A stretch of DNA of 64,000 bases from Prochlorococcus marinus str. MIT 0912 (lineage in GTDB: Bacteria > Cyanobacteriota > Cyanobacteriia > PCC-6307 > Cyanobiaceae), in assembly GCF_027359595.1 (NCBI RefSeq), contig NZ_CP114783.1, positions 868,001 to 932,000 of the forward strand, written 5' to 3'. The position numbers were made by a program, and so were the translations under genes. Positions 1 through 64,000 of this stretch are shown piece by piece (the stretch's first letter is position 1; every line of letters begins with the position of its first letter). The notes beneath the pieces are model-generated. The model searched no databases, had not been told where the DNA came from, and worked only from the letters and a program-made list of their open reading frames with translations.

Positions 1-1164
1 AGATGGGGGCCAAGACTTCCTTGGATGATTGGAGGTGCTGTTCCTCTAGGTTTATTCCTTGCCGCGATGTGGTGGATCCCCCCAGGGGGAGTAGATGCAA
101 AAACGACCTATTACGTATTTGCAGCAATTTTCTTGATGACAGCCTATACAGCCGTAAATCTACCCTTTGCAGCATTATCTACGGAGCTCACTCAAGATAT
201 AGCTATTCGGACAAGACTAAATGCGGCAAGATTTACTGGGTCTATTTTGGCTGGAACGACTGGTTTAATAGTAGCTGCGGGCTTCTTATCGCAAGGAGTG
301 GAAGGTTATACATCAATGGGGAGAGTAACAGGAATTATTGCTACTTTTACAACGTTAATTGCTTGCTGGGGACTCGCCCCATTTGCAAAAAAAGCTAGAA
401 AGCCAACTTCTCAAACTGAACCTTTTAATCAACAACTAAAAAGGGTTTTAAGTAATAAGCTTTTCACTCGAATTATCGCTCTTTATTTGCTTCTTTGGTG
501 CGGGCTACAGTTGATGCAAACCGTTTCATTAATCTATCTTGAACAAGTAATGCTTGTTCCAATAGAAATTTCGAAATGGATCCCTATACCCTTTCAAATT
601 AGTACTCTATTAGGTCTACAATTTTGGAGCCTTTACTCCAACAGATATGGAAGAGTATCTGCACTTTTCAAAGGAGGCAAAATATGGATATTAGCTTGTC
701 TTTTAGTTATGATTTTACCTCCTATATCTAAAGGAGTGAGTATCAATAATTTATTATTATTTGGCAATATTGAAGGGATAAAGATGCTAATTCTTTTATT
801 AGTAATTGTTTTAGTAGGTTTCGGAGCTTCGACAGCGTATCTTATACCTTGGTCTTTACTTCCTGATGCTATTGATCGAGATCCCGAAAAGCCCTCAGGA
901 GTATATACAGCCTGGATGGTTTTTATTCAGAAAATCGGTATTGGTTTAAGCGTCCAATTCTTAGGGGTTCTTTTATCTTTATCAGGTTATAAATCATCGA
1001 CTAATTGTCTATCAAGTTTTGAAGACTTAGATCAACCTCTAACAGCAATTATTACCATTAGATTATGCATGGGGTTAATACCTTCTTTTCTTGTAATTGC
1101 TGGATTAATAACTATGAAACCCTGGCGAAATTTAGATTTCGAATCTAAACGAGTAATACAATGA
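1..1164 (+). CDS. MFS/GPH-family transporter, 5'-truncated by window edge
   Basis: The open frame runs in from base 1, so the true start lies outside the window; the first in-frame ATG at 25 is internal. The visible 387 residues hold about ten hydrophobic segments. The first readable residues (RWGPRLPWMIGG) resemble the cytoplasmic loop of glycoside-pentoside-hexuronide type major facilitator proteins. Many cyanobacteria carry a relative of this family annotated as a sugar-cation symporter, but the substrate cannot be read from sequence. The stop TGA overlaps the ATG of the MlaE-like permease (ATGA, four bases), which indicates translational coupling. The family call is good; the substrate is unknown. 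Confidence 0.85.
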   Translation, partial: RWGPRLPWMIGGAVPLGLFLAAMWWIPPGGVDAKTTYYVFAAIFLMTAYTAVNLPFAALSTELTQDIAIRTRLNAARFTGSILAGTTGLIVAAGFLSQGVEGYTSMGRVTGIIATFTTLIACWGLAPFAKKARKPTSQTEPFNQQLKRVLSNKLFTRIIALYLLLWCGLQLMQTVSLIYLEQVMLVPIEISKWIPIPFQISTLLGLQFWSLYSNRYGRVSALFKGGKIWILACLLVMILPPISKGVSINNLLLFGNIEGIKMLILLLVIVLVGFGASTAYLIPWSLLPDAIDRDPEKPSGVYTAWMVFIQKIGIGLSVQFLGVLLSLSGYKSSTNCLSSFEDLDQPLTAIITIRLCMGLIPSFLVIAGLITMKPWRNLDFESKRVIQ

Positions 1165-1910
1165 ACTACTCACCTCGTTGGCTCAGAAGATTTTTTAGCA
1201 GCATGTTAATTGGAGGGCAAGCAATTGCATCCATATCCAAGGGGAACATAAATAAATCAGATTTAATAGATCAATTAATGGAAGCAGGGCCAGGTAGCTT
1301 CCTTATTGTTTTAATTACAGGTATTGCAGCAGGAACTGTTTTCAACATTCAAGTTGCCGCAGAATTGAGTAAACAAGGATTAGGTTCTGCAGTTGGAGGA
1401 CTTTTAGCAATTGGCATGGCTAGAGAGATAGCACCTTTACTTACGGCAACTCTTCTCACTGGAAAAGTTGCAACTGCTTATGCAGCTCAAATAGGGACAA
1501 TGAAAGTTACAGAGCAAATTGATGCTATTACGATGCTACAAACAGATCCAGTTCAATATCTAGTTGTTCCAAGGCTATGCGCGATGGTCGTAATGGCGCC
1601 AATTCAATGCTTACTATTTTTTTCTATAGCTTTATTTAGCGGTCAATTTAGCAGCACAATTCTTTATCAAATACCACCAAGCATATTTTGGAATTCGGTA
1701 AGAGAATGGCTGATAACATCTGATCTTCCATTTATGATCGTTAAAGCTTTGGTGTTTGGTTTCTTAATCGCAATCATTGCTTGTGGATGGGGATTAACTA
1801 CAAGAGGCGGGCCAAAAGAAGTAGGTTCAAGTACTACTGGAGCAGTAGTAATGACTCTAATAACCGTTTCTTTAGTAGATGTTTTGCTCACCCAAGTTCT
1901 TTTTGGCTAA
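1161..1910 (+). CDS. MlaE/YrbE-family ABC transporter permease
   Basis: A 249-residue integral membrane protein with four to five hydrophobic segments. The family's conserved block lies around residues 85-125 (MAREIAPLLTATLLTGK, then a QIGTMKVTEQIDA motif). MlaE permeases work with an MlaF ATPase and MlaD substrate-binding protein to move phospholipids between membranes; the plastid homologue is TGD1. Neither ATPase nor MlaD gene is adjacent, so partners must be encoded elsewhere. The ATG overlaps the upstream transporter stop by four bases. It is followed by DUF3119, DUF3086 and plsY, a neighbourhood consistent with membrane lipid supply. Confidence 0.93.
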   Translation: MNYSPRWLRRFFSSMLIGGQAIASISKGNINKSDLIDQLMEAGPGSFLIVLITGIAAGTVFNIQVAAELSKQGLGSAVGGLLAIGMAREIAPLLTATLLTGKVATAYAAQIGTMKVTEQIDAITMLQTDPVQYLVVPRLCAMVVMAPIQCLLFFSIALFSGQFSSTILYQIPPSIFWNSVREWLITSDLPFMIVKALVFGFLIAIIACGWGLTTRGGPKEVGSSTTGAVVMTLITVSLVDVLLTQVLFG

Positions 1911-1915
1911 AAACT

Positions 1916-2344
1916 ATGACTTCTGAAAATTTTCTTGATAAAGATAGTGTGATTTTATCGCCTTCTTATCGTTTACCCATAATCATAATATTTTTGGGTT
2001 TATTATTATTAATAACACCATTTCAACCCTGGCCATCGATTGTAATTAGCAGTTTTGGCTTTTTCCTATTACTACAATCTTTTACCTTAAAACTAAAATT
2101 CACTAAGGAAGATTTAATTGTTATGCAACTAGGGAATGAATTAAGAAGGTTTCCTTTTAAGAACTGGATAGCATGGAGAATTATATTACCTAAATTGCCA
2201 GGTTTTCTTTATTTTCGAGAAGAAGCAAGCCCACATCTATTACCAATACTTTTTGAGGTCAACTCATTAAAAGAACAGCTAAGATTAAGGGTAAAGGATT
2301 TAGAAATACAAAAAGAAGTAGAATCATCGAAATCTAAAACTTAA
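1916..2344 (+). CDS. DUF3119 family membrane protein
   Basis: A 142-residue protein with two close hydrophobic segments near the N-terminus (about residues 18-35 and 38-55), then a soluble domain ending in a charged tail. The pattern matches the cyanobacterial/plastid family DUF3119. A longer frame opens at 1781 inside the permease gene, but the ATG at 1916, five bases after the permease stop, gives the family-like N-terminus and was chosen. Its position directly after the MlaE-like permease suggests co-transcription. No biochemical function is known to me. Confidence 0.85.
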   Translation: MTSENFLDKDSVILSPSYRLPIIIIFLGLLLLITPFQPWPSIVISSFGFFLLLQSFTLKLKFTKEDLIVMQLGNELRRFPFKNWIAWRIILPKLPGFLYFREEASPHLLPILFEVNSLKEQLRLRVKDLEIQKEVESSKSKT

Positions 2345-2360
2345 TTGAAGTTTTTGAAAA

Positions 2361-3383
2361 ATGGAATCCGAAGAAAATCTATCTGGAGAAAAGCAAAATT
2401 CCAAACAGAATATTTCTGTAGAAAATTCGTCTTCATCGAAAGATACACGGCAAGAACAGCACGAAAAGCAAGCTAAATCACAAAGTTTTATTAGTCCTGA
2501 CAACAATCAAAAAAGCCCTAAAACGCAGTCTTTAATCGACCTTGCTCTTAAAGATCTTCAGCTTTCACGAGAGCAATTAGAAAAAGAAATAGAAGAGCTT
2601 TCTAAAAAGAAAATACAAATTGATAATCAACTTAAAAGTTCATTTACAGGTCAATCTGATGCAATCGCTAGAAAAGTCAAAGGTTTTCAAGAATATTTAA
2701 CTGGTGCCTTGCAAGACCTAGCTCAGGCAGCCGAGCAACTTGAACTTGTTGTACCACCAGTAGTAGTGACGCCTTCACCACTTGATGAAAATAAAAAAAT
2801 TGAGCCTTCTAAAGAACAAGAAGTTATCCCTGCTGTTTCTGATACTTTCAAACCTGACGAGAGTTTAATCAGAAGATGCTTCAATCAATTTCTAGAACAA
2901 CCAGATTTCTATGCTGAGCCATGGAAACTAAGAAGAAGTCTTGAATCCATTGATGTAGAAATGCTTGAAGATTGGTTCTTCAGCATGGGGGGAAGAGGTG
3001 CTCAACCAAGCAGAGGAAGCAGGTCAAAGAATGCTTTAGTTGCAGCAGGAGTTATTGCAATTTTAGGTGAATTATATGGAGAACAATTTCAGACTTTAGT
3101 TTTAGCGAGTCAACCAGAGAGGCTTGGAGAATGGAGAAGATGTCTACAAGATTCATTAGGACTTAATCGTGAAGATTTTGGGCCAAATAGCGGGATAGTC
3201 CTTTTCGAGAGATCCGATGGACTAATTGAAAGAGCAGATCGACTGGAAGAAAGAGGTGAGTTGCCTTTTATAATTATTGATGCGGCTGAAGTTAATGTAG
3301 AAATTCCAATTCTTCAGTTTCCTATTTGGCTAGCTTTTGCAGGGACTCCAAATGAAATTTACGAAGAAGATGGATTAATATAA
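2361..3383 (+). CDS. DUF3086 domain protein
   Basis: A 340-residue soluble protein. Residues 1-60 are polar and low complexity. Residues about 62-95 form a likely coiled coil rich in Leu, Glu and Lys. A Pro-rich linker leads to a globular C-terminal domain from about residue 165 (RRCFNQFLEQPDFYAEPWKL), typical of cyanobacterial DUF3086 proteins. It lies 16 bases after DUF3119 and 20 before plsY, so it is probably in the same transcript. Function is unknown; coupling to envelope or lipid metabolism is inferred only from context. Confidence 0.85.
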   Translation: MESEENLSGEKQNSKQNISVENSSSSKDTRQEQHEKQAKSQSFISPDNNQKSPKTQSLIDLALKDLQLSREQLEKEIEELSKKKIQIDNQLKSSFTGQSDAIARKVKGFQEYLTGALQDLAQAAEQLELVVPPVVVTPSPLDENKKIEPSKEQEVIPAVSDTFKPDESLIRRCFNQFLEQPDFYAEPWKLRRSLESIDVEMLEDWFFSMGGRGAQPSRGSRSKNALVAAGVIAILGELYGEQFQTLVLASQPERLGEWRRCLQDSLGLNREDFGPNSGIVLFERSDGLIERADRLEERGELPFIIIDAAEVNVEIPILQFPIWLAFAGTPNEIYEEDGLI

Positions 3384-3403
3384 AAATTCCTATTTAAATT
3401 ATT

Positions 3404-4000
3404 TTGAATCTGTTAATTCTATTTTTAGGATATTTTTTTGGATCTTTTCCTAGTGGTTATCTAGCTGGAAGACTTGCTAAAGGAATTGATATCCGTTCAT
3501 TAGGTTCAGGGTCGACAGGAGCAACAAATGTATTAAGACATATTGGAAAGCGCGCTGCAATTATAGTCTTTTTACTAGATGTTTTCAAAGGAGTTCTAGC
3601 TATTTTATTAGCAAAATATTTCCAATTAAATGATTCATGGCAAGTAGCAATAGGTCTATCAACTTTAATTGGTCACATTTGGCCTGTCTGGCTTAATTGG
3701 AAAGGTGGTAAAGCTGTAGCGACAGGGTTGGGAATATTTCTTGGCATTTCATGGCAAGTTGGACTTAGCACACTAGGCATATTTATCATAATGATCACAT
3801 TATTTAGAATAGTATCACTCGCAAGTGTTAGCGCTGCATTGGCTCTACCTTTAATAATGTTTATAAGCTTTCAAAATTCAAATTTTTCTTTACCATTTTT
3901 AGTTGTTTCAATATTAGCTATGACTTTAGTAATTTGGAGGCATAGAGAGAATATAGTCAGACTAATCAAAGGTAAAGAGCCAAGAATTGGACAGCCCTGA
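3404..4000 (+). CDS. plsY: acyl-phosphate:glycerol-3-phosphate acyltransferase PlsY
   Basis: PlsY transfers an acyl group from acyl-phosphate to glycerol-3-phosphate, the first step of phospholipid synthesis, at the inner membrane. The 198-residue polytopic protein shows all three family motifs: FGSFPSGYLAGRL near residue 12, GSGSTGATNVLR near 34 and WKGGKAVATGLG near 97. The start is TTG; no ATG or GTG lies at a suitable position. It is last in the run with MlaE, DUF3119 and DUF3086, and converges on pyrF with a four-base gap. Confidence 0.96.
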   Translation: MNLLILFLGYFFGSFPSGYLAGRLAKGIDIRSLGSGSTGATNVLRHIGKRAAIIVFLLDVFKGVLAILLAKYFQLNDSWQVAIGLSTLIGHIWPVWLNWKGGKAVATGLGIFLGISWQVGLSTLGIFIIMITLFRIVSLASVSAALALPLIMFISFQNSNFSLPFLVVSILAMTLVIWRHRENIVRLIKGKEPRIGQP

Positions 4001-4004
4001 GAAA

Positions 4005-4730
4005 TTAAATAATAACTTTATCGCAAAAGCTTTTAAACATATTGGCAGGATCATTTGATTGAGTAATTGCTCTTCCGATAACCAACTTTGATGCTCCCAT
4101 CTTAATAGCTTCGGATGCATCGGAAATTCTTGATTGATCGTTAATATCTGAACCTAATGAACGTATTCCAGGAGTTACCAACTCAAAAGTCTCTGGATAA
4201 ACTTTACGAAGGGATTGAACCTCTTTAGGGCTGCAGACACATCCTCCTAAACCAGACTTCGAAGCAATTTCTGCTAGGTGAGCAACGCGTTTATCTATTG
4301 ATTCATTAATCAATAGATCGCTCGCAAAACTCTCACTAGTCCAACTAGTCAAGACTGTAATTCCCAACAGTTTTGGCGGCCTTAAATTAACTTTAGCGGC
4401 TCCTTCATGTGCTGCTTCATTTGCCATCTTAAGAGCCTTTATGCCTGCGCAAGTGTGTAAAGAAATAAATTCAGCACCAGTTTGTGATGCTACATAACAT
4501 GCTCTAGCAACTGTAGTAGGAATATCATGAAATTTAAGATCTAAAAATATTTTTTTTCCCTTATCCCTTAATATTGAGACTACATCTGGTCCTTCACTAA
4601 CAAACAACTCGAGACCAACTTTAACCCAGGTAATTTCAGGTATCTCTTCAATTAGATTCAAAACATTTTTCTTATCCATACCATCTAAGGCAATAATTAT
4701 TTTTTCGCTGGGATTATCAATATTTTTCAT
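4005..4730 (-). CDS. pyrF: orotidine 5'-phosphate decarboxylase
   Basis: Catalyses the last step of UMP synthesis, decarboxylating OMP. The 241-residue TIM-barrel protein has the ALDGMD phosphate/ribose region near residues 14-19 and the catalytic DLKFHDIP motif at about 64-71, including the proton-donating lysine. The C-terminal VTPGIR and VIGRAI motifs bind phosphate. It lies nine bases downstream of tyrS on the same strand, so the two are probably co-transcribed. Confidence 0.97.
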   Translation of the reverse strand: MKNIDNPSEKIIIALDGMDKKNVLNLIEEIPEITWVKVGLELFVSEGPDVVSILRDKGKKIFLDLKFHDIPTTVARACYVASQTGAEFISLHTCAGIKALKMANEAAHEGAAKVNLRPPKLLGITVLTSWTSESFASDLLINESIDKRVAHLAEIASKSGLGGCVCSPKEVQSLRKVYPETFELVTPGIRSLGSDINDQSRISDASEAIKMGASKLVIGRAITQSNDPANMFKSFCDKVII

Positions 4731-4739
4731 AAAATTTAA

Positions 4740-5987
4740 TCAATTTGAAACTCGAAGAAATTTTTTCTTTCCCACTTGCAATATTTTTCCTATGAGATCA
4801 TCTCTAGTATTAAACTCTAAATTAGGATCCATAATTTTTTTTCCATCAATTCTTACTCCTCCTCCAAGAATTTTTCGTCTTGCTTCACTGCTACTTGAAC
4901 ACATTTCCATCTTACTAAATAAATAAAATGCTTTAGCTGGAAAGTTTACATTAGCAATTGATGCTTCGGGTATTTCCTCAAGAGAATCTTGAGTACCTAA
5001 TACTAATTTTTCAGAATTAAATTGAGCTTTTTTTGCTGCTTCAATTCCTTTAAAATTAGATGTTATTTTTAAAGCCATAAATTTTTGAACCTCTCTTGGA
5101 TTTGAACTTAACTCTTTTAAATTTTCATTGGTTAGTAAATTTAAATAACTAATAACTAAATCATCCGGAACCTTTTCTAATTTGGAATACATAGATAATG
5201 AATCTTCATTGATTCCTACAATATTGTCTAAGCTTTTACTCATTTTTTGTGTCCCATCTAAACCAACTAAGATAGGTAATAGCATTCCAAATTGAGGCTT
5301 CTGTCCAAAAGCCCTTTGTAGATCTCGTCCCATAGCAATATTAAACTTTTGATCTGTACCTCCAAGTTCTAAATCTGAATTGATTGCGACTGAATCATAT
5401 CCCTGAAGAAGTGGATAAAGAAATTCATGAAGGGATATAGGAGTACCAGATTTATATCGATTACTAAAATCTTCCTTTGCCAGCATTTGACCAACTGTTG
5501 AATTCGACAAAAGTTCTATAACTTTAGACAAATTAAGATTTTCAAGCCATTCACTATTTCTTCTGATTTCTAAGCGACTAGGAGTTGAGAAATCAATCAA
5601 TGAATCTTTGGGTTCTTTACCTAGACCTAATTGTTCAAGATAATTTAATGAATTTGATTCAACCTCATCTTTTGAAAGCTGAATTCTAGTTTTACTTTTT
5701 CCAGTTGGATCTCCAATCCTTGCTGTAAAATCTCCAATTATAAGTACGGCAGTATGTCCAGCATCCTGAAAAGCTCTCAATTTTCTAAAAAGAATACTAT
5801 GACCTATATGAATATCAGTGCCTGTTGGATCAATTCCAAGTTTTATACGCAAAGGTTTTTTTTCAATAGATGAAAGTTCTAATCTTTTTAAAAAGCTTTG
5901 ATCTGAATCTCCTGAATTATAATAAGGGAAAAGATCATCTAAACCTCTAGAGATCCAATTAGGTAATTCATTGAATTTATCTAACAT
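4740..5987 (-). CDS. tyrS: tyrosyl-tRNA synthetase
   Basis: Class I aminoacyl-tRNA synthetase charging tRNA-Tyr. The 415-residue length is normal. The HIGH signature is at residues 60-63 and KMSKS at 248-252; the C-terminal ~65 residues form an S4 RNA-binding domain ([20 protein letters not shown] region). It is transcribed before pyrF and follows the DUF1825 gene by 26 bases, suggesting a three-gene minus-strand unit. Confidence 0.97.
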
Positions 5988-6013
5988 AGTTTATATTTTA
6001 AAAAGGTTAATAA

Positions 6014-6331
6014 TCATTTATCCAATTCTGATTTCATTCTCACCAATGTTTTATTCATCTGATCAAACATCTGATCCGGAGTAATACCAAATTGACTCAA
6101 CTGAGTCTTAAGCTGTTCAACTGTCATTTTTGCCTGAAAATCTTCAGACAGTTCAAATCGTTTCATAAAAACTTTGTATCTATCCATTAAATTTTCCATA
6201 GTATCAATGAACATAACTTTCCCTTCTCTATCAAACTTCCCATAATCAGATCCTAATCGCATTAGATTCTGATAATCAGTGAAAAGTTTTTTTGCCTCTT
6301 CCTGAACAATTTCGGACTCAAAAAAATTCAT
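6014..6331 (-). CDS. DUF1825 family protein
   Basis: A 105-residue, mostly helical acidic protein beginning MNFFESEIVQEEAKKLF, typical of the cyanobacteria-specific DUF1825 family. There is no signal peptide or membrane segment. It is the first gene of the minus-strand set leading into tyrS and pyrF. Function is unknown; family recognition comes from the N-terminal motif and length. Confidence 0.87.
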   Translation of the reverse strand: MNFFESEIVQEEAKKLFTDYQNLMRLGSDYGKFDREGKVMFIDTMENLMDRYKVFMKRFELSEDFQAKMTVEQLKTQLSQFGITPDQMFDQMNKTLVRMKSELDK

Positions 6332-6649
6332 ATACTTAACCCAAGTTGATAGATCAATTGGTCGATTTTGAATTCAACGTCTAACAATAATTGTATCATT
6401 GAAATCTTCGTTAAAGTTTAGAGCATTTCTACGTAAAAAAATTTGCTTGGGAAGTGTAAATAGCCACACCACCAAAAAAATATATTTCTTACTCAAGTCA
6501 CATAAAACTTACTAATGAAGAAAAACACTTTTTATTTGATCTAGACAAGCTAAGCTGAAACTGTTTTAAATCAAAATGATATAAAATACTGGTCATATCA
6601 TTTTGAAAAAATCAATTGATCATTATATCTTATTTCAATTTTTTTAAAA
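6332..6649. other. intergenic region between divergent DUF1825 and GIY-YIG-like gene
   Basis: Non-coding, very AT-rich stretch of 318 bases that must hold both divergent promoters. The only clear structure is the 12-base perfect inverted repeat at 6571-6606, listed separately. No small ORF of convincing composition was found. Confidence 0.7.
6571..6606. repeat. 12-bp perfect inverted repeat
   Basis: TCAAAATGATAT at 6571-6582 is repeated in reverse complement at 6595-6606 with a 12-base spacer. It ends 43 bases before the ATG of the GIY-YIG-like gene. There is no T-run on the plus strand, so it does not look like a simple terminator. It could be an operator for a dimeric regulator or a hairpin in the leader. 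Confidence 0.75.
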
Positions 6650-7249
6650 ATGATAAAATTCGAACGGCAACATAATTTATTTAAAAAGAGTGATTTAAAT
6701 TTTTCCGAGAATATTCCTCTTCAAGATATATTCATTAACCAAAAAATAATTAAGGAATGGCAAGAAAAAATCATTAGTCATCAATCTATCATTTTTAAAT
6801 ACGGCAATAAAAATATAAATCAATATTCACTATTTGAATCTATTTCAGAAGAGTTAAACGAACCTATTAACCCACTTAAGCTTACTCCTTTACCTTTAAG
6901 TTTTTGGAGGTGGCCAAAAGCGATGCATGAGGGGCCCGCGGTTTATTTTGTAATGGATAAAATTATTGATTCTGATGAAAATATAATTTTATATATCGGA
7001 GAAACAATTTCCGCAGAAAAGAGATGGAAAGGGGAACATGACTGTAAAAATTATCTTTCAAGTTATTCCGATTATCTGCAAAAAGCAAATATATCAACCA
7101 ATTTAAACATTCGTTTTTGGCTTGATGTTCCAATCAAAACCAAGGAAAGAAGAAAATTAGAACAACAGCTGATACAAACTTGGCTTCCACCATTTAATAA
7201 GGAGACAAGGGAAATATGGTCAACGCCATTTACTTCTCAAATCAGTTAG
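6650..7249 (+). CDS. GIY-YIG nuclease-like protein
   Basis: A 199-residue protein. The N-terminal half (1-90) is unrecognised. The C-terminal half reads as a GIY-YIG fold: VYFV (Tyr99), LYIGET (Tyr115 to Glu118), an Arg at 125 in KRWKGEH, Glu171 in LEQQLI and Asn183 in PFNK. These match the order of the family's catalytic tyrosines, arginine, glutamate and asparagine. GIY-YIG enzymes include UvrC-type, homing and restriction nucleases; which role applies here is unknown. It is a single gene between divergent DUF1825 and pepA, without a partner methylase. Confidence 0.72.
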   Translation: MIKFERQHNLFKKSDLNFSENIPLQDIFINQKIIKEWQEKIISHQSIIFKYGNKNINQYSLFESISEELNEPINPLKLTPLPLSFWRWPKAMHEGPAVYFVMDKIIDSDENIILYIGETISAEKRWKGEHDCKNYLSSYSDYLQKANISTNLNIRFWLDVPIKTKERRKLEQQLIQTWLPPFNKETREIWSTPFTSQIS

Positions 7250-7286
7250 TAAAAGTTGTTATCATAGTTACAAGTATAAAAATGAA

Positions 7287-8774
7287 ATGCAAATTTCGAC
7301 AGTCTCCAAAGAAATTAACGAATGGTCAGGATCAGTACTTATTGCTGGAATTTTAGAAGGAACGATCAAAAGCCAAATAAATATATTTAAGACAATAATA
7401 AAAGATACTTTATTAAGCAAAAAATTTAGTGATTCAAAGTTCGAAGGCAAAAAAAATCAAAAAATATCCATTGAACTCATAGAAGGCAAAATAAAAAAAT
7501 TAATCTTTGTAGGCTTAGGCAAGGCCGAAACTCTTCGAATTGATGATCTACGTAAGGCAGCTTCAATTGCTACTCGTCAAGTTGCAAGTTACGAGAGAAA
7601 GTTAGGAATATTTTTCCCTTGGGATGCATTTGACCCTTCTTTAGGTGCATGTGCAGTTGGCGAAGCAGTTCAATTATCATCTATTAAAGATCTTAGATTC
7701 AAATCAGAAACAAAAGATCCTGCTCAAATAAATGAAGTGGAATTGATAGGCTTGGACAACATAACAACTCAGTCAGCAATTGCTGAAATAAATCCAATTT
7801 GCGAAGGAGTTAAATTTGCTAGAGAACTTGTTTCAGCCCCTCCCAATTTTCTTACTCCATTTCAAATGGCAAAAGAAGCTGAAAAATTAGCCGCTGAATA
7901 TAATCTAGATTTAAAAATTCTTGACAAAAAAGAGTGCGAAGCTCAAGGAATGGGAGCTTACTTAGCAGTTGCTAAAGGATCAGATCTAGAGCCAAATTTT
8001 ATACATTTAAAATATTCTCCAAAAACAGCAAAAAAGAAAATTGTATTAATAGGCAAAGGCTTAACTTTTGACTCTGGTGGATACAACTTAAAAGTAGGTG
8101 CCTCTCAAATTGAAAAAATGAAGTACGACATGGGAGGAAGTGCTTCTGTGCTCGGGACAGCAAGAACCATCGCAGAACTAAAACCAAGCAACATCGAGGT
8201 TCATTTTATTGTTGCTGCTTGCGAAAATATGATTAACGGTTCTGCATTGCATCCTGGAGATATAATCAAAGCTTCAAATGGAAAAACCATTGAAGTAAAC
8301 AATACCGATGCAGAGGGAAGATTAACATTGGCTGATGCATTGGTTTATGCATGCAAACTTAAGCCAGACTCCATCGTAGATCTAGCCACTCTTACTGGGG
8401 CTTGTGTGATTGCATTAGGAGATGAAATAGCAGGTTTATGGACTGACAATGATCAACTCTCTGAACAATTAACCAAAGCGGCGGGCAAGGCTGGAGAGGG
8501 TATCTGGAGAATGCCAATGCAAGAGTCATACAAATCTGGAATTAAATCATCTATTGCTGATCTACAAAACACAGGTCCTAGGCCAGGGGGATCAATTACT
8601 GCGGCATTGTTTCTAAAAGAATTTGTTAATCCAAGCATTCCATGGGCTCACATTGACATAGCAGGTACATGTTGGACAGAAAAAGATAGAGATATAAATC
8701 CAAAGGGAGCAACTGGTTATGGTGTAAGAACGTTAGTTAATTGGATAAAAGAATTAAGTTTAGAAGCAAATTAA
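7287..8774 (+). CDS. pepA: leucyl aminopeptidase (M17)
   Basis: Cytosolic two-metal aminopeptidase removing N-terminal residues from peptides; family members form hexamers. The 495-residue protein has the M17 signature NTDAEGRL at 339-346. The metal/catalytic block is around residues 254-263 (GKGLTFDSGG), including the catalytic lysine and aspartate. The N-terminal ~170 residues are the poorly conserved regulatory domain. It stands alone and converges on msrA. Confidence 0.97.
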   Translation: MQISTVSKEINEWSGSVLIAGILEGTIKSQINIFKTIIKDTLLSKKFSDSKFEGKKNQKISIELIEGKIKKLIFVGLGKAETLRIDDLRKAASIATRQVASYERKLGIFFPWDAFDPSLGACAVGEAVQLSSIKDLRFKSETKDPAQINEVELIGLDNITTQSAIAEINPICEGVKFARELVSAPPNFLTPFQMAKEAEKLAAEYNLDLKILDKKECEAQGMGAYLAVAKGSDLEPNFIHLKYSPKTAKKKIVLIGKGLTFDSGGYNLKVGASQIEKMKYDMGGSASVLGTARTIAELKPSNIEVHFIVAACENMINGSALHPGDIIKASNGKTIEVNNTDAEGRLTLADALVYACKLKPDSIVDLATLTGACVIALGDEIAGLWTDNDQLSEQLTKAAGKAGEGIWRMPMQESYKSGIKSSIADLQNTGPRPGGSITAALFLKEFVNPSIPWAHIDIAGTCWTEKDRDINPKGATGYGVRTLVNWIKELSLEAN

Positions 8775-8800
8775 ATACTAAGTATATAAACCAAAGATCT

Positions 8801-8822
8801 AAATATTTTCTTTAAAATATTT
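8801..8822. terminator. possible bidirectional terminator between pepA and msrA
   Basis: A perfect 9-bp inverted repeat (AAATATTTT, loop CTTT, AAAATATTT) lies between the convergent pepA and msrA genes. The stem contains only A-T pairs and is therefore weak; position supports a shared termination site. Confidence 0.4.
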
Positions 8823-8840
8823 GGTTAAAGTCATTTATTA

Positions 8841-9449
8841 TTATTTATATTCACCCCAGACTTTTTTTAGCCTATTATCTCTTCCACAACTAGTTCTATA
8901 AAAGTTATATTTAAGTGGATTATTTACTGCAAAATCTTGATGATAGTTCTCTGCTAACCAAAATACTTTTGAATCAGTAATATCAACCTTTAATTGATCT
9001 AGGGGTATATTTAATATGTCAGAGATATTTTCTTGACTCTCTTTTGCATCTCGCTTTTGATCTTGATTAAATGTAAAAATAACAGGCTTATATGAATCAC
9101 CTCTATCACAAAATTGTCCCTTATTATCAAAAGGATCAATATTAACCCAATACTGCTTAAGTAAATCTTTATAGCTAATAATATTAGAATCAAAACTAAC
9201 TTTAACTACTTCTTGATGACCACTATGATTTTCATATGTGGGATTAGTCAGATCTCCTCCTGAGTATCCACTTTCTGCAGAAACAACTCCATCAATCGCC
9301 TCTAGATCATGCTCTAGGCACCAAAAGCACCCTCCTGCAAACATAGCCTCTTCTGATTCAGCAAATGCTTGAAACGGGAAAACTATTAATAATTGTAATA
9401 GCATGCAAATTACTATTAGTCTTCTACAGATTTTAGTCATAAGAATCAT
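8841..9449 (-). CDS. msrA: exported peptide methionine sulfoxide reductase A
   Basis: Reduces the S epimer of methionine sulfoxide in proteins. The catalytic motif GCFWC lies at residues 40-44 with the nucleophilic cysteine at 41. Residues 1-30 form a signal-peptide-like hydrophobic segment ending AFA, so this copy probably acts in the periplasm or lumen. Conserved YHQDF lies near the C-terminus. The ATG overlaps the lpxB stop by four bases (ATGA), tying it to the lipid A operon; a second ATG at 9440 is an alternative start. Confidence 0.93.
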   Translation of the reverse strand: MILMTKICRRLIVICMLLQLLIVFPFQAFAESEEAMFAGGCFWCLEHDLEAIDGVVSAESGYSGGDLTNPTYENHSGHQEVVKVSFDSNIISYKDLLKQYWVNIDPFDNKGQFCDRGDSYKPVIFTFNQDQKRDAKESQENISDILNIPLDQLKVDITDSKVFWLAENYHQDFAVNNPLKYNFYRTSCGRDNRLKKVWGEYK

Positions 9450-10621
9450 TGTGCTAATAAGTCCAGAATATACTTTGATGCTCTTTCTGTAACTCCTGGT
9501 TTTCCTAATTTATCTTTCAAGTTTTTATAACCAATCATGATTTCTTCTTTTTTCGAATTATCTTCAAGAATATTTAATGCTGCATTAAATATTTCTTCAG
9601 CTTTAAAATCCTCTTGTATCAACTCTGGTATTAACATTTTATTTAAAAGAAGATTAACTGGTGAAATATATTTCACATTAAATCGTAATAAATATCTAGC
9701 AAAAAAAGCGGTAACCCTACTTACTTTATATCCAACAATTTGAGGAACTGAGTTCAAAGCTAATTCCATATTTATCGTTCCAGACTTAGCCAAAGCAAGA
9801 TGAGCTGCAGAAAATAAAAATGGCTTTATATCATCAACTTCATTCGACAATATAATTCTTCCAGAAACACCGTATTCATTTAGTGAATTATTTAAAATTC
9901 CATCAAATTCTCTCAAACCAGATGGTATTAGAACAGTAATCGAAGGGTCCTTGTCCTGAAGCATCTTAGCCGCTCGAAGCAATGTGGGTAAAATATATTT
10001 AAGCTCTTGTTTTCTAGAAGCAGGAATAAGAAGAAGAATTTTCTGATCAGAGCTTAATCCTATTCTCTTAAAAGATTCTTCTCTAGTAGGAATATTTCTA
10101 TAGAAATCCAACATTGGATGGCCAACAAATTCTACATTTCCTCCCTTATTTGAATAAAAATTAGCTTCCTCTTGAAAAATAGCTAATATTTTATCTGTAA
10201 AACTAATCAAATCGGTTGTACCAGTATCACCTAATCTCCATGCCCATTCCTGAGGCGCAATATAATAGATTATTGGAATGTTAGGAAACTTTTTTTTTAC
10301 TTTTAATCCTAGCCGAATATTGGGCCCCATATAATCAATTAAAACAACAGCATCAGGCGGGGAAGAACTTAAATAATTGTCAATTTTTGATTGTGCATTT
10401 AAAGTTGGTAGTACGTAAGGAAGCGCTTCTAAAAAACCAATTGCACCTATTGAAGAAGTATTAGATATTAATTTAGCTCCAGCATTTCTCATCCTTTCAC
10501 CACCTAAAGCAATTATTTCTAATTCAATATCTCTTTTTTTTGCATTAGTCTTTAACGCTTTTATTAATAGACTTCCCTGCAAGTCTCCAGAGACTTCACC
10601 AGTGCTGATTAATAATTTCAT
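9446..10621 (-). CDS. lpxB: lipid-A-disaccharide synthase
   Basis: Joins UDP-diacylglucosamine and lipid X into the lipid A disaccharide at the inner leaflet of the cytoplasmic membrane. The 391-residue protein begins with the family N-terminus (LLISTGEVSGDLQGSLL) and has the YIAPQEWAWR and GHPMLDFY motifs of glycosyltransferase family 19. It is three bases downstream of lpxA and overlaps msrA. Confidence 0.97.
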   Translation of the reverse strand: MKLLISTGEVSGDLQGSLLIKALKTNAKKRDIELEIIALGGERMRNAGAKLISNTSSIGAIGFLEALPYVLPTLNAQSKIDNYLSSSPPDAVVLIDYMGPNIRLGLKVKKKFPNIPIIYYIAPQEWAWRLGDTGTTDLISFTDKILAIFQEEANFYSNKGGNVEFVGHPMLDFYRNIPTREESFKRIGLSSDQKILLLIPASRKQELKYILPTLLRAAKMLQDKDPSITVLIPSGLREFDGILNNSLNEYGVSGRIILSNEVDDIKPFLFSAAHLALAKSGTINMELALNSVPQIVGYKVSRVTAFFARYLLRFNVKYISPVNLLLNKMLIPELIQEDFKAEEIFNAALNILEDNSKKEEIMIGYKNLKDKLGKPGVTERASKYILDLLAQ

Positions 10622-10624
10622 TAT

Positions 10625-11476
10625 TTATTTAGTTGACATTAGAGAAGGCATTGGACCTCTTCTACCATTCCCAATGGAAAGCTCTATAAATCGACATAAC
10701 CTTGCGGAGGATGTGAATAAATTCTCTTCTCTTGCAATTTTTAAACCATCAGAAATTACAAATTTAGATTTAAATAATAAGTTCCAAATTCTTTTCAATT
10801 GTAGATATTCTTCTTTATTATCTTTATCTATACTTTGCCTTTTAATGCCAACTTTGTTTAGTCCTCGCATCCTTCCAGGATGACCTTCCGCCAAGCAATA
10901 TGGAGGGACATCCCTATCAACTCTTGTCATACCTCCAACCATTGCTAAATAACCAATATGAACGAATTGATGTATCCCCAAGCAACCTCCAATAACAGCT
11001 CTATCTTCAACAACAACATGACCTGCAATCTGCACGCTATTAGCGATAACCACACTGTTTCCAATATCACAATTATGTCCTAAATGTGAATAAGCCATTA
11101 ACAAATTTTGATTCCCAACTATAGTTTTTTCCCCCTCAAAGGTAGCCCTATTAATAGTTACACATTCTCGAAAAGTATTATTATCTCCAATTAAAACATC
11201 AGTAAAATCTCCTTTATACTTCAAATCTTGGGGTTCTAAACCAATACAGGCTCCTGGAAAAATCTTATTATTTGATCCTATTCTTACTTTCCCATCGATA
11301 ATTACATTTGGTCCTATCCAAGTATTTGGACCAATAATCACATCCGGACCAATAACAGACCCTGAACCTACACATACACCTTTCCCAAGTTCAGCCTTAG
11401 GAGAAACATCTGCAAAGTCATGAATATTAACTTTGTTACCTCCGATTAAGCTTCCAGAAGATTCACGTTCACTCAT
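10625..11476 (-). CDS. lpxA: UDP-N-acetylglucosamine O-acyltransferase
   Basis: First enzyme of lipid A synthesis. The 283-residue protein is a left-handed beta-helix built from hexapeptide repeats (I-G-P-N-x-x, V-I-G and similar) over residues ~15-180, followed by a helical tail. Family motifs HLGHNCDIGN and GHVVVED are present. The frame opens at a TTG at 11491, but that overlaps fabZ. The ATG at 11476, four bases after the fabZ stop, is the better start. Confidence 0.96.
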   Translation of the reverse strand: MSERESSGSLIGGNKVNIHDFADVSPKAELGKGVCVGSGSVIGPDVIIGPNTWIGPNVIIDGKVRIGSNNKIFPGACIGLEPQDLKYKGDFTDVLIGDNNTFRECVTINRATFEGEKTIVGNQNLLMAYSHLGHNCDIGNSVVIANSVQIAGHVVVEDRAVIGGCLGIHQFVHIGYLAMVGGMTRVDRDVPPYCLAEGHPGRMRGLNKVGIKRQSIDKDNKEEYLQLKRIWNLLFKSKFVISDGLKIAREENLFTSSARLCRFIELSIGNGRRGPMPSLMSTK

Positions 11477-11480
11477 TACT

Positions 11481-11939
11481 TCAATCCACAAGAGAGAACA
11501 TCAAATCTCCAGAACAAACCAACTGATCATCAACTTTTGCTTCTCCTCTTACCTTTCCAAATCTCTTCCTTTTGATGCTTATCAATTCACAAGATATTAA
11601 TAATTGATCTCCGGGTACGACTGGACGCCTAAACCTAACTGAATCAATCCCAGCAAAAACAAATAGTCCTTTAGGAAGATCAGGCATTTGAGAAACAATC
11701 AAACCACCCACCTGAGCCATTGCTTCTACTATTAACACTCCAGGCATTAAAGGTCTGTCAGGGAAATGTCCTTGAAATTGAGGCTCATTGAGAGTGACAT
11801 TTTTTATTGCCACAGCTTTCTTGCCAGGCTCATGTTCAATCACTCTGTCAACAAGCGCGAAAGGATACCTATGTGGCAAAAGCCCCATTATTTGCTCGCT
11901 ATTTAAAACAAGAGGCTGGGAAGGAGAAATGTCAGTCAA
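11481..11939 (-). CDS. fabZ: 3-hydroxyacyl-ACP dehydratase
   Basis: Dehydrates 3-hydroxyacyl-ACP in fatty-acid elongation and competes with LpxA for hydroxyacyl-ACP, which explains its place in lipid A operons. The 152-residue hot-dog-fold protein has [14 protein letters not shown] near residues 20-33. The catalytic His58 lies in [12 protein letters not shown] and Glu72 in VEAMAQ. It lies 12 bases after lpxC and four before lpxA. Confidence 0.97.
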
Positions 11940-11951
11940 AATCAGATTTAA

Positions 11952-12809
11952 TTAAGTTAATACCTTTTGAAGAGAAGCTGCAAATTCAGCATGAAGAGAG
12001 TGAGACCCTTTATAAACAAAAATTTGCGCTTTCGGCAATCCAACAAAAGCTAAATCTCCAATCAAGTCAAGCAATTTGTGGCGTACTGGTTCGTTTTCAA
12101 ATCTCAAGGGTGGATTAACCCAAGAATCACCATCACAAACCAACGCATTTTCAAGTGCTCCTCCCTTAATTAGACCAGCTTTCTTTAATTCTTCTAACTG
12201 ATCAAGAAAGCCAAAAGTTCGTGCAGGTGCAATTTCTTTAACAAAATTATTTGGAGTCAGCTCAATAGAAAACATTTGTTGTCCAATTGCCTTATATGGG
12301 AAATCAATCAAACCTATTAATTTCAATTTTTTTGATGGTATTGCAAAAATCAAACTTTCTCCTTTGTTAACAAAAATTGGAGATTTAATTTCTGGCCTTG
12401 GCCTAGGAGATGTATAGGAATTAATCATTCCTACTTTCTCAATTTCCTTTATCCAACCAATAGCAGAACCATCTAGTAAAGGTATCTCACTACCATTTAT
12501 CTCAATATTTACATGAGTTAAACCTGATCCAATTAAAGAGGCCATCAAGTGTTCAACCGTAGATACTTGTTTTCCATTCAGATCAAGTGTTGTACATAAA
12601 GGAGTATTCCTTACTTGCGAAATCTCTATAGGGATAACTTTATTTGGTTCCTCTGAAAAAGAAATATGAAATCCCTCTAATTCTGATGGCTTAATAATGA
12701 CTGAACATTTAAGACCTGTATGCAATCCAATTCCATCTTTTTTAATTTCATTTTTAAGCGTCCAACCTTCTTCGTAATCATTAGGGAATAAAAACACTAG
12801 AATTTCCAA
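11952..12809 (-). CDS. lpxC: UDP-3-O-acyl-N-acetylglucosamine deacetylase
   Basis: Zinc deacetylase performing the committed step of lipid A synthesis. The 285-residue protein shows the zinc-binding TVEHLMASL (His87) and a C-terminal HKLLDLIGDL motif carrying the second His and Asp. The ATG at 12809 overlaps the end of the bamA gene by 13 bases; a GTG at 12797 is an alternative start with no overlap beyond the stop codon. Tight packing implies translational coupling. Confidence 0.96.
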   Translation of the reverse strand: MEILVFLFPNDYEEGWTLKNEIKKDGIGLHTGLKCSVIIKPSELEGFHISFSEEPNKVIPIEISQVRNTPLCTTLDLNGKQVSTVEHLMASLIGSGLTHVNIEINGSEIPLLDGSAIGWIKEIEKVGMINSYTSPRPRPEIKSPIFVNKGESLIFAIPSKKLKLIGLIDFPYKAIGQQMFSIELTPNNFVKEIAPARTFGFLDQLEELKKAGLIKGGALENALVCDGDSWVNPPLRFENEPVRHKLLDLIGDLAFVGLPKAQIFVYKGSHSLHAEFAASLQKVLT

Positions 12810-15100
12810 CCAATTCCGATGTTATATCGCCAATTGCCACTGAAATCTTGAGTCGCTGCCTCTATCCTAATTGGGCCAACAGGTGTATTGATAACTGCTC
12901 CAGGTCCAACTGAAAAGCCAGCTCCAGGTTTTTCAAGAATTTTCCCTGGTTTCCCTGGGACACTTGATTGAGAACCAAAATCAGATCCTGCGTCAACAAA
13001 CATCACTCCTGAAACCAATCGCCAAATAGGGAATCTGTATTCCGCTGTGGCTTCACCATAATTTCTTGCAACACCTAAATCACAAGAGTTCCAGCCTCTA
13101 ACAGAGCTGGTTCCTCCCAAGCAAAATGCTTCATAAGGAGGAAGATCTCCAATAATTGTTCCGACCTTTGCTTGGAGTCCTATCGATTGAGAGCAATCTG
13201 ATTTTTCACCAGGCTTGGGTCGACAACCCTTATGAAACTTCAACCAATTAACAGGATAAAAACGAGAATAACTAATCCTCGTTCTATTGAAGGTCGGTGA
13301 ATTCTCGCCTAAAGTAATAAATTGCTCTGAACCAATATTTAAATAATCTCCAGAAGTTGGATTTCTTGAATTATCTAAATTGTTATATGTAATAGCACTT
13401 TTTAAACTAACTAATGTATTTTCTGTAGAGCAATTATGTGCAACACAAATAACTTCATTCTCAGGGACTTTACCTTCTTTAAAATTTGTTGATGCTACGC
13501 CATAAGGTCTTTTATCACCCGCGTAGTCTATTGGCCTAACCTTCTGGAAATTAGCACCAATAAGTACACTCCAAGGAACCTTTTTTAGAGGTTGACCACC
13601 ATTCAAAGGTCTTGCAAAAGAGAAACCTCCTCCTGTTCGCTCTAAAACAATAGAGTCACCCTCATAATCAAACCAGCTAAACTGTGGTGCCGACAACCTG
13701 GCTGAAGAAAAATTGGTAAATGGACCGGTATTAATTAACGTATTATTATTGTTTAAATCTAAATTATGAGATTGATTAGTATCGTAACTTATCAAGGAGT
13801 TAGGTGCTTCATATCTATCTGAAACTCCTCGAATACTTCCTCCCTCTTGACTTCTAAATTCTTGAGGAACTTCCCTACTTAAATACAATGAAGTTCTTAA
13901 GGATGTTCTATGTTTATCATTTTTAATCCAAGGATCATATAAGGATAGATTTAAAAGCGCTCCATATTCTCCATAAGTCAAATTCATATTTGATGACCAT
14001 GATCTTCCAACCAAATTCGACTCTTGTAATCCGATCTGTCCAAAGACGCCCTGAGCCCCACTATAACCAAGTCCTCCTGTCAAAGAGCCAGTTCTTTGCT
14101 CTGTTATACCTAGTGCAATAATAATATTTCCAGGTTCCGAACTTACTGGTTTTAGAGTTACTTTTACATCATTAAAAAGTGACGTTGAGTATAGTCTTTT
14201 GATATCTGATTCTAATTTATTTCTATTAAAAACATCTCCAATTTTAGTAATTAATTCTCTTTCAATTACCCATCTCTTTGTTTTCCCTCGTATTAGTCTA
14301 CCTTTTTCATCTTCTGTATTTCCATCTTCATCAATAAAATTAATTTCAATACCAGAAATATATCCTTCTTGAATATTAAGTTCAACTCTTCCCTCTTTAG
14401 TTACACGACTTGGGCCCGAGATCCTTGCCAATGAGTATCCTTTTGAATTATACCAATCCTTAATTTCTTTAATTCTTATCTGTAGAGTATTTAGATTTAA
14501 GGTTTTTCCATAATCATTATTAAAAATCTCATTTAATTTTGTATTTGATAGTTTCCTTTCAAACGGAAGAATGCTAATATTATTTAATATAGGATTAGGT
14601 TCAATGCTAATCAAAAGTTGGACTCCTAGAGCACTCTGTAAAGATTCAATTTTTGCGCCAGAGAACCAACCTGTTGAATAAATCCGATCTAAATCCTTCT
14701 TAACTTCTTTGCTTGTAACTTTACTACCAGGTCTAATTAACATTGCATCATAAGCTAATCCTTCCAAGCGCTCTTTATCAGGATGATCTTCAAGTCCCTC
14801 AATAATAACTTCTGAAATCAATACTCTTTCTTCCTCAATAATATTATTTTCATCTTTTTTATTTGTTCCCTCAGAAATTAAATAATCTTCAAGATTCAAA
14901 TTCAATTTATAATTATTGGATTGATAATTAAATTGAACACTTTCAGTCTGCTTATTTTCAAAAAAGAGTTGATTTTCTGCTGAGATTATTTTAGAGGCTT
15001 TAGTTTCTCCAAAAAGGCTAATAAAAGGCACTGAAAAAGCAATAGCGTATGCACTAGTGCTTATTAATTTCTTATTAGAGCTGGCGTGTCTTTTGTTCAT
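12797..15100 (-). CDS. bamA: Omp85/BamA-family outer membrane assembly protein
   Basis: Outer membrane protein of 767 residues that folds and inserts beta-barrel proteins; the plastid relative is Toc75. It has an N-terminal hydrophobic export segment (about residues 15-35) and a low-complexity stretch. POTRA repeats follow from about residue 95 (the first reading LISEVIIEGL), then a C-terminal barrel. Conserved GGTSSVRGW and a terminal aromatic (IGIGWKF) are present. A TTG at 15109 is in frame, but the ATG at 15100 is preferred. It heads the lpxC-fabZ-lpxA-lpxB-msrA run, so barrel assembly and lipid A synthesis appear co-transcribed. Confidence 0.95.
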   Translation of the reverse strand: MNKRHASSNKKLISTSAYAIAFSVPFISLFGETKASKIISAENQLFFENKQTESVQFNYQSNNYKLNLNLEDYLISEGTNKKDENNIIEEERVLISEVIIEGLEDHPDKERLEGLAYDAMLIRPGSKVTSKEVKKDLDRIYSTGWFSGAKIESLQSALGVQLLISIEPNPILNNISILPFERKLSNTKLNEIFNNDYGKTLNLNTLQIRIKEIKDWYNSKGYSLARISGPSRVTKEGRVELNIQEGYISGIEINFIDEDGNTEDEKGRLIRGKTKRWVIERELITKIGDVFNRNKLESDIKRLYSTSLFNDVKVTLKPVSSEPGNIIIALGITEQRTGSLTGGLGYSGAQGVFGQIGLQESNLVGRSWSSNMNLTYGEYGALLNLSLYDPWIKNDKHRTSLRTSLYLSREVPQEFRSQEGGSIRGVSDRYEAPNSLISYDTNQSHNLDLNNNNTLINTGPFTNFSSARLSAPQFSWFDYEGDSIVLERTGGGFSFARPLNGGQPLKKVPWSVLIGANFQKVRPIDYAGDKRPYGVASTNFKEGKVPENEVICVAHNCSTENTLVSLKSAITYNNLDNSRNPTSGDYLNIGSEQFITLGENSPTFNRTRISYSRFYPVNWLKFHKGCRPKPGEKSDCSQSIGLQAKVGTIIGDLPPYEAFCLGGTSSVRGWNSCDLGVARNYGEATAEYRFPIWRLVSGVMFVDAGSDFGSQSSVPGKPGKILEKPGAGFSVGPGAVINTPVGPIRIEAATQDFSGNWRYNIGIGWKF

Positions 15101-15154
15101 AGATTTCAAAAAAATTCAATTAAACGAAGGAATTCTTGGCCAAGAATAATTTGC

Positions 15155-15898
15155 TTAAGAAGCATGAGAAAGGTCTTTTTCTATACGTTTCAAAATCTCC
15201 TCGTATGCATCTATCACTCCTCCAAGATCTTGCCGAAAGCGGTCTTTGTCAAGGATCCGTCCCTTAGGATCAGAATTTGTTTTATCCCAAAATCTACAAT
15301 TATCTGGACTTATTTCATCAGCTATCACAAGTTTGCCCAATGAATTAAGACCAAACTCTAATTTAAAGTCAACCAGTAGTAAATCTAGTGAATCAAAATA
15401 TTCTTTTAAAATTGTATTCGAACGTTTAGTAATATTCTCTACTTCTTCTTTCTGAGAAGGACTTATCAAATCAAGTAACTTTAATCTTCTTTCTGTAAGT
15501 ATAGGGTCGCCTAATTTATCATCTTTATAATAAAATTCGAGAAGTGGAGGGGTTAATATTGTTCCTTCATTTATTGGAGTCTCTCTACACAATGAACCTG
15601 TAGCAATATTGCGAATAACAACTTCTAAAGGAATTACATTGATTTTTTCAGCAAACATTAATGTTTCTGAATGAAGTTCTAAGAAGTGGGTGGGAATTCC
15701 ATTCGATTCGAGCAATTCAAAAAGGGCCGAAGAAATTTTGCAATTCAAGCGACCTTTACCTTCAATCTCTGATCGTTTTTTTGCGTTAAAAGCTGTAGCA
15801 TCATTTTTGAACTCTATTAAAACCCTATTTGGATTCTCACAAGCAAACACTCGTTTTGCCTTCCCTTCGTAAAGTAGTGATCCTTGGATATGATTCAT
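15155..15898 (-). CDS. purC: SAICAR synthetase
   Basis: Condenses CAIR with aspartate in purine synthesis. The 247-residue protein begins with the family [12 protein letters not shown] motif. It contains [14 protein letters not shown] and [13 protein letters not shown], both diagnostic of PurC. It lies 54 bases upstream of bamA on the same strand and diverges from purD across a 190-base promoter region, so two purine genes share one control region. Confidence 0.97.
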
Positions 15899-16088
15899 TA
15901 ATACCTCTGATATCTAATTAGTATAAATAGACAATGCTACATAAATCACCTTAATCAAGACAAATTTCTTTAAAACCTAAACTCCAAACAACTAAATAAC
16001 TTTCCCAAAAAAAAAATGTATTAACTAATAATCAAAAGGTAATTAAAGATCCACTAAAACTATTTTTCATTCAAGAAAGAGAAAAACC

Positions 16089-17393
16089 ATGACAAAGAAT
16101 CAACAAGCTGAAGAATTAAAAAGGATTTTAATAGTTGGAAGTGGAGGAAGAGAAAACTCTCTTGCTTGGGCTCTATCAAAAAATCAATCAATTGAACAAA
16201 TATATGTTTGCCCAGGTAATGGAGGGACCGCTAACTTTGAAAAATGTATTTGCCTAAAACCTAAATCCGAAGATGAAAAAATAATCATTAGTGAGTGTCA
16301 ACGACTTGAAATCAACTTGGTCATCATTGGTCCTGAAGTGCCTTTGGCTCAGGGCTTGGCAAATAAAATGCGTGATGCAGGATTAACAGTTTTTGGTCCA
16401 GGCCAAGATGGTGCTCAATTAGAGGCAAGTAAAGAGTGGTCCAAAGCTCTTATGATAGAGAACAATATTCCTACAGCAAAGTACTGGTCTACAGAATCTA
16501 AAGAGGAAGCACTAGAAATTCTTAAAAGATTCAACCAACCTCTTGTTGTCAAAGCAGATGGTCTTGCGGCAGGTAAAGGTGTCACTGTTTGCAAAACTAT
16601 TGAGCAATCTCAGGAAGCAATTAAGGAACTATTTTCTGGAAAGTTTGGATCTGCAGGAAATAAAGTTATTCTCGAAGAAAAAATTGAAGGACCAGAAGTT
16701 TCTATTTTTGCTCTATGTGATGGGGAAAAATTAGTTGTTCTTCCTCCAGCCCAGGATCATAAAAGATTACTTGATGGAGACAATGGTCCAAATACTGGCG
16801 GGATGGGTGCTTATGCTCCAGCTCTTCTAATCAATGATGAAGATCTTAAAGACTTAACTGAACTGGTTCTTATCCCAACTTTAAAAGGGTTGAAAAAAAA
16901 GAAAATCAAATATATAGGAGTTATTTACGCGGGCTTAATGCTTACATCATCTGGACCAAAAGTTATTGAATTCAATTGCCGTTTTGGTGATCCAGAATGT
17001 CAAGCTTTAATGCCAATAATGGGAGATGAATTTGCTTCTGTCCTTTTTGCTTGTGCACAAGGAGAGATTGAAAAGGCACCAAAACTTACATTTAAATCCG
17101 AATTCAGTGCTTGCATAGTTGCAGCCTCTAAGGGATACCCTGAAAGTCCTCAAAAAGGAAAAAAGATTAGCATCAATGTTGAATCAAATTCTTCACTTCA
17201 AGTTTTTCACGCTGGGACCACGTCAGATGAATTTGACAATATAATTACATCTGGAGGAAGAGTTCTTTCAATAGTTGCTCAAGGAGAAAACTTCGACAAA
17301 GCTTTCAATTTAGCTTACTCTAGCCTCAAAGGAATTAACTTTGATGGCATGCATTATCGAAAAGATATAGGTTACCAAGTTAGAAATATTTAA
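16089..17393 (+). CDS. purD: phosphoribosylamine-glycine ligase
   Basis: ATP-grasp enzyme making glycinamide ribonucleotide in purine synthesis. The 434-residue length is normal. Visible family features are the N-terminal ILIVGSGGRENSLAWAL, the ATP-grasp KADGLAAGKGV loop, the RLLDGDNGPNTGGMGAYAP signature and the metal-binding IEFNCRFGDPE. It lies 15 bases before the histidine kinase gene, with which it may share a transcript. Confidence 0.97.
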   Translation: MTKNQQAEELKRILIVGSGGRENSLAWALSKNQSIEQIYVCPGNGGTANFEKCICLKPKSEDEKIIISECQRLEINLVIIGPEVPLAQGLANKMRDAGLTVFGPGQDGAQLEASKEWSKALMIENNIPTAKYWSTESKEEALEILKRFNQPLVVKADGLAAGKGVTVCKTIEQSQEAIKELFSGKFGSAGNKVILEEKIEGPEVSIFALCDGEKLVVLPPAQDHKRLLDGDNGPNTGGMGAYAPALLINDEDLKDLTELVLIPTLKGLKKKKIKYIGVIYAGLMLTSSGPKVIEFNCRFGDPECQALMPIMGDEFASVLFACAQGEIEKAPKLTFKSEFSACIVAASKGYPESPQKGKKISINVESNSSLQVFHAGTTSDEFDNIITSGGRVLSIVAQGENFDKAFNLAYSSLKGINFDGMHYRKDIGYQVRNI

Positions 17394-17408
17394 CTTAGTC
17401 TATCATTA

Positions 17409-19475
17409 ATGAATAATTCAAATATAAACAAAAAAAATGGTTTTTCATCATTAAAAGAAGACGTATTCTTAGATGATTTAAGTATTTTAAAAAAAATAAA
17501 TTTATGGTGGTCTAGATTTAATTTAAGATCAAAATTATTAGCCTTTGGAACACTAGTAGTTAGTTTTATAATGACACTTATTACTTTCTTTGCTTTAAGT
17601 AGTATACAAAAAGATGCTGGTATGAACGATACAAGATATGCCAGAGATTTAGGATTATTATTATCTGGAAACGTTACGGAATTAGTAGCGAAGAATCAAA
17701 CAAGAGAACTTTTCAACGTGGCTGAAAAGTTTTGGCGTTCAAGTAGGAACTTAAGATACATTTTTTTTACTGACCCAGATGGCTTTGTAAAACTGGGTAT
17801 CCCAGTAAGTGCAACAACATCGGAATCGGATGTTGAGGGGGCCTTACAATTAACAAGAAAACTTCAATTACCGAGTGAATTAAAAAAACAACCTCAATTC
17901 CCATTAGTTAGACAACATTCAACTCCACAAGGTCAGGTAACTGATGTTTTTGTTCCAATGCTGTGGAAGGGTGAATATTTAGGAACTTTAGCTCTAGGAG
18001 TAACACCCAATAAAAAAGCTCTTGCTACAGCCGCATTAACTAGAGAGATTACTGTTGCGGTTTTTATTTCTATTTGGGTTTTAGTAATAATAGGCGCCGT
18101 ATTTAATGCACTAACAATCACTCGTCCAATTAGAGAGTTAGTGATTGGAGTTAGGGAAATTGCTAAAGGCAATTTCAAATCAAGAGTAGATCTACCAATG
18201 AGTGGAGAACTTGGAGAACTCTTGACTGGGTTTAATGCAATGGCATCAAAATTAGAGGACTATGACGCTGCAAATATTGAAGAATTAAAAGCTGCACAAG
18301 TCAAGCAGCAATCTTTAATAGCCACCATGGCAGATGGAGCCCTTCTTCTTGACGAACAAGGAAATATTGTCTTAGTCAATCCAACTGCTAGAAGACTCTT
18401 TCGATGGGAAGGGAGAAATCTTGAAGGTCAAAAATTATTGAATCAACTTCCTGATTCTCTTGTAAAAGAGCTGGAAACACCAATAACTTCTCTATTGAAC
18501 AATTTTGGAGACAGCGATGATTTGCGTTGTAATCTTGAAGAGCCGCCAAGAACACTTCGTATAGTTTTTAAATCTGTCAGAGACACTACAGGTGAGAATA
18601 TTAAAGGTATTGCAGTTACAGTTCAAGATCTTACTAGGGAAGTCCAGTTAAACGCAGCACAAAAAAGATTCATAAGTAATGTTTCTCACGAATTGAGAAC
18701 GCCCTTATTTAATATAAAAAGCTATGTTGAGACTTTGTACGACTTAGGTGAACAACTTACAAAAGATGAGCAAAAAGAATTTTTAGGTGTTGCAAATTCA
18801 GAGACAGATAGACTTACACGCTTGGTCAATGATGTTCTTGACTTATCCAAACTTGAGTCTGGTAGGACGATCCAATTAGAAGCACTAAGTATAAAAGAAG
18901 CAATGGAACAAACCCTAAGAAACTATAAACTAAACGCTGAAGATAAAAATGTTAAATTAATACTGAATGTTGAAAATAATTTAGCATTTGTTTTGGGTAA
19001 TTGGGATATGATTCTCCAAGTTTTAGACAACCTTGTTGGTAACGCGCTTAAATTTAGTAACGAAGGAGGAACAATAAATTTAAAGGCTTATACATGGCCT
19101 GACATATGCCTTGCTTCGCCAGTTGATTTAGATAATAAAGCTCCACATTGCGAGATATTGTCACCAATGCCAAAGATCAGAGTTGAGGTGTCTGATACAG
19201 GGTGTGGCATTTCTGAACTTGATCAACAAAGAATATTTGAAAGATTCTACAGAGTTGAAGATTCAGTTCACACTGAAGTAGGAACTGGACTAGGGCTTTC
19301 AATTGTCAAAGGGATAGTTAATAAACACGGAAGTGAGATACGAATGGCTAGTGAACCAAATACTGGAACGACTTTTTGGTTTGAACTTCCTCTTGAAGGT
19401 TCTGACTCTGATGAATTATTACTTAAATCAGCAAGAAAAAATTGGGAAATTGAGAATGATAAGTCTCTAATCTAA
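17409..19475 (+). CDS. nblS: NblS/Hik33-type membrane sensor histidine kinase
   Basis: Membrane-bound two-component kinase of 688 residues. Order: transmembrane segment about 44-64, extracytoplasmic sensor to about 210, second membrane segment 213-237, HAMP to about 290, PAS about 300-410, HisKA with phospho-acceptor His427 in SHELRTP, then HATPase (NLVGNALKFS, DTGCGIS, GTGLGLSIVKG). NblS/Hik33/DspA kinases control high-light, nutrient and hli responses in cyanobacteria; identity as NblS rests on architecture and on this gene order next to purD and kaiC. It converges on kaiC with a five-base gap. Confidence 0.9.
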   Translation: MNNSNINKKNGFSSLKEDVFLDDLSILKKINLWWSRFNLRSKLLAFGTLVVSFIMTLITFFALSSIQKDAGMNDTRYARDLGLLLSGNVTELVAKNQTRELFNVAEKFWRSSRNLRYIFFTDPDGFVKLGIPVSATTSESDVEGALQLTRKLQLPSELKKQPQFPLVRQHSTPQGQVTDVFVPMLWKGEYLGTLALGVTPNKKALATAALTREITVAVFISIWVLVIIGAVFNALTITRPIRELVIGVREIAKGNFKSRVDLPMSGELGELLTGFNAMASKLEDYDAANIEELKAAQVKQQSLIATMADGALLLDEQGNIVLVNPTARRLFRWEGRNLEGQKLLNQLPDSLVKELETPITSLLNNFGDSDDLRCNLEEPPRTLRIVFKSVRDTTGENIKGIAVTVQDLTREVQLNAAQKRFISNVSHELRTPLFNIKSYVETLYDLGEQLTKDEQKEFLGVANSETDRLTRLVNDVLDLSKLESGRTIQLEALSIKEAMEQTLRNYKLNAEDKNVKLILNVENNLAFVLGNWDMILQVLDNLVGNALKFSNEGGTINLKAYTWPDICLASPVDLDNKAPHCEILSPMPKIRVEVSDTGCGISELDQQRIFERFYRVEDSVHTEVGTGLGLSIVKGIVNKHGSEIRMASEPNTGTTFWFELPLEGSDSDELLLKSARKNWEIENDKSLI

Positions 19476-19480
19476 TAAAG

Positions 19481-20983
19481 TTACTCTTCATTTTGTTTTA
19501 TGCTTTTAAAGACACCTGGTATTTGCTCTTCAGGATTAATGCGATGAGGGGCTCCACTGAAAATCTGTTCAAAATTAGAAAATGAATCTTTAATCTCTGG
19601 TCCCTCATTAGTAATGATATATTCTCGGATCCTCTTGTCATGCCATGATCCCCTCATCTTAAAAACATTAATTGCTCTTGCCATTTCACCCCTTATTTCT
19701 ACATATTGCAAAAGCAAAATAGTATCAGTTATAGTTGATATATGGGAATCAGTAATTGAGTGGCTTCCCATAAATTCTTCGGCAGTATTAGTAAAGAATC
19801 CTGCTATTTCTTCTTGTTTTGCATAACCAGTTACCCCAATAACAAACTGCCTAAATGCATTCAAGCTGACACCTCTTGCTAATGCAGATAGAGAATCTAT
19901 TGCCATTCTGGAAGGTTTATATTCACTAATCTCAGATTTGATAATTTGCAGATGATCTTCCAACCCAGTTGATTCTGGATAAGCACAAATAATCTTCAAT
20001 AATCCATCGGCTTCCATTTTTTCAAAATCAATCCCCCAACTAGTTGCATTTCTAAGAAGTTGTGCTCTTGATTCTTCATATGCAAAAAGTATTGTTCTTT
20101 CTTTATTTATATAAGCATCTTCAACAAACTTAGAAACTAGCATTGTTTTTCCAGTACCAGTTGCACCAGTTGCAAGAATAATTGAGTCTTGAAAATATCC
20201 TCCTCCACACATTTCATCCAAATCGGGAACACCTGAACTGATACGAATATTTGATGATCTTTGCGTCAACCTCATTGCTCCTAAGGGAAATGCAACTATC
20301 CCTTGGGGACCCATCGTAAAAGGGAATTCACCCTTCATATGTGTAGTCCCTCTTAATTTCAAAATCTCTACAGTTCTTCTCCTCTTCTCTGCCTCTAAAA
20401 CATTTCTCAAAATAACAACATTGTCAGAAACGAATTCTTCAACTCCATATCTAGCAATTGGACCATATTCATCTATTCTTTCTGTGGTCATAACCGTTGT
20501 TACACCTATTTCTTTAAGTCTTGCTATTAGTCGAAAAATCTCTCTCCTAACAACATAAATAGCATCATATTGTTGAAACACTGCTGTCATTGAATCTATA
20601 GCTACTCTCTTGGCTTTGAACTTTCTAATCGCATAACTGATCCTTTCAATTAAACCTGACAAGTCAAAACTTCCAGCCACATCTTGTCCGTCTGGGTCTG
20701 GAGATGCATCTAAAATAAAGAGTTTATTTTGGTCAATTAATTCTTGTAGATCCCAGCCAAAACTTGCAGCATTTCGAATAATATCTAATGGCGATTCCTC
20801 GAAAGTAACAAAAATCCCAGGTTCATCAAAATTACATATTCCATGATGAAGATATTGCAAAGAAAAAACTGTTTTACCAGTCCCTGATGTTCCGCTGACT
20901 AGAGAGCTGCGTGCATTAGGTAACCCACCATGACAAATATCATCAAAGCCCTCAATTCCAGTGGGGAGTTTTTGAACATGCAT
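19481..20983 (-). CDS. kaiC: circadian clock ATPase/autokinase KaiC
   Basis: Hexameric double RecA-like clock protein. The 500-residue protein has Walker A motifs GTSGTGKT (31-38, CI) and GATGTGKT (273-280, CII). The adjacent Ser416-Thr417 in SHISTITD corresponds to the phosphorylated Ser431/Thr432 pair of Synechococcus elongatus. Catalytic glutamate pairs (EE) follow both Walker A regions. The C-terminal tail after SNFEQIFSG is shorter and different from the KaiA-binding tail of S. elongatus, as expected where kaiA is missing. It lies 129 bases downstream of kaiB, a gap wide enough for a second promoter. Confidence 0.97.
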   Translation of the reverse strand: MHVQKLPTGIEGFDDICHGGLPNARSSLVSGTSGTGKTVFSLQYLHHGICNFDEPGIFVTFEESPLDIIRNAASFGWDLQELIDQNKLFILDASPDPDGQDVAGSFDLSGLIERISYAIRKFKAKRVAIDSMTAVFQQYDAIYVVRREIFRLIARLKEIGVTTVMTTERIDEYGPIARYGVEEFVSDNVVILRNVLEAEKRRRTVEILKLRGTTHMKGEFPFTMGPQGIVAFPLGAMRLTQRSSNIRISSGVPDLDEMCGGGYFQDSIILATGATGTGKTMLVSKFVEDAYINKERTILFAYEESRAQLLRNATSWGIDFEKMEADGLLKIICAYPESTGLEDHLQIIKSEISEYKPSRMAIDSLSALARGVSLNAFRQFVIGVTGYAKQEEIAGFFTNTAEEFMGSHSITDSHISTITDTILLLQYVEIRGEMARAINVFKMRGSWHDKRIREYIITNEGPEIKDSFSNFEQIFSGAPHRINPEEQIPGVFKSIKQNEE

Positions 20984-21112
20984 TTTTGATCGGTTTTTTT
21001 ATTGAATAACGCTAAAAGCTGTTATGTATAAAACATAATAAACAAACACTAAAAATTGCTTAGTTATTGGTTGGGCTTAAGAATTCATTTACTTCTTGTT
21101 TAAATAGTTCAA

Positions 21113-21436
21113 TTAATTATCTGAGGAGTAAAACATTTCTTTATCTGAGAGCTCATCATACAAAAGATCCAATCCAATTAACACCTTTTCTCTATCTGAT
21201 AGGTCGCCAATTATTCTTCGGACAGGTGGGGGTAAAATCTTAGATAAAGTTGGTGTAGCAAGTATTTTATCTTCTTCGGCTAATTGAGGGCTTTTTAAAA
21301 CATCAATAACTTTAAGTGCATAAACACCTTTGAATTCACTTTCTAAAATTTCTCTCAACGTATTTAAAGCCCGCATTGAGTTTGGTGTATTCCCAGCAAC
21401 ATAAAGCTTGAGAATATATGTCTTTCTTACACTCAT
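21113..21436 (-). CDS. kaiB: circadian clock protein KaiB
   Basis: The 107-residue thioredoxin-like protein starts with the family pattern [18 protein letters not shown] and has the [20 protein letters not shown] motif of KaiB. It binds the CI ring of KaiC in the clock cycle. The gene is upstream of kaiC on the same strand. The 153 bases between it and divergent rplU contain no kaiA. Confidence 0.97.
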
Positions 21437-21604
21437 TTTAAAACCTCTTAAAATTCAACAGAACATTCGTCCTTCTTAGATCTTGACTAAGTAACCAGCA
21501 AAAAGCCAAAATGTTAGTTTGTTTTTCGATTACGATTAGGGCTTAATCGATTAAAAGAAAGGGACATCCTTTTTATTTCGAGCCTTAACGTGTCACCAAT
21601 AATC

Positions 21605-22033
21605 ATGTCTGATAAAAAATCATCTCCCAAAAAGGAAACCCCACAAGATAAAACTTATGCGATAGTTGAAGCATCAGGAAAACAATTTTGGCTTCAACCC
21701 AACCGTTATTACGATTTAGATAGATGCCATGCAGAAGTTGATGATGTCTTAACCATTGACAAGGTTCTTCTACTTAACGATGGCAAAGATTTAATGCTTG
21801 GGAAACCTTATGTAAAAGATGCGAAAGTAGAAATTAAAGTCTTGGAGCATAGAAGAGGACCCAAAATAATAGTTTATAAAATGAGACCAAAGAAAAAGAC
21901 AAGGAGAAAAAATGGTCATCGTCAAGAATTAACAAGAGTTTTAGTTCAATCCATTTCAGTAGGATCAAAACCTAAAAAATCAAAAGAAACAAAAGATGTC
22001 AAAACCACTGCTAGTAAAGTAGAATCTGAATAA
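21605..22033 (+). CDS. rplU: 50S ribosomal protein L21
   Basis: Large-subunit protein binding 23S rRNA. The family core YAIVEASGKQFWLQPN and the basic KMRPKKKTRRKNGHRQ region are present. A GTG at 21590 is in frame, but the ATG at 21605 was chosen because it gives a normal N-terminal length (142 residues). Both tails are lysine-rich and longer than in Escherichia coli, as usual for marine cyanobacteria. A 12-base palindrome TTAATCGATTAA lies in the leader at 21543-21554. It is followed by rpmA after 25 bases. Confidence 0.96.
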   Translation: MSDKKSSPKKETPQDKTYAIVEASGKQFWLQPNRYYDLDRCHAEVDDVLTIDKVLLLNDGKDLMLGKPYVKDAKVEIKVLEHRRGPKIIVYKMRPKKKTRRKNGHRQELTRVLVQSISVGSKPKKSKETKDVKTTASKVESE

Positions 22034-22058
22034 ATAAAATCAAAAGATTACATAAATC

Positions 22059-22331
22059 ATGGCTCATAAAAAAGGTACCGGATCTACCAGGAATGGAAGA
22101 GACTCAAACTCCAAAAGACTTGGTGTAAAAGCTTATGGTGGTGAGAAAGTAACGGCTGGGTCTATTCTTATTCGCCAAAGAGGAACCTCTGTCATTCCTG
22201 GAATCAATGTAGGTAGAGGCAAAGACGATACTCTTTTCGCACTAACTGATGGTTCGGTTCATTTCGAAAGTATTCGTAGAGGCCTAAGAAATAGAAAAAG
22301 AATTAATATTTCCGTTGCAAAAGCAATCTAG
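22059..22331 (+). CDS. rpmA: 50S ribosomal protein L27
   Basis: The 90-residue protein has the L27 N-terminus ([16 protein letters not shown]) that reaches the peptidyl-transferase centre, and the [10 protein letters not shown] motif. It follows rplU as in most bacteria. It converges on a methyltransferase gene with nine bases between stops. Confidence 0.98.
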
Positions 22332-22340
22332 TTTGTTTTT

Positions 22341-23084
22341 TTACAGTTTAGGTTTATAAGCTCTGGTAGTAATTAGAAAAGGATGAAAAACCTCTAGAAA
22401 GTTTAATTGTAATGTAGAAAAAAAGTTCTCAATAAGATCAGGATCATCGAAATGAAAAGGATATTCTCCGTTTTTCCCTTTATAGAAATACCAATTCATC
22501 AGAGCTATTCCCTTAGGTGAAAGTTTTTCCAAAAATATTTTTAATTGTTTTGCTGGATCTGGGAGATGTTCAAGGACATCCAAGCAAACAAGAGAATCAA
22601 AAATCACATCAGATGTGCTTTCTAAGTCTCTAAAAACTGAAATCTTATTTTCGATACCTAATTCCTTAGAACGATGTTCTACAAAACTTCGATTTTGAGG
22701 ATTAAGGTCCACAAAACACACATGTTCAACATCTGGTAAGGATGAGGCTGCCAGAGCATGCGTACCAATACCTCCACCAAAATCTAAAACTTTTCCAAAA
22801 GCAAATTTTTGTTGTAGACGAAGGGTATCAGCTATGTAATTGGAACTATTTAAATGCCAAGATGCAAGATCTATTAAATGGGCATCTCCAACTTGTTCTT
22901 CGTAAAAATCTCCAGCATTATTCTCATTAAATGCACCTGGATGCAAAGCGGCCAAATCATCAACACCCTTAATTAACCTTTGTTCTAATTCATCATTATT
23001 AATATCAAGAAAATCAAGTAGGTGATTTTTTAAATTAAAGCCATCTTTAAGGAAGCAGGAAATACTTAGATCTAAATTGGTCAT
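22341..23084 (-). CDS. class I SAM-dependent methyltransferase
   Basis: About 247 residues with a Rossmann methyltransferase core. Motif I is VLDFGGGIGTHALAA at mid-protein, then VCFVDLNPQN (motif II) and SLVCLDVLEHLPDP (motif IV with the LEHLP pattern of Methyltransf_11/UbiE-like enzymes). The ~80-residue N-terminal extension is unassigned. An in-frame GTG at 23105 would add seven residues; the ATG at 23084 is preferred. Substrate is unknown. Confidence 0.85.
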   Translation of the reverse strand: MTNLDLSISCFLKDGFNLKNHLLDFLDINNDELEQRLIKGVDDLAALHPGAFNENNAGDFYEEQVGDAHLIDLASWHLNSSNYIADTLRLQQKFAFGKVLDFGGGIGTHALAASSLPDVEHVCFVDLNPQNRSFVEHRSKELGIENKISVFRDLESTSDVIFDSLVCLDVLEHLPDPAKQLKIFLEKLSPKGIALMNWYFYKGKNGEYPFHFDDPDLIENFFSTLQLNFLEVFHPFLITTRAYKPKL

Positions 23085-23180
23085 ATTATTTGGCTCACTG
23101 AACACACTGAGTTATAACTCTAAATGTTCAGGGTTACTTGAACAATCATTTCATCTAAGCCTCAAGCTACAATATTAATT

Positions 23181-24125
23181 TTGGAAAAGCCATTTGGATT
23201 TGTTGTCATTGATAAGCCTGCAGGGCTAACTTCTCATGATTGTGTAAATAGACTTAGAAAAGTATTTGGTATCAGAAAAATTGGACATAGTGGAACGCTA
23301 GACCCCCTAGTCACAGGAGTACTTCCAATAGCGATAGGTAATGCGACAAGATTAATCTCTTATTTACAAGGGTCTAAAGCCTATACAGGGATCATTCAAT
23401 TAGGTACAACTACAAATACTGATGATATGCAAGGAGAGATTATAGATTCAAGAGATTGGCCATTAATGAGTGAAAATAATATAAATTTTCTACTGGAAAA
23501 TTTTAGAGGTGAGATAATACAAAAGCCGCCAATTTTTTCTAGTGTTCATATTAAAGGAGAGAGAGCTTATAAGAAAGCAAGAAAAGGAGAAGTATTTGAT
23601 TTAAATCCTAAAAAAGTTACTATAAATAATTTAAATTTAATAAGCTGGTCTCAAAACACGGGTGAGTTATTAGTTGACGTTGACTGCTCAACGGGAACAT
23701 ATATCAGATCTTTAGCTAGAGATATTGGAGCAAAAATCGGTTGCGGTGCCTGTTTAAAAAGTTTACGCCGTACAAAAGCATATGATTTCAAAGAAAATCA
23801 TTCAGTAATACTGCCTGAGAAATCAGACTTTTATCCAGAGGAAAATAAACCTAAAGTTCTTAATCCTTATATTTTTTTTAAACATCTTTCTTCTTTTAAA
23901 TTGATTTCTGAAAAGGAGATTATTAGTTGGCGCTCAGGTAGGAAGATAAATTTTAACAATAATATTAAACGTTTAAAGATAGGCAAAAGCAATGATATTG
24001 AAGATAGTATTATTCATACTAGAAATATATTAGTATTGGATAAAAATAACAACATCCTTGGTATAGCACATTTAGATGAAAGTTATGAAATCAAACCAAA
24101 GGTTGTTTTCAATGCAATTGGTTAA
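23181..24125 (+). CDS. truB: tRNA pseudouridine(55) synthase
   Basis: Isomerises U55 in the T-loop of tRNAs. Motif I KPAGLTSHD is at residues 12-20 and the catalytic aspartate at 41 lies in GTLDPLVTGVLP. The C-terminal ~80 residues are very AT-rich and divergent. The start is TTG at 23181, just upstream of the conserved PFGFVVIDKPAG. It converges on the SpoIID-like gene. Confidence 0.95.
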   Translation: MEKPFGFVVIDKPAGLTSHDCVNRLRKVFGIRKIGHSGTLDPLVTGVLPIAIGNATRLISYLQGSKAYTGIIQLGTTTNTDDMQGEIIDSRDWPLMSENNINFLLENFRGEIIQKPPIFSSVHIKGERAYKKARKGEVFDLNPKKVTINNLNLISWSQNTGELLVDVDCSTGTYIRSLARDIGAKIGCGACLKSLRRTKAYDFKENHSVILPEKSDFYPEENKPKVLNPYIFFKHLSSFKLISEKEIISWRSGRKINFNNNIKRLKIGKSNDIEDSIIHTRNILVLDKNNNILGIAHLDESYEIKPKVVFNAIG

Positions 24126-24171
24126 ACAAAAATCTATATATTATAATAATATTTTGTACCTATGAAATAAT

Positions 24172-25392
24172 TTAATAATAGGTTTTTATCTGTACACCTG
24201 AATAATAATGCTTTAGAATTTGACGAAAACTTGAGCCTCTTTCAGCCATAGATTTAGCACCCCATTGACTCATTCCCACCCCATGACCAGCTCCATAACC
24301 TTCAACAAATAGAAAATAGTTTACTGGAATAGGGGGGAGAGATTGAGGGGGAAAGTCGTCAATTATTTTATTATCAAAATTTAATTTATTATCTAGATTA
24401 ATTTGATTAAATTTCAAATCAACCTCAAATTTAGTACTATTCAATTGCAATCTTTCTCTTAATTTTTTTCCGGAAATAATTCTATTTCCATTCTTTCCAT
24501 GGAGTCTAATTTTTAAGACTCTGCCAGTATCACTTTTATCTATAATTTGAATACCATTTACTCCACCCAAATCAGAAAAGATCTTTCCCAATTCTGCAGA
24601 AGTAAATTTATTCTTCCATCTATATTTTATACTATTTTGATCATAATCAATAACACTTTTTAAATAGGGTAATTGATACTTCCAAACTTGACCACTATTC
24701 TCAGTCCTACCGCCTGAACTACTATGAAAAACTGCATCAATCAGCTCATTCTTATAAAATAAAGCAAGTGAGTTTGTACTTCTAACTGCTCTATTTATTT
24801 TTACTGTTTCAGATTCAAGTCCTAAATAAACTTGGCTAGCTTGTGTTGAATGAATATCAAATAATTTATTTTTATCTAAAAGTTTTAAGGCATATGTCCT
24901 TGCTGCTATAGCCTGAGCTTGAAGTGCTGAAAGAGGAAACTCTTTCGGCATTTCACTGCCAACTACACTTTGCAAATACTTCTCTAATTTGACATGATTT
25001 ATTATATTTAACTTCTTATCATTTAATAAAACTCTTAATTCTCCAGCATATCTTCTATTCTTAAACCAAATCCCCCTTTTATCACTATTTCTAATAATCA
25101 AATGAAAATTATTTGGTAATTCGAACCATTCATTTAGATTATTATTAATTGAATATTTAACTTTATTATTTTTATAAACTAAATTTAAAGATTTAATTTT
25201 TCTATGATTAGAAGAGATACCATGAACAAAAATATTTTCTACTCTATCCGCTCTAAATCTTGCCTTATTTTCATTACTTATCAAGACACGCATTATTGGT
25301 TCTTTTGCCGCAATTGCCTTTATTGGAGAGATGAAAAATATAGATACAAAGATTATTGCCGAACAAGATTTTCTTTTAAGTGATGCGCTCAC
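24172..25392 (-). CDS. SpoIID/LytB-domain exported protein
   Basis: A 406-residue protein with an N-terminal signal segment (about residues 10-28, ending AIAAKEP). The SpoIID/LytB core has MPKEFPLSALQAQAIAARTY, HSSSGGRTENS and GAGHGVGMSQWGAKSMAERG. Family members are peptidoglycan lytic transglycosylases or amidase enhancers. In cyanobacteria the domain is widespread and not linked to sporulation, so a cell-wall remodelling role is inferred. Confidence 0.9.
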   Translation of the reverse strand: MSASLKRKSCSAIIFVSIFFISPIKAIAAKEPIMRVLISNENKARFRADRVENIFVHGISSNHRKIKSLNLVYKNNKVKYSINNNLNEWFELPNNFHLIIRNSDKRGIWFKNRRYAGELRVLLNDKKLNIINHVKLEKYLQSVVGSEMPKEFPLSALQAQAIAARTYALKLLDKNKLFDIHSTQASQVYLGLESETVKINRAVRSTNSLALFYKNELIDAVFHSSSGGRTENSGQVWKYQLPYLKSVIDYDQNSIKYRWKNKFTSAELGKIFSDLGGVNGIQIIDKSDTGRVLKIRLHGKNGNRIISGKKLRERLQLNSTKFEVDLKFNQINLDNKLNFDNKIIDDFPPQSLPPIPVNYFLFVEGYGAGHGVGMSQWGAKSMAERGSSFRQILKHYYSGVQIKTYY

Positions 25393-25489
25393 AATAAAAA
25401 TTGGATTTAGATACTAATTTTGCCTATAAGAAAGAATATCCACCAGTGGTCAAAGCTGTGAATAGCACCATGTCTTAAAAGAGGAAACC

Positions 25490-26452
25490 TTGCAAGTCAC
25501 TTTTCTTGGAACAAGCTCAGGAGTTCCAACTCTAAATAGAAACGTATCAGCGATGGTGCTGAAGCCGCCACAAAGGTCAGAATTGTGGTTGTTCGATTGT
25601 GGCGAAGGTACACAGCATCAGTTCATAAGAAGCAATCTTAAGTTATCTCAAATAAAAAAAATATTCATTACTCACATGCATGGAGACCATATTTATGGTC
25701 TACCTGGACTTTTAGCGAGCATTGGGTTAGCAGGAAGCAGCTCTGGAATTGAGTTATTCGGGCCAGCCCCTCTAAAAAACTTTATTGATTCTTGTCTGTA
25801 CAACAGTTCGAGCAGATTGGCTTACTCTTTAAAATTCCATAGGGTCGAAAGTGCTGCTATTAATAAAGAAATTTTGTTTGAAGATTCCAGTTTAGAAGTC
25901 AAAACTGCTCCACTCAAGCATCGAATCCCATCTTTTGCTTACAGAGTGAATCAAAAAACTAGACCCGGCAGGTTCGATATAGAGAAAGCAAAATCAAAAA
26001 GAATACCTCCAGGTCCCGTCTATGCAGCCTTACAGAGAGGAGAGAAGGTCACATTAGAAGATGGTCGCATTTTCTTTGGAAAAGAATTCTGCGGTCCTCC
26101 TAGGGCTGGGAAAAGCATGGTTTATTGCACAGATACTGTTTACACAGAATCAGCAATAGAAATTTCTAGAGAGGCCAATCTATTAATCCATGAATCCACA
26201 TATTCTCATAAAGAAACTGAAATGGCATATGAACGAGGACATTCAACTGCAACTATGGCCGCTCAGATTGCTGAAAAAGCAAATGTTGATCAACTAATTT
26301 TGACTCATTTGAGTCCGAGATATACCCCTGGGAATGAAACAAGTCCTAATGATTTGCTTAATGAAGCAAAAGCCATTTTCCCAAATACTCAGTTAGCAAA
26401 AGACTTTCTGCAGATTGATATAAATAAAACCCGCAACTGCAACAGTTCGTGA
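25490..26452 (+). CDS. rnz: ribonuclease Z
   Basis: Zinc endonuclease removing 3' trailers from tRNA precursors. The 320-residue metallo-beta-lactamase protein has the [12 protein letters not shown] motif (His62, His64, Asp66, His67), [10 protein letters not shown] near residue 35 and a C-terminal LTHLSPRY. The start is TTG, placed seven bases after a GAGG ribosome-binding site. It is divergent from the SpoIID-like gene. Confidence 0.96.
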
Positions 26453-26526
26453 TCCCTTTACCTATGAAATGCCTCTACATGAAACAATAGTCGAGTTTGG
26501 TGCTTCTCTAATCGCTGGCGTTATTA

Positions 26527-27075
26527 ATGGATTCTCTTATTTCTTCCCTTAAACGGTCCCTTACAAGACTATTTGTCTTGATCCCTGTGCTTGTAAGTCT
26601 AATTATTAGTCCTCTTTCTGTAAGTGCCTTGTATCCCAGCGATCCTTCTTCAGTGGAGAGCTTAGATCCAAGCTTGGCTGGTAAGGACTTACAAAATACA
26701 GAGTATGTAAAATACGACTTATCAGGAAAAGATCTTGGTGGAGCTAATTTCACTGGGGCTTATTTCAGTGTTTCAACTTTGAAGAACTCTGATCTAACAG
26801 GCGCAAACATGACCAATGTTATTGCTTATGCAACAAGGTTTGACAATGCGAACCTAACCAACGTAAATCTTACTGGTGCAGAGTTGCTCAAGAGTGTTTT
26901 TGATGGTGCAACCATTGATGGTGCCGACTTTACTGATGCTGTATTAGATAGAAGTCAACAGAAAAAACTTTGCGAAGTAGCTACTGGCAGCACAGCCGAA
27001 AGTCTTGGTTGTAGCACTACAGCTGCTGGATATGTGCCTGCGACCAAAGGTCAAGGTTTCAACCCAGGTACTTAA
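26527..27075 (+). CDS. exported (lumenal-type) pentapeptide-repeat protein
   Basis: A 182-residue protein with a signal peptide (basic start, hydrophobic segment about residues 14-33 ending VSA). Pentapeptide repeats of the A-[DN]-L/F type run over about residues 65-140. A C-terminal cysteine pair (KLCEVA and LGCSTT) could form a disulfide. Thylakoid-lumen pentapeptide proteins of this size are common in cyanobacteria; lumen targeting is an inference. A very strong terminator follows the stop. Confidence 0.85.
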   Translation: MDSLISSLKRSLTRLFVLIPVLVSLIISPLSVSALYPSDPSSVESLDPSLAGKDLQNTEYVKYDLSGKDLGGANFTGAYFSVSTLKNSDLTGANMTNVIAYATRFDNANLTNVNLTGAELLKSVFDGATIDGADFTDAVLDRSQQKKLCEVATGSTAESLGCSTTAAGYVPATKGQGFNPGT

Positions 27076-27094
27076 AATTTATCCAAGATTGAAC

Positions 27095-27135
27095 AACCAA
27101 TAAAAAAGGGGCCAATGGCCCCTTTTTTATTGGTT
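27095..27135. terminator. strong bidirectional terminator
   Basis: A perfect 19-bp stem with a three-base loop (AAT). The GGGGCC/GGCCCC core next to the loop is flanked by A- and T-runs, so a U-tract follows on both strands. It lies between the convergent pentapeptide gene and the small minus-strand membrane protein gene and would stop both transcripts. Confidence 0.92.
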
Positions 27136-27149
27136 AAAAACTAACTTCT

Positions 27150-27341
27150 TCACTTTGTAATAAGAAAGAAAGCAGCTGCAGCTCCACCAACCGCAAACAT
27201 TGGCAACCCAACTAACAAATGTGAAGTGCCAAAACCAACGCCTTTTTGGCGCAATATAAAATAACCAACTCCCGCGGCTCCAGCAGCCAAAGGAATAGCA
27301 GCAGTAGCAGCAGAAGCAACAGCGTGATAGTCGAAGTTCAT
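27150..27341 (-). CDS. small two-span membrane protein, unknown
   Basis: A 63-residue protein rich in Ala and Gly with two hydrophobic segments (about residues 10-28 and 40-60) separated by a short basic turn (RQKGVG). It ends just before the bidirectional terminator, supporting real transcription. I do not recognise the family; a thylakoid or plasma-membrane accessory role is possible. Confidence 0.7.
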   Translation of the reverse strand: MNFDYHAVASAATAAIPLAAGAAGVGYFILRQKGVGFGTSHLLVGLPMFAVGGAAAAFFLITK

Positions 27342-27464
27342 CCCTGAGTTGAATTAATTACTTACAATTATCCTTCAAATTTGAAAAATGGTATGAACTT
27401 ATGCCTGAAATGCTTCATATCTTCATCTCTTTAAATCCAAAAAGAATTTTTAATTTTTCTAAAT

Positions 27465-27854
27465 TCATGCAGATTTAGGCTCAATATTCGAGCTATCTCT
27501 AGAACGTGGATGTTTGCTATACCACCATTCCTGAATATTCGTATCTAAACGAGAAGAAAATAAAGTCAAAATAGTTCTGGTTGGTTTCACTCCTGGTTGG
27601 ATAATCTCAACAGAATATGAGGGACATTTTTGTGCAGCAATATCAGCAACCAATCTTTTCCCAATTCTTCTCCAGCTAGGCTCCTTACTTCGCCATGAGA
27701 GCCTACAACAGGGCCAAGGCAATTCCTCACGGTCATAGAGACGACAGCATGGGCCTAAAACCCTAAAACTAAATTGCCCTCCAATACTTGAATGAATAGA
27801 ACCATGGTCTAAAAGACCTTGAACTTTATTTGTTGGCAAAACTTCTGAAATCAA
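27465..27854 (-). CDS. conserved hypothetical protein, Cys/Trp/Arg-rich
   Basis: A 129-residue soluble protein with no membrane segment. It has paired cysteines in GPCCRLYDRE and WPCCRLSWRS that could bind a metal or cluster, and many Arg and Trp residues. The dense composition and codon use look like a real gene. Function is unknown; proximity to the ferredoxin gene (110 bases upstream) is noted but proves nothing. Confidence 0.65.
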   Translation of the reverse strand: MISEVLPTNKVQGLLDHGSIHSSIGGQFSFRVLGPCCRLYDREELPWPCCRLSWRSKEPSWRRIGKRLVADIAAQKCPSYSVEIIQPGVKPTRTILTLFSSRLDTNIQEWWYSKHPRSRDSSNIEPKSA

Positions 27855-27963
27855 TTAATCCCTAAATAATTTTATTTGCGCCCATGAGCACATAAACAAG
27901 AGGTTGGCGAGGAAGGAGATCTTTGGCAAGCAAAACGGAGAAAATGTGGCGAAAAAATTAATA

Positions 27964-28284
<321 letters not shown>

Positions 28285-28299
28285 TTAGAATTTATTTGA

Positions 28300-29235
28300 T
28301 TAAGGTAAATCCTGAGTCAATACCATTAAGGCCCATTGATCTTTTGTTTTGATTTCAAGAACTTGCCAACCAAGTGGTAAAAAGAAATCTTTTAGTTCTT
28401 CAATTTGCTCAACTAATAAACCAGACAAAATTACCTTTCCTTTATGACCAATAATTTTTTCGAAATCGGGTCCTAATAATTTTATGACAGGCGCAAGAAT
28501 ATTGCATAGAACTAAATCAATTTTTTTCGTAGGCATATTCGCCTCAATTTCTTCAATAGAACCAAGAAAAAAATTTAAGAGGTTTTCAGGAATATCATTT
28601 AAATCCGCATTAATTCTGGTGGCTGATATTGCTAAAGAATCTATATCAACTGAGAAAGTACTCTTTGCACCTAATTTCAATGCAGCTATGGATAGTATTC
28701 CGCTCCCACAACCTATATCAGCAATTACTTGACCTACTGGAGGATCATTATCCAAGGCTTCAATACATAGCCTAGTAGAAGGATGGCTGCCAGTTCCAAA
28801 AGCGCTTCCAGGATCTAAACGAATGATTTTTCGTTCTAAAAATTTTTCAGGAACGTCTAACCATGCAGGTAAAATTAAAATTGATTTTCCTATTGGATCA
28901 GGCTTCCAACTTTTTTTCCAACTTAAGCTCCAATCTTCATCTTTTACTTCAATCCATTTGCAAGGAGCCAAAGTCAGGTCAAAAGTTTTTGCCAATGAGA
29001 TTAATGATTTAACTAGGCTCTCTTGTTCTCTAACTGAGCACTCATTCGATGGAATCCATATAAAGAGAGTTTTAGTCAAATTTTCAATGGGATCATGCTC
29101 TAGAGAAAATCTATGAATTTCTAGATTGCTCAGAAGCCAATAAAAAGAATCTTCCAGCTCAACAGGAAATTCCTGCTCAAATCTCAACCAACGAAACTGG
29201 GAGTTTTGCAAATCTATAGTTTTTTCAACCAACAA
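28300..29235 (-). CDS. prmA: ribosomal protein L11 methyltransferase
   Basis: Methylates lysines and the N-terminus of ribosomal protein L11. The 311-residue protein has the PrmA signature DPGSAFGTGSHPSTRLC and the SAM-binding DIGCGSGILSIAALKLGA, followed by LCNILAPVI. The gene starts one base after the serA stop, so the serA-prmA pair is probably one transcript that may extend into the ferredoxin gene. Confidence 0.96.
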   Translation of the reverse strand: MLVEKTIDLQNSQFRWLRFEQEFPVELEDSFYWLLSNLEIHRFSLEHDPIENLTKTLFIWIPSNECSVREQESLVKSLISLAKTFDLTLAPCKWIEVKDEDWSLSWKKSWKPDPIGKSILILPAWLDVPEKFLERKIIRLDPGSAFGTGSHPSTRLCIEALDNDPPVGQVIADIGCGSGILSIAALKLGAKSTFSVDIDSLAISATRINADLNDIPENLLNFFLGSIEEIEANMPTKKIDLVLCNILAPVIKLLGPDFEKIIGHKGKVILSGLLVEQIEELKDFFLPLGWQVLEIKTKDQWALMVLTQDLP

Positions 29236-29236
29236 G

Positions 29237-30823
29237 TTATAAAGTCACGGAATGAGCTTCGTTTATACCTTGCATTGAAAGAATTGAACCCAACAATTCA
29301 GAGGGAATAGGATCATCGATACTTAGAACCATAACTGCCTCACCTCTAACAATTCTTCTTCCAACTTGCATTGAAGCGATATTCACATTGTATTTTCCAA
29401 GAAGTGAACCTATCTGACCAATGATTCCTGGCATATCTCTATGCCTTGTAAAAAGCATATGTCTACTTGGTACAAAGTTTATCGGATACTCATCAATGCT
29501 TGTAATACCAAGATCACCATCACCAAAAACAGTCCCAGACACACTATGTCCACCTTTGTCACTAAAACTATCCAACTGCAAAGATCCTCGAGCAAACTCT
29601 GGGCTCAACTCATCCTTAATTTCGACGACATCAATACCACGTCCTTTAGCTTCCAATGATGCGTTTACATAATTAATTTTATCTCCCAATGCACTTGTGA
29701 GTAATCCCTTTAAAGTTGCAATAACAAGAGGCTGAGATGGATGTTGAGCAAATTCTCCTTGCAAACGGACTTCTAATTTTTGAATCTGTCCCCCTGAAAT
29801 TTGACTAACTAATAATCCTAATGTCTCGGCAAGTTTTAAATGTGGTTTAAGACTATCCATTATCTCTGCGCTAAGACCTGGAATATTTACGGCGCTGCGC
29901 GCTGGCAAGCCTAAAAGAACATCTCTAATTTGTTCTGCGACATCAATAGCAACATTTTGCTGAGCTTCAACAGTTGAAGCTCCCAAATGTGGCGTAAGTA
30001 TCAAGCCTTTTTTTACGGAACGAAGAGGGGAATTTTCAACTAAAGGTTCTTTTGCATAAACATCGATTGCAGCTCCTTGAATAACATTTGCCTCTAATGC
30101 ATGAGCTAAATCATTTTCATTGATAATCCCGCCCCTTGCACAATTGACCAATCTCGCTGTTGGTTTCATTTTTCTTAGAAGGTCAATATCAACTAAATTC
30201 TCTGTTTCAGGAGTTCTTGGGAGATGAAGGGTTACATAATCAGATTCTTTGAACAACAAATCAATATCACTTAATCGAACCTGCATTTGCTGAGCTCTTT
30301 CACTAGAAACAAAAGGATCAAATCCAATGACTTCCATACCCATCGCATTCGCAACTTTTGCTACATGAGATCCAATCTTGCCAAGTCCAACCACTCCTAA
30401 AGTTTTCTTATAAAGCTCATTCCCTACATATTTCTTCCTATCCCAACCTCCAGAAAACATACTTGCATGCGCTTGAGGAATATTTCTAGATAATGCAAGA
30501 ATCATTGCCAGAGCATGCTCTGCTGCAGCGATAGTATTTCCACCCGGTGAATTAACAACTAAGACCCCTTTTCTCGTTGCGCTTGGAACATCAACATTGT
30601 CTACGCCAACTCCTGCTCTACCAATGATTCTCAAATTCTTTGCCTCAGCAATCACATCTGAGGTAACTTGAGTTCCTGAACGGATCATTAATCCGTCATA
30701 CTCACAAATTATATTCTTTAACTCATCTATTGAAAGACCTACTTTTTGGTCAACCTGAGCAACCTGAGTAAGAATATCTATACCTGCTTGATCAATGGGA
30801 TCAGAAACAAGAACTTTCGTCAT
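29237..30823 (-). CDS. serA: D-3-phosphoglycerate dehydrogenase
   Basis: First step of serine synthesis. The 528-residue long form has a substrate domain (1-100), a Rossmann domain with GVVGLGKIGSHVA and the GRAGVGVDNVD motif, an intervening domain (about 320-450), and a C-terminal ACT domain (MPGIIGQIGSLLGKYNVNIAS) for allosteric control. It is followed immediately by prmA. Confidence 0.97.
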   Translation of the reverse strand: MTKVLVSDPIDQAGIDILTQVAQVDQKVGLSIDELKNIICEYDGLMIRSGTQVTSDVIAEAKNLRIIGRAGVGVDNVDVPSATRKGVLVVNSPGGNTIAAAEHALAMILALSRNIPQAHASMFSGGWDRKKYVGNELYKKTLGVVGLGKIGSHVAKVANAMGMEVIGFDPFVSSERAQQMQVRLSDIDLLFKESDYVTLHLPRTPETENLVDIDLLRKMKPTARLVNCARGGIINENDLAHALEANVIQGAAIDVYAKEPLVENSPLRSVKKGLILTPHLGASTVEAQQNVAIDVAEQIRDVLLGLPARSAVNIPGLSAEIMDSLKPHLKLAETLGLLVSQISGGQIQKLEVRLQGEFAQHPSQPLVIATLKGLLTSALGDKINYVNASLEAKGRGIDVVEIKDELSPEFARGSLQLDSFSDKGGHSVSGTVFGDGDLGITSIDEYPINFVPSRHMLFTRHRDMPGIIGQIGSLLGKYNVNIASMQVGRRIVRGEAVMVLSIDDPIPSELLGSILSMQGINEAHSVTL

Positions 30824-30927
30824 TAAAGGCGATAAACGTGCCGATCTGAACTTTAGTGATCTATTTGCCGCTGACCAGAATTATGTTGAGCAGGATTGAA
30901 TATCCAAACATTTCAAGGAGGTAATTA

Positions 30928-31494
30928 GTGTCCACATACGTCATCATCTTAAAAGAAAAAAAACCAGCAAAAGAGTTTCTACTCAAATTGAGAGAGGCTC
31001 AAACACCTATCCTTAATTGCGATCTTGTAGAACCATTGGACAATCAATCGGACCATGAGGATTCAAATTCAGACACATTTGAAGAAGTATTTACCAATCA
31101 AAAAAGTTTTAATAATATCAAGCTTTTGAATCCAGCTCTGACTCGAAAGGATCGCCAAAAAACTTTGGCTTCATGGTTAATTCCCTTTGGATTTATTGCA
31201 GGATTAAGCTTTTCTCAAATGACCGATCTAAAGACATTTGCAGACATGGGATTTCCAAATCAATTAGAGAGGCTTTTAGGTGGCACAGTTGGAATGATTT
31301 CTGGAGCGCTTGGCAGTTTTTTTTCAGCCGGAGGGATTAGCCAAGAAACAGTTGATGATTTAAAAGTTCTTCGAAAAAAAAGTGAAGAAGGTTTTTGGCT
31401 ATTAATTCTGGAACTACCATTAGAAATAGAACCACCTTGGGAAATTCTAAAAGAAACAAAGAGTCTTGAAATAATAACCCTAGGTAAAGAATAA
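30928..31494 (+). CDS. conserved hypothetical protein with glycine-rich amphipathic segment
   Basis: A 188-residue protein. The start is GTG, supported by a near-perfect ribosome-binding site AAGGAGGT six bases upstream. Residues about 1-35 form a compact start, 40-65 are acidic, and 85-135 are hydrophobic and Gly-rich (PFGFIAGLSFSQM, GGTVGMISGALGSFFSAGG). The C-terminus is alpha/beta-like. I do not recognise a named family; the hydrophobic stretch could associate with membranes. Confidence 0.75.
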   Translation: MSTYVIILKEKKPAKEFLLKLREAQTPILNCDLVEPLDNQSDHEDSNSDTFEEVFTNQKSFNNIKLLNPALTRKDRQKTLASWLIPFGFIAGLSFSQMTDLKTFADMGFPNQLERLLGGTVGMISGALGSFFSAGGISQETVDDLKVLRKKSEEGFWLLILELPLEIEPPWEILKETKSLEIITLGKE

Positions 31495-31637
31495 GTACTA
31501 AATTAAATAATATTTATAAAAAATTCAATGTAAGTTAATGTAAGTATTAATAGTACTAATCCAAGATCTAATATTATATTTCTAAAAAAAAACGTTTAGA
31601 CTTTAAATTTATAGAATAAGAAATTTCTATCATTTTC

Positions 31638-32426
31638 ATGCATCTTCCAAAAGAAAATATTTTATTTAAAAGTCCTTTTCGTTATGAGTTAGAGAATTTA
31701 CTTTACTACGCAGAGAAGGCTCTTACAGATAGAATAGCTATATGGACTCCTTTTGTATCAGCACAATTAATAGAGGAAGTTAAAAATAAATTTAATAATT
31801 TAAACGATATAAATCTTCATTTCGAGGGAGGGTTCCCTAGCGCAGAACGTAAAAGGATATGTTTCACAAGATCTGAAGAAATAATGAAATCTCCCTCTAT
31901 CGATATTCCTATAAAAGGTATTTATATAAAAGGGAATTTCTTGTTTGATAGAGCCAAAGAAAATGACTTTAGAGACGTCTTACATGAACTTGACGTGGAG
32001 GCAGGTGAAATTGGAGACATTTGGTTAATTAGAGATAGAGGAGCTCAAGCTATGTGCTCGCAAAAATGTGCCAATTCAATTCATCAAAAAATTGGAAAAT
32101 TAAGAGAAGTTGAATTAGTAATTGAAGCATTAGATGAAAACGAGATGGAGATCCCTTTTAAGAGAGCAGAAAAAATAATTAATACAGTTGAAGCTTCTAA
32201 AAGGATTGACGCAATAGCTTCTGCAGGCTTTGGTTTATCAAGATCAAAAATAACGACTCAAATAAGACAAGGCTGTTTACGACTTAATTGGACTTTGAAT
32301 GATCAGCCCAACAAATCGGTAAGTATTGGAGACCTTATTCATTTGGAGAACAAAGGTTCACTTAAAGTTTTAAATATCGACAAAACGAAAAAGGAACGTT
32401 GGAGAATCAAATTACTAAGGCAATGA
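31638..32426 (+). CDS. photosystem II S4 domain protein (YlmH-like)
   Basis: A 262-residue RNA-binding protein. The C-terminal ~70 residues form an S4 domain (RIDAIASAGFGLSRSK then IRQGCLRLNW). The N-terminal two thirds match the cyanobacterial/plant family annotated photosystem II S4 domain protein, related to bacterial YlmH. Known role is uncertain; RNA binding is likely. It sits 66 bases upstream of tRNA-Val. Confidence 0.88.
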   Translation: MHLPKENILFKSPFRYELENLLYYAEKALTDRIAIWTPFVSAQLIEEVKNKFNNLNDINLHFEGGFPSAERKRICFTRSEEIMKSPSIDIPIKGIYIKGNFLFDRAKENDFRDVLHELDVEAGEIGDIWLIRDRGAQAMCSQKCANSIHQKIGKLREVELVIEALDENEMEIPFKRAEKIINTVEASKRIDAIASAGFGLSRSKITTQIRQGCLRLNWTLNDQPNKSVSIGDLIHLENKGSLKVLNIDKTKKERWRIKLLRQ

Positions 32427-32492
32427 TTATTAGGTCCTATTGCCTGCTAATTTTATTGAGGAACTTAGTTTAAGTCCTAAGTTTATTTTTGA

Positions 32493-32564
32493 GGGCGATT
32501 AGCTCAGAGGTAGAGCACTACCTTGACACGGTAGGAGTCACTGGTTCGATTCCAGTATCGCCCA
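32493..32564 (+). tRNA. tRNA-Val (GAC)
   Basis: A 72-base cloverleaf: acceptor GGGCGAT pairs with ATCGCCC, discriminator A, D-arm GCTC...GAGC, anticodon stem CTACC/GGTAG with loop TTGACAC (anticodon GAC), and T-arm ACTGG-TTCGATT-CCAGT. CCA is not encoded. Confidence 0.97.
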
Positions 32565-32611
32565 TTGAACAAATTCAAGATTGCATGGGTATTTGACTGG
32601 TTAGAAGTTCT

Positions 32612-32758
32612 TTACTTATCAAACATTTGATGAAGCTTAATCCATGTAATTTCACTCTCACTCTGATCTACTAGATCAATTAGAGAATACTCAACATTCT
32701 TTGATTCTTGCAATGCTTTTTGTTCTAACATTTCGCTACTATCAATTTTTGCAGGCAT
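32612..32758 (-). CDS. small acidic protein, unknown
   Basis: A 48-residue reading frame with ATG start (MPAKIDSSEMLEQKALQES...), acidic and helical with a C-terminal ITWIKLH stretch. It is soluble with no signal. It occupies the otherwise empty gap between tRNA-Val and murD on the opposite strand. Composition looks protein-like; comparison with other picocyanobacteria would decide. Confidence 0.5.
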   Translation of the reverse strand: MPAKIDSSEMLEQKALQESKNVEYSLIDLVDQSESEITWIKLHQMFDK

Positions 32759-32949
32759 TAAACAGAATCTAATTCCTTTGTATCAAAACAACAGTTAAAG
32801 AATAAAGCCAGAAGTATTAATGTTTTTTTAATCTTATTAAAATCAAGTTAAAAAACTCCTTCGTAAAATCATTCATATTTGTAGCAAGAAAATGTATTCG
32901 AGTAATAATGCATAAGATATCTTTGTTTAAGAATCAAATCTAAATTAAA

Positions 32950-34371
32950 TTGTCAAAACAAAATCAATCAAATCAATTACATGTTGTACTTGGACTAGGT
33001 AGCTCAGGTATCAGTGCTGCGAAGCTACTAAAATCAGAGGGGAAAAACGTTTTAGTATTAGAAAACAATTCAAATAAAAAACTAATAAATATATCTGATA
33101 AGTTAAAGTCAGAAGGAATCAATGTTATTTTACTAGGCGAACAACTACATATTAATAATTTTACACCATGGATAGAAAGAATTTATTCAATTGTTGTAAG
33201 TCCAGGAATAGATTGGAAGCATGTAACACTAAAAGAATTAAGAAATAGAAATATCAATATTCAAGGAGAAGTCGAGTTGGCTTGGGAGAGATTAAATCAT
33301 ATTCCTACTATTGGTATTACAGGAACAAATGGGAAAACGACCGTGACCAATATGCTTAACCATGTCCTTAAATTGAATAATTTAATTACTGAAATGGGAG
33401 GGAATGTTGGGAAAGCATTATCTAAAATTGCTTTAGAGAGTATGAACGATAATTATCAAGAATTAAATTGGCTAGTTTTAGAATTAAGTAGTTATCAGAT
33501 TGAAAGTTCACCCAAAGTAGAGCCGACAATAGGCATATGGACAACATTCACACCTGATCATTTAGAAAGACATCTTGATATAGAATCATATTTCAAAATC
33601 AAGCGAAGTTTACTAGAGAAATCATCTGTTCGAATTTATAACTCTGATGATAAGAATTTATCCAATAAGAGAAAAGAATTACCTCAGGGTATCTGGGTTG
33701 GAACAAATAATCCCTCCTCTTACTCTTATCATCCAAAATTCTGGGTCGATAAAGAAGGTTATATTTTTGAGGACACAAAGCAACTATTTCATAAATCTAT
33801 ACTAAAGATACCTGGCAATCATAACTTGCAAAATCTCTTGCTCGTAACAGCTGCAGCAAGAGAAATAGGTCTCGATCATTCATCAATTGCTACATCTATA
33901 AGTTCTTTTAAAGGCATCCCTCATAGGTTGGAGAATCTAGGGAAAATAAACAATCTAAGGTTCTATAATGATAGTAAAGCTACTAATTTCGACTCATCAA
34001 TAACTGCTTTAAAATCTATTCCTAGTCCTATAATTTTACTAGCTGGCGGTATACAAAAGAAGGGGGATTTTCTTCCATGGATAAAGCAAATAAAGCAATC
34101 TACAAATGGAATAGTATTATTTGGACTTAGTGCAAATAATTTACAGAAAGCACTTTTAAATTCTTCTTATAAAGGAGACATAATTGTCAAAAAAAATCTA
34201 GAAGAGGCCACAATAGCTTCTATTGATTTAGCAAGAAAAGTAACATCAAAAAGTATATTATTATCTCCAGCCTGTGCAAGTTTCGATCAATATCAAAACT
34301 ACGAAGAAAGAGGTGATCATTTCAAAGAACTAGTAAAAAGGCATATAGATAGCAATGATCTACTTTTTTAA
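32950..34371 (+). CDS. murD: UDP-N-acetylmuramoyl-alanine:D-glutamate ligase
   Basis: Adds D-glutamate to the peptidoglycan precursor in the cytoplasm. The 473-residue Mur ligase has the ATP-binding GITGTNGKTTVTNML near residue 116, ELSSYQIE, and the C-terminal FNDSKATN-like YNDSKATNFDSS motif. The start is TTG at 32950, followed by LHVVLGLGSSGISAA (Rossmann start). Confidence 0.96.
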   Translation: MSKQNQSNQLHVVLGLGSSGISAAKLLKSEGKNVLVLENNSNKKLINISDKLKSEGINVILLGEQLHINNFTPWIERIYSIVVSPGIDWKHVTLKELRNRNINIQGEVELAWERLNHIPTIGITGTNGKTTVTNMLNHVLKLNNLITEMGGNVGKALSKIALESMNDNYQELNWLVLELSSYQIESSPKVEPTIGIWTTFTPDHLERHLDIESYFKIKRSLLEKSSVRIYNSDDKNLSNKRKELPQGIWVGTNNPSSYSYHPKFWVDKEGYIFEDTKQLFHKSILKIPGNHNLQNLLLVTAAAREIGLDHSSIATSISSFKGIPHRLENLGKINNLRFYNDSKATNFDSSITALKSIPSPIILLAGGIQKKGDFLPWIKQIKQSTNGIVLFGLSANNLQKALLNSSYKGDIIVKKNLEEATIASIDLARKVTSKSILLSPACASFDQYQNYEERGDHFKELVKRHIDSNDLLF

Positions 34372-34419
34372 AACGTAATATATTTGGTCGGGGATCCACC
34401 CTTAGGGGTGATTTTAAAC

Positions 34420-34758
34420 GTGATAACTTTAAAAAAGATTTACTTATATGAATTGAATAACAACCAATTCTCAAAAAACGCAATTAGTCATAAGGAATTA
34501 AATGACTTTTTGATCAAAGCCCAAAAAGATATAACCTCAAGAAATTCCTCTGAATACAAAAGAATAAAGGAAGAACAGGATTTCAATGATTTAATTAAAA
34601 ATTGGACAGAAACAAGTCAAAAAATATTATTAATGATGAATAAAAAAGAGGAACTTCTTACAAAGAATAAAAATTCTAAATCTCTAATTGCCTTTGGGGC
34701 AATGGGGGCACATATAAATATGGCTTTACAAGCTCTTAAAGCAACTGGATCTAGTTAA
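34420..34758 (+). CDS. conserved hypothetical protein, helical
   Basis: About 112 residues, rich in Lys, Asn and Glu and mostly helical. The C-terminus is small and hydrophobic (LIAFGAMGAHINMALQALKAT). The start is uncertain: the frame is open from a TTG at 34384, but bases 34394-34413 form an imperfect hairpin (CCACCC/GGGGTG) more like an untranslated leader, so the GTG at 34420 is preferred. No family recognised. Confidence 0.6.
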   Translation: MITLKKIYLYELNNNQFSKNAISHKELNDFLIKAQKDITSRNSSEYKRIKEEQDFNDLIKNWTETSQKILLMMNKKEELLTKNKNSKSLIAFGAMGAHINMALQALKATGSS

Positions 34759-34874
34759 TAAAATTAAATATACTAGGTTTATTACATAAGAAATGAAAAT
34801 AACAAAATGTACTTTAAAAAAAATATAATTAGTTTTTAAATCCTTTTAATAGGGGTTGTACATTTCAAATTACC

Positions 34875-35297
34875 TTGTCCGAGCAAAATCAAAATCCACT
34901 TGTTCTTTTACCAGAGTCAACCGCCAAGTTGATCAAGCCGATATCAGGTAAAAGCAAGGGGTCCGGTGATGATTTAATTTATTGTCACCTATATGGCGTT
35001 GTAGGTGATTGGTACCTTTCGGAAATATCAGAAGACAGGGAACGAGCCTTTGGATTTCAAATAATAAATTCTGAACCTGTTTGGGAAATGGATAATTGGT
35101 TAACTAATTCCACCACATGGGGAGAAATCCCGATAAAACAACTACAAGAACTTGTAAATGAGAAGTTTTTAAAAGAGAAAGATATTCGTTTTTTGATTAC
35201 AAGAGATTTATTTTGGGCACCTATCAAGTTTTCAGCAATTAATATTGATCAAAATACTCTTTTCTATCCAGGTACAACTGATAGAAATTTATCATGA
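34875..35297 (+). CDS. conserved hypothetical protein, DUF2958-like
   Basis: A 140-residue soluble protein with a TTG start. The middle (VVGDWYLSEIS, FGFQIIN, PIKQLQELV, ITRDLFWAPIKF) follows the order of short motifs I associate with DUF2958 (WYxxE, FFGL, LSELE, IERDLxxEP). The match is by eye and weak. Function is unknown. Confidence 0.65.
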   Translation: MSEQNQNPLVLLPESTAKLIKPISGKSKGSGDDLIYCHLYGVVGDWYLSEISEDRERAFGFQIINSEPVWEMDNWLTNSTTWGEIPIKQLQELVNEKFLKEKDIRFLITRDLFWAPIKFSAINIDQNTLFYPGTTDRNLS

Positions 35298-35344
35298 ATA
35301 TATAAAAAAATAAATCTCACATACCTAAAAAATTTCTGTTTAAA

Positions 35345-35590
35345 ATGAAAGAAATAGACCCCAAAAGTGATCCTCTCTATTTATTAACAAAAGCCGTAGA
35401 GCAAGGAGATCCTCAAGTTTCAAAGAAAGTAAAGGACCGTCTTGATAAGTCTGATGACCCTTCAGAGATGAGATATTTAGAAGGATTACTTATACTACTT
35501 GGTGAGAAGCCTGGGGAACTAGAAGATCCACCCGACGTAGAAGATGATCCTGATGAATATTGGCAAGAAAATGATTACTTTGAGGTCTAG
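35345..35590 (+). CDS. small acidic protein, unknown
   Basis: An 81-residue, strongly acidic, soluble protein. The C-terminal third is almost all Asp, Glu and Pro (DPPDVEDDPDEYWQE). The stop overlaps the end of the convergent transporter gene by four bases. The acidic tail could bind basic proteins or metal; no family recognised. Confidence 0.7.
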   Translation: MKEIDPKSDPLYLLTKAVEQGDPQVSKKVKDRLDKSDDPSEMRYLEGLLILLGEKPGELEDPPDVEDDPDEYWQENDYFEV

Positions 35591-36453
35591 CTTAAAGTAA
35601 TAGCCACTCCAATAAAAGATAAAAAAGAATAAAAAATTGTCAATTTATTTATTTCATCTCCCTCTCTTTTTGAAATAAAAAGTGCAAAGACAGGAGAAAG
35701 ACTTAACAAAGTCCAACCAATCCCAATAGGTAAAAATTTAAACACCATCTGTTGAAATAATATTCCAAAATTAGTACCAAGTAGGGTTGATAAAATCAAA
35801 TTTGAATGATTTTGTTTAGTGATTGATCTGTTATTAAGAAGATTTAAAAAATCTTTTTTAAAAATTAAAAATAAAAATATTGATGCGGATAAAAGTCTTA
35901 TTTCAGTGGTTTGTAATGGGGTTAATGTAGAACTAATTAAAATTATCCTTGACAATAAAGCGGCCAAAACTGCACAAAGAACCGACCCTAATGCGCAGAG
36001 AATGCCTAGAATGTTAATTTGTTTAGAGTCTTCTTTTTGAAATGTATTTTGACGTACAATCATAAATAAAGAAAAAGATACAATCAAAGATCCTATCCAT
36101 ACTTTTTGAGGGTATATCTCATCGATACTAAATGTTCCTAAAGTAGTTGCAATTAGAGGCGTTAACGCTTCAAATGAAAGCGTTTTTCTAGTCCCTATTA
36201 TTTTTAAAGAATTTATATATAAAGTATCCCCTATAGAAATACCGATAATTCCACTTATCATCAAAACAATTATAGAAAACACATCAGAGAACCAAGTTAT
36301 CGTTAGGACAACTGGTAAAAAGAAGATTGAGGCAAGAACATTTTTATAAATATTAATTTGCCTAGGAAGTAACTTTTCAGATTCTCTACGCCAAATAGAG
36401 CAAGCAAAAGTCCAAGAAAGTACTGCAGATATTGCTGCAAAAAAACCAATCAT
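35587..36453 (-). CDS. DMT-superfamily (EamA) transporter
   Basis: A 288-residue integral membrane protein with about ten hydrophobic segments arranged as two EamA repeats of five. The second repeat starts near residue 148 (ILCALGSVLCAVLAALL). Typical substrates of the superfamily are metabolites, amino acids or drugs; none can be assigned. It converges on the acidic protein gene. Confidence 0.9.
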   Translation of the reverse strand: MIGFFAAISAVLSWTFACSIWRRESEKLLPRQINIYKNVLASIFFLPVVLTITWFSDVFSIIVLMISGIIGISIGDTLYINSLKIIGTRKTLSFEALTPLIATTLGTFSIDEIYPQKVWIGSLIVSFSLFMIVRQNTFQKEDSKQINILGILCALGSVLCAVLAALLSRIILISSTLTPLQTTEIRLLSASIFLFLIFKKDFLNLLNNRSITKQNHSNLILSTLLGTNFGILFQQMVFKFLPIGIGWTLLSLSPVFALFISKREGDEINKLTIFYSFLSFIGVAITLS

Positions 36454-36507
36454 ATTAAAGCTTTTAGATTAATAAGTTTTGAAATTATCTATCTATTCAT
36501 TAAAAGT

Positions 36508-37308
36508 TTAGGAAGCAAGTAACTCACATAATTTATTATCTAAGAAACTAACTACTTTTTTGCATTCTAGGCTGTTTCTTTTACTATTTAAATTAAGCTT
36601 GTCATCACTCCAGACTTCTAATACATCAGGAAAGTGCTTTTCCATACACAAATCACAAATCCCATGACTAAAACGAATATCTGCAATTTTTGAAAGGTAT
36701 TTTTCTAGATGCTGCCACTCCCCATCAGAATCTCTGACCTCTTTGCAATATGAACATGTCGTTAAAATACCCTCGGTATTATGCATATGAGTGAGAGCAT
36801 CTAGAAGACGAATAGATCTTTTACGAAGTTCTAATAAGGTTACAACCTGTCTAGATAATGCCTCCATGATTTGATGCTGTTGATCAGATAAATGCCCAGG
36901 CTTTCTATCAATCACGCAGAGTGTGCCTATTCTCTGATCATTTGGGGTTTGTAATGGGAAACCAGCATATAAACGAATTTTTGGCTCCTCAACTACTAGA
37001 GGATTTGATTTAAATCTTTCATCTAATAGAGCATCCTCAATAATCAAAGGTTCTGGACTAGCAATTGCATGAGCACAAAAAGAAACGTCCCTTGATGTTT
37101 CTTTCGTCTCAAACCCACACATTGATTTAAACCATTGCCTATCGGTATCAACCAAACTCATTAAAGAGATAGGAGTTCCACAAGTTAAAGAAGCAATTTT
37201 TGTAATGTCGTCATAGCATTGCTCAGGCTGAGTACCAAGAATTCTGTACTCAGCAAGAGCTCTTAAGCGCTCTTCTTCATTGCTTATTTTTGGGGCACCG
37301 AAACCCAA
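36508..37308 (-). CDS. GAF-domain protein with C-terminal four-cysteine module
   Basis: A 266-residue cytosolic protein. Residues ~10-165 form a GAF domain (RLRALAEYRILGTQPEQCYDD start, SLVDTDRQWFKS, FCAHAI, YAGFPLQTP, GTLCVID). After a helical linker, residues 182-226 hold TCSYCKEVRD (Cys185, Cys188) and SHGICDLCMEKHFP (Cys218, Cys221), with GEW and LEKY between. This tail is known from many response regulators and sensor proteins, where it sits at the extreme C-terminus; here it is joined to a lone GAF domain without kinase or cyclase output. Metal or redox sensing is an inference. Confidence 0.85.
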   Translation of the reverse strand: MGFGAPKISNEEERLRALAEYRILGTQPEQCYDDITKIASLTCGTPISLMSLVDTDRQWFKSMCGFETKETSRDVSFCAHAIASPEPLIIEDALLDERFKSNPLVVEEPKIRLYAGFPLQTPNDQRIGTLCVIDRKPGHLSDQQHQIMEALSRQVVTLLELRKRSIRLLDALTHMHNTEGILTTCSYCKEVRDSDGEWQHLEKYLSKIADIRFSHGICDLCMEKHFPDVLEVWSDDKLNLNSKRNSLECKKVVSFLDNKLCELLAS

Positions 37309-37552
37309 AATAATTCCTTATATTGCTTAACTTTAAGAATAGATAATTCTGACATATAAAAACTAATCTCTTCTCAATAAATAATAATTAAGTTTCTATA
37401 AGAAAAGCTTCAATACAATTAAGCAAGGCCAAACTAAAAATTCCAAATAAAAGGCAAGAAAAAACTAGAAATTCTATCTAAAATAGCTTTTCGTCGCTTA
37501 TTCTTTTCTCATTTAATTAAAATATTAAATGCTTTAAATTAATTTTTTTAAT

Positions 37553-37801
37553 TCAAAAGGTCTTAGTAGATCTAATTTTAAAACTACTGTTAGTTATCAA
37601 AGTATCATCATTAATATCTAGTCCTTTGACGCTAGAAATCTGCCCTTTCAAGCCCTCTAATTGAAGTTGATCAATCATCTGTTGAATAACCTGACTTTCT
37701 ACTAATTTCTGATCAATCATTTCTGGAGTCATTTTCTCAAATAATTTACCTGCTTTAGAGGCAACAACATCTGATGCATTAGTAATTTTGAGAACAATCA
37801 T
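37553..37801 (-). CDS. conserved hypothetical protein, helical
   Basis: An 82-residue soluble protein with a mainly amphipathic helical centre (KLFEKMTPEMIDQKLVESQV) and a basic C-terminus. No signal peptide or recognised domain. It stands alone between AT-rich gaps; an AT-only inverted repeat (CATTTAAT/ATTAAATG, 37510-37531) follows its stop. Confidence 0.6.
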   Translation of the reverse strand: MIVLKITNASDVVASKAGKLFEKMTPEMIDQKLVESQVIQQMIDQLQLEGLKGQISSVKGLDINDDTLITNSSFKIRSTKTF

Positions 37802-37892
37802 AATTAGAACTTAGATAAATTGAAATCAAATCCAATCTATTATTATATAAATTTAAAGCTCTTTTAATATTAAAGAATTATGTAAATACTCT

Positions 37893-38024
37893 TCAACTAA
37901 GAATCAATATAAAAATTTGAATCAAGGCCAAGCATATAAAGATCCAAAGTAATATCATTCCTATTTTGTTATGAATCGAACCCTTCTTATAAAATGATGG
38001 ACCTGAGTCCGAATCCCTTGTCAT
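37893..38024 (-). CDS. small single-span membrane protein
   Basis: A 43-residue frame starting ATG. It has a polar, basic N-terminal 20 residues (MTRDSDSGPSFYKKG), then one long hydrophobic segment to the end (MILLWIFICLALIQIFILIL). Positive charges before the span suggest N-in orientation. It lies in the 429-base gap before the DoxX gene, which otherwise holds only AT-rich sequence. Confidence 0.5.
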   Translation of the reverse strand: MTRDSDSGPSFYKKGSIHNKIGMILLWIFICLALIQIFILILS

Positions 38025-38230
38025 TATTAAAAATAAAATAATCTAAAAGTAAGATAGCAATATATTTGTATTTTGAATGCTTACAAAAAAATTAATACAC
38101 TTTAGAGTCATATAAAAAATTGAGAAGTATCCACAAAAAAAATATATACAGCATAATATTATAAGGTACATCAATTTAAAGTATTAAAATTTTTCAAGAA
38201 AACTTAGCTTTCACCAATCTTATTAAGTAA

Positions 38231-38629
38231 ATGAACTTTGAACATACGAAAAATTTAATTGGAAGAATATTAATTTCAGCCATATTTATTTATGCAATTC
38301 CTGGTAAAATAATAAATTTCGAACAGACTGTTGAAGTTATCTCCAATAAAAATATACCTCATACTTTAGCTCCTTTTTTATTACTGCTGGCCATCATTTG
38401 CTTGATTTTTGGCTCAACACTTTTCATCTCCGGTTTTAAGCAAAGATTAGGCGCATATCTTCTACTGATATTTATAGTACCAACAACTTTTATATTTCAT
38501 TTTTCTCCTTTTCAAATAAAAGCTGTCTTAATGAATGCTGGACTAGTTGGAGGCTTAATTCTTGGTATGAATAATGTAAAAGGCATCTCATTAAAAGAAC
38601 TTTTTAATAATCAGATAATTCATAAATAA
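38231..38629 (+). CDS. DoxX-family membrane protein
   Basis: A 132-residue protein with four hydrophobic segments and the DoxX-like start NLIGRILISAIFIYAIPGKI, followed by IPHTLAPFLLLLAIICLIFG. DoxX proteins are small quinol- or redox-associated membrane proteins; a role in oxidative stress is suggested for relatives. It converges on the OsmC-family gene. Confidence 0.82.
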   Translation: MNFEHTKNLIGRILISAIFIYAIPGKIINFEQTVEVISNKNIPHTLAPFLLLLAIICLIFGSTLFISGFKQRLGAYLLLIFIVPTTFIFHFSPFQIKAVLMNAGLVGGLILGMNNVKGISLKELFNNQIIHK

Positions 38630-38663
38630 TCGAATAAAGCTGTTTCTCTTCTTAAATTTTTGT

Positions 38664-39032
38664 TTAGTGCCAACTCAATTTAATATCCATAGAGACCTCA
38701 AGATTAAGTTTTACAGGACAGTCTTCAGCTGTTCTTTTAAGGATTTTATACTTTTCAGAATCTAATTCAGATGGCATAAAAATGTCTAGGGCAAGAGACT
38801 TTATTTTCCTAGGTCCCTTTGATGTCATTGTCTTATAAACATCAATCTTAATTTTACCTAGGTCCCAACCTCTACGTTTTGCCTCAATACCCATAATTGT
38901 TATTACACAAGTTCCCAAAGAAGAAGCTAATAAATCAGTTGGAGCAAAATCTTTCCCTTCACCATCATGGTCTTGAGGTGCATCTGTATGAATAACACTA
39001 CCTGAAAGCGAATGTTTTGCTTCCGTTTGCAA
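38664..39032 (-). CDS. OsmC-family peroxide reductase-like protein
   Basis: From the TTG at 39032 the product is 122 residues. It has the two OsmC cysteines, Cys42 in LGTCVITIMG and Cys105 in AEDCPVKL, which reduce organic hydroperoxides in characterised members, and the DFAPTDLLASSLG motif. The frame stays open upstream to a TAG at 39105-39107 and encodes a typical OsmC first strand (TKISCKYLGDL). No ATG, GTG or TTG occurs in that extension, so the true start is unresolved. See findings. Confidence 0.85.
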   Translation of the reverse strand: MQTEAKHSLSGSVIHTDAPQDHDGEGKDFAPTDLLASSLGTCVITIMGIEAKRRGWDLGKIKIDVYKTMTSKGPRKIKSLALDIFMPSELDSEKYKILKRTAEDCPVKLNLEVSMDIKLSWH

Positions 39033-39244
39033 ATCCCCAAGATATTTGCAACTGATTTTCGTAGAGTTGGAATAAGTATCTTTTGTTTTTTTGATTTGAA
39101 AGACCTAATTGTATAAATTTAGTTTACTGGATTTATACTCACATCAAATAGCAAATAAGTAACTTTTATCAAAGCTGTTCAAATCATGGTTAAAACTAAA
39201 ATAATATCATTTGTACAATAAAATCTGTCTTATGCTTGAAATAA

Positions 39245-39616
39245 ATGATTTTTCTTTCATGTTTTCTAAGTTTACTTATTACTCTTCATCCTTCTTCAAA
39301 TTTCAATTGCGATGGAGATAAATTAAATGCTGTCATAAGAAACAACTTAAATGGAGATTTCGCAATAACTAATGATCTTGAAAATATTGATAAAGGAGCA
39401 TTTATAGTTCTTAACTGGAGAGATATAAACCTCATGCTCCCAGTATCTTTTAAGGTTGGTGATATATCTTTCACCGACAAGAAATGGTTATGGAGTTATC
39501 AGGATGAGAAAAATGGATTAAGAATGGATGAACCTAGATTTGCTCAACTTTTACCAAACGGAGAAATTCAAGAATTTTCTTGTCAAGCTATTTACACGGA
39601 AGATACAGTTTCATAA
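39245..39616 (+). CDS. small exported protein, unknown
   Basis: A 123-residue protein with an N-terminal signal-like segment (FLSCFLSLLITL). The mature part is beta-rich with Cys22 and Cys114, which could form one disulfide, and repeated aromatic motifs (VLNWRDINLMLPVSF, KKWLWSYQDE). It is predicted to be periplasmic. No family recognised. Confidence 0.65.
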   Translation: MIFLSCFLSLLITLHPSSNFNCDGDKLNAVIRNNLNGDFAITNDLENIDKGAFIVLNWRDINLMLPVSFKVGDISFTDKKWLWSYQDEKNGLRMDEPRFAQLLPNGEIQEFSCQAIYTEDTVS

Positions 39617-39684
39617 AGAAACTCTTAAGCAGGAAATAATAAAGACATGCAATGGCTAGGTATTAAGTAGTTGAAAAAAATTAA

Positions 39685-39879
39685 ATGACTGTCTCAAGTT
39701 CAAAGAGATTTGTATTTGTAGATAAGAAGCAAAATCTAAGCAAAAAACAAGTTTTTATTTTTGGATCAATCATTGCCAGTGGCTGTTTGAGTAGTTCATT
39801 TTTAATTGCTTTATATATTGAATATCTTCATAATCCAGTTTTTCATAGCTTTGTTCAATCAAGAGGAATATTCCTTTGA
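39685..39879 (+). CDS. small single-span membrane protein
   Basis: A 64-residue protein with a basic N-terminus (SSKRFVFVDKKQNLSKK) and one membrane span at about 23-46. It is followed 37 bases later by a rho-independent terminator, supporting transcription. Function unknown. Confidence 0.6.
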   Translation: MTVSSSKRFVFVDKKQNLSKKQVFIFGSIIASGCLSSSFLIALYIEYLHNPVFHSFVQSRGIFL

Positions 39880-39916
39880 GTTTTAAGCTCATTGATATTA
39901 AATGTTCCTTTAAAAC

Positions 39917-39944
39917 AAAAAGCTCTCTAAGACGAGAGCTTTTT
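39917..39944 (+). terminator. rho-independent terminator
   Basis: An 11-bp perfect stem (AAAAAGCTCTC / GAGAGCTTTTT) with a six-base loop, ending in a T-run on the plus strand. It closes the small membrane protein gene; the flanking A-run could also serve the minus strand, where three hli genes end at 40075. Confidence 0.88.
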
Positions 39945-40074
39945 ATGGTCTATGGAAATTTAATCGGGGCTTTAATAACGACTAAAAGAATTTATCTTCA
40001 AGAACTACCTCAATTAAAAATTATCGGTAAGCGATAATTCAATTGTTAAGCAGATATTTGTTTAATTTTTCAGA

Positions 40075-40221
40075 TTAAACAAAGCCAGGAATAATTTGTC
40101 CAGTTGTTGCATATGCACCAATTAAAGCAATACAACCAATTAGTGCTGCATAGCCATTTAACCTTTCTGCAGTTAACTTTTCAAGGTCAATATTTCTTGT
40201 GTTGTTGTTTTTGGTAGGCAT
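40075..40221 (-). CDS. hli: high-light-inducible (Hli/LHC-like) protein
   Basis: A 48-residue one-helix protein. The LHC-type core is AERLNGYAALIG followed by LIGAYATTGQIIPGF, the hallmark Hli C-terminus. Hli proteins bind chlorophyll and carotenoid as dimers and protect photosystems under excess light and other stress. Its ATG shares the A with the TGA stop of the preceding hli gene (TGATG), so the two are translationally coupled. It is the last of three tandem copies. Confidence 0.93.
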   Translation of the reverse strand: MPTKNNNTRNIDLEKLTAERLNGYAALIGCIALIGAYATTGQIIPGFV

Positions 40222-40340
40222 CACACAACTCCAGGGATAAGTTGACCAGTTGTTAGGTAGACACCTGTTAGCAGGACGAAAGCCATCATTGCTGGTCTTC
40301 CAATGCTTCTTTCTAGAATTGTCTTATTAGAAGGTTGCAT
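40221..40340 (-). CDS. hli: high-light-inducible (Hli) protein, 39 aa
   Basis: Core motif ERSIGRPAMMAF matches the canonical ExxxGRxAM chlorophyll-binding helix of LHC-family proteins, then LTGVYLTTGQLIPGV. A longer frame reaches back to 40430 but would overlap the upstream hli gene, so the ATG at 40340, 11 bases after that gene's stop, was chosen. It is the middle copy of the cluster. Confidence 0.92.
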   Translation of the reverse strand: MQPSNKTILERSIGRPAMMAFVLLTGVYLTTGQLIPGVV

Positions 40341-40351
40341 GATAAAAAAAT

Positions 40352-40459
40352 CTAAAAGATGCCAGGGATTATTTGTCCGGTTGTTGCATACGCGCCAAAG
40401 GCTGCAACAAAGCCAAGCATTGCTGCCCAACCATTAAATTTTTCTGCTTCAGGAGTCAT
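40352..40459 (-). CDS. hli: high-light-inducible (Hli) protein, 35 aa
   Basis: A very short Hli: MTPEAEKFNGWAAMLGFVAA then GAYATTGQIIPG. The helix carries the E-x-x-N-G variant rather than GR. First gene of the three-gene hli transcript; its promoter must lie in the ~190-base gap shared with the divergent gene at 40653. Confidence 0.92.
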   Translation of the reverse strand: MTPEAEKFNGWAAMLGFVAAFGAYATTGQIIPGIF

Positions 40460-40652
40460 TTTGAAATTGATTTGTTTATGTAAAGTAATGTAAAGGAACT
40501 TTCTCTCGGGTTGATGGTGGGCAACCGAACATACTAGTAAAGATGATCAATTACATAAGAAAAATCTATATAAAAAACGAAACTTTAATCCTTACCTTTT
40601 CTTTGAACTACTTTTTAAATTCCTATAATTAAAAAACAAATGAAGAAAGAAT

Positions 40653-40928
40653 TTGTACGACCCTTCGATTGGACAAGAATCTCTCACTACAGTTGATGTT
40701 GTAGGCGTACTCGTCGGACATGTCCTTTTTGGCGTTGCCGCCACACTTTTAATTGATTGGAGTTGGATTCCCTTAAGTCCTCAACAAAGAGAGAGTGGCC
40801 GATCACTAAAAGAAATCAAAAGAAACTGGGGTTGGGATGAAAAGACAGATAATAAGAATGAGTCTCTAAGCTCAGAAGATAGAAAATCCTCAGTTGAAGA
40901 AAATAACGAAAAATCTTTTAATCGCTAA
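40653..40928 (+). CDS. small membrane protein with charged tail, unknown
   Basis: A 91-residue protein from a TTG start preceded by GAAGAAAG. Residues 13-37 form one hydrophobic span (VDVVGVLVGHVLFGVAATLL), followed by a WSWIPLS interface and a hydrophilic tail rich in Ser, Glu and Asn. It is divergent from the hli cluster; a photosynthetic membrane location is plausible but unproven. Confidence 0.65.
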   Translation: MYDPSIGQESLTTVDVVGVLVGHVLFGVAATLLIDWSWIPLSPQQRESGRSLKEIKRNWGWDEKTDNKNESLSSEDRKSSVEENNEKSFNR

Positions 40929-41264
40929 TGAGGTCTAATGATTAGCATTGATTTGTATCATATAATCTGACAACTTTTGAAAGATATAATAAAAATAAAT
41001 AGCAAAAGTTTTTTCAACTAAGTTAATGCTTTTGCGTGATAGCCATTTCTTGCATGGTCTTGGCTATCAAAACAAAAAATAAAAAAATAAAAAATAAACT
41101 TAAATATAATACAGTTAAATGTTATTTCATGGAAACTAATTTATCTATGTTTATTCCTCATAACAATTATTATACATAACACTAAATAATTGTGTTTCGT
41201 AAATATATTTTCAATTAGTTTATTAAAATCTTTAATTGACTAAAATAAGTCATAAAAGAGTTTT
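40929..41264. other. 336-base gap with two tandem hairpins
   Basis: No convincing ORF. Two adjacent inverted repeats occur: GCAAAAG (41002-41008) with CTTTTGC (41029-41035), and the perfect 9-bp TGATAGCCA (41037-41045) with TGGCTATCA (41061-41069). The rest is AT-rich and presumably holds the promoter of the DUF3386 gene. A small RNA is possible. Confidence 0.45.
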
Positions 41265-41954
41265 ATGCTATCCAAGGAAATGTCAGGAACAGATTGTACG
41301 CATTTATTTAAGTCTGCCTACGAAAATCGCTACACTTGGGAATCAGATTTCTCAGGTTATAAAGGTAGATGTTCTTGGACAGATGGCGAAAGAGAAGTAA
41401 CAGGAAGCTTTTGCTTAGGGCAAGATTTAAAAGCTACTGTTAAGGAAATAGATGACGAAGAAATACACAAAGCCATTTCTTCACAACTTTGGGAAGTTGC
41501 TATTCATCGAGTCAGAAGATCATTTGAACAAACTCATGGTAAAAATACCTTTACTTTTGGTGATACAAATAAAATTGGCTCAGAAGTAATAGTTGGAGGA
41601 AAAAATGAAGGTGACAAATATAGAGTCAAAAACGATATTGTGACAATGGTTTATAGGCATATCCATGGAAATCTAATAATCATCCACACTAATGATGTGA
41701 CTCATACTGGTAACGGCTACTTAAGCAAAAGTTATTCTAGTCAATATCTGGATCCAATTTCAAAAAAAGATTTAAAGGAAAAAAGCTTTTACAATGATGC
41801 TTTTATCCCTTTATTCCAAGGTGGACCTTGGGTTTTATCTTCTAGATCAATACATCAAGAATCCTCAGAAGGTTCAATAATAAATAAGCAAGTTTTTTCT
41901 TTTTCGGAATTGCAAAGTCTTGCTTCTGAGAAAGGTAAGACTTTTGAATCTTAG
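41265..41954 (+). CDS. DUF3386 family protein
   Basis: A 229-residue soluble protein with the cyanobacterial DUF3386 motifs: HLFKSAYENRYTWESDFSGY at the start, HRVRRSFEQTHG in the middle and THTGNGYLSKSYSSQYLD in the second half. A second in-frame ATG at 41280 gives MSGTDCTHLF and is an alternative start. Function of the family is unknown to me. Confidence 0.85.
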   Translation: MLSKEMSGTDCTHLFKSAYENRYTWESDFSGYKGRCSWTDGEREVTGSFCLGQDLKATVKEIDDEEIHKAISSQLWEVAIHRVRRSFEQTHGKNTFTFGDTNKIGSEVIVGGKNEGDKYRVKNDIVTMVYRHIHGNLIIIHTNDVTHTGNGYLSKSYSSQYLDPISKKDLKEKSFYNDAFIPLFQGGPWVLSSRSIHQESSEGSIINKQVFSFSELQSLASEKGKTFES

Positions 41955-42060
41955 CAAGAACAATAATTGATATAAGAATATCTGCCTATGTGAAAACCGA
42001 GATTTATAAATTAACTATTTTCGATTATGAATAAATCGTAAGAACAGAGGGGTTTTACAA

Positions 42061-42606
42061 ATGCTTCTTCATTTTGTCCCTATTCATGTTTTTCGTGAAA
42101 CAGCACAAGTAACGTTCTTTGACGCTGGCGTAAAAGGATCAAATGGCGCCGATGTTGTCATCCATCACAACAATGCCGTATCTCCACCTGATGATGGCAA
42201 TTTTGAGCAGTATTATATTCACCATCATCAAATTGATCATAATCTAGTCATTGAAGGTACCAGAAAATTCACTCTTATCAACCCTGAATGGGATGAGCCG
42301 CACCATGTGATTTTTTTAAATAGAGCAATGGGTGCACTGCAAATACCAATTGGAACTTATCACCGATCAGAGTCAGGAAAAGAAGGTAGTATAGTTTTGA
42401 ATCAAGCAATTAGAGATAATTCATTTGATAAATCAAAAGAATTCTCACCGGTTAGCTTAAGATCAAATAAACAATTAAGAAAGGCTAGGCAGTCTGATCC
42501 CGTTTACTGGATTTGGGAAGAAGAAAGAATAAAAAGAGTAAAACCAATTTTCAAAGGGAACTCTAAGAACATTGGTTTAGAGTCAAAAGTAGCTGCCAAT
42601 ACATAA
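42061..42606 (+). CDS. cupin-like protein, unknown
   Basis: A 181-residue soluble protein. The middle is His-rich and beta-strand-rich (YYIHHHQIDHNLVIEGTRKF, then WDEPHHVIFL and IPIGTYHRSESG), the spacing expected of a metal-binding cupin barrel, possibly epimerase-like. The C-terminus is basic and helical. It starts right after a GAGGGG ribosome-binding site. Enzymatic role cannot be stated. Confidence 0.72.
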   Translation: MLLHFVPIHVFRETAQVTFFDAGVKGSNGADVVIHHNNAVSPPDDGNFEQYYIHHHQIDHNLVIEGTRKFTLINPEWDEPHHVIFLNRAMGALQIPIGTYHRSESGKEGSIVLNQAIRDNSFDKSKEFSPVSLRSNKQLRKARQSDPVYWIWEEERIKRVKPIFKGNSKNIGLESKVAANT

Positions 42607-42845
42607 AGATAATGATTCAAATAATTTAGAAATCAAGAAAGTTAAAAAATACACTGATGAGAAATTAGACATAAAAGTACAAATTGACAATATATTATAG
42701 ACATTTCAATAAGAGTATTGATAAATCTGTTATAAACCCCTAGATAATGAATTGAAACCAGCTACAGCTAAAAAAAAGATAGTTGATAGTTAGTGAAACG
42801 CAACAAGCATCGTTAGATCTCATTCATCTAATCAAAGTTTTTTTT

Positions 42846-42953
42846 TTAATTTCCTGTTAAAAAACCAGAGATAATTTATCCTTTTATAATATATGCACCT
42901 AAAAGGCTGATTATTCCAATCGTTGCCCAAGGCCCATTGTTTGTCAGCTTCAT
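42846..42953 (-). pseudogene. hli: decayed hli gene with nonsense codon
   Basis: Reading from the ATG at 42953 gives 25 codons (…NNGPWATIGIISLLGAYIIKG) ending in TAA at 42876-42878. The next codons read I-I-S-G-F, aligning with GQIIPGF of the intact hli genes: the Gln codon CAA has become TAA and Pro has become Ser. The chlorophyll-helix residues are also eroded (Glu replaced). It is best read as an hli relic, though a 25-residue product could still be made. Confidence 0.7.
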
Positions 42954-43083
42954 TTGGGTAGCTTTAATAGTTTTCTACTAATTGAAGAGGAGTTTCAAGA
43001 GCAAATATATATTTGCTTTCCGTATTCAGTATTTACCTGAAATGATGATGCTATATGTTGTTTGGGTGTTGTATCTGATGTAA

Positions 43084-43290
43084 ATATTTTGCTAAGGGAT
43101 CTAAAATTTTGGTCGGATTAGGCTTGCACGCTTTCGAAGCGGGGGCAAGAGATAAAGTTTTGTCCTAACACCTAACACCAATGCCTATCTTGTGATCAAA
43201 GACTTAAGAGAAAGTTAAATTAGCAATTATAGCAATCGCCAACAAGACACAACACATGGCTCCGGGGTGACTCCCCGGAGAAGATCTCCC
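43084..43290. ncRNA. candidate structured RNA, GC-rich, unassigned
   Basis: A non-coding stretch clearly more GC-rich than its surroundings. It holds a hairpin at 43123-43149 (CTTGC/GCAAG outer, CGCTT/AAGCG inner, loop TCG). A tandem motif CTAACA-CCTAACACC lies near 43173-43188. A perfect 8-bp GC hairpin (CTCCGGGG, five-base loop, CCCCGGAG) lies at 43260-43280. No T-run follows the hairpins, so they are not simple terminators, and strand is undecided. It is not a tRNA, because no T-arm can be formed. Confidence 0.4.
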
Positions 43291-43306
43291 AGCCAATGCT
43301 CAGATG

Positions 43307-43468
43307 TCATGAAACTTCTAAAATTGAGAATTGATAACTATCCCGAGTTGAATAAGCCATCCCATCCCCATCATTATCATTGTCATCATCAAAGCTAGAA
43401 ATGAAAATTCGAATCCCCAGCAATGCAAGAAATCCTGAGACAAAAACCACTATTAATTGAGTATGCAT
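43307..43468 (-). CDS. small membrane protein with acidic tail
   Basis: A 53-residue protein from the ATG at 43468 (MHTQLIVVFVSGFLALLG) with one N-terminal span, then an acidic stretch DDDNDNDGDG and a polar tail. The frame opens further upstream, but the ATG has a GAAGAAAT site in front. The acidic stretch resembles a metal-binding loop. Unknown function. Confidence 0.5.
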   Translation of the reverse strand: MHTQLIVVFVSGFLALLGIRIFISSFDDDNDNDGDGMAYSTRDSYQFSILEVS

Positions 43469-43578
43469 TATTTCTTCAAAATTCAACCTTAAGAGTATTT
43501 CTAACCACAAAAAGGTAGTAATTCACGCAAAGATATCCTCAGAGAACGTGCTCAATGCTTCTCATACTCAACAAGGAT

Positions 43579-43683
43579 TTATTGTTTAGCTGCTTTTTTG
43601 AGTGTTTTTGAATTGCTATTTTTCAGTTTAGCCAGATCAGCCTTGCTTGGATTAGGAATACTGAACTGAGTTAGTAATTTCAT
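43579..43683 (-). CDS. small basic protein, unknown
   Basis: A 34-residue frame (MKLLTQFSIPNPSK...) with a lysine-rich helical second half (ADLAKLKNS, LKKAAKQ). No hydrophobic segment. The composition is unlike random AT-rich sequence, but evidence is limited to the open frame and ATG. Confidence 0.4.
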   Translation of the reverse strand: MKLLTQFSIPNPSKADLAKLKNSNSKTLKKAAKQ

Positions 43684-43726
43684 GAAAACTATAAGAAATT
43701 AAAAAATATTCAAAACTTATAAATAA

Positions 43727-43816
43727 CTAATCATTATCAACTTGAAACTCTTTCAATGAGTCTCCGTAGTAACTCATAGCCAATTGAAGCAAAACCCAGT
43801 TCACAGCTCTAGTCAT
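43727..43816 (-). CDS. small protein, unknown
   Basis: A 29-residue frame from ATG at 43816 (MTRAVNWVLLQLAMSYYGDS...), amphipathic with an acidic end. It lies head-to-tail with the basic 34-residue frame, 43 bases upstream of it. Possible microprotein; no further evidence. Confidence 0.35.
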   Translation of the reverse strand: MTRAVNWVLLQLAMSYYGDSLKEFQVDND

Positions 43817-44036
43817 TGTGACCTCGAAATGAATTCAACTTAAAGATGGCTTATGTTTCAAAGCTTTGCCATGAGTAATTATTATTTTTAAAGGATTAAA
43901 AAAGAATCCGTTACTAATTAAAAATCAAATTAGTCATCAGTCTTAGTTCTAAGAACAAGTAACGATAAGTAATTATTCATAGCATTTGTGCATTTTAAAT
44001 ATAAACTTTGCTCATAAAGCAATGGGAAGGTATTGC

Positions 44037-44231
44037 ATGGTTTTTCTATCTAATCCACAGGTGTGGCACTTACCTGGCACTTGGTCTGAACAACCTATTG
44101 ATGGTCCTTACTTAGGGATGACCTCAAATCAATTAAGTTGGGTAGCCGCGTCCATTTTGGTAACTTTTTTGATAGCTTTTAGTGTTTATATCCTCGAGAC
44201 GAGCAACTCAAAGCGTAAAAGAAGTTCTTAG
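44037..44231 (+). CDS. small single-span membrane protein
   Basis: A 64-residue protein from the ATG at 44037, which has an ideal GGAAGG ribosome-binding site six bases upstream; the frame is open from 43986, but the earlier starts lack one. Residues 1-30 are polar and aromatic (VWHLPGTWSEQPIDGPYLGM). One span follows at about 32-52, then a basic tail (SNSKRKRSS). Followed 43 bases later by another membrane protein gene. Confidence 0.6.
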   Translation: MVFLSNPQVWHLPGTWSEQPIDGPYLGMTSNQLSWVAASILVTFLIAFSVYILETSNSKRKRSS

Positions 44232-44274
44232 AATAGTTGAAATAAGAATTGACTCACAGGGTAAGTAATATTTA

Positions 44275-44598
44275 ATGACTTATTTTATTTTATATTTTTT
44301 TGGCATAGCTTCAATTTGGTGGGTTTATCGTGTTGGATGGACTGAAGCGCTAAAAACCATTCTTAGTGTTTTAATTCCTTCTGTCTTAATTATTCTTTTT
44401 AATGTCAAAGCAGGACGACTCATATTCAAAAACCCTGCCGTTGGAATAATAAGTGTTCTTCCCACCGCCATTTTTATTTATCGAGGATCAAAGCCTCTCG
44501 TATTTGGAATTAATAGTTGGATAGATAGGAAAAGAAACGAATTTGTTGATTCAAAAGAGGTGGTTGATGCTGAAGTGGTTTCTAAAGAGGAAGCATAA
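44275..44598 (+). CDS. membrane protein, unknown
   Basis: A 107-residue protein with two to three hydrophobic segments in residues 1-80 (YFILYFFGIASIWWVYR, TILSVLIPSVLIILF, VGIISVLPTAIFIY) and an acidic C-terminal tail (EVVDAEVVSKEEA). No family recognised; part of the microprotein-rich stretch. Confidence 0.65.
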   Translation: MTYFILYFFGIASIWWVYRVGWTEALKTILSVLIPSVLIILFNVKAGRLIFKNPAVGIISVLPTAIFIYRGSKPLVFGINSWIDRKRNEFVDSKEVVDAEVVSKEEA

Positions 44599-44702
44599 AT
44601 TTACAATTTAACCCAGCAGTCAGAGAGAGAGATTTGAAAGTACAAAAACTCTCAATATATTTATATAGATCTCTTTTTCCTTCAAGAAAAGTGGATTAGA
44701 TT

Positions 44703-44771
44703 ATGAATTTAGAAAAAATCATGAGTTTCTTTATTCTTTTATTAGTTATATTTGTTGATCGCGTTGGATAA
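44703..44771 (+). CDS. possible 22-residue membrane peptide
   Basis: ATG-initiated frame of 22 residues, almost entirely one hydrophobic helix (FFILLLVIFV) with a charged DRVG end. The length is at the limit of detectability; it is listed because it sits between two membrane microprotein genes on the same strand. Confidence 0.25.
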   Translation: MNLEKIMSFFILLLVIFVDRVG

Positions 44772-44803
44772 ACGGCAATAATAAAGTGATTAATAATTCA
44801 ACC

Positions 44804-44956
44804 ATGACAGAGAACGAGCCAAAGTGGGATTACACCACTAAAGAAGGAAATTTTGCTGCAGGAGCTGCGGTTGTTGGAGGAAATTTGCTAGTTCTGATTA
44901 TTTACATTCTCTATAGAACGGTTCCTTCTGTTCACCATTTCATTATCGGGAGATAG
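44804..44956 (+). CDS. small single-span membrane protein
   Basis: A 50-residue protein starting ATG (MTENEPKWDYTTKEGNFAAG). A polar N-terminus of 16 residues leads into one span (AAVVGGNLLVLIIYILY) and a short basic end. Hydrophilic-then-span organisation resembles small photosystem-associated subunits, but no match can be named. Confidence 0.55.
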   Translation: MTENEPKWDYTTKEGNFAAGAAVVGGNLLVLIIYILYRTVPSVHHFIIGR

Positions 44957-45004
44957 ATCAAAATTTATCTGAAGAAAGACCTTAATTATTGGAGAACAGA
45001 ATTC

Positions 45005-45211
45005 TCAGTATCTTCTGTTAGTTGTTGATTGTGTCCAGATAAAAGCCAATAAAAAAGCCATCCCAATTAAAGGGAGAAGGGTTTTAATCAACCCAACTAG
45101 AACCAAAACCCCTATCCCGGCAGAGCTATAAATTGCCCATTTCGGGACATATCTACCTGCTCTACTCCCTTTATTACTTGAAGGGGGAATTACTTCTGGA
45201 TCAATACCCAT
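45005..45211 (-). CDS. small membrane protein, unknown
   Basis: A 68-residue protein from the ATG at 45211 (a TTG two codons upstream is also possible). A polar, Pro/Ser-rich N-terminus (IDPEVIPPSSNKGSRAGRY) is followed by two adjacent hydrophobic segments (about 29-47 and 48-62). Convergent with the 50-residue protein gene. Confidence 0.6.
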   Translation of the reverse strand: MGIDPEVIPPSSNKGSRAGRYVPKWAIYSSAGIGVLVLVGLIKTLLPLIGMAFLLAFIWTQSTTNRRY

Positions 45212-45341
45212 TTTCAACTGAAAGATAATCTAACTTTTGACAATATAAATTCAGTCACAATAAAAACAAGCGCCTAATGGATAATGTAATCATGAAAATT
45301 TGTTGGTAGCCATAACCTTATATATAAGGTTACTGAAACAT

Positions 45342-45530
45342 CTAAGTATTTTTAGTTTCTTCAAATAATCCAAAAAAAGTCCATGCTGTTAATGAAATAA
45401 TTCCAATTACCAAAGATATGAAAGCAAAAATAAATTCCCCAAAAAAAAGAAGTGCAATAGCTATTGTTATGAAAATTAAAGAAAAAATCAAATAAATATT
45501 GGAAGGGATTTTTTTTAGAAACTCCATCAT
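45342..45530 (-). CDS. small two-span membrane protein
   Basis: A 62-residue, very hydrophobic protein with two spans (IYLIFSLIFITIAIALLFF and FAFISLVIGIISLTAWTFF) and a short acidic tail (EETKNT). Two ATG codons start the frame. No family recognised. Confidence 0.6.
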   Translation of the reverse strand: MMEFLKKIPSNIYLIFSLIFITIAIALLFFGEFIFAFISLVIGIISLTAWTFFGLFEETKNT

Positions 45531-45552
45531 TTACAAATTAAAAACATCTTTA

Positions 45553-45720
45553 TTAAAAAGGAAACTCAGATTTCATCCATAACGCAGAAATAACTTTCAT
45601 AAGTAACCACATAACTAAAGCTCCCTCAAGGAATCCAAACCAATAAAGGGCATAGCTTGATATCCCCATTTCTTTTTGGGCACGTTCAACAAATGATTTA
45701 TGCCATTTAATCAAATTCAC
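45553..45720 (-). CDS. small membrane protein, unknown
   Basis: A 55-residue frame from a GTG at 45720 (NLIKWHKSFVERAQKEMGIS). The N-terminal 20 residues are amphipathic and basic; the rest holds one or two hydrophobic segments (YALYWFGFLEGALVMWLLM). It lies 22 bases upstream of the two-span protein gene on the same strand, suggesting a pair. Confidence 0.5.
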   Translation of the reverse strand: MNLIKWHKSFVERAQKEMGISSYALYWFGFLEGALVMWLLMKVISALWMKSEFPF

Positions 45721-45802
45721 AATTCATCTGTGTACACAAAGTTATTATAGTTAAAAGCTCCTAAGAAAAAATCTTTTAGAATAATAGAATTTCTTATTAT
45801 TT

Positions 45803-45901
45803 TTAGAGATTTTCCAGTAGCGCAGCTCCAAGGATAACGAAATAAAGACAAACATCCTCTTCTTCGCCCTGTATTAATAACGACTCAAATGAGTCATTCA
45901 A
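45803..45901 (-). CDS. possible 32-residue protein, TTG start
   Basis: Frame from a TTG at 45901 (MNDSFESLLIQGEEEDVCLY...) ending in a small hydrophobic stretch FVILGAALLENL. The acidic-then-hydrophobic pattern is protein-like and the GC content is higher than the flanks. No clear ribosome-binding site was seen, so the start is tentative. Confidence 0.4.
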   Translation of the reverse strand: MNDSFESLLIQGEEEDVCLYFVILGAALLENL

Positions 45902-46215
45902 AATTCATGAAAACATCTCTGCAGTGATTCAACTAAGTCAGCAAACTTTAATAGGAAAAAAATCATACAATCTTTTTCTAAAAATATGATTATTTTGAGA
46001 TGCCTTAAATTATTAGAGGCATATATTTATCTTGAATAATTCAATCCCCTGTAAGTAAGCTTTAACTGAGGCTTTGCAGCAGAATTACAATATACGAATG
46101 ATCTTCCATTGAAATACATATTGACCATGGTAAATACTCCTCAAAAAGCTCAAGTCCCCGTCCTGTGGCTTGAGTCGGACTGCGGTCTACATAGGCAGAT
46201 CGGACGATTGAGTAG
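45902..46215. other. non-coding gap with GC-rich structured core
   Basis: AT-rich until about 46140. Then 46150-46210 becomes GC-rich with a stem CTCAAG...CTTGAG (46151-46156 / 46168-46173) and a CTGC...GCAG pair downstream (46180-46183 / 46196-46199). A 62-residue frame at 46109-46297 crosses it, but its composition is unconvincing and it would overlap the terminator. A small RNA is the more attractive reading. Confidence 0.4.
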
Positions 46216-46240
46216 AAAAAACTACTATACTTTTATAGTA
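46216..46240 (-). terminator. terminator for the ABC-F gene
   Basis: On the minus strand a 7-bp stem TACTATA / TATAGTA with a four-base loop is followed by GTTTTTT. It lies 75 bases after the ABC-F stop codon. Confidence 0.65.
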
Positions 46241-46314
46241 TTTATACTCAAAAATGTCAATGGTGACGATTTAACCTCAATCTGTTTTTCTACTTAACAA
46301 GAAGAATTACGTTC

Positions 46315-48240
46315 TTATTTGGCTGGCTCAGACAACTCACTTAGCTCAATCCATCTATCCTCATGCTCTTGAATAACTTCAATAAGCTCTGCTAATTGAT
46401 GACTAGTTTCACTAATGTCTACATCGCTACCATTTATTTTTTTTTCTAAATATATTTTCTGTTTTTCTAACATAGGTAGTTTCAGATCTAGTTCTTTCAA
46501 TTCTTTAGCTTCTTTAAAACTTAATTTTCTTATTTTATTTTGAAAATTTGATTTTATTTTTAATTCACGCTTGTTAGGTAAATTATTAACCATCTGGTCT
46601 CTTTCTGTGGTTTCGTTATTTCGCTCCTCTAATATTTTTTGTTCCAGAAATCGCGAGTAATTACCTTCATATCTTCGTAAATGACCATTTTCAAAATTAA
46701 AAATTCGATCAATAGTTCGATCAAGAAAATATCTATCATGCGATACGACTACGACACAACCTTTAAAGTCCTCAAGAAAATCCTCTAGTACGCTTAGTGT
46801 TTGTATATCTAAATCATTGGTAGGCTCATCAAGCAACAATACATTTGGAGCTTGTATGAGCATTTTGCAGAGAGCAAGTCTTCTTTTTTCTCCTCCTGAA
46901 AGCTTAAGTAGAGGACTATGTTGCTGACTGGGTGGAAACAGGAATTTTTCTAAGAGTTGTGATGCGGTTATTTGTTTTCCTCCATGATCAATTCGTAATG
47001 CGGCTTCCTCCACGAATTCGATAACTTTGCGCTTTAGACCACTCCCTTGATTTAAATCATTTGTATGTTGATCGAGATAGCCAACATGAACGGTTTCCCC
47101 AAGTTTTATTTTTCCACTAGTAGGCAATCTTGTACCTGCAATTAGATCTAAAAGAGTCGATTTACCACTTCCATTTGGACCAATAATGCCTACTCGATCC
47201 TCCGGACTAAAGCTATACGTGAAATCATGTAGAAGATCCAAATTATTCTCTTTATCATTTAAAGAGAGTCCTACACCTTCAGCTTCAATTGCGATTTTTC
47301 CAATTCTTCTACTCAATGAATTCATTTCTAATTTGGCTTTGACATGATTTCTAGGTTTCGCTTGCATTTCAGCAATCCTTTGAATACGTGCTTTTTGTTT
47401 TGTACTTCTTGCTTTAGGACCTTGTCTTAACCAAGCTAATTCCTTTCTTAAAACACCCTGAAATTTTTTCTTTGTAGATGCCTCTGATTGTTCTTGTTCT
47501 ACTTTTTGTTGAAGAAATTGGCGATAATTTCCCTGATACTTGCGAGCTTCTCCATTATTGATTTCAACCATCCGAGTAGTAATGCGATCAAGAACATATC
47601 TATCATGAGTTATCAAGACAAGAGCACCCTCATAATGATCTAACCAATTTTGAAGCCATTCCACTGCAGATGCATCGAGATGATTTGTAGGTTCATCAAG
47701 AAGTAAGACGTCTGGTTTAGAGACAAGAGCAGCGGCAAGTCCCACTCTTTTGCGGTAACCACCAGAAAGATCTTTTACTGGCTTATCTAAATCTTTTATA
47801 CCTAGTCTTCTTAGAACATCTTGGCATTGTTGTTCTAAATTCCATGCCCCAGCGGCATCCATAAGTTCACTCGCCTGACCAAGTTTTTTCAAAAGCCCTT
47901 CATCTTCCGGGCTTTGAGCGATTTTTCTACTTAGCTGACTGAAATTGAGTAATAATTTTCTTTTTTCTCCACACCCTTCAAGAACTTCTTCCAAAATACT
48001 TTTTTCACTGTTGTAACTTGTTTCTTGCCCAACTAAAGATATCCGCAAGGATGATAAACATCTCCTTTCTCCTTCCATCAAAGGTTCTATTCCTGCAATG
48101 ACTCTCAATAGTGTTGACTTTCCAGATCCATTTGGACCAATTAAACCAAGTCTCTCTTTTTTATTTATATGAAGGTCTAAATTTTTAAAAAGATTTTTTA
48201 TTCCAAAGTCTGTTGAAGCATTAATAAGACTAATCAACAC
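46315..48240 (-). CDS. ABC-F family ATPase (Uup-like)
   Basis: A 641-residue soluble protein with two ABC domains and no membrane segments. Walker A motifs GPNGSGKST occur at about 35-43 and again near 357. Signature motifs are LSGGYRKRVGLA and LSGGEKRRLALC, each with an LLLDEPTN Walker B. A basic linker lies between domains and a C-terminal coiled coil spans about 560-635, as in Uup. ABC-F proteins act on ribosomes to relieve stalling; Uup is also linked to DNA transactions. The exact subfamily is inferred from the coiled-coil tail. Confidence 0.94.
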   Translation of the reverse strand: MLISLINASTDFGIKNLFKNLDLHINKKERLGLIGPNGSGKSTLLRVIAGIEPLMEGERRCLSSLRISLVGQETSYNSEKSILEEVLEGCGEKRKLLLNFSQLSRKIAQSPEDEGLLKKLGQASELMDAAGAWNLEQQCQDVLRRLGIKDLDKPVKDLSGGYRKRVGLAAALVSKPDVLLLDEPTNHLDASAVEWLQNWLDHYEGALVLITHDRYVLDRITTRMVEINNGEARKYQGNYRQFLQQKVEQEQSEASTKKKFQGVLRKELAWLRQGPKARSTKQKARIQRIAEMQAKPRNHVKAKLEMNSLSRRIGKIAIEAEGVGLSLNDKENNLDLLHDFTYSFSPEDRVGIIGPNGSGKSTLLDLIAGTRLPTSGKIKLGETVHVGYLDQHTNDLNQGSGLKRKVIEFVEEAALRIDHGGKQITASQLLEKFLFPPSQQHSPLLKLSGGEKRRLALCKMLIQAPNVLLLDEPTNDLDIQTLSVLEDFLEDFKGCVVVVSHDRYFLDRTIDRIFNFENGHLRRYEGNYSRFLEQKILEERNNETTERDQMVNNLPNKRELKIKSNFQNKIRKLSFKEAKELKELDLKLPMLEKQKIYLEKKINGSDVDISETSHQLAELIEVIQEHEDRWIELSELSEPAK

Positions 48241-48443
48241 AGCTTACGTCCTCAAGTCCATAACTAAAGCTAACTCTTAAATATTACCCCCCCCTTAGTC
48301 CTCATGATCTTTTTCAAAGCTTGAACACGAAATTTATAAATAAATGCTGTCATTGCTTAATAGCTAATACATTTTATTTCAACAGTTAAATGAACTACGA
48401 AATATGTAATTTACTGCAAGAGCAGAAAGCATAAACAAGAAAC

Positions 48444-48653
48444 TTAGCGAAAGAAATTGCAGTACTGCTCTACCCTTGAGCTCACTCTTCCAGAATCTTT
48501 TAAGCCTAGTAACCTTGCGGCATCACCACCGTTAATTTCGACTGCATAGTATCGTCCACAAATATTCTTGGTTTCATAAATTCGATCATCAGACTTAACC
48601 ACCATCGGAGACATAAGAGAAAAAGATAGAGCCATGAGAAAGATACGGTTCAT
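48444..48653 (-). CDS. small exported protein with Cys pair
   Basis: A 69-residue protein with a signal peptide (residues 1-21, ending VVKS). The mature ~48 residues contain two cysteines (KNICGRYYAVEINGG, EQYCNFF) likely to form a disulfide. Predicted periplasmic. Unknown function. Confidence 0.6.
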   Translation of the reverse strand: MNRIFLMALSFSLMSPMVVKSDDRIYETKNICGRYYAVEINGGDAARLLGLKDSGRVSSRVEQYCNFFR

Positions 48654-48734
48654 TATTTTATTTGTAAGATAAAAAACTTCAGAGCCTTTTGAGAGTAAGA
48701 TCTTACATAATTATTTATACATATAAGAATAAGG

Positions 48735-49097
48735 ATGAATTTTTTAGAGAGAGTTCTTTCAAATTACTTTCTGGCATGGAGCCAGATTTTTAATTACAAA
48801 GATAAAACAAGTAGAATACCATTTTGGCACTTTTTTATCCTGGATGGATTAATAGGAGCTGTGGTTTCAATACTATCTAATAACACCCTTGCTAATGATC
48901 CAAATGATTTTTATACCATCTCTGAGGGATATGATTGGAGTTATTTATATAGCATTCCATCTTTTTTAGTTTTTATAGCTTTATTAATCAGAAGGCTGAG
49001 AGATATAGGTAAGGAAAACTTAGTTTTATGGGCATTTTGTTCATTCATTCCTTTCTACAATCTTTATATATTTGCCCAGCCTTCCTCTGAAAAATAA
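48735..49097 (+). CDS. DUF805 family membrane protein
   Basis: A 120-residue protein with the DUF805 pattern: an aromatic N-terminus (YFLAWSQIFNYKDKTSRIPFW), three to four spans, and the diagnostic RRLRDIGK motif before the last span. DUF805 proteins are widespread inner-membrane proteins of unknown role. Its stop abuts the stop of the convergent gene at 49098. Confidence 0.88.
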   Translation: MNFLERVLSNYFLAWSQIFNYKDKTSRIPFWHFFILDGLIGAVVSILSNNTLANDPNDFYTISEGYDWSYLYSIPSFLVFIALLIRRLRDIGKENLVLWAFCSFIPFYNLYIFAQPSSEK

Positions 49098-49388
49098 TCA
49101 TTTCCTACCCTTGAAAGTCCGAGGATAAGGGATATTAAGAGCATTAAACTTTTTCAATTTCTTACTACGCCTATAACGCTTATAAAACAAGTCGAAAAGT
49201 GTCGACACTCCCAACCAAGATAGAATACAACTTATACATATCCTTGCTCCTTCAGTCGATGCAAGCCAATAAATAATTGGATCAACTATAAGATTAATAC
49301 TAATTATAAAACCAATAAACAAAGAGAAAGTAAGACAAGCTATTACTAATAAAGCTCTGATTATTTTTTTTGTGTTGAAATTTTTCAT
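49098..49388 (-). CDS. two-span membrane protein with basic tail
   Basis: About 96 residues from the ATG at 49388. It has two hydrophobic segments (ALLVIACLTFSLFIGFIISI and ICISCILSWLGVSTLFDLF) and a strongly basic C-terminus (YKRYRRSKKLKK) that should be cytoplasmic. A TTG at 49394 is also in frame. Function unknown. Confidence 0.6.
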   Translation of the reverse strand: MKNFNTKKIIRALLVIACLTFSLFIGFIISINLIVDPIIYWLASTEGARICISCILSWLGVSTLFDLFYKRYRRSKKLKKFNALNIPYPRTFKGRK

Positions 49389-49744
49389 ATCCAAATGCTT
49401 GAAATCGTATTAGGAATCGATATTTTCTATTCTCAAGCAATATAGATAGTAAAGGAATTTTAATGTAATAAAAGTTGATTCACCATTCATCTTGAATATA
49501 TACAATTCAGAGATGAGACAACAGAAAAGTCAAAAGCATACATTAAGATTTGGTTCTTATTACGATTGAATTAAATTCAACTACTTTTAATAGATATATT
49601 TATTAACAACGGTTAAATGGCTACATAACGATCAGGTAAGGGGCTTACTTTCGATCATCTAAATATTAAAATTACTTATAGCCAAATATATGCATGTTTA
49701 CAAACTTATCTAAGAAGTTAAATTGGATTAGCTACTTTTAGCCA
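49389..49744. other. 356-base AT-rich gap, nothing recognised
   Basis: No ORF above 20 codons with protein-like composition, no tRNA, and no strong hairpin seen. It probably holds divergent promoters for the flanking small genes. Confidence 0.5.
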
Positions 49745-49948
49745 ATGGCCTTTAATCGATCTGTAGAGGAAACGATGTCAGACCTTATATGCCATATGCT
49801 TAAAAGAACCGACCATCTCAATACTGGAGATCAGTTAGCTATTGGACAAGAATATAGAGAATGGATTAAATGCATAAAGAATAAAAAGCTGGTTCCACAA
49901 AACATACTCTTTATAAATACATCTACTTTTGGAAAATATCTTCAATAA
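49745..49948 (+). CDS. small hypothetical protein
   Basis: A 67-residue soluble protein, ATG start (MAFNRSVEETMSDLICHML), helical N-terminal half and basic middle (KCIKNKKLV). A rho-independent terminator 20 bases after the stop supports its being a real transcript. No family recognised. Confidence 0.55.
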   Translation: MAFNRSVEETMSDLICHMLKRTDHLNTGDQLAIGQEYREWIKCIKNKKLVPQNILFINTSTFGKYLQ

Positions 49949-49968
49949 GATGAATCCCTTTCTTTAAA

Positions 49969-49992
49969 TTTAGGAAAGTTCCTAAACTTTTT
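49969..49992 (+). terminator. rho-independent terminator
   Basis: A 7-bp stem TTTAGGA / TCCTAAA with an AAGT loop, followed by CTTTTT. It ends the small gene at 49745-49948. The 290 bases that follow up to the transporter operon contain no convincing gene and presumably its promoter. Confidence 0.7.
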
Positions 49993-50283
49993 CAGACCCC
50001 ATATTTACGCACAAATTATTTGACAGGGATAACGCAACTATTAGATTATGAGAAGTGTAGCTAACACAGATTCATTAACAGGAAATAATCTAATTGATTT
50101 CAGATTATTCATTAATACATAAAGACAAATCTTCTATCTTTAGAAAAAGTTTTAAACTCACAAAAAATACTTAGAAGTTTCAGCGAGCTTTAGTTTTGGG
50201 ATCACAACTTTCAATGAAGAAAAAGTAAAAGATTTTCTTTAATTGCCCTAGGAAAAAGAAAATTCTGGCGAAAATCAAATTCA

Positions 50284-51345
50284 ATGATAAAAAAATTCAT
50301 GCGTCGATTGGTATCAGGAATAGTTGGTCTTGCAGCTCTATTAGCTGGCTGTGCGACAACAAATCAAGACTATAGTTCTAGACTGAACCTAATAAAAAAT
50401 CGCAATGAGTTGATTTGTGGAGTAAGTGGAAAGATTCCTGGATTTAGTTTTATGAAAAGTGATGGTAGCTATCAAGGACTAGATGTCGATATATGTAAAG
50501 CATTTGCTGCTGCAATTATAGGAGATTCAGAAAAGATCCAATATAGACCTCTAACTGCAGCAGAAAGATTTACAGCTATTAAAACAGGTGAAATTGACCT
50601 GTTATCAAGAAATACCACTTTCACTCTCAGTAGAGACTCCTTAGGTGGAAACGGATTAACTTTTGCACCAGTTGTTTTCCATGATGGCCAGGGATTGATG
50701 GTCAAGAAGGAAAGTAAAATTAGTAGTCTTAAAGATCTTGCAAATAAATCTATATGTGTAGGTTCAGGTACCACTACTGAGCAAAATATAAATGATGCCT
50801 TTGAGAGTGCCTCACTACCTTATACACCAATCAAATATCAAGATCTTAATCAAGTAGTTGCTGGATATTTACAGGGTCGTTGTTCAGCCATGACTTCTGA
50901 TCGTTCACAATTAGCAGCAGCCAGATCTGGTTTTAAGAATCCAAAAGAACATATTATTCTTGATGATGTATTAAGCAAGGAGCCACTTGCTCCAGCCTCC
51001 GATGGCCAAGATCAGAAACTAGCTGATGCCATGAGATGGGTTATCTTTTCACTTATATCGGCAGAAGAGCAAGGGATAACAAAGTCAAATATTGATGAAA
51101 AAGTACAAATTGCAAAGAATAATCCTCAATTAAAACCTTTAAGAAGATTTCTAGGTATTGAGGGAGGACTTGGAGAAAAAATTGGTCTTAGCAATGACTT
51201 CGTAGTTAAAGTAATTAGATCAACTGGCAATTATGGAGAGATTTACGAAAGACATTTAGGAATAAATAGCGAGGTACCTATTCCAAGAGGGCAAAATGAG
51301 TTGTATAACAAAGGTGGTGTACATATTTCACCACCATTTAACTAA
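50284..51345 (+). CDS. amino-acid ABC transporter substrate-binding lipoprotein
   Basis: A 353-residue periplasmic binding protein. The N-terminal signal ends in the lipobox LAGC with the lipidated Cys at 23. The solute-binding family 3 fold starts at ELICGVSGKIPGFSF and has DVDICKAFAAAI and RFTAIKTGEIDLL, as in general or polar amino-acid receptors (AapJ, NatF types). It is first of four genes that together make a complete importer. Confidence 0.92.
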   Translation: MIKKFMRRLVSGIVGLAALLAGCATTNQDYSSRLNLIKNRNELICGVSGKIPGFSFMKSDGSYQGLDVDICKAFAAAIIGDSEKIQYRPLTAAERFTAIKTGEIDLLSRNTTFTLSRDSLGGNGLTFAPVVFHDGQGLMVKKESKISSLKDLANKSICVGSGTTTEQNINDAFESASLPYTPIKYQDLNQVVAGYLQGRCSAMTSDRSQLAAARSGFKNPKEHIILDDVLSKEPLAPASDGQDQKLADAMRWVIFSLISAEEQGITKSNIDEKVQIAKNNPQLKPLRRFLGIEGGLGEKIGLSNDFVVKVIRSTGNYGEIYERHLGINSEVPIPRGQNELYNKGGVHISPPFN

Positions 51346-51364
51346 AACATAATTTTTCGCTGGG

Positions 51365-52264
51365 ATGAGAATAAATCAAAAAATATTTTTGCAATTTGGA
51401 ATATGTATTATCTTATTTGGTTTAATTGGGATACTAATTAATAATTTAACAATAAATCTAATAAGAACAGGTCTTGGTTTTAATTTTAGCTGGCTTTCTC
51501 AAGCAGCAAGTTTTGCTTTAGCGGAACACCCCTTACCTTATACCCCCTCAAATAGCTATGCTTGGGCATTAGTTATAGGTTGGCTCAACAGTCTTAAAGT
51601 TATTGTCTCATCATTAATATTGGCTACTTTCTTGGGAACACTAATAGGCTTTGCAAGAACAGGTAAAAACTCATTATTAGGTCTCATTTCGGCTGGATAC
51701 ATCACAATAATTAGACAAACTCCTCTTTTACTTCAACTTATGTTTTGGTATTTTGTTGGGTTCTTAGGTTTAACAAACAACATGGTTATCAAAGTAAATA
51801 ATATATTCAACATTTCAAATCAAGGAATAGAATTTTCAGGATTAACTTTTTCCTCAGAGTTTTTAGCATTATTACTTGGTCTTAGTATATTTACAAGTGC
51901 TTACATAGCAGAGGTAATCCGCGGAGGAATTCTTTCCGTTCCTCGAGGACAATGGGAAGCATTTAGGAGCTTAGGGCTTTCAGAAAGGAAAGGACTTATC
52001 CGTATAATAATTCCACAAGCATTACCGGCGATCATTCCAGGATTAACTAGTCAATATCTTAACCTTGCTAAAAACAGTACCCTAGCAATCGCAGTAGGTT
52101 ACTCAGATATTTACGCAATTAATGATACTATTATAAATCAAACAGGAAGAGCTATTGAGTGTTTTATCATATTACTTGTTAGTTTCTTGCTATTAAATCT
52201 ATTGATAACTAATACCATGGAAATCATAAATATTTTAATTTTAAAATCAAGAAAATATAATTAA
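51365..52264 (+). CDS. amino-acid ABC transporter permease (AapQ/NatG-like)
   Basis: A 299-residue membrane protein with about seven to eight hydrophobic segments. It carries the HAAA-family EAA-type loop SLGLSERKGLIRIIIPQALP and a TPLLLQLMFWY motif typical of polar amino-acid permeases. The large periplasmic insert after the first span is characteristic of AapQ relatives. It starts 19 bases after the binding-protein gene. Confidence 0.92.
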   Translation: MRINQKIFLQFGICIILFGLIGILINNLTINLIRTGLGFNFSWLSQAASFALAEHPLPYTPSNSYAWALVIGWLNSLKVIVSSLILATFLGTLIGFARTGKNSLLGLISAGYITIIRQTPLLLQLMFWYFVGFLGLTNNMVIKVNNIFNISNQGIEFSGLTFSSEFLALLLGLSIFTSAYIAEVIRGGILSVPRGQWEAFRSLGLSERKGLIRIIIPQALPAIIPGLTSQYLNLAKNSTLAIAVGYSDIYAINDTIINQTGRAIECFIILLVSFLLLNLLITNTMEIINILILKSRKYN

Positions 52265-52267
52265 TTC

Positions 52268-53296
52268 ATGTTCAATATAAATTCAATAATAGCTTACTTT
52301 AAGAACATAAGGAAGACTGTATTTTCAAATTTATTGAATACTATTGTTACTTTGCTCATTATTGTATTGATTAGTGTAACTTGTATTAATACTTTTGAAT
52401 GGATCATATTTAAGGCTAATTGGAAAGTCGTAATATCAAATCTTCCGTTATACGCATTTGGAAGTTACCCACCGAATGAACAATGGAGACCTGCTACTTG
52501 GATTATTAGTCTTCTTACTCTCAGTATCTTTACTCTTTGGGGTCCTAATTGGAAATGTCTACGTAAAAATCTATTAATTATATGGGTAGGAACAATACCC
52601 TTAGGTCTATATTTACTTTATGGAGGGATTGGCTTATCACCTATAACGAGTAGACATTGGGGTGGGTTAACTCTAACTATACTTTTAACTGTTTGTAGCT
52701 CATTCTTTTCATTACCTTTTGGAATAGTTTTGGCACTATGTCGACAGAGTTCATTACCAATAATTCAGAAGCTGAGTTCAATTTATATAGATGGTATGAG
52801 AGCAATTCCTCTTATTGCAGTACTTTTCTTTGGTCAATTACTAATACCTTTATTCCTTCCTGTTGGAATACAAATTGATCGTGTTTGGAGAGCTATCTTT
52901 GCGTTTACTCTTTTTGTCTCTGCCTACATAGCGGAAGATATTCGTGGAGGGCTACAGTCCATCCCCAACACTCAAATAGAGGCAGCCAATAGCCTTGGCC
53001 TTAACCAATACCAAATCATTCAATTCGTATTAATTCCTCAAGCTTTACGGATTGCATTACCTGCTCTGACTAATCAATCTATTGGGCTGTTTCAAAATAC
53101 ATCTTTAATGGCTATTTTAGGACTAGTGGAGTTACTAGGTGTCGGCAGAAGTATCCTGGCTAATCCAGAATTTATTGGTCAATATATTGAAGTTTATGTT
53201 TGGCTAGCATGTGTCTATTGGATGGTTTGTACAATCATGGCTGTTCTAGCACGGCATCTTGAACAAAGAATGAACATTAATCAAGCCAATTTCTGA
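52268..53296 (+). CDS. amino-acid ABC transporter permease (AapM/NatH-like)
   Basis: A 342-residue membrane protein, longer than AapQ as usual for AapM relatives. It has several spans before the permease core and the EAA loop SLGLNQYQIIQFVLIPQALR in the C-terminal third. With the preceding permease it should form the heterodimeric channel. It starts three bases after the previous stop. Confidence 0.92.
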   Translation: MFNINSIIAYFKNIRKTVFSNLLNTIVTLLIIVLISVTCINTFEWIIFKANWKVVISNLPLYAFGSYPPNEQWRPATWIISLLTLSIFTLWGPNWKCLRKNLLIIWVGTIPLGLYLLYGGIGLSPITSRHWGGLTLTILLTVCSSFFSLPFGIVLALCRQSSLPIIQKLSSIYIDGMRAIPLIAVLFFGQLLIPLFLPVGIQIDRVWRAIFAFTLFVSAYIAEDIRGGLQSIPNTQIEAANSLGLNQYQIIQFVLIPQALRIALPALTNQSIGLFQNTSLMAILGLVELLGVGRSILANPEFIGQYIEVYVWLACVYWMVCTIMAVLARHLEQRMNINQANF

Positions 53297-53302
53297 TAAT
53301 TC

Positions 53303-54049
53303 ATGGAACCTATTCTTGTTGCGAAGAATCTCACTAAATCGTACATAAAAGGATTACGAGCTCTTGATGATGTTTCTCTTACAGTTAATCAAGGTAAAGT
53401 TCTAGTAGTCATGGGTCCCTCAGGCTCAGGGAAAAGTACTCTCATTCGGACTTTTAATGGTCTTGAGACTTTTGATAAAGGAGAGCTAAATATTTTAGGA
53501 ATAAAAGTTGATTCCACTCATGATGAAAGAAAAATACAAAAAATACGAAGAAGAGTAGGTATGGTATTTCAACAATTTAATTTATTCCCTCATCTCTCAA
53601 TCCTTGAAAATATCACTCTCGCTCCAGTACATGTGCAAAAACGTCATCAAATTGAAGCTGAAGAATATGGCATGTATCTCTTAAGTCAAATGGGAATAGA
53701 TTCTCATGCCAAAAAATATCCAAGTCAACTTAGCGGAGGAGAACAGCAACGAGTAGCTATTGCGAGAGCTCTAGCCTTAAAGCCCGAATTACTTTTATTC
53801 GATGAACCCACTAGTGCTCTAGACCCAGAGCGAATCAACGAAGTACTCGATGCGATGAGAAGACTAGCTGAGCAAGGGATGACAATGATTGTAGTAACTC
53901 ATGAAATTGGCTTTGCTAAAGACGTAAGTGATCAAGTTTTATTTATGGATTCAGGTAAAGTCATAGAAACATCTCCTCCAAATATTTTCTTTTCTAATGC
54001 TAGGCATGAAAGAAGTAGAAAGTTTTTAAATCAACTTGATAAGAATTAG
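53303..54049 (+). CDS. polar amino-acid ABC transporter ATP-binding protein
   Basis: A 248-residue ATPase. Walker A GPSGSGKST at about 38-46, Q-loop FQQFNLFPHL, signature LSGGEQQRVAIARAL, Walker B LLFDEPTSALDPE and switch His in VVTHEIGFA, matching the GlnQ/AapP subfamily. It is the last gene of the four-gene importer. No strong terminator was recognised directly after it. Confidence 0.95.
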   Translation: MEPILVAKNLTKSYIKGLRALDDVSLTVNQGKVLVVMGPSGSGKSTLIRTFNGLETFDKGELNILGIKVDSTHDERKIQKIRRRVGMVFQQFNLFPHLSILENITLAPVHVQKRHQIEAEEYGMYLLSQMGIDSHAKKYPSQLSGGEQQRVAIARALALKPELLLFDEPTSALDPERINEVLDAMRRLAEQGMTMIVVTHEIGFAKDVSDQVLFMDSGKVIETSPPNIFFSNARHERSRKFLNQLDKN

Positions 54050-54295
54050 TAATAGGCAATTCATAATAAAACGAAAAGTAAGTTCTGAATAAAGATTGAA
54101 AACCAAATAACATGAGTTTAGCTAATGAAAAAGATATTGATGTCTAAGTTAGATATTAAAAAATCAAAAGATAATTTATTTGAAATAAACAAGATGAACT
54201 ATTGGCTCATAATGAAAGTTTACCTTGGTTTTTAGCGGAGGTTCTTGAAACGCTCTAAAAAATGTTCACGTTTTTTTGTATAAAAATTTCCTATT

Positions 54296-55159
54296 TCATC
54301 CCTTTTGAATGATTAAACCCAATGAAGTGATTACGTGATTGTTCATATGGGCAAGAAGTGTTCTTCCATAATGAAAATTTCTTGTTTTTGGATCAGGGGT
54401 GTCTACATGTGTATCTGCAGGTGTATTTCCACGTTTAAAATTTAAAACAATTTTATGACCTTTTGCTATTAGCTTTTTAGCTAATTCCTCTATATCTTGC
54501 TTGCAGTAAAAGCTTAAGTCAGGACTATCATGACTAACTTTATCGGATGTCAATGTGAATTCAGTGGTATGAACTGCAATACCTCCTGGCGCTAAAATGT
54601 TCATAGCATTCTCTACAAAACGAATTCCATTATCATGACTACCTATATGTTCCAATGAGCCGCAGGACCAGCAATAATCAAAACCTTTCAAATCAGATGG
54701 AATCGAATTCATATTGACATTTTTAAAACTAACTCTTTTTTTGAAATCGTTTTTATTAATAATTGATTTAAAATATAATTGATCCACTTCAGTTGCTTGC
54801 CAGTTATATTTTTGGGATACCAAATCAGTTACTATTACTTGGCTATCTCTTGACGCAAAATAAGAAGGCATCATTTCAAAACCACATCCAAAGGCTAAAC
54901 CTTTTTTCCCTTTTAAGTCTCCAACGTAAGTTGTAATCGCCTGAAGGATATATACATATTCCCATACTTTTCTATCCAATACGCATCCTTCTGGACTAAA
55001 TCCAGTCTCCTTAAGAAGTTGAATCCACTTTTCCGCTTCTTTCTCATATAGTTGACTCGCTGAAACTAATTGACTATCAGGACTTTCTAACGTTGGCTGT
55101 TTTATTGAGAATAAAGGCTCTTCTCTCCTTGAAAATAAATCTTTATTAACCAATGACAT
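54296..55159 (-). CDS. SAM-dependent methyltransferase-like protein
   Basis: A 287-residue protein. An N-terminal helical region (1-85) precedes a Rossmann core with GLAFGCGFEMMPSYFASRD (motif I), VIVTDLVSQ, and FDYCWSCGSLEHIGSH (motif IV), then APGGIAVHTTEFTL. In family terms it is a class I methyltransferase related to Methyltransf_11; in some organisms such genes belong to glycan or polysaccharide islands. Substrate unknown. Confidence 0.8.
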   Translation of the reverse strand: MSLVNKDLFSRREEPLFSIKQPTLESPDSQLVSASQLYEKEAEKWIQLLKETGFSPEGCVLDRKVWEYVYILQAITTYVGDLKGKKGLAFGCGFEMMPSYFASRDSQVIVTDLVSQKYNWQATEVDQLYFKSIINKNDFKKRVSFKNVNMNSIPSDLKGFDYCWSCGSLEHIGSHDNGIRFVENAMNILAPGGIAVHTTEFTLTSDKVSHDSPDLSFYCKQDIEELAKKLIAKGHKIVLNFKRGNTPADTHVDTPDPKTRNFHYGRTLLAHMNNHVITSLGLIIQKG

Positions 55160-55252
55160 TTGTTTTTATTTATATTATTCTATATTTTTGTTTTTTCCTC
55201 ATTTGCATCAATAAGTAAATATCCTAATCAAGGCGATCTATGGATCATTTCA

Positions 55253-55399
55253 ATGAAAAGCAAAACAGAAATAATAAATGAAATCATGTTTTTCATTCTC
55301 GAGAGAGCCAAGTGCGAAGAAGATACAGACAAGTACCTTAAGCATGTTCTCGACTACTGCAAACAAGATTACAAACAGGCTTTAAAAAAGAAAAAATAG
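55253..55399 (+). CDS. small helical protein, unknown
   Basis: A 48-residue frame from the ATG at 55253 (MKSKTEIINEIMFFILERAK), soluble, amphipathic and ending in lysines. The frame is open back to a TTG at 55160, which would add a hydrophobic segment, but that start abuts the divergent methyltransferase ATG and lacks a ribosome-binding site. Confidence 0.45.
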   Translation: MKSKTEIINEIMFFILERAKCEEDTDKYLKHVLDYCKQDYKQALKKKK

Positions 55400-55441
55400 T
55401 ATAAACATTATTCGACAAATAAAGGTATAAATTTTAGGAAT

Positions 55442-55672
55442 TCACTTTATATCTATAGTCCAACGTCGATTACCCATACGATCTGATTCGGAGTAACAAT
55501 TAGCAATTAAATCTCCATTTCTTTTTCTGACTGAACATTCAATACCATCCTCAGTTCGATAGAAACTGGATGTAGAAGCTGAAGCTTCAGTTGATAAGTT
55601 CGATGTCAAATTTTTTAAAATCAAAAGCCAAATCATTCCTTCATTTGAATCTTCGTTAGTTGTGAAGTGCAT
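55442..55672 (-). CDS. small hypothetical protein
   Basis: A 76-residue frame from the ATG at 55672 that overlaps the end of the upstream small membrane protein gene by 17 bases. It contains a hydrophobic patch (MIWLLILKNL) and a beta-rich C-terminus with two cysteines (GIECSVRKR, LIANCYSES). The frame extends upstream to 55744 within the other gene. Start is uncertain. Confidence 0.45.
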   Translation of the reverse strand: MHFTTNEDSNEGMIWLLILKNLTSNLSTEASASTSSFYRTEDGIECSVRKRNGDLIANCYSESDRMGNRRWTIDIK

Positions 55673-55880
55673 TTTCAGGTGAATCTTTAGTGATTGGAAC
55701 CGTATCTGTCTGTAAGATATCAGTGCTTGGTATGCCTTTAGCAACAGATCCGATCAGAGTCGTATGAGCTTCTGGATCTTTCTTTAACGTTGTGACCCCA
55801 AGATCGTTTTTTGAAATTAATATAAAAATAATTATCCCAACAAATGTCAAAATAATTGCTAGAGCCAATGAATAATCCAT
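55656..55880 (-). CDS. small single-span membrane protein
   Basis: A 74-residue protein with an N-terminal span (LALAIILTFVGIIIFILI) and a polar, Thr/Asp-rich tail of about 50 residues. It overlaps the following small gene by 17 bases, implying coupling. No family recognised. Confidence 0.6.
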   Translation of the reverse strand: MDYSLALAIILTFVGIIIFILISKNDLGVTTLKKDPEAHTTLIGSVAKGIPSTDILQTDTVPITKDSPENALHN

Positions 55881-56106
55881 AACAAATGTTTATTGGTCTT
55901 AGTAAACTAAGATATAAATTAAAATCCATACGAAAATAAGAACTCACTAATATTTCAATTCATTCAAACAACTTAGCTCATTTTACTAATATGAAGTAAT
56001 AAAAATCACAAAGTAATCTTAAGTATAAAATAAACTTCAATACTGTAAAAAAAATCAACTGTTAATATAGGGATTATTGGATAATTAAAGAATTCAAAGT
56101 AACTCA

Positions 56107-56394
56107 ATGTACGAAGATAATTTAACAGCAAGCAATCCTAAAAAAGCCAATCATCATTGGTTTCCATTTCTTAGATATAAGAGAGAATATGAAGCTTCTG
56201 GAAAGGAAGTCAGCGTGAATGATTGGTTAAGAGCAACAGGGCAACTCGATGAAAAAATAGCTCATGAAGAATCAGTTGCATTAGCTGCAAAAATTGCTGC
56301 TGAAAAAGAAGCAGAGGCAATCAAAGAAATCGAAAAAGAAGCTCTAAAGAAAAAGAAGGAAATACAAAGTGAAACCAAGAAAAAAGCAAATTAA
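56107..56394 (+). CDS. small Lys/Glu-rich coiled-coil protein
   Basis: A 95-residue soluble protein. The first 45 residues are aromatic and basic (HHWFPFLRYKREYEASGKEV); the rest is an uninterrupted Ala/Glu/Lys helix, likely a coiled coil. A role as a nucleic-acid or protein tether is possible but not shown. Confidence 0.6.
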   Translation: MYEDNLTASNPKKANHHWFPFLRYKREYEASGKEVSVNDWLRATGQLDEKIAHEESVALAAKIAAEKEAEAIKEIEKEALKKKKEIQSETKKKAN

Positions 56395-56503
56395 AATAAT
56401 TGTAAGAGTGTCATTTGATACACAATAATTCCTACAAGATTTTAAGAAAAAGAAATTCTTTTTTAAAGATATTTAAAAATAAGATGAATTCAATATCAAA
56501 CAA

Positions 56504-56644
56504 ATGTTTTTTGCATTAGCATCTTCTCAGTTAGGTATAAGTACGTTAACAATCAATCTAATTCTAATTACTTCAGTGGTAATTTTATTAGGATTACCCA
56601 CTTTATTCCTTATTAGCTTAGCTCAAGGCAAATCAGCATTTTGA
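56504..56644 (+). CDS. small single-span membrane protein
   Basis: A 46-residue frame (MFFALASSQLGISTLTINLI) with one long hydrophobic helix and a short end QGKSAF. Size and shape resemble low-molecular-weight photosystem subunits, but no known Psb, Psa or Pet sequence matches by eye. Confidence 0.55.
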   Translation: MFFALASSQLGISTLTINLILITSVVILLGLPTLFLISLAQGKSAF

Positions 56645-56660
56645 AACGCTAGTAAACCAT

Positions 56661-56927
56661 TCAAGAAGGATGAAATTTCTTATATAACTGATTCTCTGAC
56701 AATTGAATTCCAAAACATGCAATATTATCAAAGTCACCATTTCTATGCATAATTGTCATATTGTCCTTAATTTCTTGACTATCAAACATCAACCCAAAAT
56801 CACTGCAATATTTAAATAGCCTATTCATTGCAGCCTCATGGTTAGTAAGAAATTCCTCACAAAGTTCTGATAAATTTTCCTCATTCAAATTATTTATCAT
56901 TGTTTTAAATTCTTTGAAATTGCTCAT
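56661..56927 (-). CDS. small hypothetical protein
   Basis: An 88-residue, acidic, mostly helical soluble protein (FKEFKTMINNLNEENLSELC), with a mixed C-terminal part (MTIMHRNGDFDNIACFGIQL). Two to three cysteines, not in a recognisable motif. Convergent with the 46-residue membrane protein gene. Confidence 0.6.
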   Translation of the reverse strand: MSNFKEFKTMINNLNEENLSELCEEFLTNHEAAMNRLFKYCSDFGLMFDSQEIKDNMTIMHRNGDFDNIACFGIQLSENQLYKKFHPS

Positions 56928-57243
56928 TGGATTTTATTGAGTTCGAAGTAATTTATTCATAACTTTTTTTTTTAAATTTAGTCATAACAAATATTGCTTT
57001 TAAAAGTGATTAAATATTCATCAGAGTGTAACCACATAAAAAACCATAGGCTCCAACTTAACTCTCGTTACTGCGTTGAATTAGTAGTTAATCTATAACA
57101 CTTTCATTAATACTTAACAAACTAAATTCTTACTTTTCTAAAAAGTATAAAACAAGACTAGGTTATGTATTTATTGATAGAATGTATTTATTTGAAAAGC
57201 AACTAAAATAGTATATAAATCTAATCACAACTTATTACTGAAT
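56928..57243. other. 316-base AT-rich gap, nothing recognised
   Basis: No convincing ORF, RNA or strong hairpin seen; poly-T tracts near 56964-56973. It probably holds promoters of the divergent small genes. Confidence 0.5.
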
Positions 57244-57372
57244 ATGAATAAAGATCTAAGTCTCATAACAATTGAGAATGATATTAGCCAAGCAAATTAC
57301 CCAACACTCTTCAAGGGAATATGGACCGGTATTTTAATCTCCTTGATAGCGCATCACTTTATCACTCATTAA
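57244..57372 (+). CDS. small hypothetical membrane-associated protein
   Basis: A 42-residue frame (MNKDLSLITIENDISQANY) with a polar first half and a hydrophobic second half (GIWTGILISLIAHHF). ATG start; no clear Shine-Dalgarno. The C-terminal histidine-rich end is unusual. Confidence 0.4.
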   Translation: MNKDLSLITIENDISQANYPTLFKGIWTGILISLIAHHFITH

Positions 57373-57699
57373 AATCTTAAATTCTATTAATCGATAGATA
57401 TCAGGATTTAATAATTTCTTTCCCTTCATAGCCTGTTGAGAAATCTTTCATTATTAATGTCATTACGTCTACCTCAAATTAATTAGAGTCTTTTGACGTC
57501 TATCTAACTACAAAGAATCGAATAAAGAAATGAGGCTGAGATTATCAATCCATCTAAACATCTTAATTTCGCTAAGATCCCATGGCAAAAAAGTAACCAT
57601 GCAACTGGTTAATGAAACATGTACCCTGAGTTATTGCAAGGGTTATTAAAAATCAAATACCCCCCGTCCAAGCATCGTCCACACTTTTAGATTATTTTT
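57373..57699. other. gap with one doubtful 39-residue frame
   Basis: The stretch is mostly non-coding. A frame at 57530-57649 on the plus strand (start MRLRLSIHLNILISLRSHGK, 39 residues, end TCTLSYCKGY) is possible but has no supporting context, so it is not called as a gene. Confidence 0.35.
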
Positions 57700-58341
57700 T
57701 CAGGTTATTACGAGACCTACAGCTCTTGAAAGTGTTAATCCAAAAATATCTAAAACCACAAAACCATTCATTATTCTCAGTGCACGTGCAACGTCTGTTT
57801 CACATACACCATGTTCAGTTGTATCACTTACAACGACAGAAGCTGTTTTCGCAAAATAACTAAATGGAGTTGGCTTTTTATCAAATGTAATCGCAGCTTT
57901 ACCCTTCCCTAATCTAGATGAATGATTCAATCTCCAATACCACCAAGAGAATCCAATTAATACAATGGGTACAAATAATACTAATTCAACCAATAGTAAG
58001 ACAGGATCTTTAAGGGGAGATACCAAGAGCAAGTTCATTGAAGCAAGTTCCAAAAGCCACGCAAAGCTCAAAATAATTGCATAAACGTCACTCAAAAGTC
58101 TTGAATCTTTGCCTAAAAGACCCCAAATTATTAAACAAAGAATAAAGATTAAAAAAATCGCCCCTAATGGATGTTCGTAATTAGTAAAAGAATCTAAAAC
58201 CAAATGAATATTTTCTAATAAATTCTTCACTGAAGAATCCTCAACATCATCAAGATTTAAATTTCTATCAAAAGAAACAGAAAAGAAGAAAGCTATTGAA
58301 AGAATATATATTTCAAGCGGTTTAAAAATTCTTTTAATCAT
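57700..58341 (-). CDS. multi-span membrane protein, unknown
   Basis: A 213-residue protein with an N-terminal signal/anchor segment and about three central spans (IFLIFILCLIIWGLLG, VYAIILSFAWLLELASMNLLL, LLLVELVLFVPIVLIGF). A soluble loop carries a single Cys (TTEHGVCETDVARAL), and a C-terminal hydrophobic segment ends at VGLVIT. No family recognised. Confidence 0.7.
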   Translation of the reverse strand: MIKRIFKPLEIYILSIAFFFSVSFDRNLNLDDVEDSSVKNLLENIHLVLDSFTNYEHPLGAIFLIFILCLIIWGLLGKDSRLLSDVYAIILSFAWLLELASMNLLLVSPLKDPVLLLVELVLFVPIVLIGFSWWYWRLNHSSRLGKGKAAITFDKKPTPFSYFAKTASVVVSDTTEHGVCETDVARALRIMNGFVVLDIFGLTLSRAVGLVIT

Positions 58342-58755
58342 ATAATCTAAAAAATTAGATAGTAATTACACAATAGATACAAAATCAAAACTTTCATGAT
58401 TTATTTTCTAAATACAAATTTCGATGGATAATAAACCTAGAATTGAACGTTTTTAATATTCTGTTTACACCCCGTACTTTCTCCCAGATCCATGACAGAA
58501 AAAGATATCTCGTATCGGCTAATGCAAAAAGATCTTTATGAAAAGTTTATTGAAATCAATCAGGATATGTTCTTATGATTTTGCTTACACATGATAATGA
58601 ATTGAGAACAATTAGGTAGAAAAAGTATCAACCAATACATTGGAAGGGAGAGACAAGAATAAAAGACTTCAACAATTAAATCTACTTACACCAAAAAAAT
58701 ATCTATCCCCACACTAATAAGTTCATGCTCTTTCAGACAAAAGTCTATAGTTCTT
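58342..58755. other. 414-base gap with one doubtful 28-residue frame
   Basis: Mostly AT-rich non-coding sequence. A plus-strand frame at 58492-58578 (MTEKDISYRLMQKDLYEKFI..., 28 residues) is protein-like in composition but unsupported. No RNA or terminator recognised. Confidence 0.35.
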
Positions 58756-59241
58756 TCAATCAAAAAACAATGATTCTTCTTGAAGTGATTCATCACTTTT
58801 TTGACTTCTAATAGATGAATTGTTTGATATTTTCTCTGAATCCCGTCTCTTTTCAAGCTTATCTTGATCGTCAGTTTTGGTATCCAAAATAGTAGATTTT
58901 ACTATATTAGAACTAGGTTGTTTAATAGCAGATTGAAAAGCCACATCTCCTTTCATCATACTTTGACATCTTTTTAATGAAATAGCATCTAACGGTTTAA
59001 CTTTATTTTTAGATCCAAAAACCATCTTATGGCATTTTGATATTCTCGAAAATTCTTTAGTATTATTAATTCCTTTCTCTGAAAAAGAAATCATTTTATT
59101 ATCAAGATACTTTTTAAATTTAGGTGTTCTAAACTCCGACATTGATTTTAAATTACCACCTCTACAACTACCACCTGCATGAGAGTCAGATCCCATTGAG
59201 AAAAAAGCTAGCAAGATTATTAATTTTAAGAAGATTTTCAT
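58756..59241 (-). CDS. exported basic protein, unknown
   Basis: A 161-residue protein with a clear signal peptide (residues 1-22, ending SHA). The mature part starts GGSCRGGN and has cysteines at about 26, 70 and 91. The last 50 residues are a charged, Ser/Asp/Lys-rich, probably disordered tail. Predicted periplasmic or extracellular. Followed upstream by another exported protein gene on the same strand. Confidence 0.68.
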   Translation of the reverse strand: MKIFLKLIILLAFFSMGSDSHAGGSCRGGNLKSMSEFRTPKFKKYLDNKMISFSEKGINNTKEFSRISKCHKMVFGSKNKVKPLDAISLKRCQSMMKGDVAFQSAIKQPSSNIVKSTILDTKTDDQDKLEKRRDSEKISNNSSIRSQKSDESLQEESLFFD

Positions 59242-59342
59242 AGATAAAAGTATATTTTTTTATCCTACATTCAAAAGGCATACTATTAATTCATCCCAAA
59301 GCTAAAGTTTATTTTTTTATATATTAAATGTATTGAATACAA

Positions 59343-59669
59343 TCAACAGTCAGGCCCAGATGAAGCACCAATAGCTCCTCCTGCTGCTGCACCAATTGCC
59401 GCACCTGAATTCCCTCCAAAAATCTTTTTGCCTAAAATCCCTCCAAAGGCAGCTCCAGCAATGGCATTACCTGTCTTCTTATTTATACAATCCTGACGCT
59501 TAGCTAAATCTCTATTACGTTGGTCAACGGTCTTAAAAAAAGCTGATCCGGTTGGTCCTTTTGCTTGTGCCGTTGTCCATACAGGTGGGGAGTCTGCCGC
59601 AATCACGGGCAGGTATAAAACACTACTTAAGAAAAATAGTTTAAAAAATATCCTTGCTCTAATTTTCAT
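59343..59669 (-). CDS. exported glycine-zipper protein
   Basis: A 108-residue protein from the ATG at 59669 (a TTG at 59675 is also in frame). Signal peptide to about residue 24 (VIAA), a polar middle (FFKTVDQRNRDLAKRQDC), then a glycine-zipper region (AIAGAAFGGILG, AAIGAAAGGAIG) and a terminal Cys. Glycine zippers of this type insert into or line outer membranes, as in SlyB/Rcs-type lipoproteins. Envelope location is likely. Confidence 0.75.
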   Translation of the reverse strand: MKIRARIFFKLFFLSSVLYLPVIAADSPPVWTTAQAKGPTGSAFFKTVDQRNRDLAKRQDCINKKTGNAIAGAAFGGILGKKIFGGNSGAAIGAAAGGAIGASSGPDC

Positions 59670-59801
59670 TATCAATATTTAATGTATTTTTTGATAGTAA
59701 CATTTTATCTTACAAAGATTGAAGATGTTAAAAATGATTAATAGAAAATCTAGCTCGTATAGTAGGTTTTTATAAAATTTCTAATCTAACTATAATTAAA
59801 A

Positions 59802-60680
59802 ATGACAAATTTCTCAAATTTTCCTAGAAATATAATTCCATGGGTTGCTTTAGGAGGTAGTGGTCTAGCGATTTTCCTCTCAATTCCAAAAGCAGCTGAA
59901 AACTTCAAACCAATTGACAATAAAAGAATAGAAAATATAACAGATTTTGAAATTTTATCAGATAAAAAAACAGGAGATATTTATGGTTGGATTGAAGGAA
60001 AAGAAGGAGAAATGAGATTTGTAAAAATGGACGAGAACTCAGAGAATAAAGTTCGTAGCGAAAGAGAAAAATCAAAGGAAAAAGCTAGAATTGAAGAAGC
60101 AAAGCGTCAAGCAGCTTTAGAGAAAGAAAGATCTTTAGCTGAAGGTTTATTAACTCCTAGTATCAACAAAGAAGATATACGATCCGAGCAGATTTTCGAG
60201 AAAAATACTACATTTAAAGACTACAAAGTTAATGCAAAAATTAAATATAGACTTCGTGAGAGAAGTATGCTTTATAGAATTGCAATTTCATTGAAAGACA
60301 TCTCAGATAATGTAACTAATCCTATGTGCGAATCTATTGAGTCAATAGATTCAAATCTAAGTGCAAAACTTAGAGGAGAGAGAATGCTCAGCTTAATCAA
60401 GGGGAAAGATAATCAGATACGTTTTAGATTTGTTGATGCAGATGATTTTTGGCTTAAAGATACTGTTATTCCTTTAGACAGCAAGAAAGCTAATAATTTA
60501 AAAACAACTGTTATTGATGCATATCATAAAGATGAGTGTGGGAATTTGAACAAATTAGTTTTCCATGGTCAAATGAGCGATTATTCTTTACCCGATTATA
60601 GTTGGGTTGAAGATGGCAAATTATTATTTAGTGGAGTAAAAGTTATCGAACCTGAAGAAGAAAATAATGAAGATAAATAA
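59802..60680 (+). CDS. membrane-anchored hypothetical protein
   Basis: A 292-residue protein with an N-terminal anchor (IIPWVALGGSGLAIFLSI), a charged coiled-coil region about residues 75-115 (EREKSKEKARIEEAKRQAAL) and a beta-rich C-terminal domain with three cysteines (MCESIES, DECGNL). The C-terminal end is acidic. Divergent from the glycine-zipper gene across 132 bases. No family recognised. Confidence 0.7.
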   Translation: MTNFSNFPRNIIPWVALGGSGLAIFLSIPKAAENFKPIDNKRIENITDFEILSDKKTGDIYGWIEGKEGEMRFVKMDENSENKVRSEREKSKEKARIEEAKRQAALEKERSLAEGLLTPSINKEDIRSEQIFEKNTTFKDYKVNAKIKYRLRERSMLYRIAISLKDISDNVTNPMCESIESIDSNLSAKLRGERMLSLIKGKDNQIRFRFVDADDFWLKDTVIPLDSKKANNLKTTVIDAYHKDECGNLNKLVFHGQMSDYSLPDYSWVEDGKLLFSGVKVIEPEEENNEDK

Positions 60681-60723
60681 ACTACTCTAAAGAAATATAT
60701 AAAATAAATTAACAAAATCGCAT

Positions 60724-60750
60724 AAAAAAATGCCCCGCAAAAACAGGGCA
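60724..60750 (-). terminator. rho-independent terminator (minus strand)
   Basis: On the minus strand TGCCC pairs with GGGCA around a loop of about ten bases, followed by seven Ts. It lies 17 bases after the stop of the small minus-strand gene at 60767-60940 and supports that gene as real. Confidence 0.78.
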
Positions 60751-60766
60751 AATCATCTTCAGATTG

Positions 60767-60940
60767 TTATGGGTAATAAATTATTGTATACAAATTTTGA
60801 TTAGTTTTCTTCTTGCTTTTGATTCTTCTTTCTTTTTTGTCATTTAAACCAAAAGAAGATTTAAAACCACCGGGATTGACGGCTTTCTCAGCACCAACTG
60901 CGCCAATGATAACAGTTGCAAACAAGGCACCTACGACCAT
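60767..60940 (-). CDS. small membrane-anchored basic protein
   Basis: A 57-residue protein from the ATG at 60940 (MVVGALFATVIIGAVGAEKA): an N-terminal hydrophobic segment or short signal, then a highly basic tail (DKKERRIKSKKKTNQ). It has its own terminator downstream. Its start codon abuts the Calx-beta fragment on the opposite strand. Confidence 0.6.
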   Translation of the reverse strand: MVVGALFATVIIGAVGAEKAVNPGGFKSSFGLNDKKERRIKSKKKTNQNLYTIIYYP

Positions 60941-60943
60941 TAT

Positions 60944-61129
60944 GGCAGGACATCCGGCTCCCTAACTATCTCTGCAGGTGCTACCTCAGGAACCTTCAAT
61001 GTTCCTATCCTTGCTGACTCAACAGATGAGAACACAGAAACTGCAACCATTACTCTCACCAATGCAACTAACTCCACCTTCTCTGACGATACGGCTACTT
61101 TAACGATCACTGATGACGAGGAAGCATAA
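60944..61129 (+). pseudogene. Calx-beta repeat fragment, remnant of a large surface protein gene
   Basis: One plus-strand frame without a start codon reads as a nearly complete Calx-beta motif: SGSLTISAGATSGTFNVPIL, then DENTETATITLTNATN and a final ATLTITDDEEA before TAA. Calx-beta repeats occur in tens of copies in giant secreted or cell-surface proteins of marine cyanobacteria. Here only the last repeat and the stop survive. The stretch is visibly GC-richer than its neighbours. The minus-strand frame over it (60940-61152) is a shadow. Confidence 0.75.
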
Positions 61130-61484
61130 AGTACATTAGCAATCGAGTTCATCTATAGAAGCAATCAAGACCAGACTTTTATATTCCTCGTCACCTCGTC
61201 CAAAGTGTGGCAATATTCATGAAGGCAAATTTCTTAGTAGCGATAGGAATGAAAACGAAAGACAGATTCCTCCTCGCCCCTGCAACGAAGCCGCTAGAGG
61301 ACTAAATAATATTCACTTATTTTCAAAAATAATTGAGTCGATCTTACAAATCACAGAAAAAAAATCTGATTTGTTAGTTATTAGTAATAAAAACCTGATT
61401 AGATAGAGTAAAGAAAAGAGATGGAAGAATGAGGTTTCATTCCAACTCCATTCCAACCATCAAGAATCACTAAGATTACAGACT
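61130..61484. other. 355-base gap after the Calx-beta fragment
   Basis: The first ~175 bases stay GC-richer than the rest, like the fragment before them, and may be part of the same inserted or decayed segment. A direct repeat ATTCCAACTCC / ATTCCAACC occurs near 61438-61459. No gene recognised. Confidence 0.45.
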
Positions 61485-61952
61485 ATGACTGAGATTAACT
61501 ACTGGCTAATGAAAAGTGAGCCAGATGCTTACAGCATTAAAGATTTACAAAAGGAAGAAGAAACTCTCTGGGATGGAATTCGAAATTATCAAGCTAGAAA
61601 CTTTATGAGGTCAATGAAAATTGGCGATCAAGCTTTTTTTTATCATTCAAATACAAAGCCCCCTGGAATAGTTGGTTTAATGGAAATTATTGAGACAAAC
61701 TTAATCGACCCATTTCAGTTTGATGAAAATTCAAAGTACTTTGACAAAAAATCAACACGTAATAAACCTCGTTGGGATTGTGTGAAAACTAAATATATCT
61801 GTGAATTTAAAAATATGATTACTTTAAAGGAGCTATCTGAAACTTATACGTCTGATGAACTAACGCTAGTTCGTAAAGGTAACAGGCTTTCAATTATGCC
61901 AATTAATAAAAATATCGCTTTAGATCTTCTAAAAAAGCTCAAGAAAAATTAA
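61485..61952 (+). CDS. EVE-domain protein
   Basis: A 155-residue PUA-fold protein with the EVE signature NYWLMKSEPDAYSIKDL, then LWDGIRNYQARNFMRSMKIGD and FYHSNTKPPGIVGLMEI. EVE domains bind modified bases in DNA or RNA; the human relative is THYN1. Normal single-domain length. It converges on the DUF2811 gene with one base between. Confidence 0.94.
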   Translation: MTEINYWLMKSEPDAYSIKDLQKEEETLWDGIRNYQARNFMRSMKIGDQAFFYHSNTKPPGIVGLMEIIETNLIDPFQFDENSKYFDKKSTRNKPRWDCVKTKYICEFKNMITLKELSETYTSDELTLVRKGNRLSIMPINKNIALDLLKKLKKN

Positions 61953-61953
61953 T

Positions 61954-62217
61954 TCAAAAAGAATGAGATCCAAACATATTCCCAATATAAAGACGTGTTA
62001 TCAATCTTGAACTAATACCGTTTTGGATCAAAAAACCGGCTAGTGCAGCCTGCAAAAGCCTGTATTGATCCCAATTAGGATGTTTCTCAATATAAACTTT
62101 CATAGCTTGTTGAATTTGCTTTGGTATTTCTGTTTGAAAACTAATTGTGTCCTCAGATTCCATAACTTCCGAACTTTGAATCGAGCTTTTTTCTTCCATA
62201 AAATCAATATTTTTCAT
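61954..62217 (-). CDS. DUF2811 family protein
   Basis: An 87-residue protein. After a disordered acidic N-terminus, the core FQTEIPKQIQQAMKVYIEKH followed by PNWDQYRLLQAALAGFLIQN matches the cyanobacterial DUF2811 family. The compact helical fold resembles ribbon-helix-helix-sized regulators, but function is unknown. Confidence 0.85.
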   Translation of the reverse strand: MKNIDFMEEKSSIQSSEVMESEDTISFQTEIPKQIQQAMKVYIEKHPNWDQYRLLQAALAGFLIQNGISSRLITRLYIGNMFGSHSF

Positions 62218-62407
62218 TTAAAAGGCTTTTAGAAGATTTAATTCATCCGCAAACTACTCTCAAAATCAAATCTATAAAAAACATTTTCTCGGGGCGTCTC
62301 ACTCTCAGATCAAGCACCCAACTACTTTCCGGGAAAATCTATAATTTTTGCTTATCCTTGGTACTCTTATGATTTGCAAGCCTAATCAAAGCCGTCAAAT
62401 TCGATCT

Positions 62408-62460
62408 TTTTCCACAGAAGTCAGGAAGAGACTTGTTGTTTCGGCAAATCCTGTGGAAAA
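62408..62460. promoter_or_regulatory. inverted pair of DnaA-box-like sites
   Basis: TTTTCCACA at 62408-62416 on the plus strand and the same nine bases on the minus strand at 62452-62460, with 35 bases between; the shared arm extends to TTTTCCACAG. TTTTCCACA is the DnaA box form used by cyanobacteria. They lie in the 304-base gap (62218-62521) between DUF2811 and DUF1818, which otherwise holds no gene; a CCGGGAAAA motif lies nearby at 62329-62337. Confidence 0.55.
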
Positions 62461-62521
62461 GATGTGAGTTGTTTTGACGTGAAATTGGGGAAAAATTTGA
62501 AAAACTTTTAGTTAAGTTCTC

Positions 62522-62902
62522 TCACAAATAGTCTGAATCCCACATTGTTCTCATTGCATTAGAAACATGGTTAGTCACATTTCTAGGCCAATAAACCTCT
62601 GCCCCTCTATTTATTAACCCGCTTGCACTCAAAATCAATCTGAGATCCCATCCATATTGATCACCCTTCAAAATTGCAAACCAAGGGCTACGTTCTAATT
62701 CCAAAGTTATATTCTCATCTCCCATCAATTGATCTTTTACTGATTTGTACTGATCAGACAGATCTATTATCACCTTAACTAAATTTTCCCACTCATATTT
62801 GTTCAATTCTATTGCCCAAAATTCTCCTCCTATAAGCGTAGAAAAGTTGTTTCTTGATGAATCTCTAATTATTCTCCAACCCGGACCTTCTTTTTTAATC
62901 AC
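62522..62902 (-). CDS. DUF1818 family protein
   Basis: A 126-residue protein with the DUF1818 pattern GPGWRIIRDSSRNNFSTLIG near the start, FWAIEL, then ITLELERSPWFAILKGD. A cyanobacteria-specific family also seen in plastid-bearing eukaryotes; function unknown. It starts one base after the rpoZ stop, so the two form one unit. Confidence 0.9.
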   Translation of the reverse strand: MIKKEGPGWRIIRDSSRNNFSTLIGGEFWAIELNKYEWENLVKVIIDLSDQYKSVKDQLMGDENITLELERSPWFAILKGDQYGWDLRLILSASGLINRGAEVYWPRNVTNHVSNAMRTMWDSDYL

Positions 62903-63136
62903 CTAACCGGGTAATAGATCGGGCTGATCTTGTTCATCACTTAGTTCAATTATGGCTCTTTGTACTGGCTTGACTGTTGATTCCTCTAGAAGTCCATCAA
63001 AATCATCAAATCTTCTTTGTTTTGCTCTAAAAGCAATCCTCACAGTAGTGAGGTAGCGATTAGTGGAATGTCTGATAAGACTCTCGCCTCTTTTTGCTAA
63101 ATCCTTGGAATTAACTCCTGAACCTGACTTAATCAC
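62903..63136 (-). CDS. rpoZ: RNA polymerase omega subunit
   Basis: A 77-residue omega subunit of the cyanobacterial type, with [20 protein letters not shown] and the [10 protein letters not shown] region near the C-terminus. It assists assembly of the beta' subunit. It precedes DUF1818 and diverges from the Hsp70-family gene. Confidence 0.94.
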
Positions 63137-63282
63137 ACTTAAAACTTTGATGTTGCTTTATTCTAGGAGAGAATTGCTCATTTCAATATTTTTCGCCAAA
63201 TAATAACACTGGCGTTAGTTTTTCTAGACTCACTTTCTATTGATTGATTCTTGTTAAACCTATTCAAAGTTCACAAAGAAAG

Positions 63283-64000
63283 ATGGAAAAAATTAAAATT
63301 GATCCATTCGAAAAATCACATCAACAAGAAATCAATAAAAAGGATTTTGGAACATTAGCCATAGATTTAGGGAGTTCTACAACTGTGGTTGTTTTTCAAA
63401 AAGAGAATGGCCAACCCCCTGAACTTTTAAATCTACCTCCAATTAGTCGCGCTCCGGGAGAGATACCTAGCTTAATTTGGAAATCAGTAGAAGGAGAAAA
63501 AGAATACTATTTAATTGGACAAGAAATTATAGATTTAAACCTAATTAACTCAAAAGAAAATAACTTGAGTCAAGATTTTAAAAGATGGATAGGAGCTACC
63601 GAAATTCAGCCTATATATGATTCAAAAATCTCCCCAGAAAAAGCAGGAGAGATTTTAATTCACAATATTTGGGAAAAAGTCTCGGAAAAGGTAAACATCA
63701 AACGATTAGTCTTAACTGCTCCAGTAGATACTTATCTTGAATATAAAACTTGGTTGGTAAATGTATGTAATTCATTAGATGTAAAAGAAATTGCATTAGT
63801 GGATGAACCTACTGCTGCTGCGATGGGAGCTGGACTTGAACCTGGTTCAACATTACTAGTTTTAGATTTTGGAGGCAGTACAATTGATATGTCAATTGTT
63901 GCGTTAGAAGGAGGGGAAGGGAAAGCTGCACCAATTGCTCAACTTGTCAGATTTGATGGCAATAATTTAGAGGGTAAAAGTACACAAGTTCTTCGCACTG
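63283..64000 (+). CDS. Hsp70-family protein, 3'-truncated by window edge
   Basis: The first 239 codons of an actin-fold chaperone-like protein. Visible: phosphate-1 motif LAIDLGSSTTVVVFQ after a ~22-residue extension, VLTAPVDTYLEYK, ALVDEPTAAAMGAG and phosphate-2 motif VLDFGGSTIDMSIV. The SS in place of TT/TN in the phosphate-1 loop and the N-terminal extension point to a divergent Hsp70-like protein rather than canonical DnaK. The C-terminal half is outside the window. Confidence 0.9.
   Translation, partial: MEKIKIDPFEKSHQQEINKKDFGTLAIDLGSSTTVVVFQKENGQPPELLNLPPISRAPGEIPSLIWKSVEGEKEYYLIGQEIIDLNLINSKENNLSQDFKRWIGATEIQPIYDSKISPEKAGEILIHNIWEKVSEKVNIKRLVLTAPVDTYLEYKTWLVNVCNSLDVKEIALVDEPTAAAMGAGLEPGSTLLVLDFGGSTIDMSIVALEGGEGKAAPIAQLVRFDGNNLEGKSTQVLRT

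Follow-up and report, generated by a model that had tools for sequence, protein, structure and literature searches.

Prochlorococcus is among Earth's most abundant photosynthetic organisms, and its variable genes are described in the literature as being carried by elements at tRNA genes. Tycheposons are cargo transposons of Prochlorococcus, of 4–200 kb, that are located at tRNA genes and employ a tyrosine recombinase (PMC10872708), and the picocyanobacterial integrase family cluster158946 is found upstream of tRNA-Phe or tRNA-Cys (PMC10187409). Protein-coding genes may serve as sites elsewhere: in Streptococcus pyogenes, mutL receives the SpyCI islands at its 5' end (PMC3430984, PMC4689407), and hotspots beside EVE-fusion genes have been reported in Streptococcus (PMC7641849).

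The locus considered here lies in a window of 64,000 nucleotides—the whole stretch of DNA analysed, corresponding to bases 868001-932000 of a complete genome of 1,898,947 bp—in which a piece of a Calx-beta repeat stands upstream of a conserved EVE-domain gene. With the tycheposons this locus and its relatives share a tyrosine recombinase, cargo genes, and site-specific islands in Prochlorococcus; whereas the tycheposons use tRNA genes, however, a protein-coding gene provides the site here, through its 5' end, and none of the 23 loci scanned, the recombinase-bearing ones included, has a tRNA, so that membership in the tycheposons on the basis of tRNA-gene integration was rejected. Furthermore, the modules at EVE measure roughly 1–10 kb, and many of them contain no recombinase. 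A tRNA or small RNA as the target within the window was likewise discarded, because no Rfam family matched between 58 and 64 kb and the window's sole tRNA is at 32.5 kb. The likeness to cluster158946 consists in a tyrosine integrase, in islands of Prochlorococcus and Synechococcus, and in variable cargo; but it is EVE 5' copies that the recombinase described below adjoins, the two being set apart here by the described site. The SpyCI islands offer a parallel in being site-specific and in occupying the 5' end of a host gene that has a DNA-related role and whose promoter is affected; those islands, though, are phage-like and silence mutL, whereas the EVE elements would bring a new upstream region and a new start and would stack in tandem. 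The Streptococcus hotspots, for their part, resemble the present locus in that variable arrays of mobile genes adjoin a conserved EVE gene, but transposases were suggested in that instance, in contrast to the defined core within EVE and the tyrosine recombinase found here. A literature search, outside of which the original tycheposon paper fell, yielded no cyanobacterial case of a site at the EVE 5' end, and an earlier description is possible.

The Calx-beta fragment, its island, and its junctions

The frame 60950-61129 encodes the peptide TSGSLTISAGATSGTFNVPILADSTDENTETATITLTNATNSTFSDDTATLTITDDEEA, followed by a TAA at 61127-61129. When searched against Pfam, this peptide matched the Calx-beta family over profile positions 61–119 of 119 (about 59 residues), and a search of the whole genome with PF03160 recovered this place as the only one found (26.7 bits, profile positions 54–118). 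With reference to the curated cut-off of 27 bits for Calx-beta, the fragment attained that value when taken with its frame neighbours, the shorter peptide alone reaching 23.5 bits. Among the ORFs listed, none of at least 30 aa beginning with ATG, GTG, or TTG provided the fragment with an in-frame start. The preliminary description of a startless Calx-beta unit with an in-frame stop, against the start codon of a small minus-strand gene, is therefore sustained as to the homology, the missing start, the stop, and the neighbour—the start codon of the 57-aa ORF is 10 bp away—but not as to a whole unit, since of the complete domain (about 119 positions) only the C-terminal half is present. By itself, the fragment is ordinary gene debris.

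The fragment belongs to an island, at 54050-61484, whose gene content varies among strains and which is bordered by conserved genes: the EVE gene was kept in every relative fetched, and the ABC ATPase gene that ends at 54049 in most of them (Table 1). Within the island, copies of the EVE 5' end (hereafter att-like copies) delimit modules, with the copy at 58439 bounding the fragment's module on the left, and the copy at 57516 likewise bounding the next one. The former module, with cores at 58516 and 61503, is about 3.0 kb long and has the fragment at its right inner edge. Neither a recombinase nor a remnant of one was found in the island modules of the window, the best recombinase match in this genome being 29% identical and located elsewhere. 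As to the cargo, the Gly-zipper gene and the 292-aa gene (59343-60680) form a divergent pair that occurs together in genomes G287 and G057 as well, and that pair is possibly mobile as a unit; elsewhere, the homologs of the 292-aa gene had no att-like copy of the EVE type within a distance of 1.5 kb.

Table 1. Features of the island and of the EVE gene, in window positions.
Feature	Position	Strand	Remarks
att-like copy, degenerate, type A arms	57516..57625 (profile match to 57647)	+	61.1 bits, E 3e-18
ORF of a 213-aa membrane protein, cargo in the next module	57700..58341	-	0 tblastn matches in 20 relative loci; no Pfam family
att-like copy, degenerate, AGATCCATGACAGAAAAAGATATCTCGTATCGGCTAATG	58439..58530 (profile match to 58549)	+	32.9 bits, E 1e-9; matches the type C copy of L161
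161-aa ORF (cargo) whose start resembles a signal peptide	58756..59241	-	0 tblastn matches in 20 relative loci; no Pfam family
Gly-zipper small protein	59343..59675	-	weak PF13441; divergent from the 292-aa gene in G287 and G057
292-aa cargo protein	59802..60680	+	in 7/251 family genomes; patchy; no confident Pfam family
57-aa ORF	60767..60940	-	with upstream DNA (60793-60971), forms a family with two further copies in the genome
Calx-beta fragment	60950..61129	+	C-terminal half of one Calx-beta repeat; Pfam PF03160, E 6e-5
GC-richer stretch between the fragment and the EVE upstream region	61130..61286		GC 0.414
att-like site, current copy	61401..61522 (profile match to 61549)	+	104.6 bits, E 1e-31; profile excluding the window
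EVE-domain gene	61485..61952	+	PF01878, E 5e-54; in 17/17 near-complete genus genomes

At the left junction the Calx-beta homology of the DNA begins at 60950, and the homology with the family of the 57-aa ORF, whose other copies (81% identity) are at 559.6 and 574.0 kb of the same genome, extends to about 60971. The overlap is a short microhomology, GCA..ACATC, common to the upstream DNA of the small-gene family and to the Calx-beta DNA; this feature is consistent with end joining, and the left junction may represent an independent event of that kind. On the right, the stretch 61130-61286 had no homologs in 251 family genomes or in the loci fetched, and with no match of any sort in that interval the link between the fragment and the element end is tentative. 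One might suppose, then, that the fragment and the GC-rich stretch were captured by chance during the double-strand-break repair of foreign DNA, with no relation to an att module, in agreement with both the microhomology and the interval lacking a homolog. The position of the fragment, however—exactly inside the strain-variable segment of the island and with att-like copies on both sides—argues against such a coincidence, which we regard as unlikely, albeit deserving of consideration. Our preferred reading, which we deem probable, is that the fragment constitutes a foreign and dead piece of DNA within a recombinase-less module of about 3.0 kb inserted at the start of the conserved EVE gene.

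Origin of the Calx-beta fragment

The closest relatives of the fragment are in the Prochlorococcus SAGs AG-676-L21, AG-679-K21, and AG-418-F16 (loci L095, L096, and L097), whose repeats are, respectively, 82, 80, and 76% identical to it in amino acids, the next-best being from Pelagibacterales, with identities of 69 and 66%. Those nearest relatives are giant, open-ended ORFs of FG-GAP/VCBS plus Calx-beta composition that exceed 3,300 aa even though partial; that of L095 stays open over 3,393 aa and runs past the end of the contig. In L095, blocks that we would name FG-GAP/VCBS-like from their sequence (GDGDLDIVSAS) alternate with Calx-beta blocks, and the giant ORF is downstream of putative ABC-transporter-like and HlyD-like ORFs, named in the same manner. 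The proposal made at the outset that a giant multi-repeat secreted protein was the source finds support in these relatives and in the transporter-like genes that they adjoin. In contrast to those proteins, the fragment is half a repeat, has no start, is unaccompanied by secretion genes—no ORF resembling a type I secretion component was among those listed beside it—and has a GC3 of 0.56 instead of 0.19. Considering also its setting in the EVE module, we deem it probable that the fragment, now dead, descends from a foreign giant surface protein of the sort exported by type I secretion.

The composition of the fragment bears upon where that protein came from. Its GC of 0.461, compared with a window mean of 0.336, is attained by 0.6% of the 178-bp windows, and its GC3 of 0.559 is beyond the whole range of the resident genes (mean 0.226, s.d. 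0.057, maximum 0.407), for which the reference was 1,156 windows of 59 codons from 43 resident ORFs of the window; the GC3 values of the relatives, 0.19 in L095 and 0.41 in the homolog of genome G053, are also exceeded. The GC-richer DNA noted earlier is thus real at the fragment, and its reported continuation for about 175 bases past the stop holds for 61130-61286, with a weaker excess that is equalled by 9% of the windows, but ceases at about 61287, where the EVE upstream region begins. Neither the fragment nor its following 157 bases occurred in other genomes of the genus, and none of 41 genus genomes had the fragment's DNA at the place upstream of EVE. Because the GC3 is far beyond the resident range and the DNA is missing at that place from the relatives in the genus, an origin by transfer or recombination, which was among the options first entertained, is favoured; and because the GC3 surpasses that of the residents, of L095, and of the G053 homolog, the fragment is foreign, from a donor of higher GC, and is unlikely to be what decay left of a resident gene. 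A phage source was also considered and set aside, with no matches in 50,697 phage records, either as DNA or as protein, and a single weak viral contig.

The other option first entertained, that a resident giant Calx-beta gene upstream of EVE was deleted except for its tail, would accommodate the C-terminal nature of the fragment with its stop and the occurrence of giant Calx-beta genes in single-cell genomes of Prochlorococcus. That option nevertheless conflicts with the non-native GC3, with the genus genomes, all devoid of the DNA at this place, and with the lack of secretion-type ORFs listed alongside, and we judge it improbable.

Repeated EVE 5' ends and a linked tyrosine recombinase

The repeated part of the EVE 5' end comprises about 100 bp of upstream DNA and the first 12 or so codons (YWLMKSEP), with similarity dropping abruptly past the core. 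The current copy consists of type B arm repeats, CATTCCAACTC/CATTCCAACCA, plus the first EVE codons with the core TACTGGCTAATGAAAAGTGAGCC, and is 88–97% identical to those in G014, G022, G002, and G031 and, in other genera, in G162, G175, G080, and G056. The copies in the window were scored by a profile built without the window, the controls being 21 reversed or shuffled sequences (maximum 17.9 bits). Direct repeats of the target that include EVE coding codons and paired arm repeats therefore flank the insert in the window, with copies at 57.5, 58.4, and 61.4 kb. Extra EVE 5' copies were present upstream, within the island, in 13/21 relative loci, from 1 to 4 in each and all in the orientation of EVE, a count to be taken as descriptive since the counting profile was trained on copies from those same loci; with a single blastn setting, extra copies appeared in 10/21 loci versus 0/9 control gene starts. 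The upstream arms are of several unrelated types—CCATCCACACACCATCCACACA, CATTCCAACTCCATTCCAACCA (that of the window), GTTATCCAAACTTTATCCAAACC, and TTCATTCGAACTTCATTCGAAC, each paired about one helical turn apart—and are joined to an identical core with the same sharp edge. The cargo between copies depends on the strain and includes a cyanase, a photolyase, an FAD-binding flavoprotein, a trypsin-like protease, and DUF1800. Between genera the arm region of the window (type B) is 88–91% identical, whereas the EVE genes there are only 67–72% identical, which difference suggests that element ends moved between genera.

In L156 (reverse complement, 2544-12138) five consecutive copies enclose differing cargo, among which are genes of the DUF1800 and DUF1501-like kinds and an ORF resembling an autotransporter. 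Beyond the left limit of the island, a four-gene ABC-transporter-like operon (50284-54049) is preceded at 49968-50079 by a weak att-like match of 16.7 bits, which does not top the control maximum. At the same place in relatives the att-like copies are stronger (3e-13 in L157, 2e-27 in L151), and in L151 the operon's ATPase gene is missing from the region fetched; the operon is perhaps a cassette that became fixed long ago. A free element was also sought in viral contigs by an exact scan with the 18-base core, whose 21 matches were all in unrelated contexts and are attributable to chance.

In genome G033 a protein of 529 aa that resembles tyrosine recombinases (PF00589, E 1e-6; PHROG integrase, E 1e-17) lies between att-like copies and starts about 100 bp past the upstream one, and an identical layout is found for the homologs of other genera in L171, L175-L179, and L184. 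EVE is downstream of the recombinase in G033 and within 20 kb of it in G054, G170, G324, and G080, and in G002 a recombinase remnant is immediately upstream of EVE. The G033 element (L161, 2914-12359), with the tyrosine recombinase and a DNA photolyase between two att-like copies, is the most complete one seen. No homologs of the recombinase were found in phages. Of the catalytic R-H-R-H-Y set, the recombinases retain the C-terminal Tyr and the second Arg, but the first Arg of the TGxRxxE box is Ser (TGMSPEE), the box II His is replaced by Ser, and the His positions vary (S, N); both departures from the canonical set, at the first Arg and in box II, were noted in L175-L179 and L170. With those two residues missing, recombinase activity is not assured, and the family would be one of unusual tyrosine recombinases, if active.

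These non-canonical boxes, and the fact that co-oriented direct repeats can arise by unequal recombination, might lead one to regard the EVE 5' repeats as ordinary tandem or promoter duplications generated by homologous recombination, and not as recombinase att sites. Such duplications would hardly explain, however, why unrelated arm types share one core and one sharp edge, why the recombinase homologs of other genera carry an att-like copy at a fixed distance, and why 0/9 control genes were duplicated, so that we find this explanation very improbable. A role for the fragment as a short expressed gene or as a functional regulatory piece can be practically dismissed: although its frame is open across 93 codons, that frame includes the upstream antisense DNA, and the fragment has no in-frame start, amounts to half a domain, and was found conserved alone in none of the relatives.

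Proposed mechanism and biological meaning

Returning to the att-like interpretation of the repeats, we infer from the arrangement of these sequences an integrative-element hotspot at the EVE 5' end, linked to the recombinase; that the Calx-beta fragment arrived with such an element we would propose with less assurance than the integration. The element would carry an att copy made up of the arm repeats, the promoter region, and the first 12 or so EVE codons, and the tyrosine recombinase would cross that copy with the resident EVE 5' end at the core TACTGGCTAATGAA, integration and excision themselves being presumed steps. With each insertion, the start of EVE and the region upstream of it would be renewed, and the old ones would be shifted leftwards; since the old 5' end would be displaced to the left each time, the modules would pile up in tandem with their att copies co-oriented. 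Through loss of the recombinase and small end-joining events, those modules would then decay to cargo-only modules and to scraps such as the Calx-beta one. We tentatively propose, as a possibility somewhat short of an even expectation, that the EVE 5' end is the attachment site of an undescribed family of Prochlorococcus elements, stacked in tandem like cassettes, each renewing the upstream region and the first codons of EVE.

What deserves following in these results is the hotspot, att-like and linked to a recombinase, within a protein-coding gene, and the multiple arm types together with the identity of the ends across genera make that hotspot directly testable. The Calx-beta fragment, in turn, shows that DNA from an organism of higher GC reaches the EVE site. 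A protein-gene hotspot equipped with a dedicated recombinase would offer small cargo, such as cyanase or photolyase, a second way to move; and, if the proposal is true, the turnover of cargo would also rewire EVE, the gene of a protein that reads modified bases.
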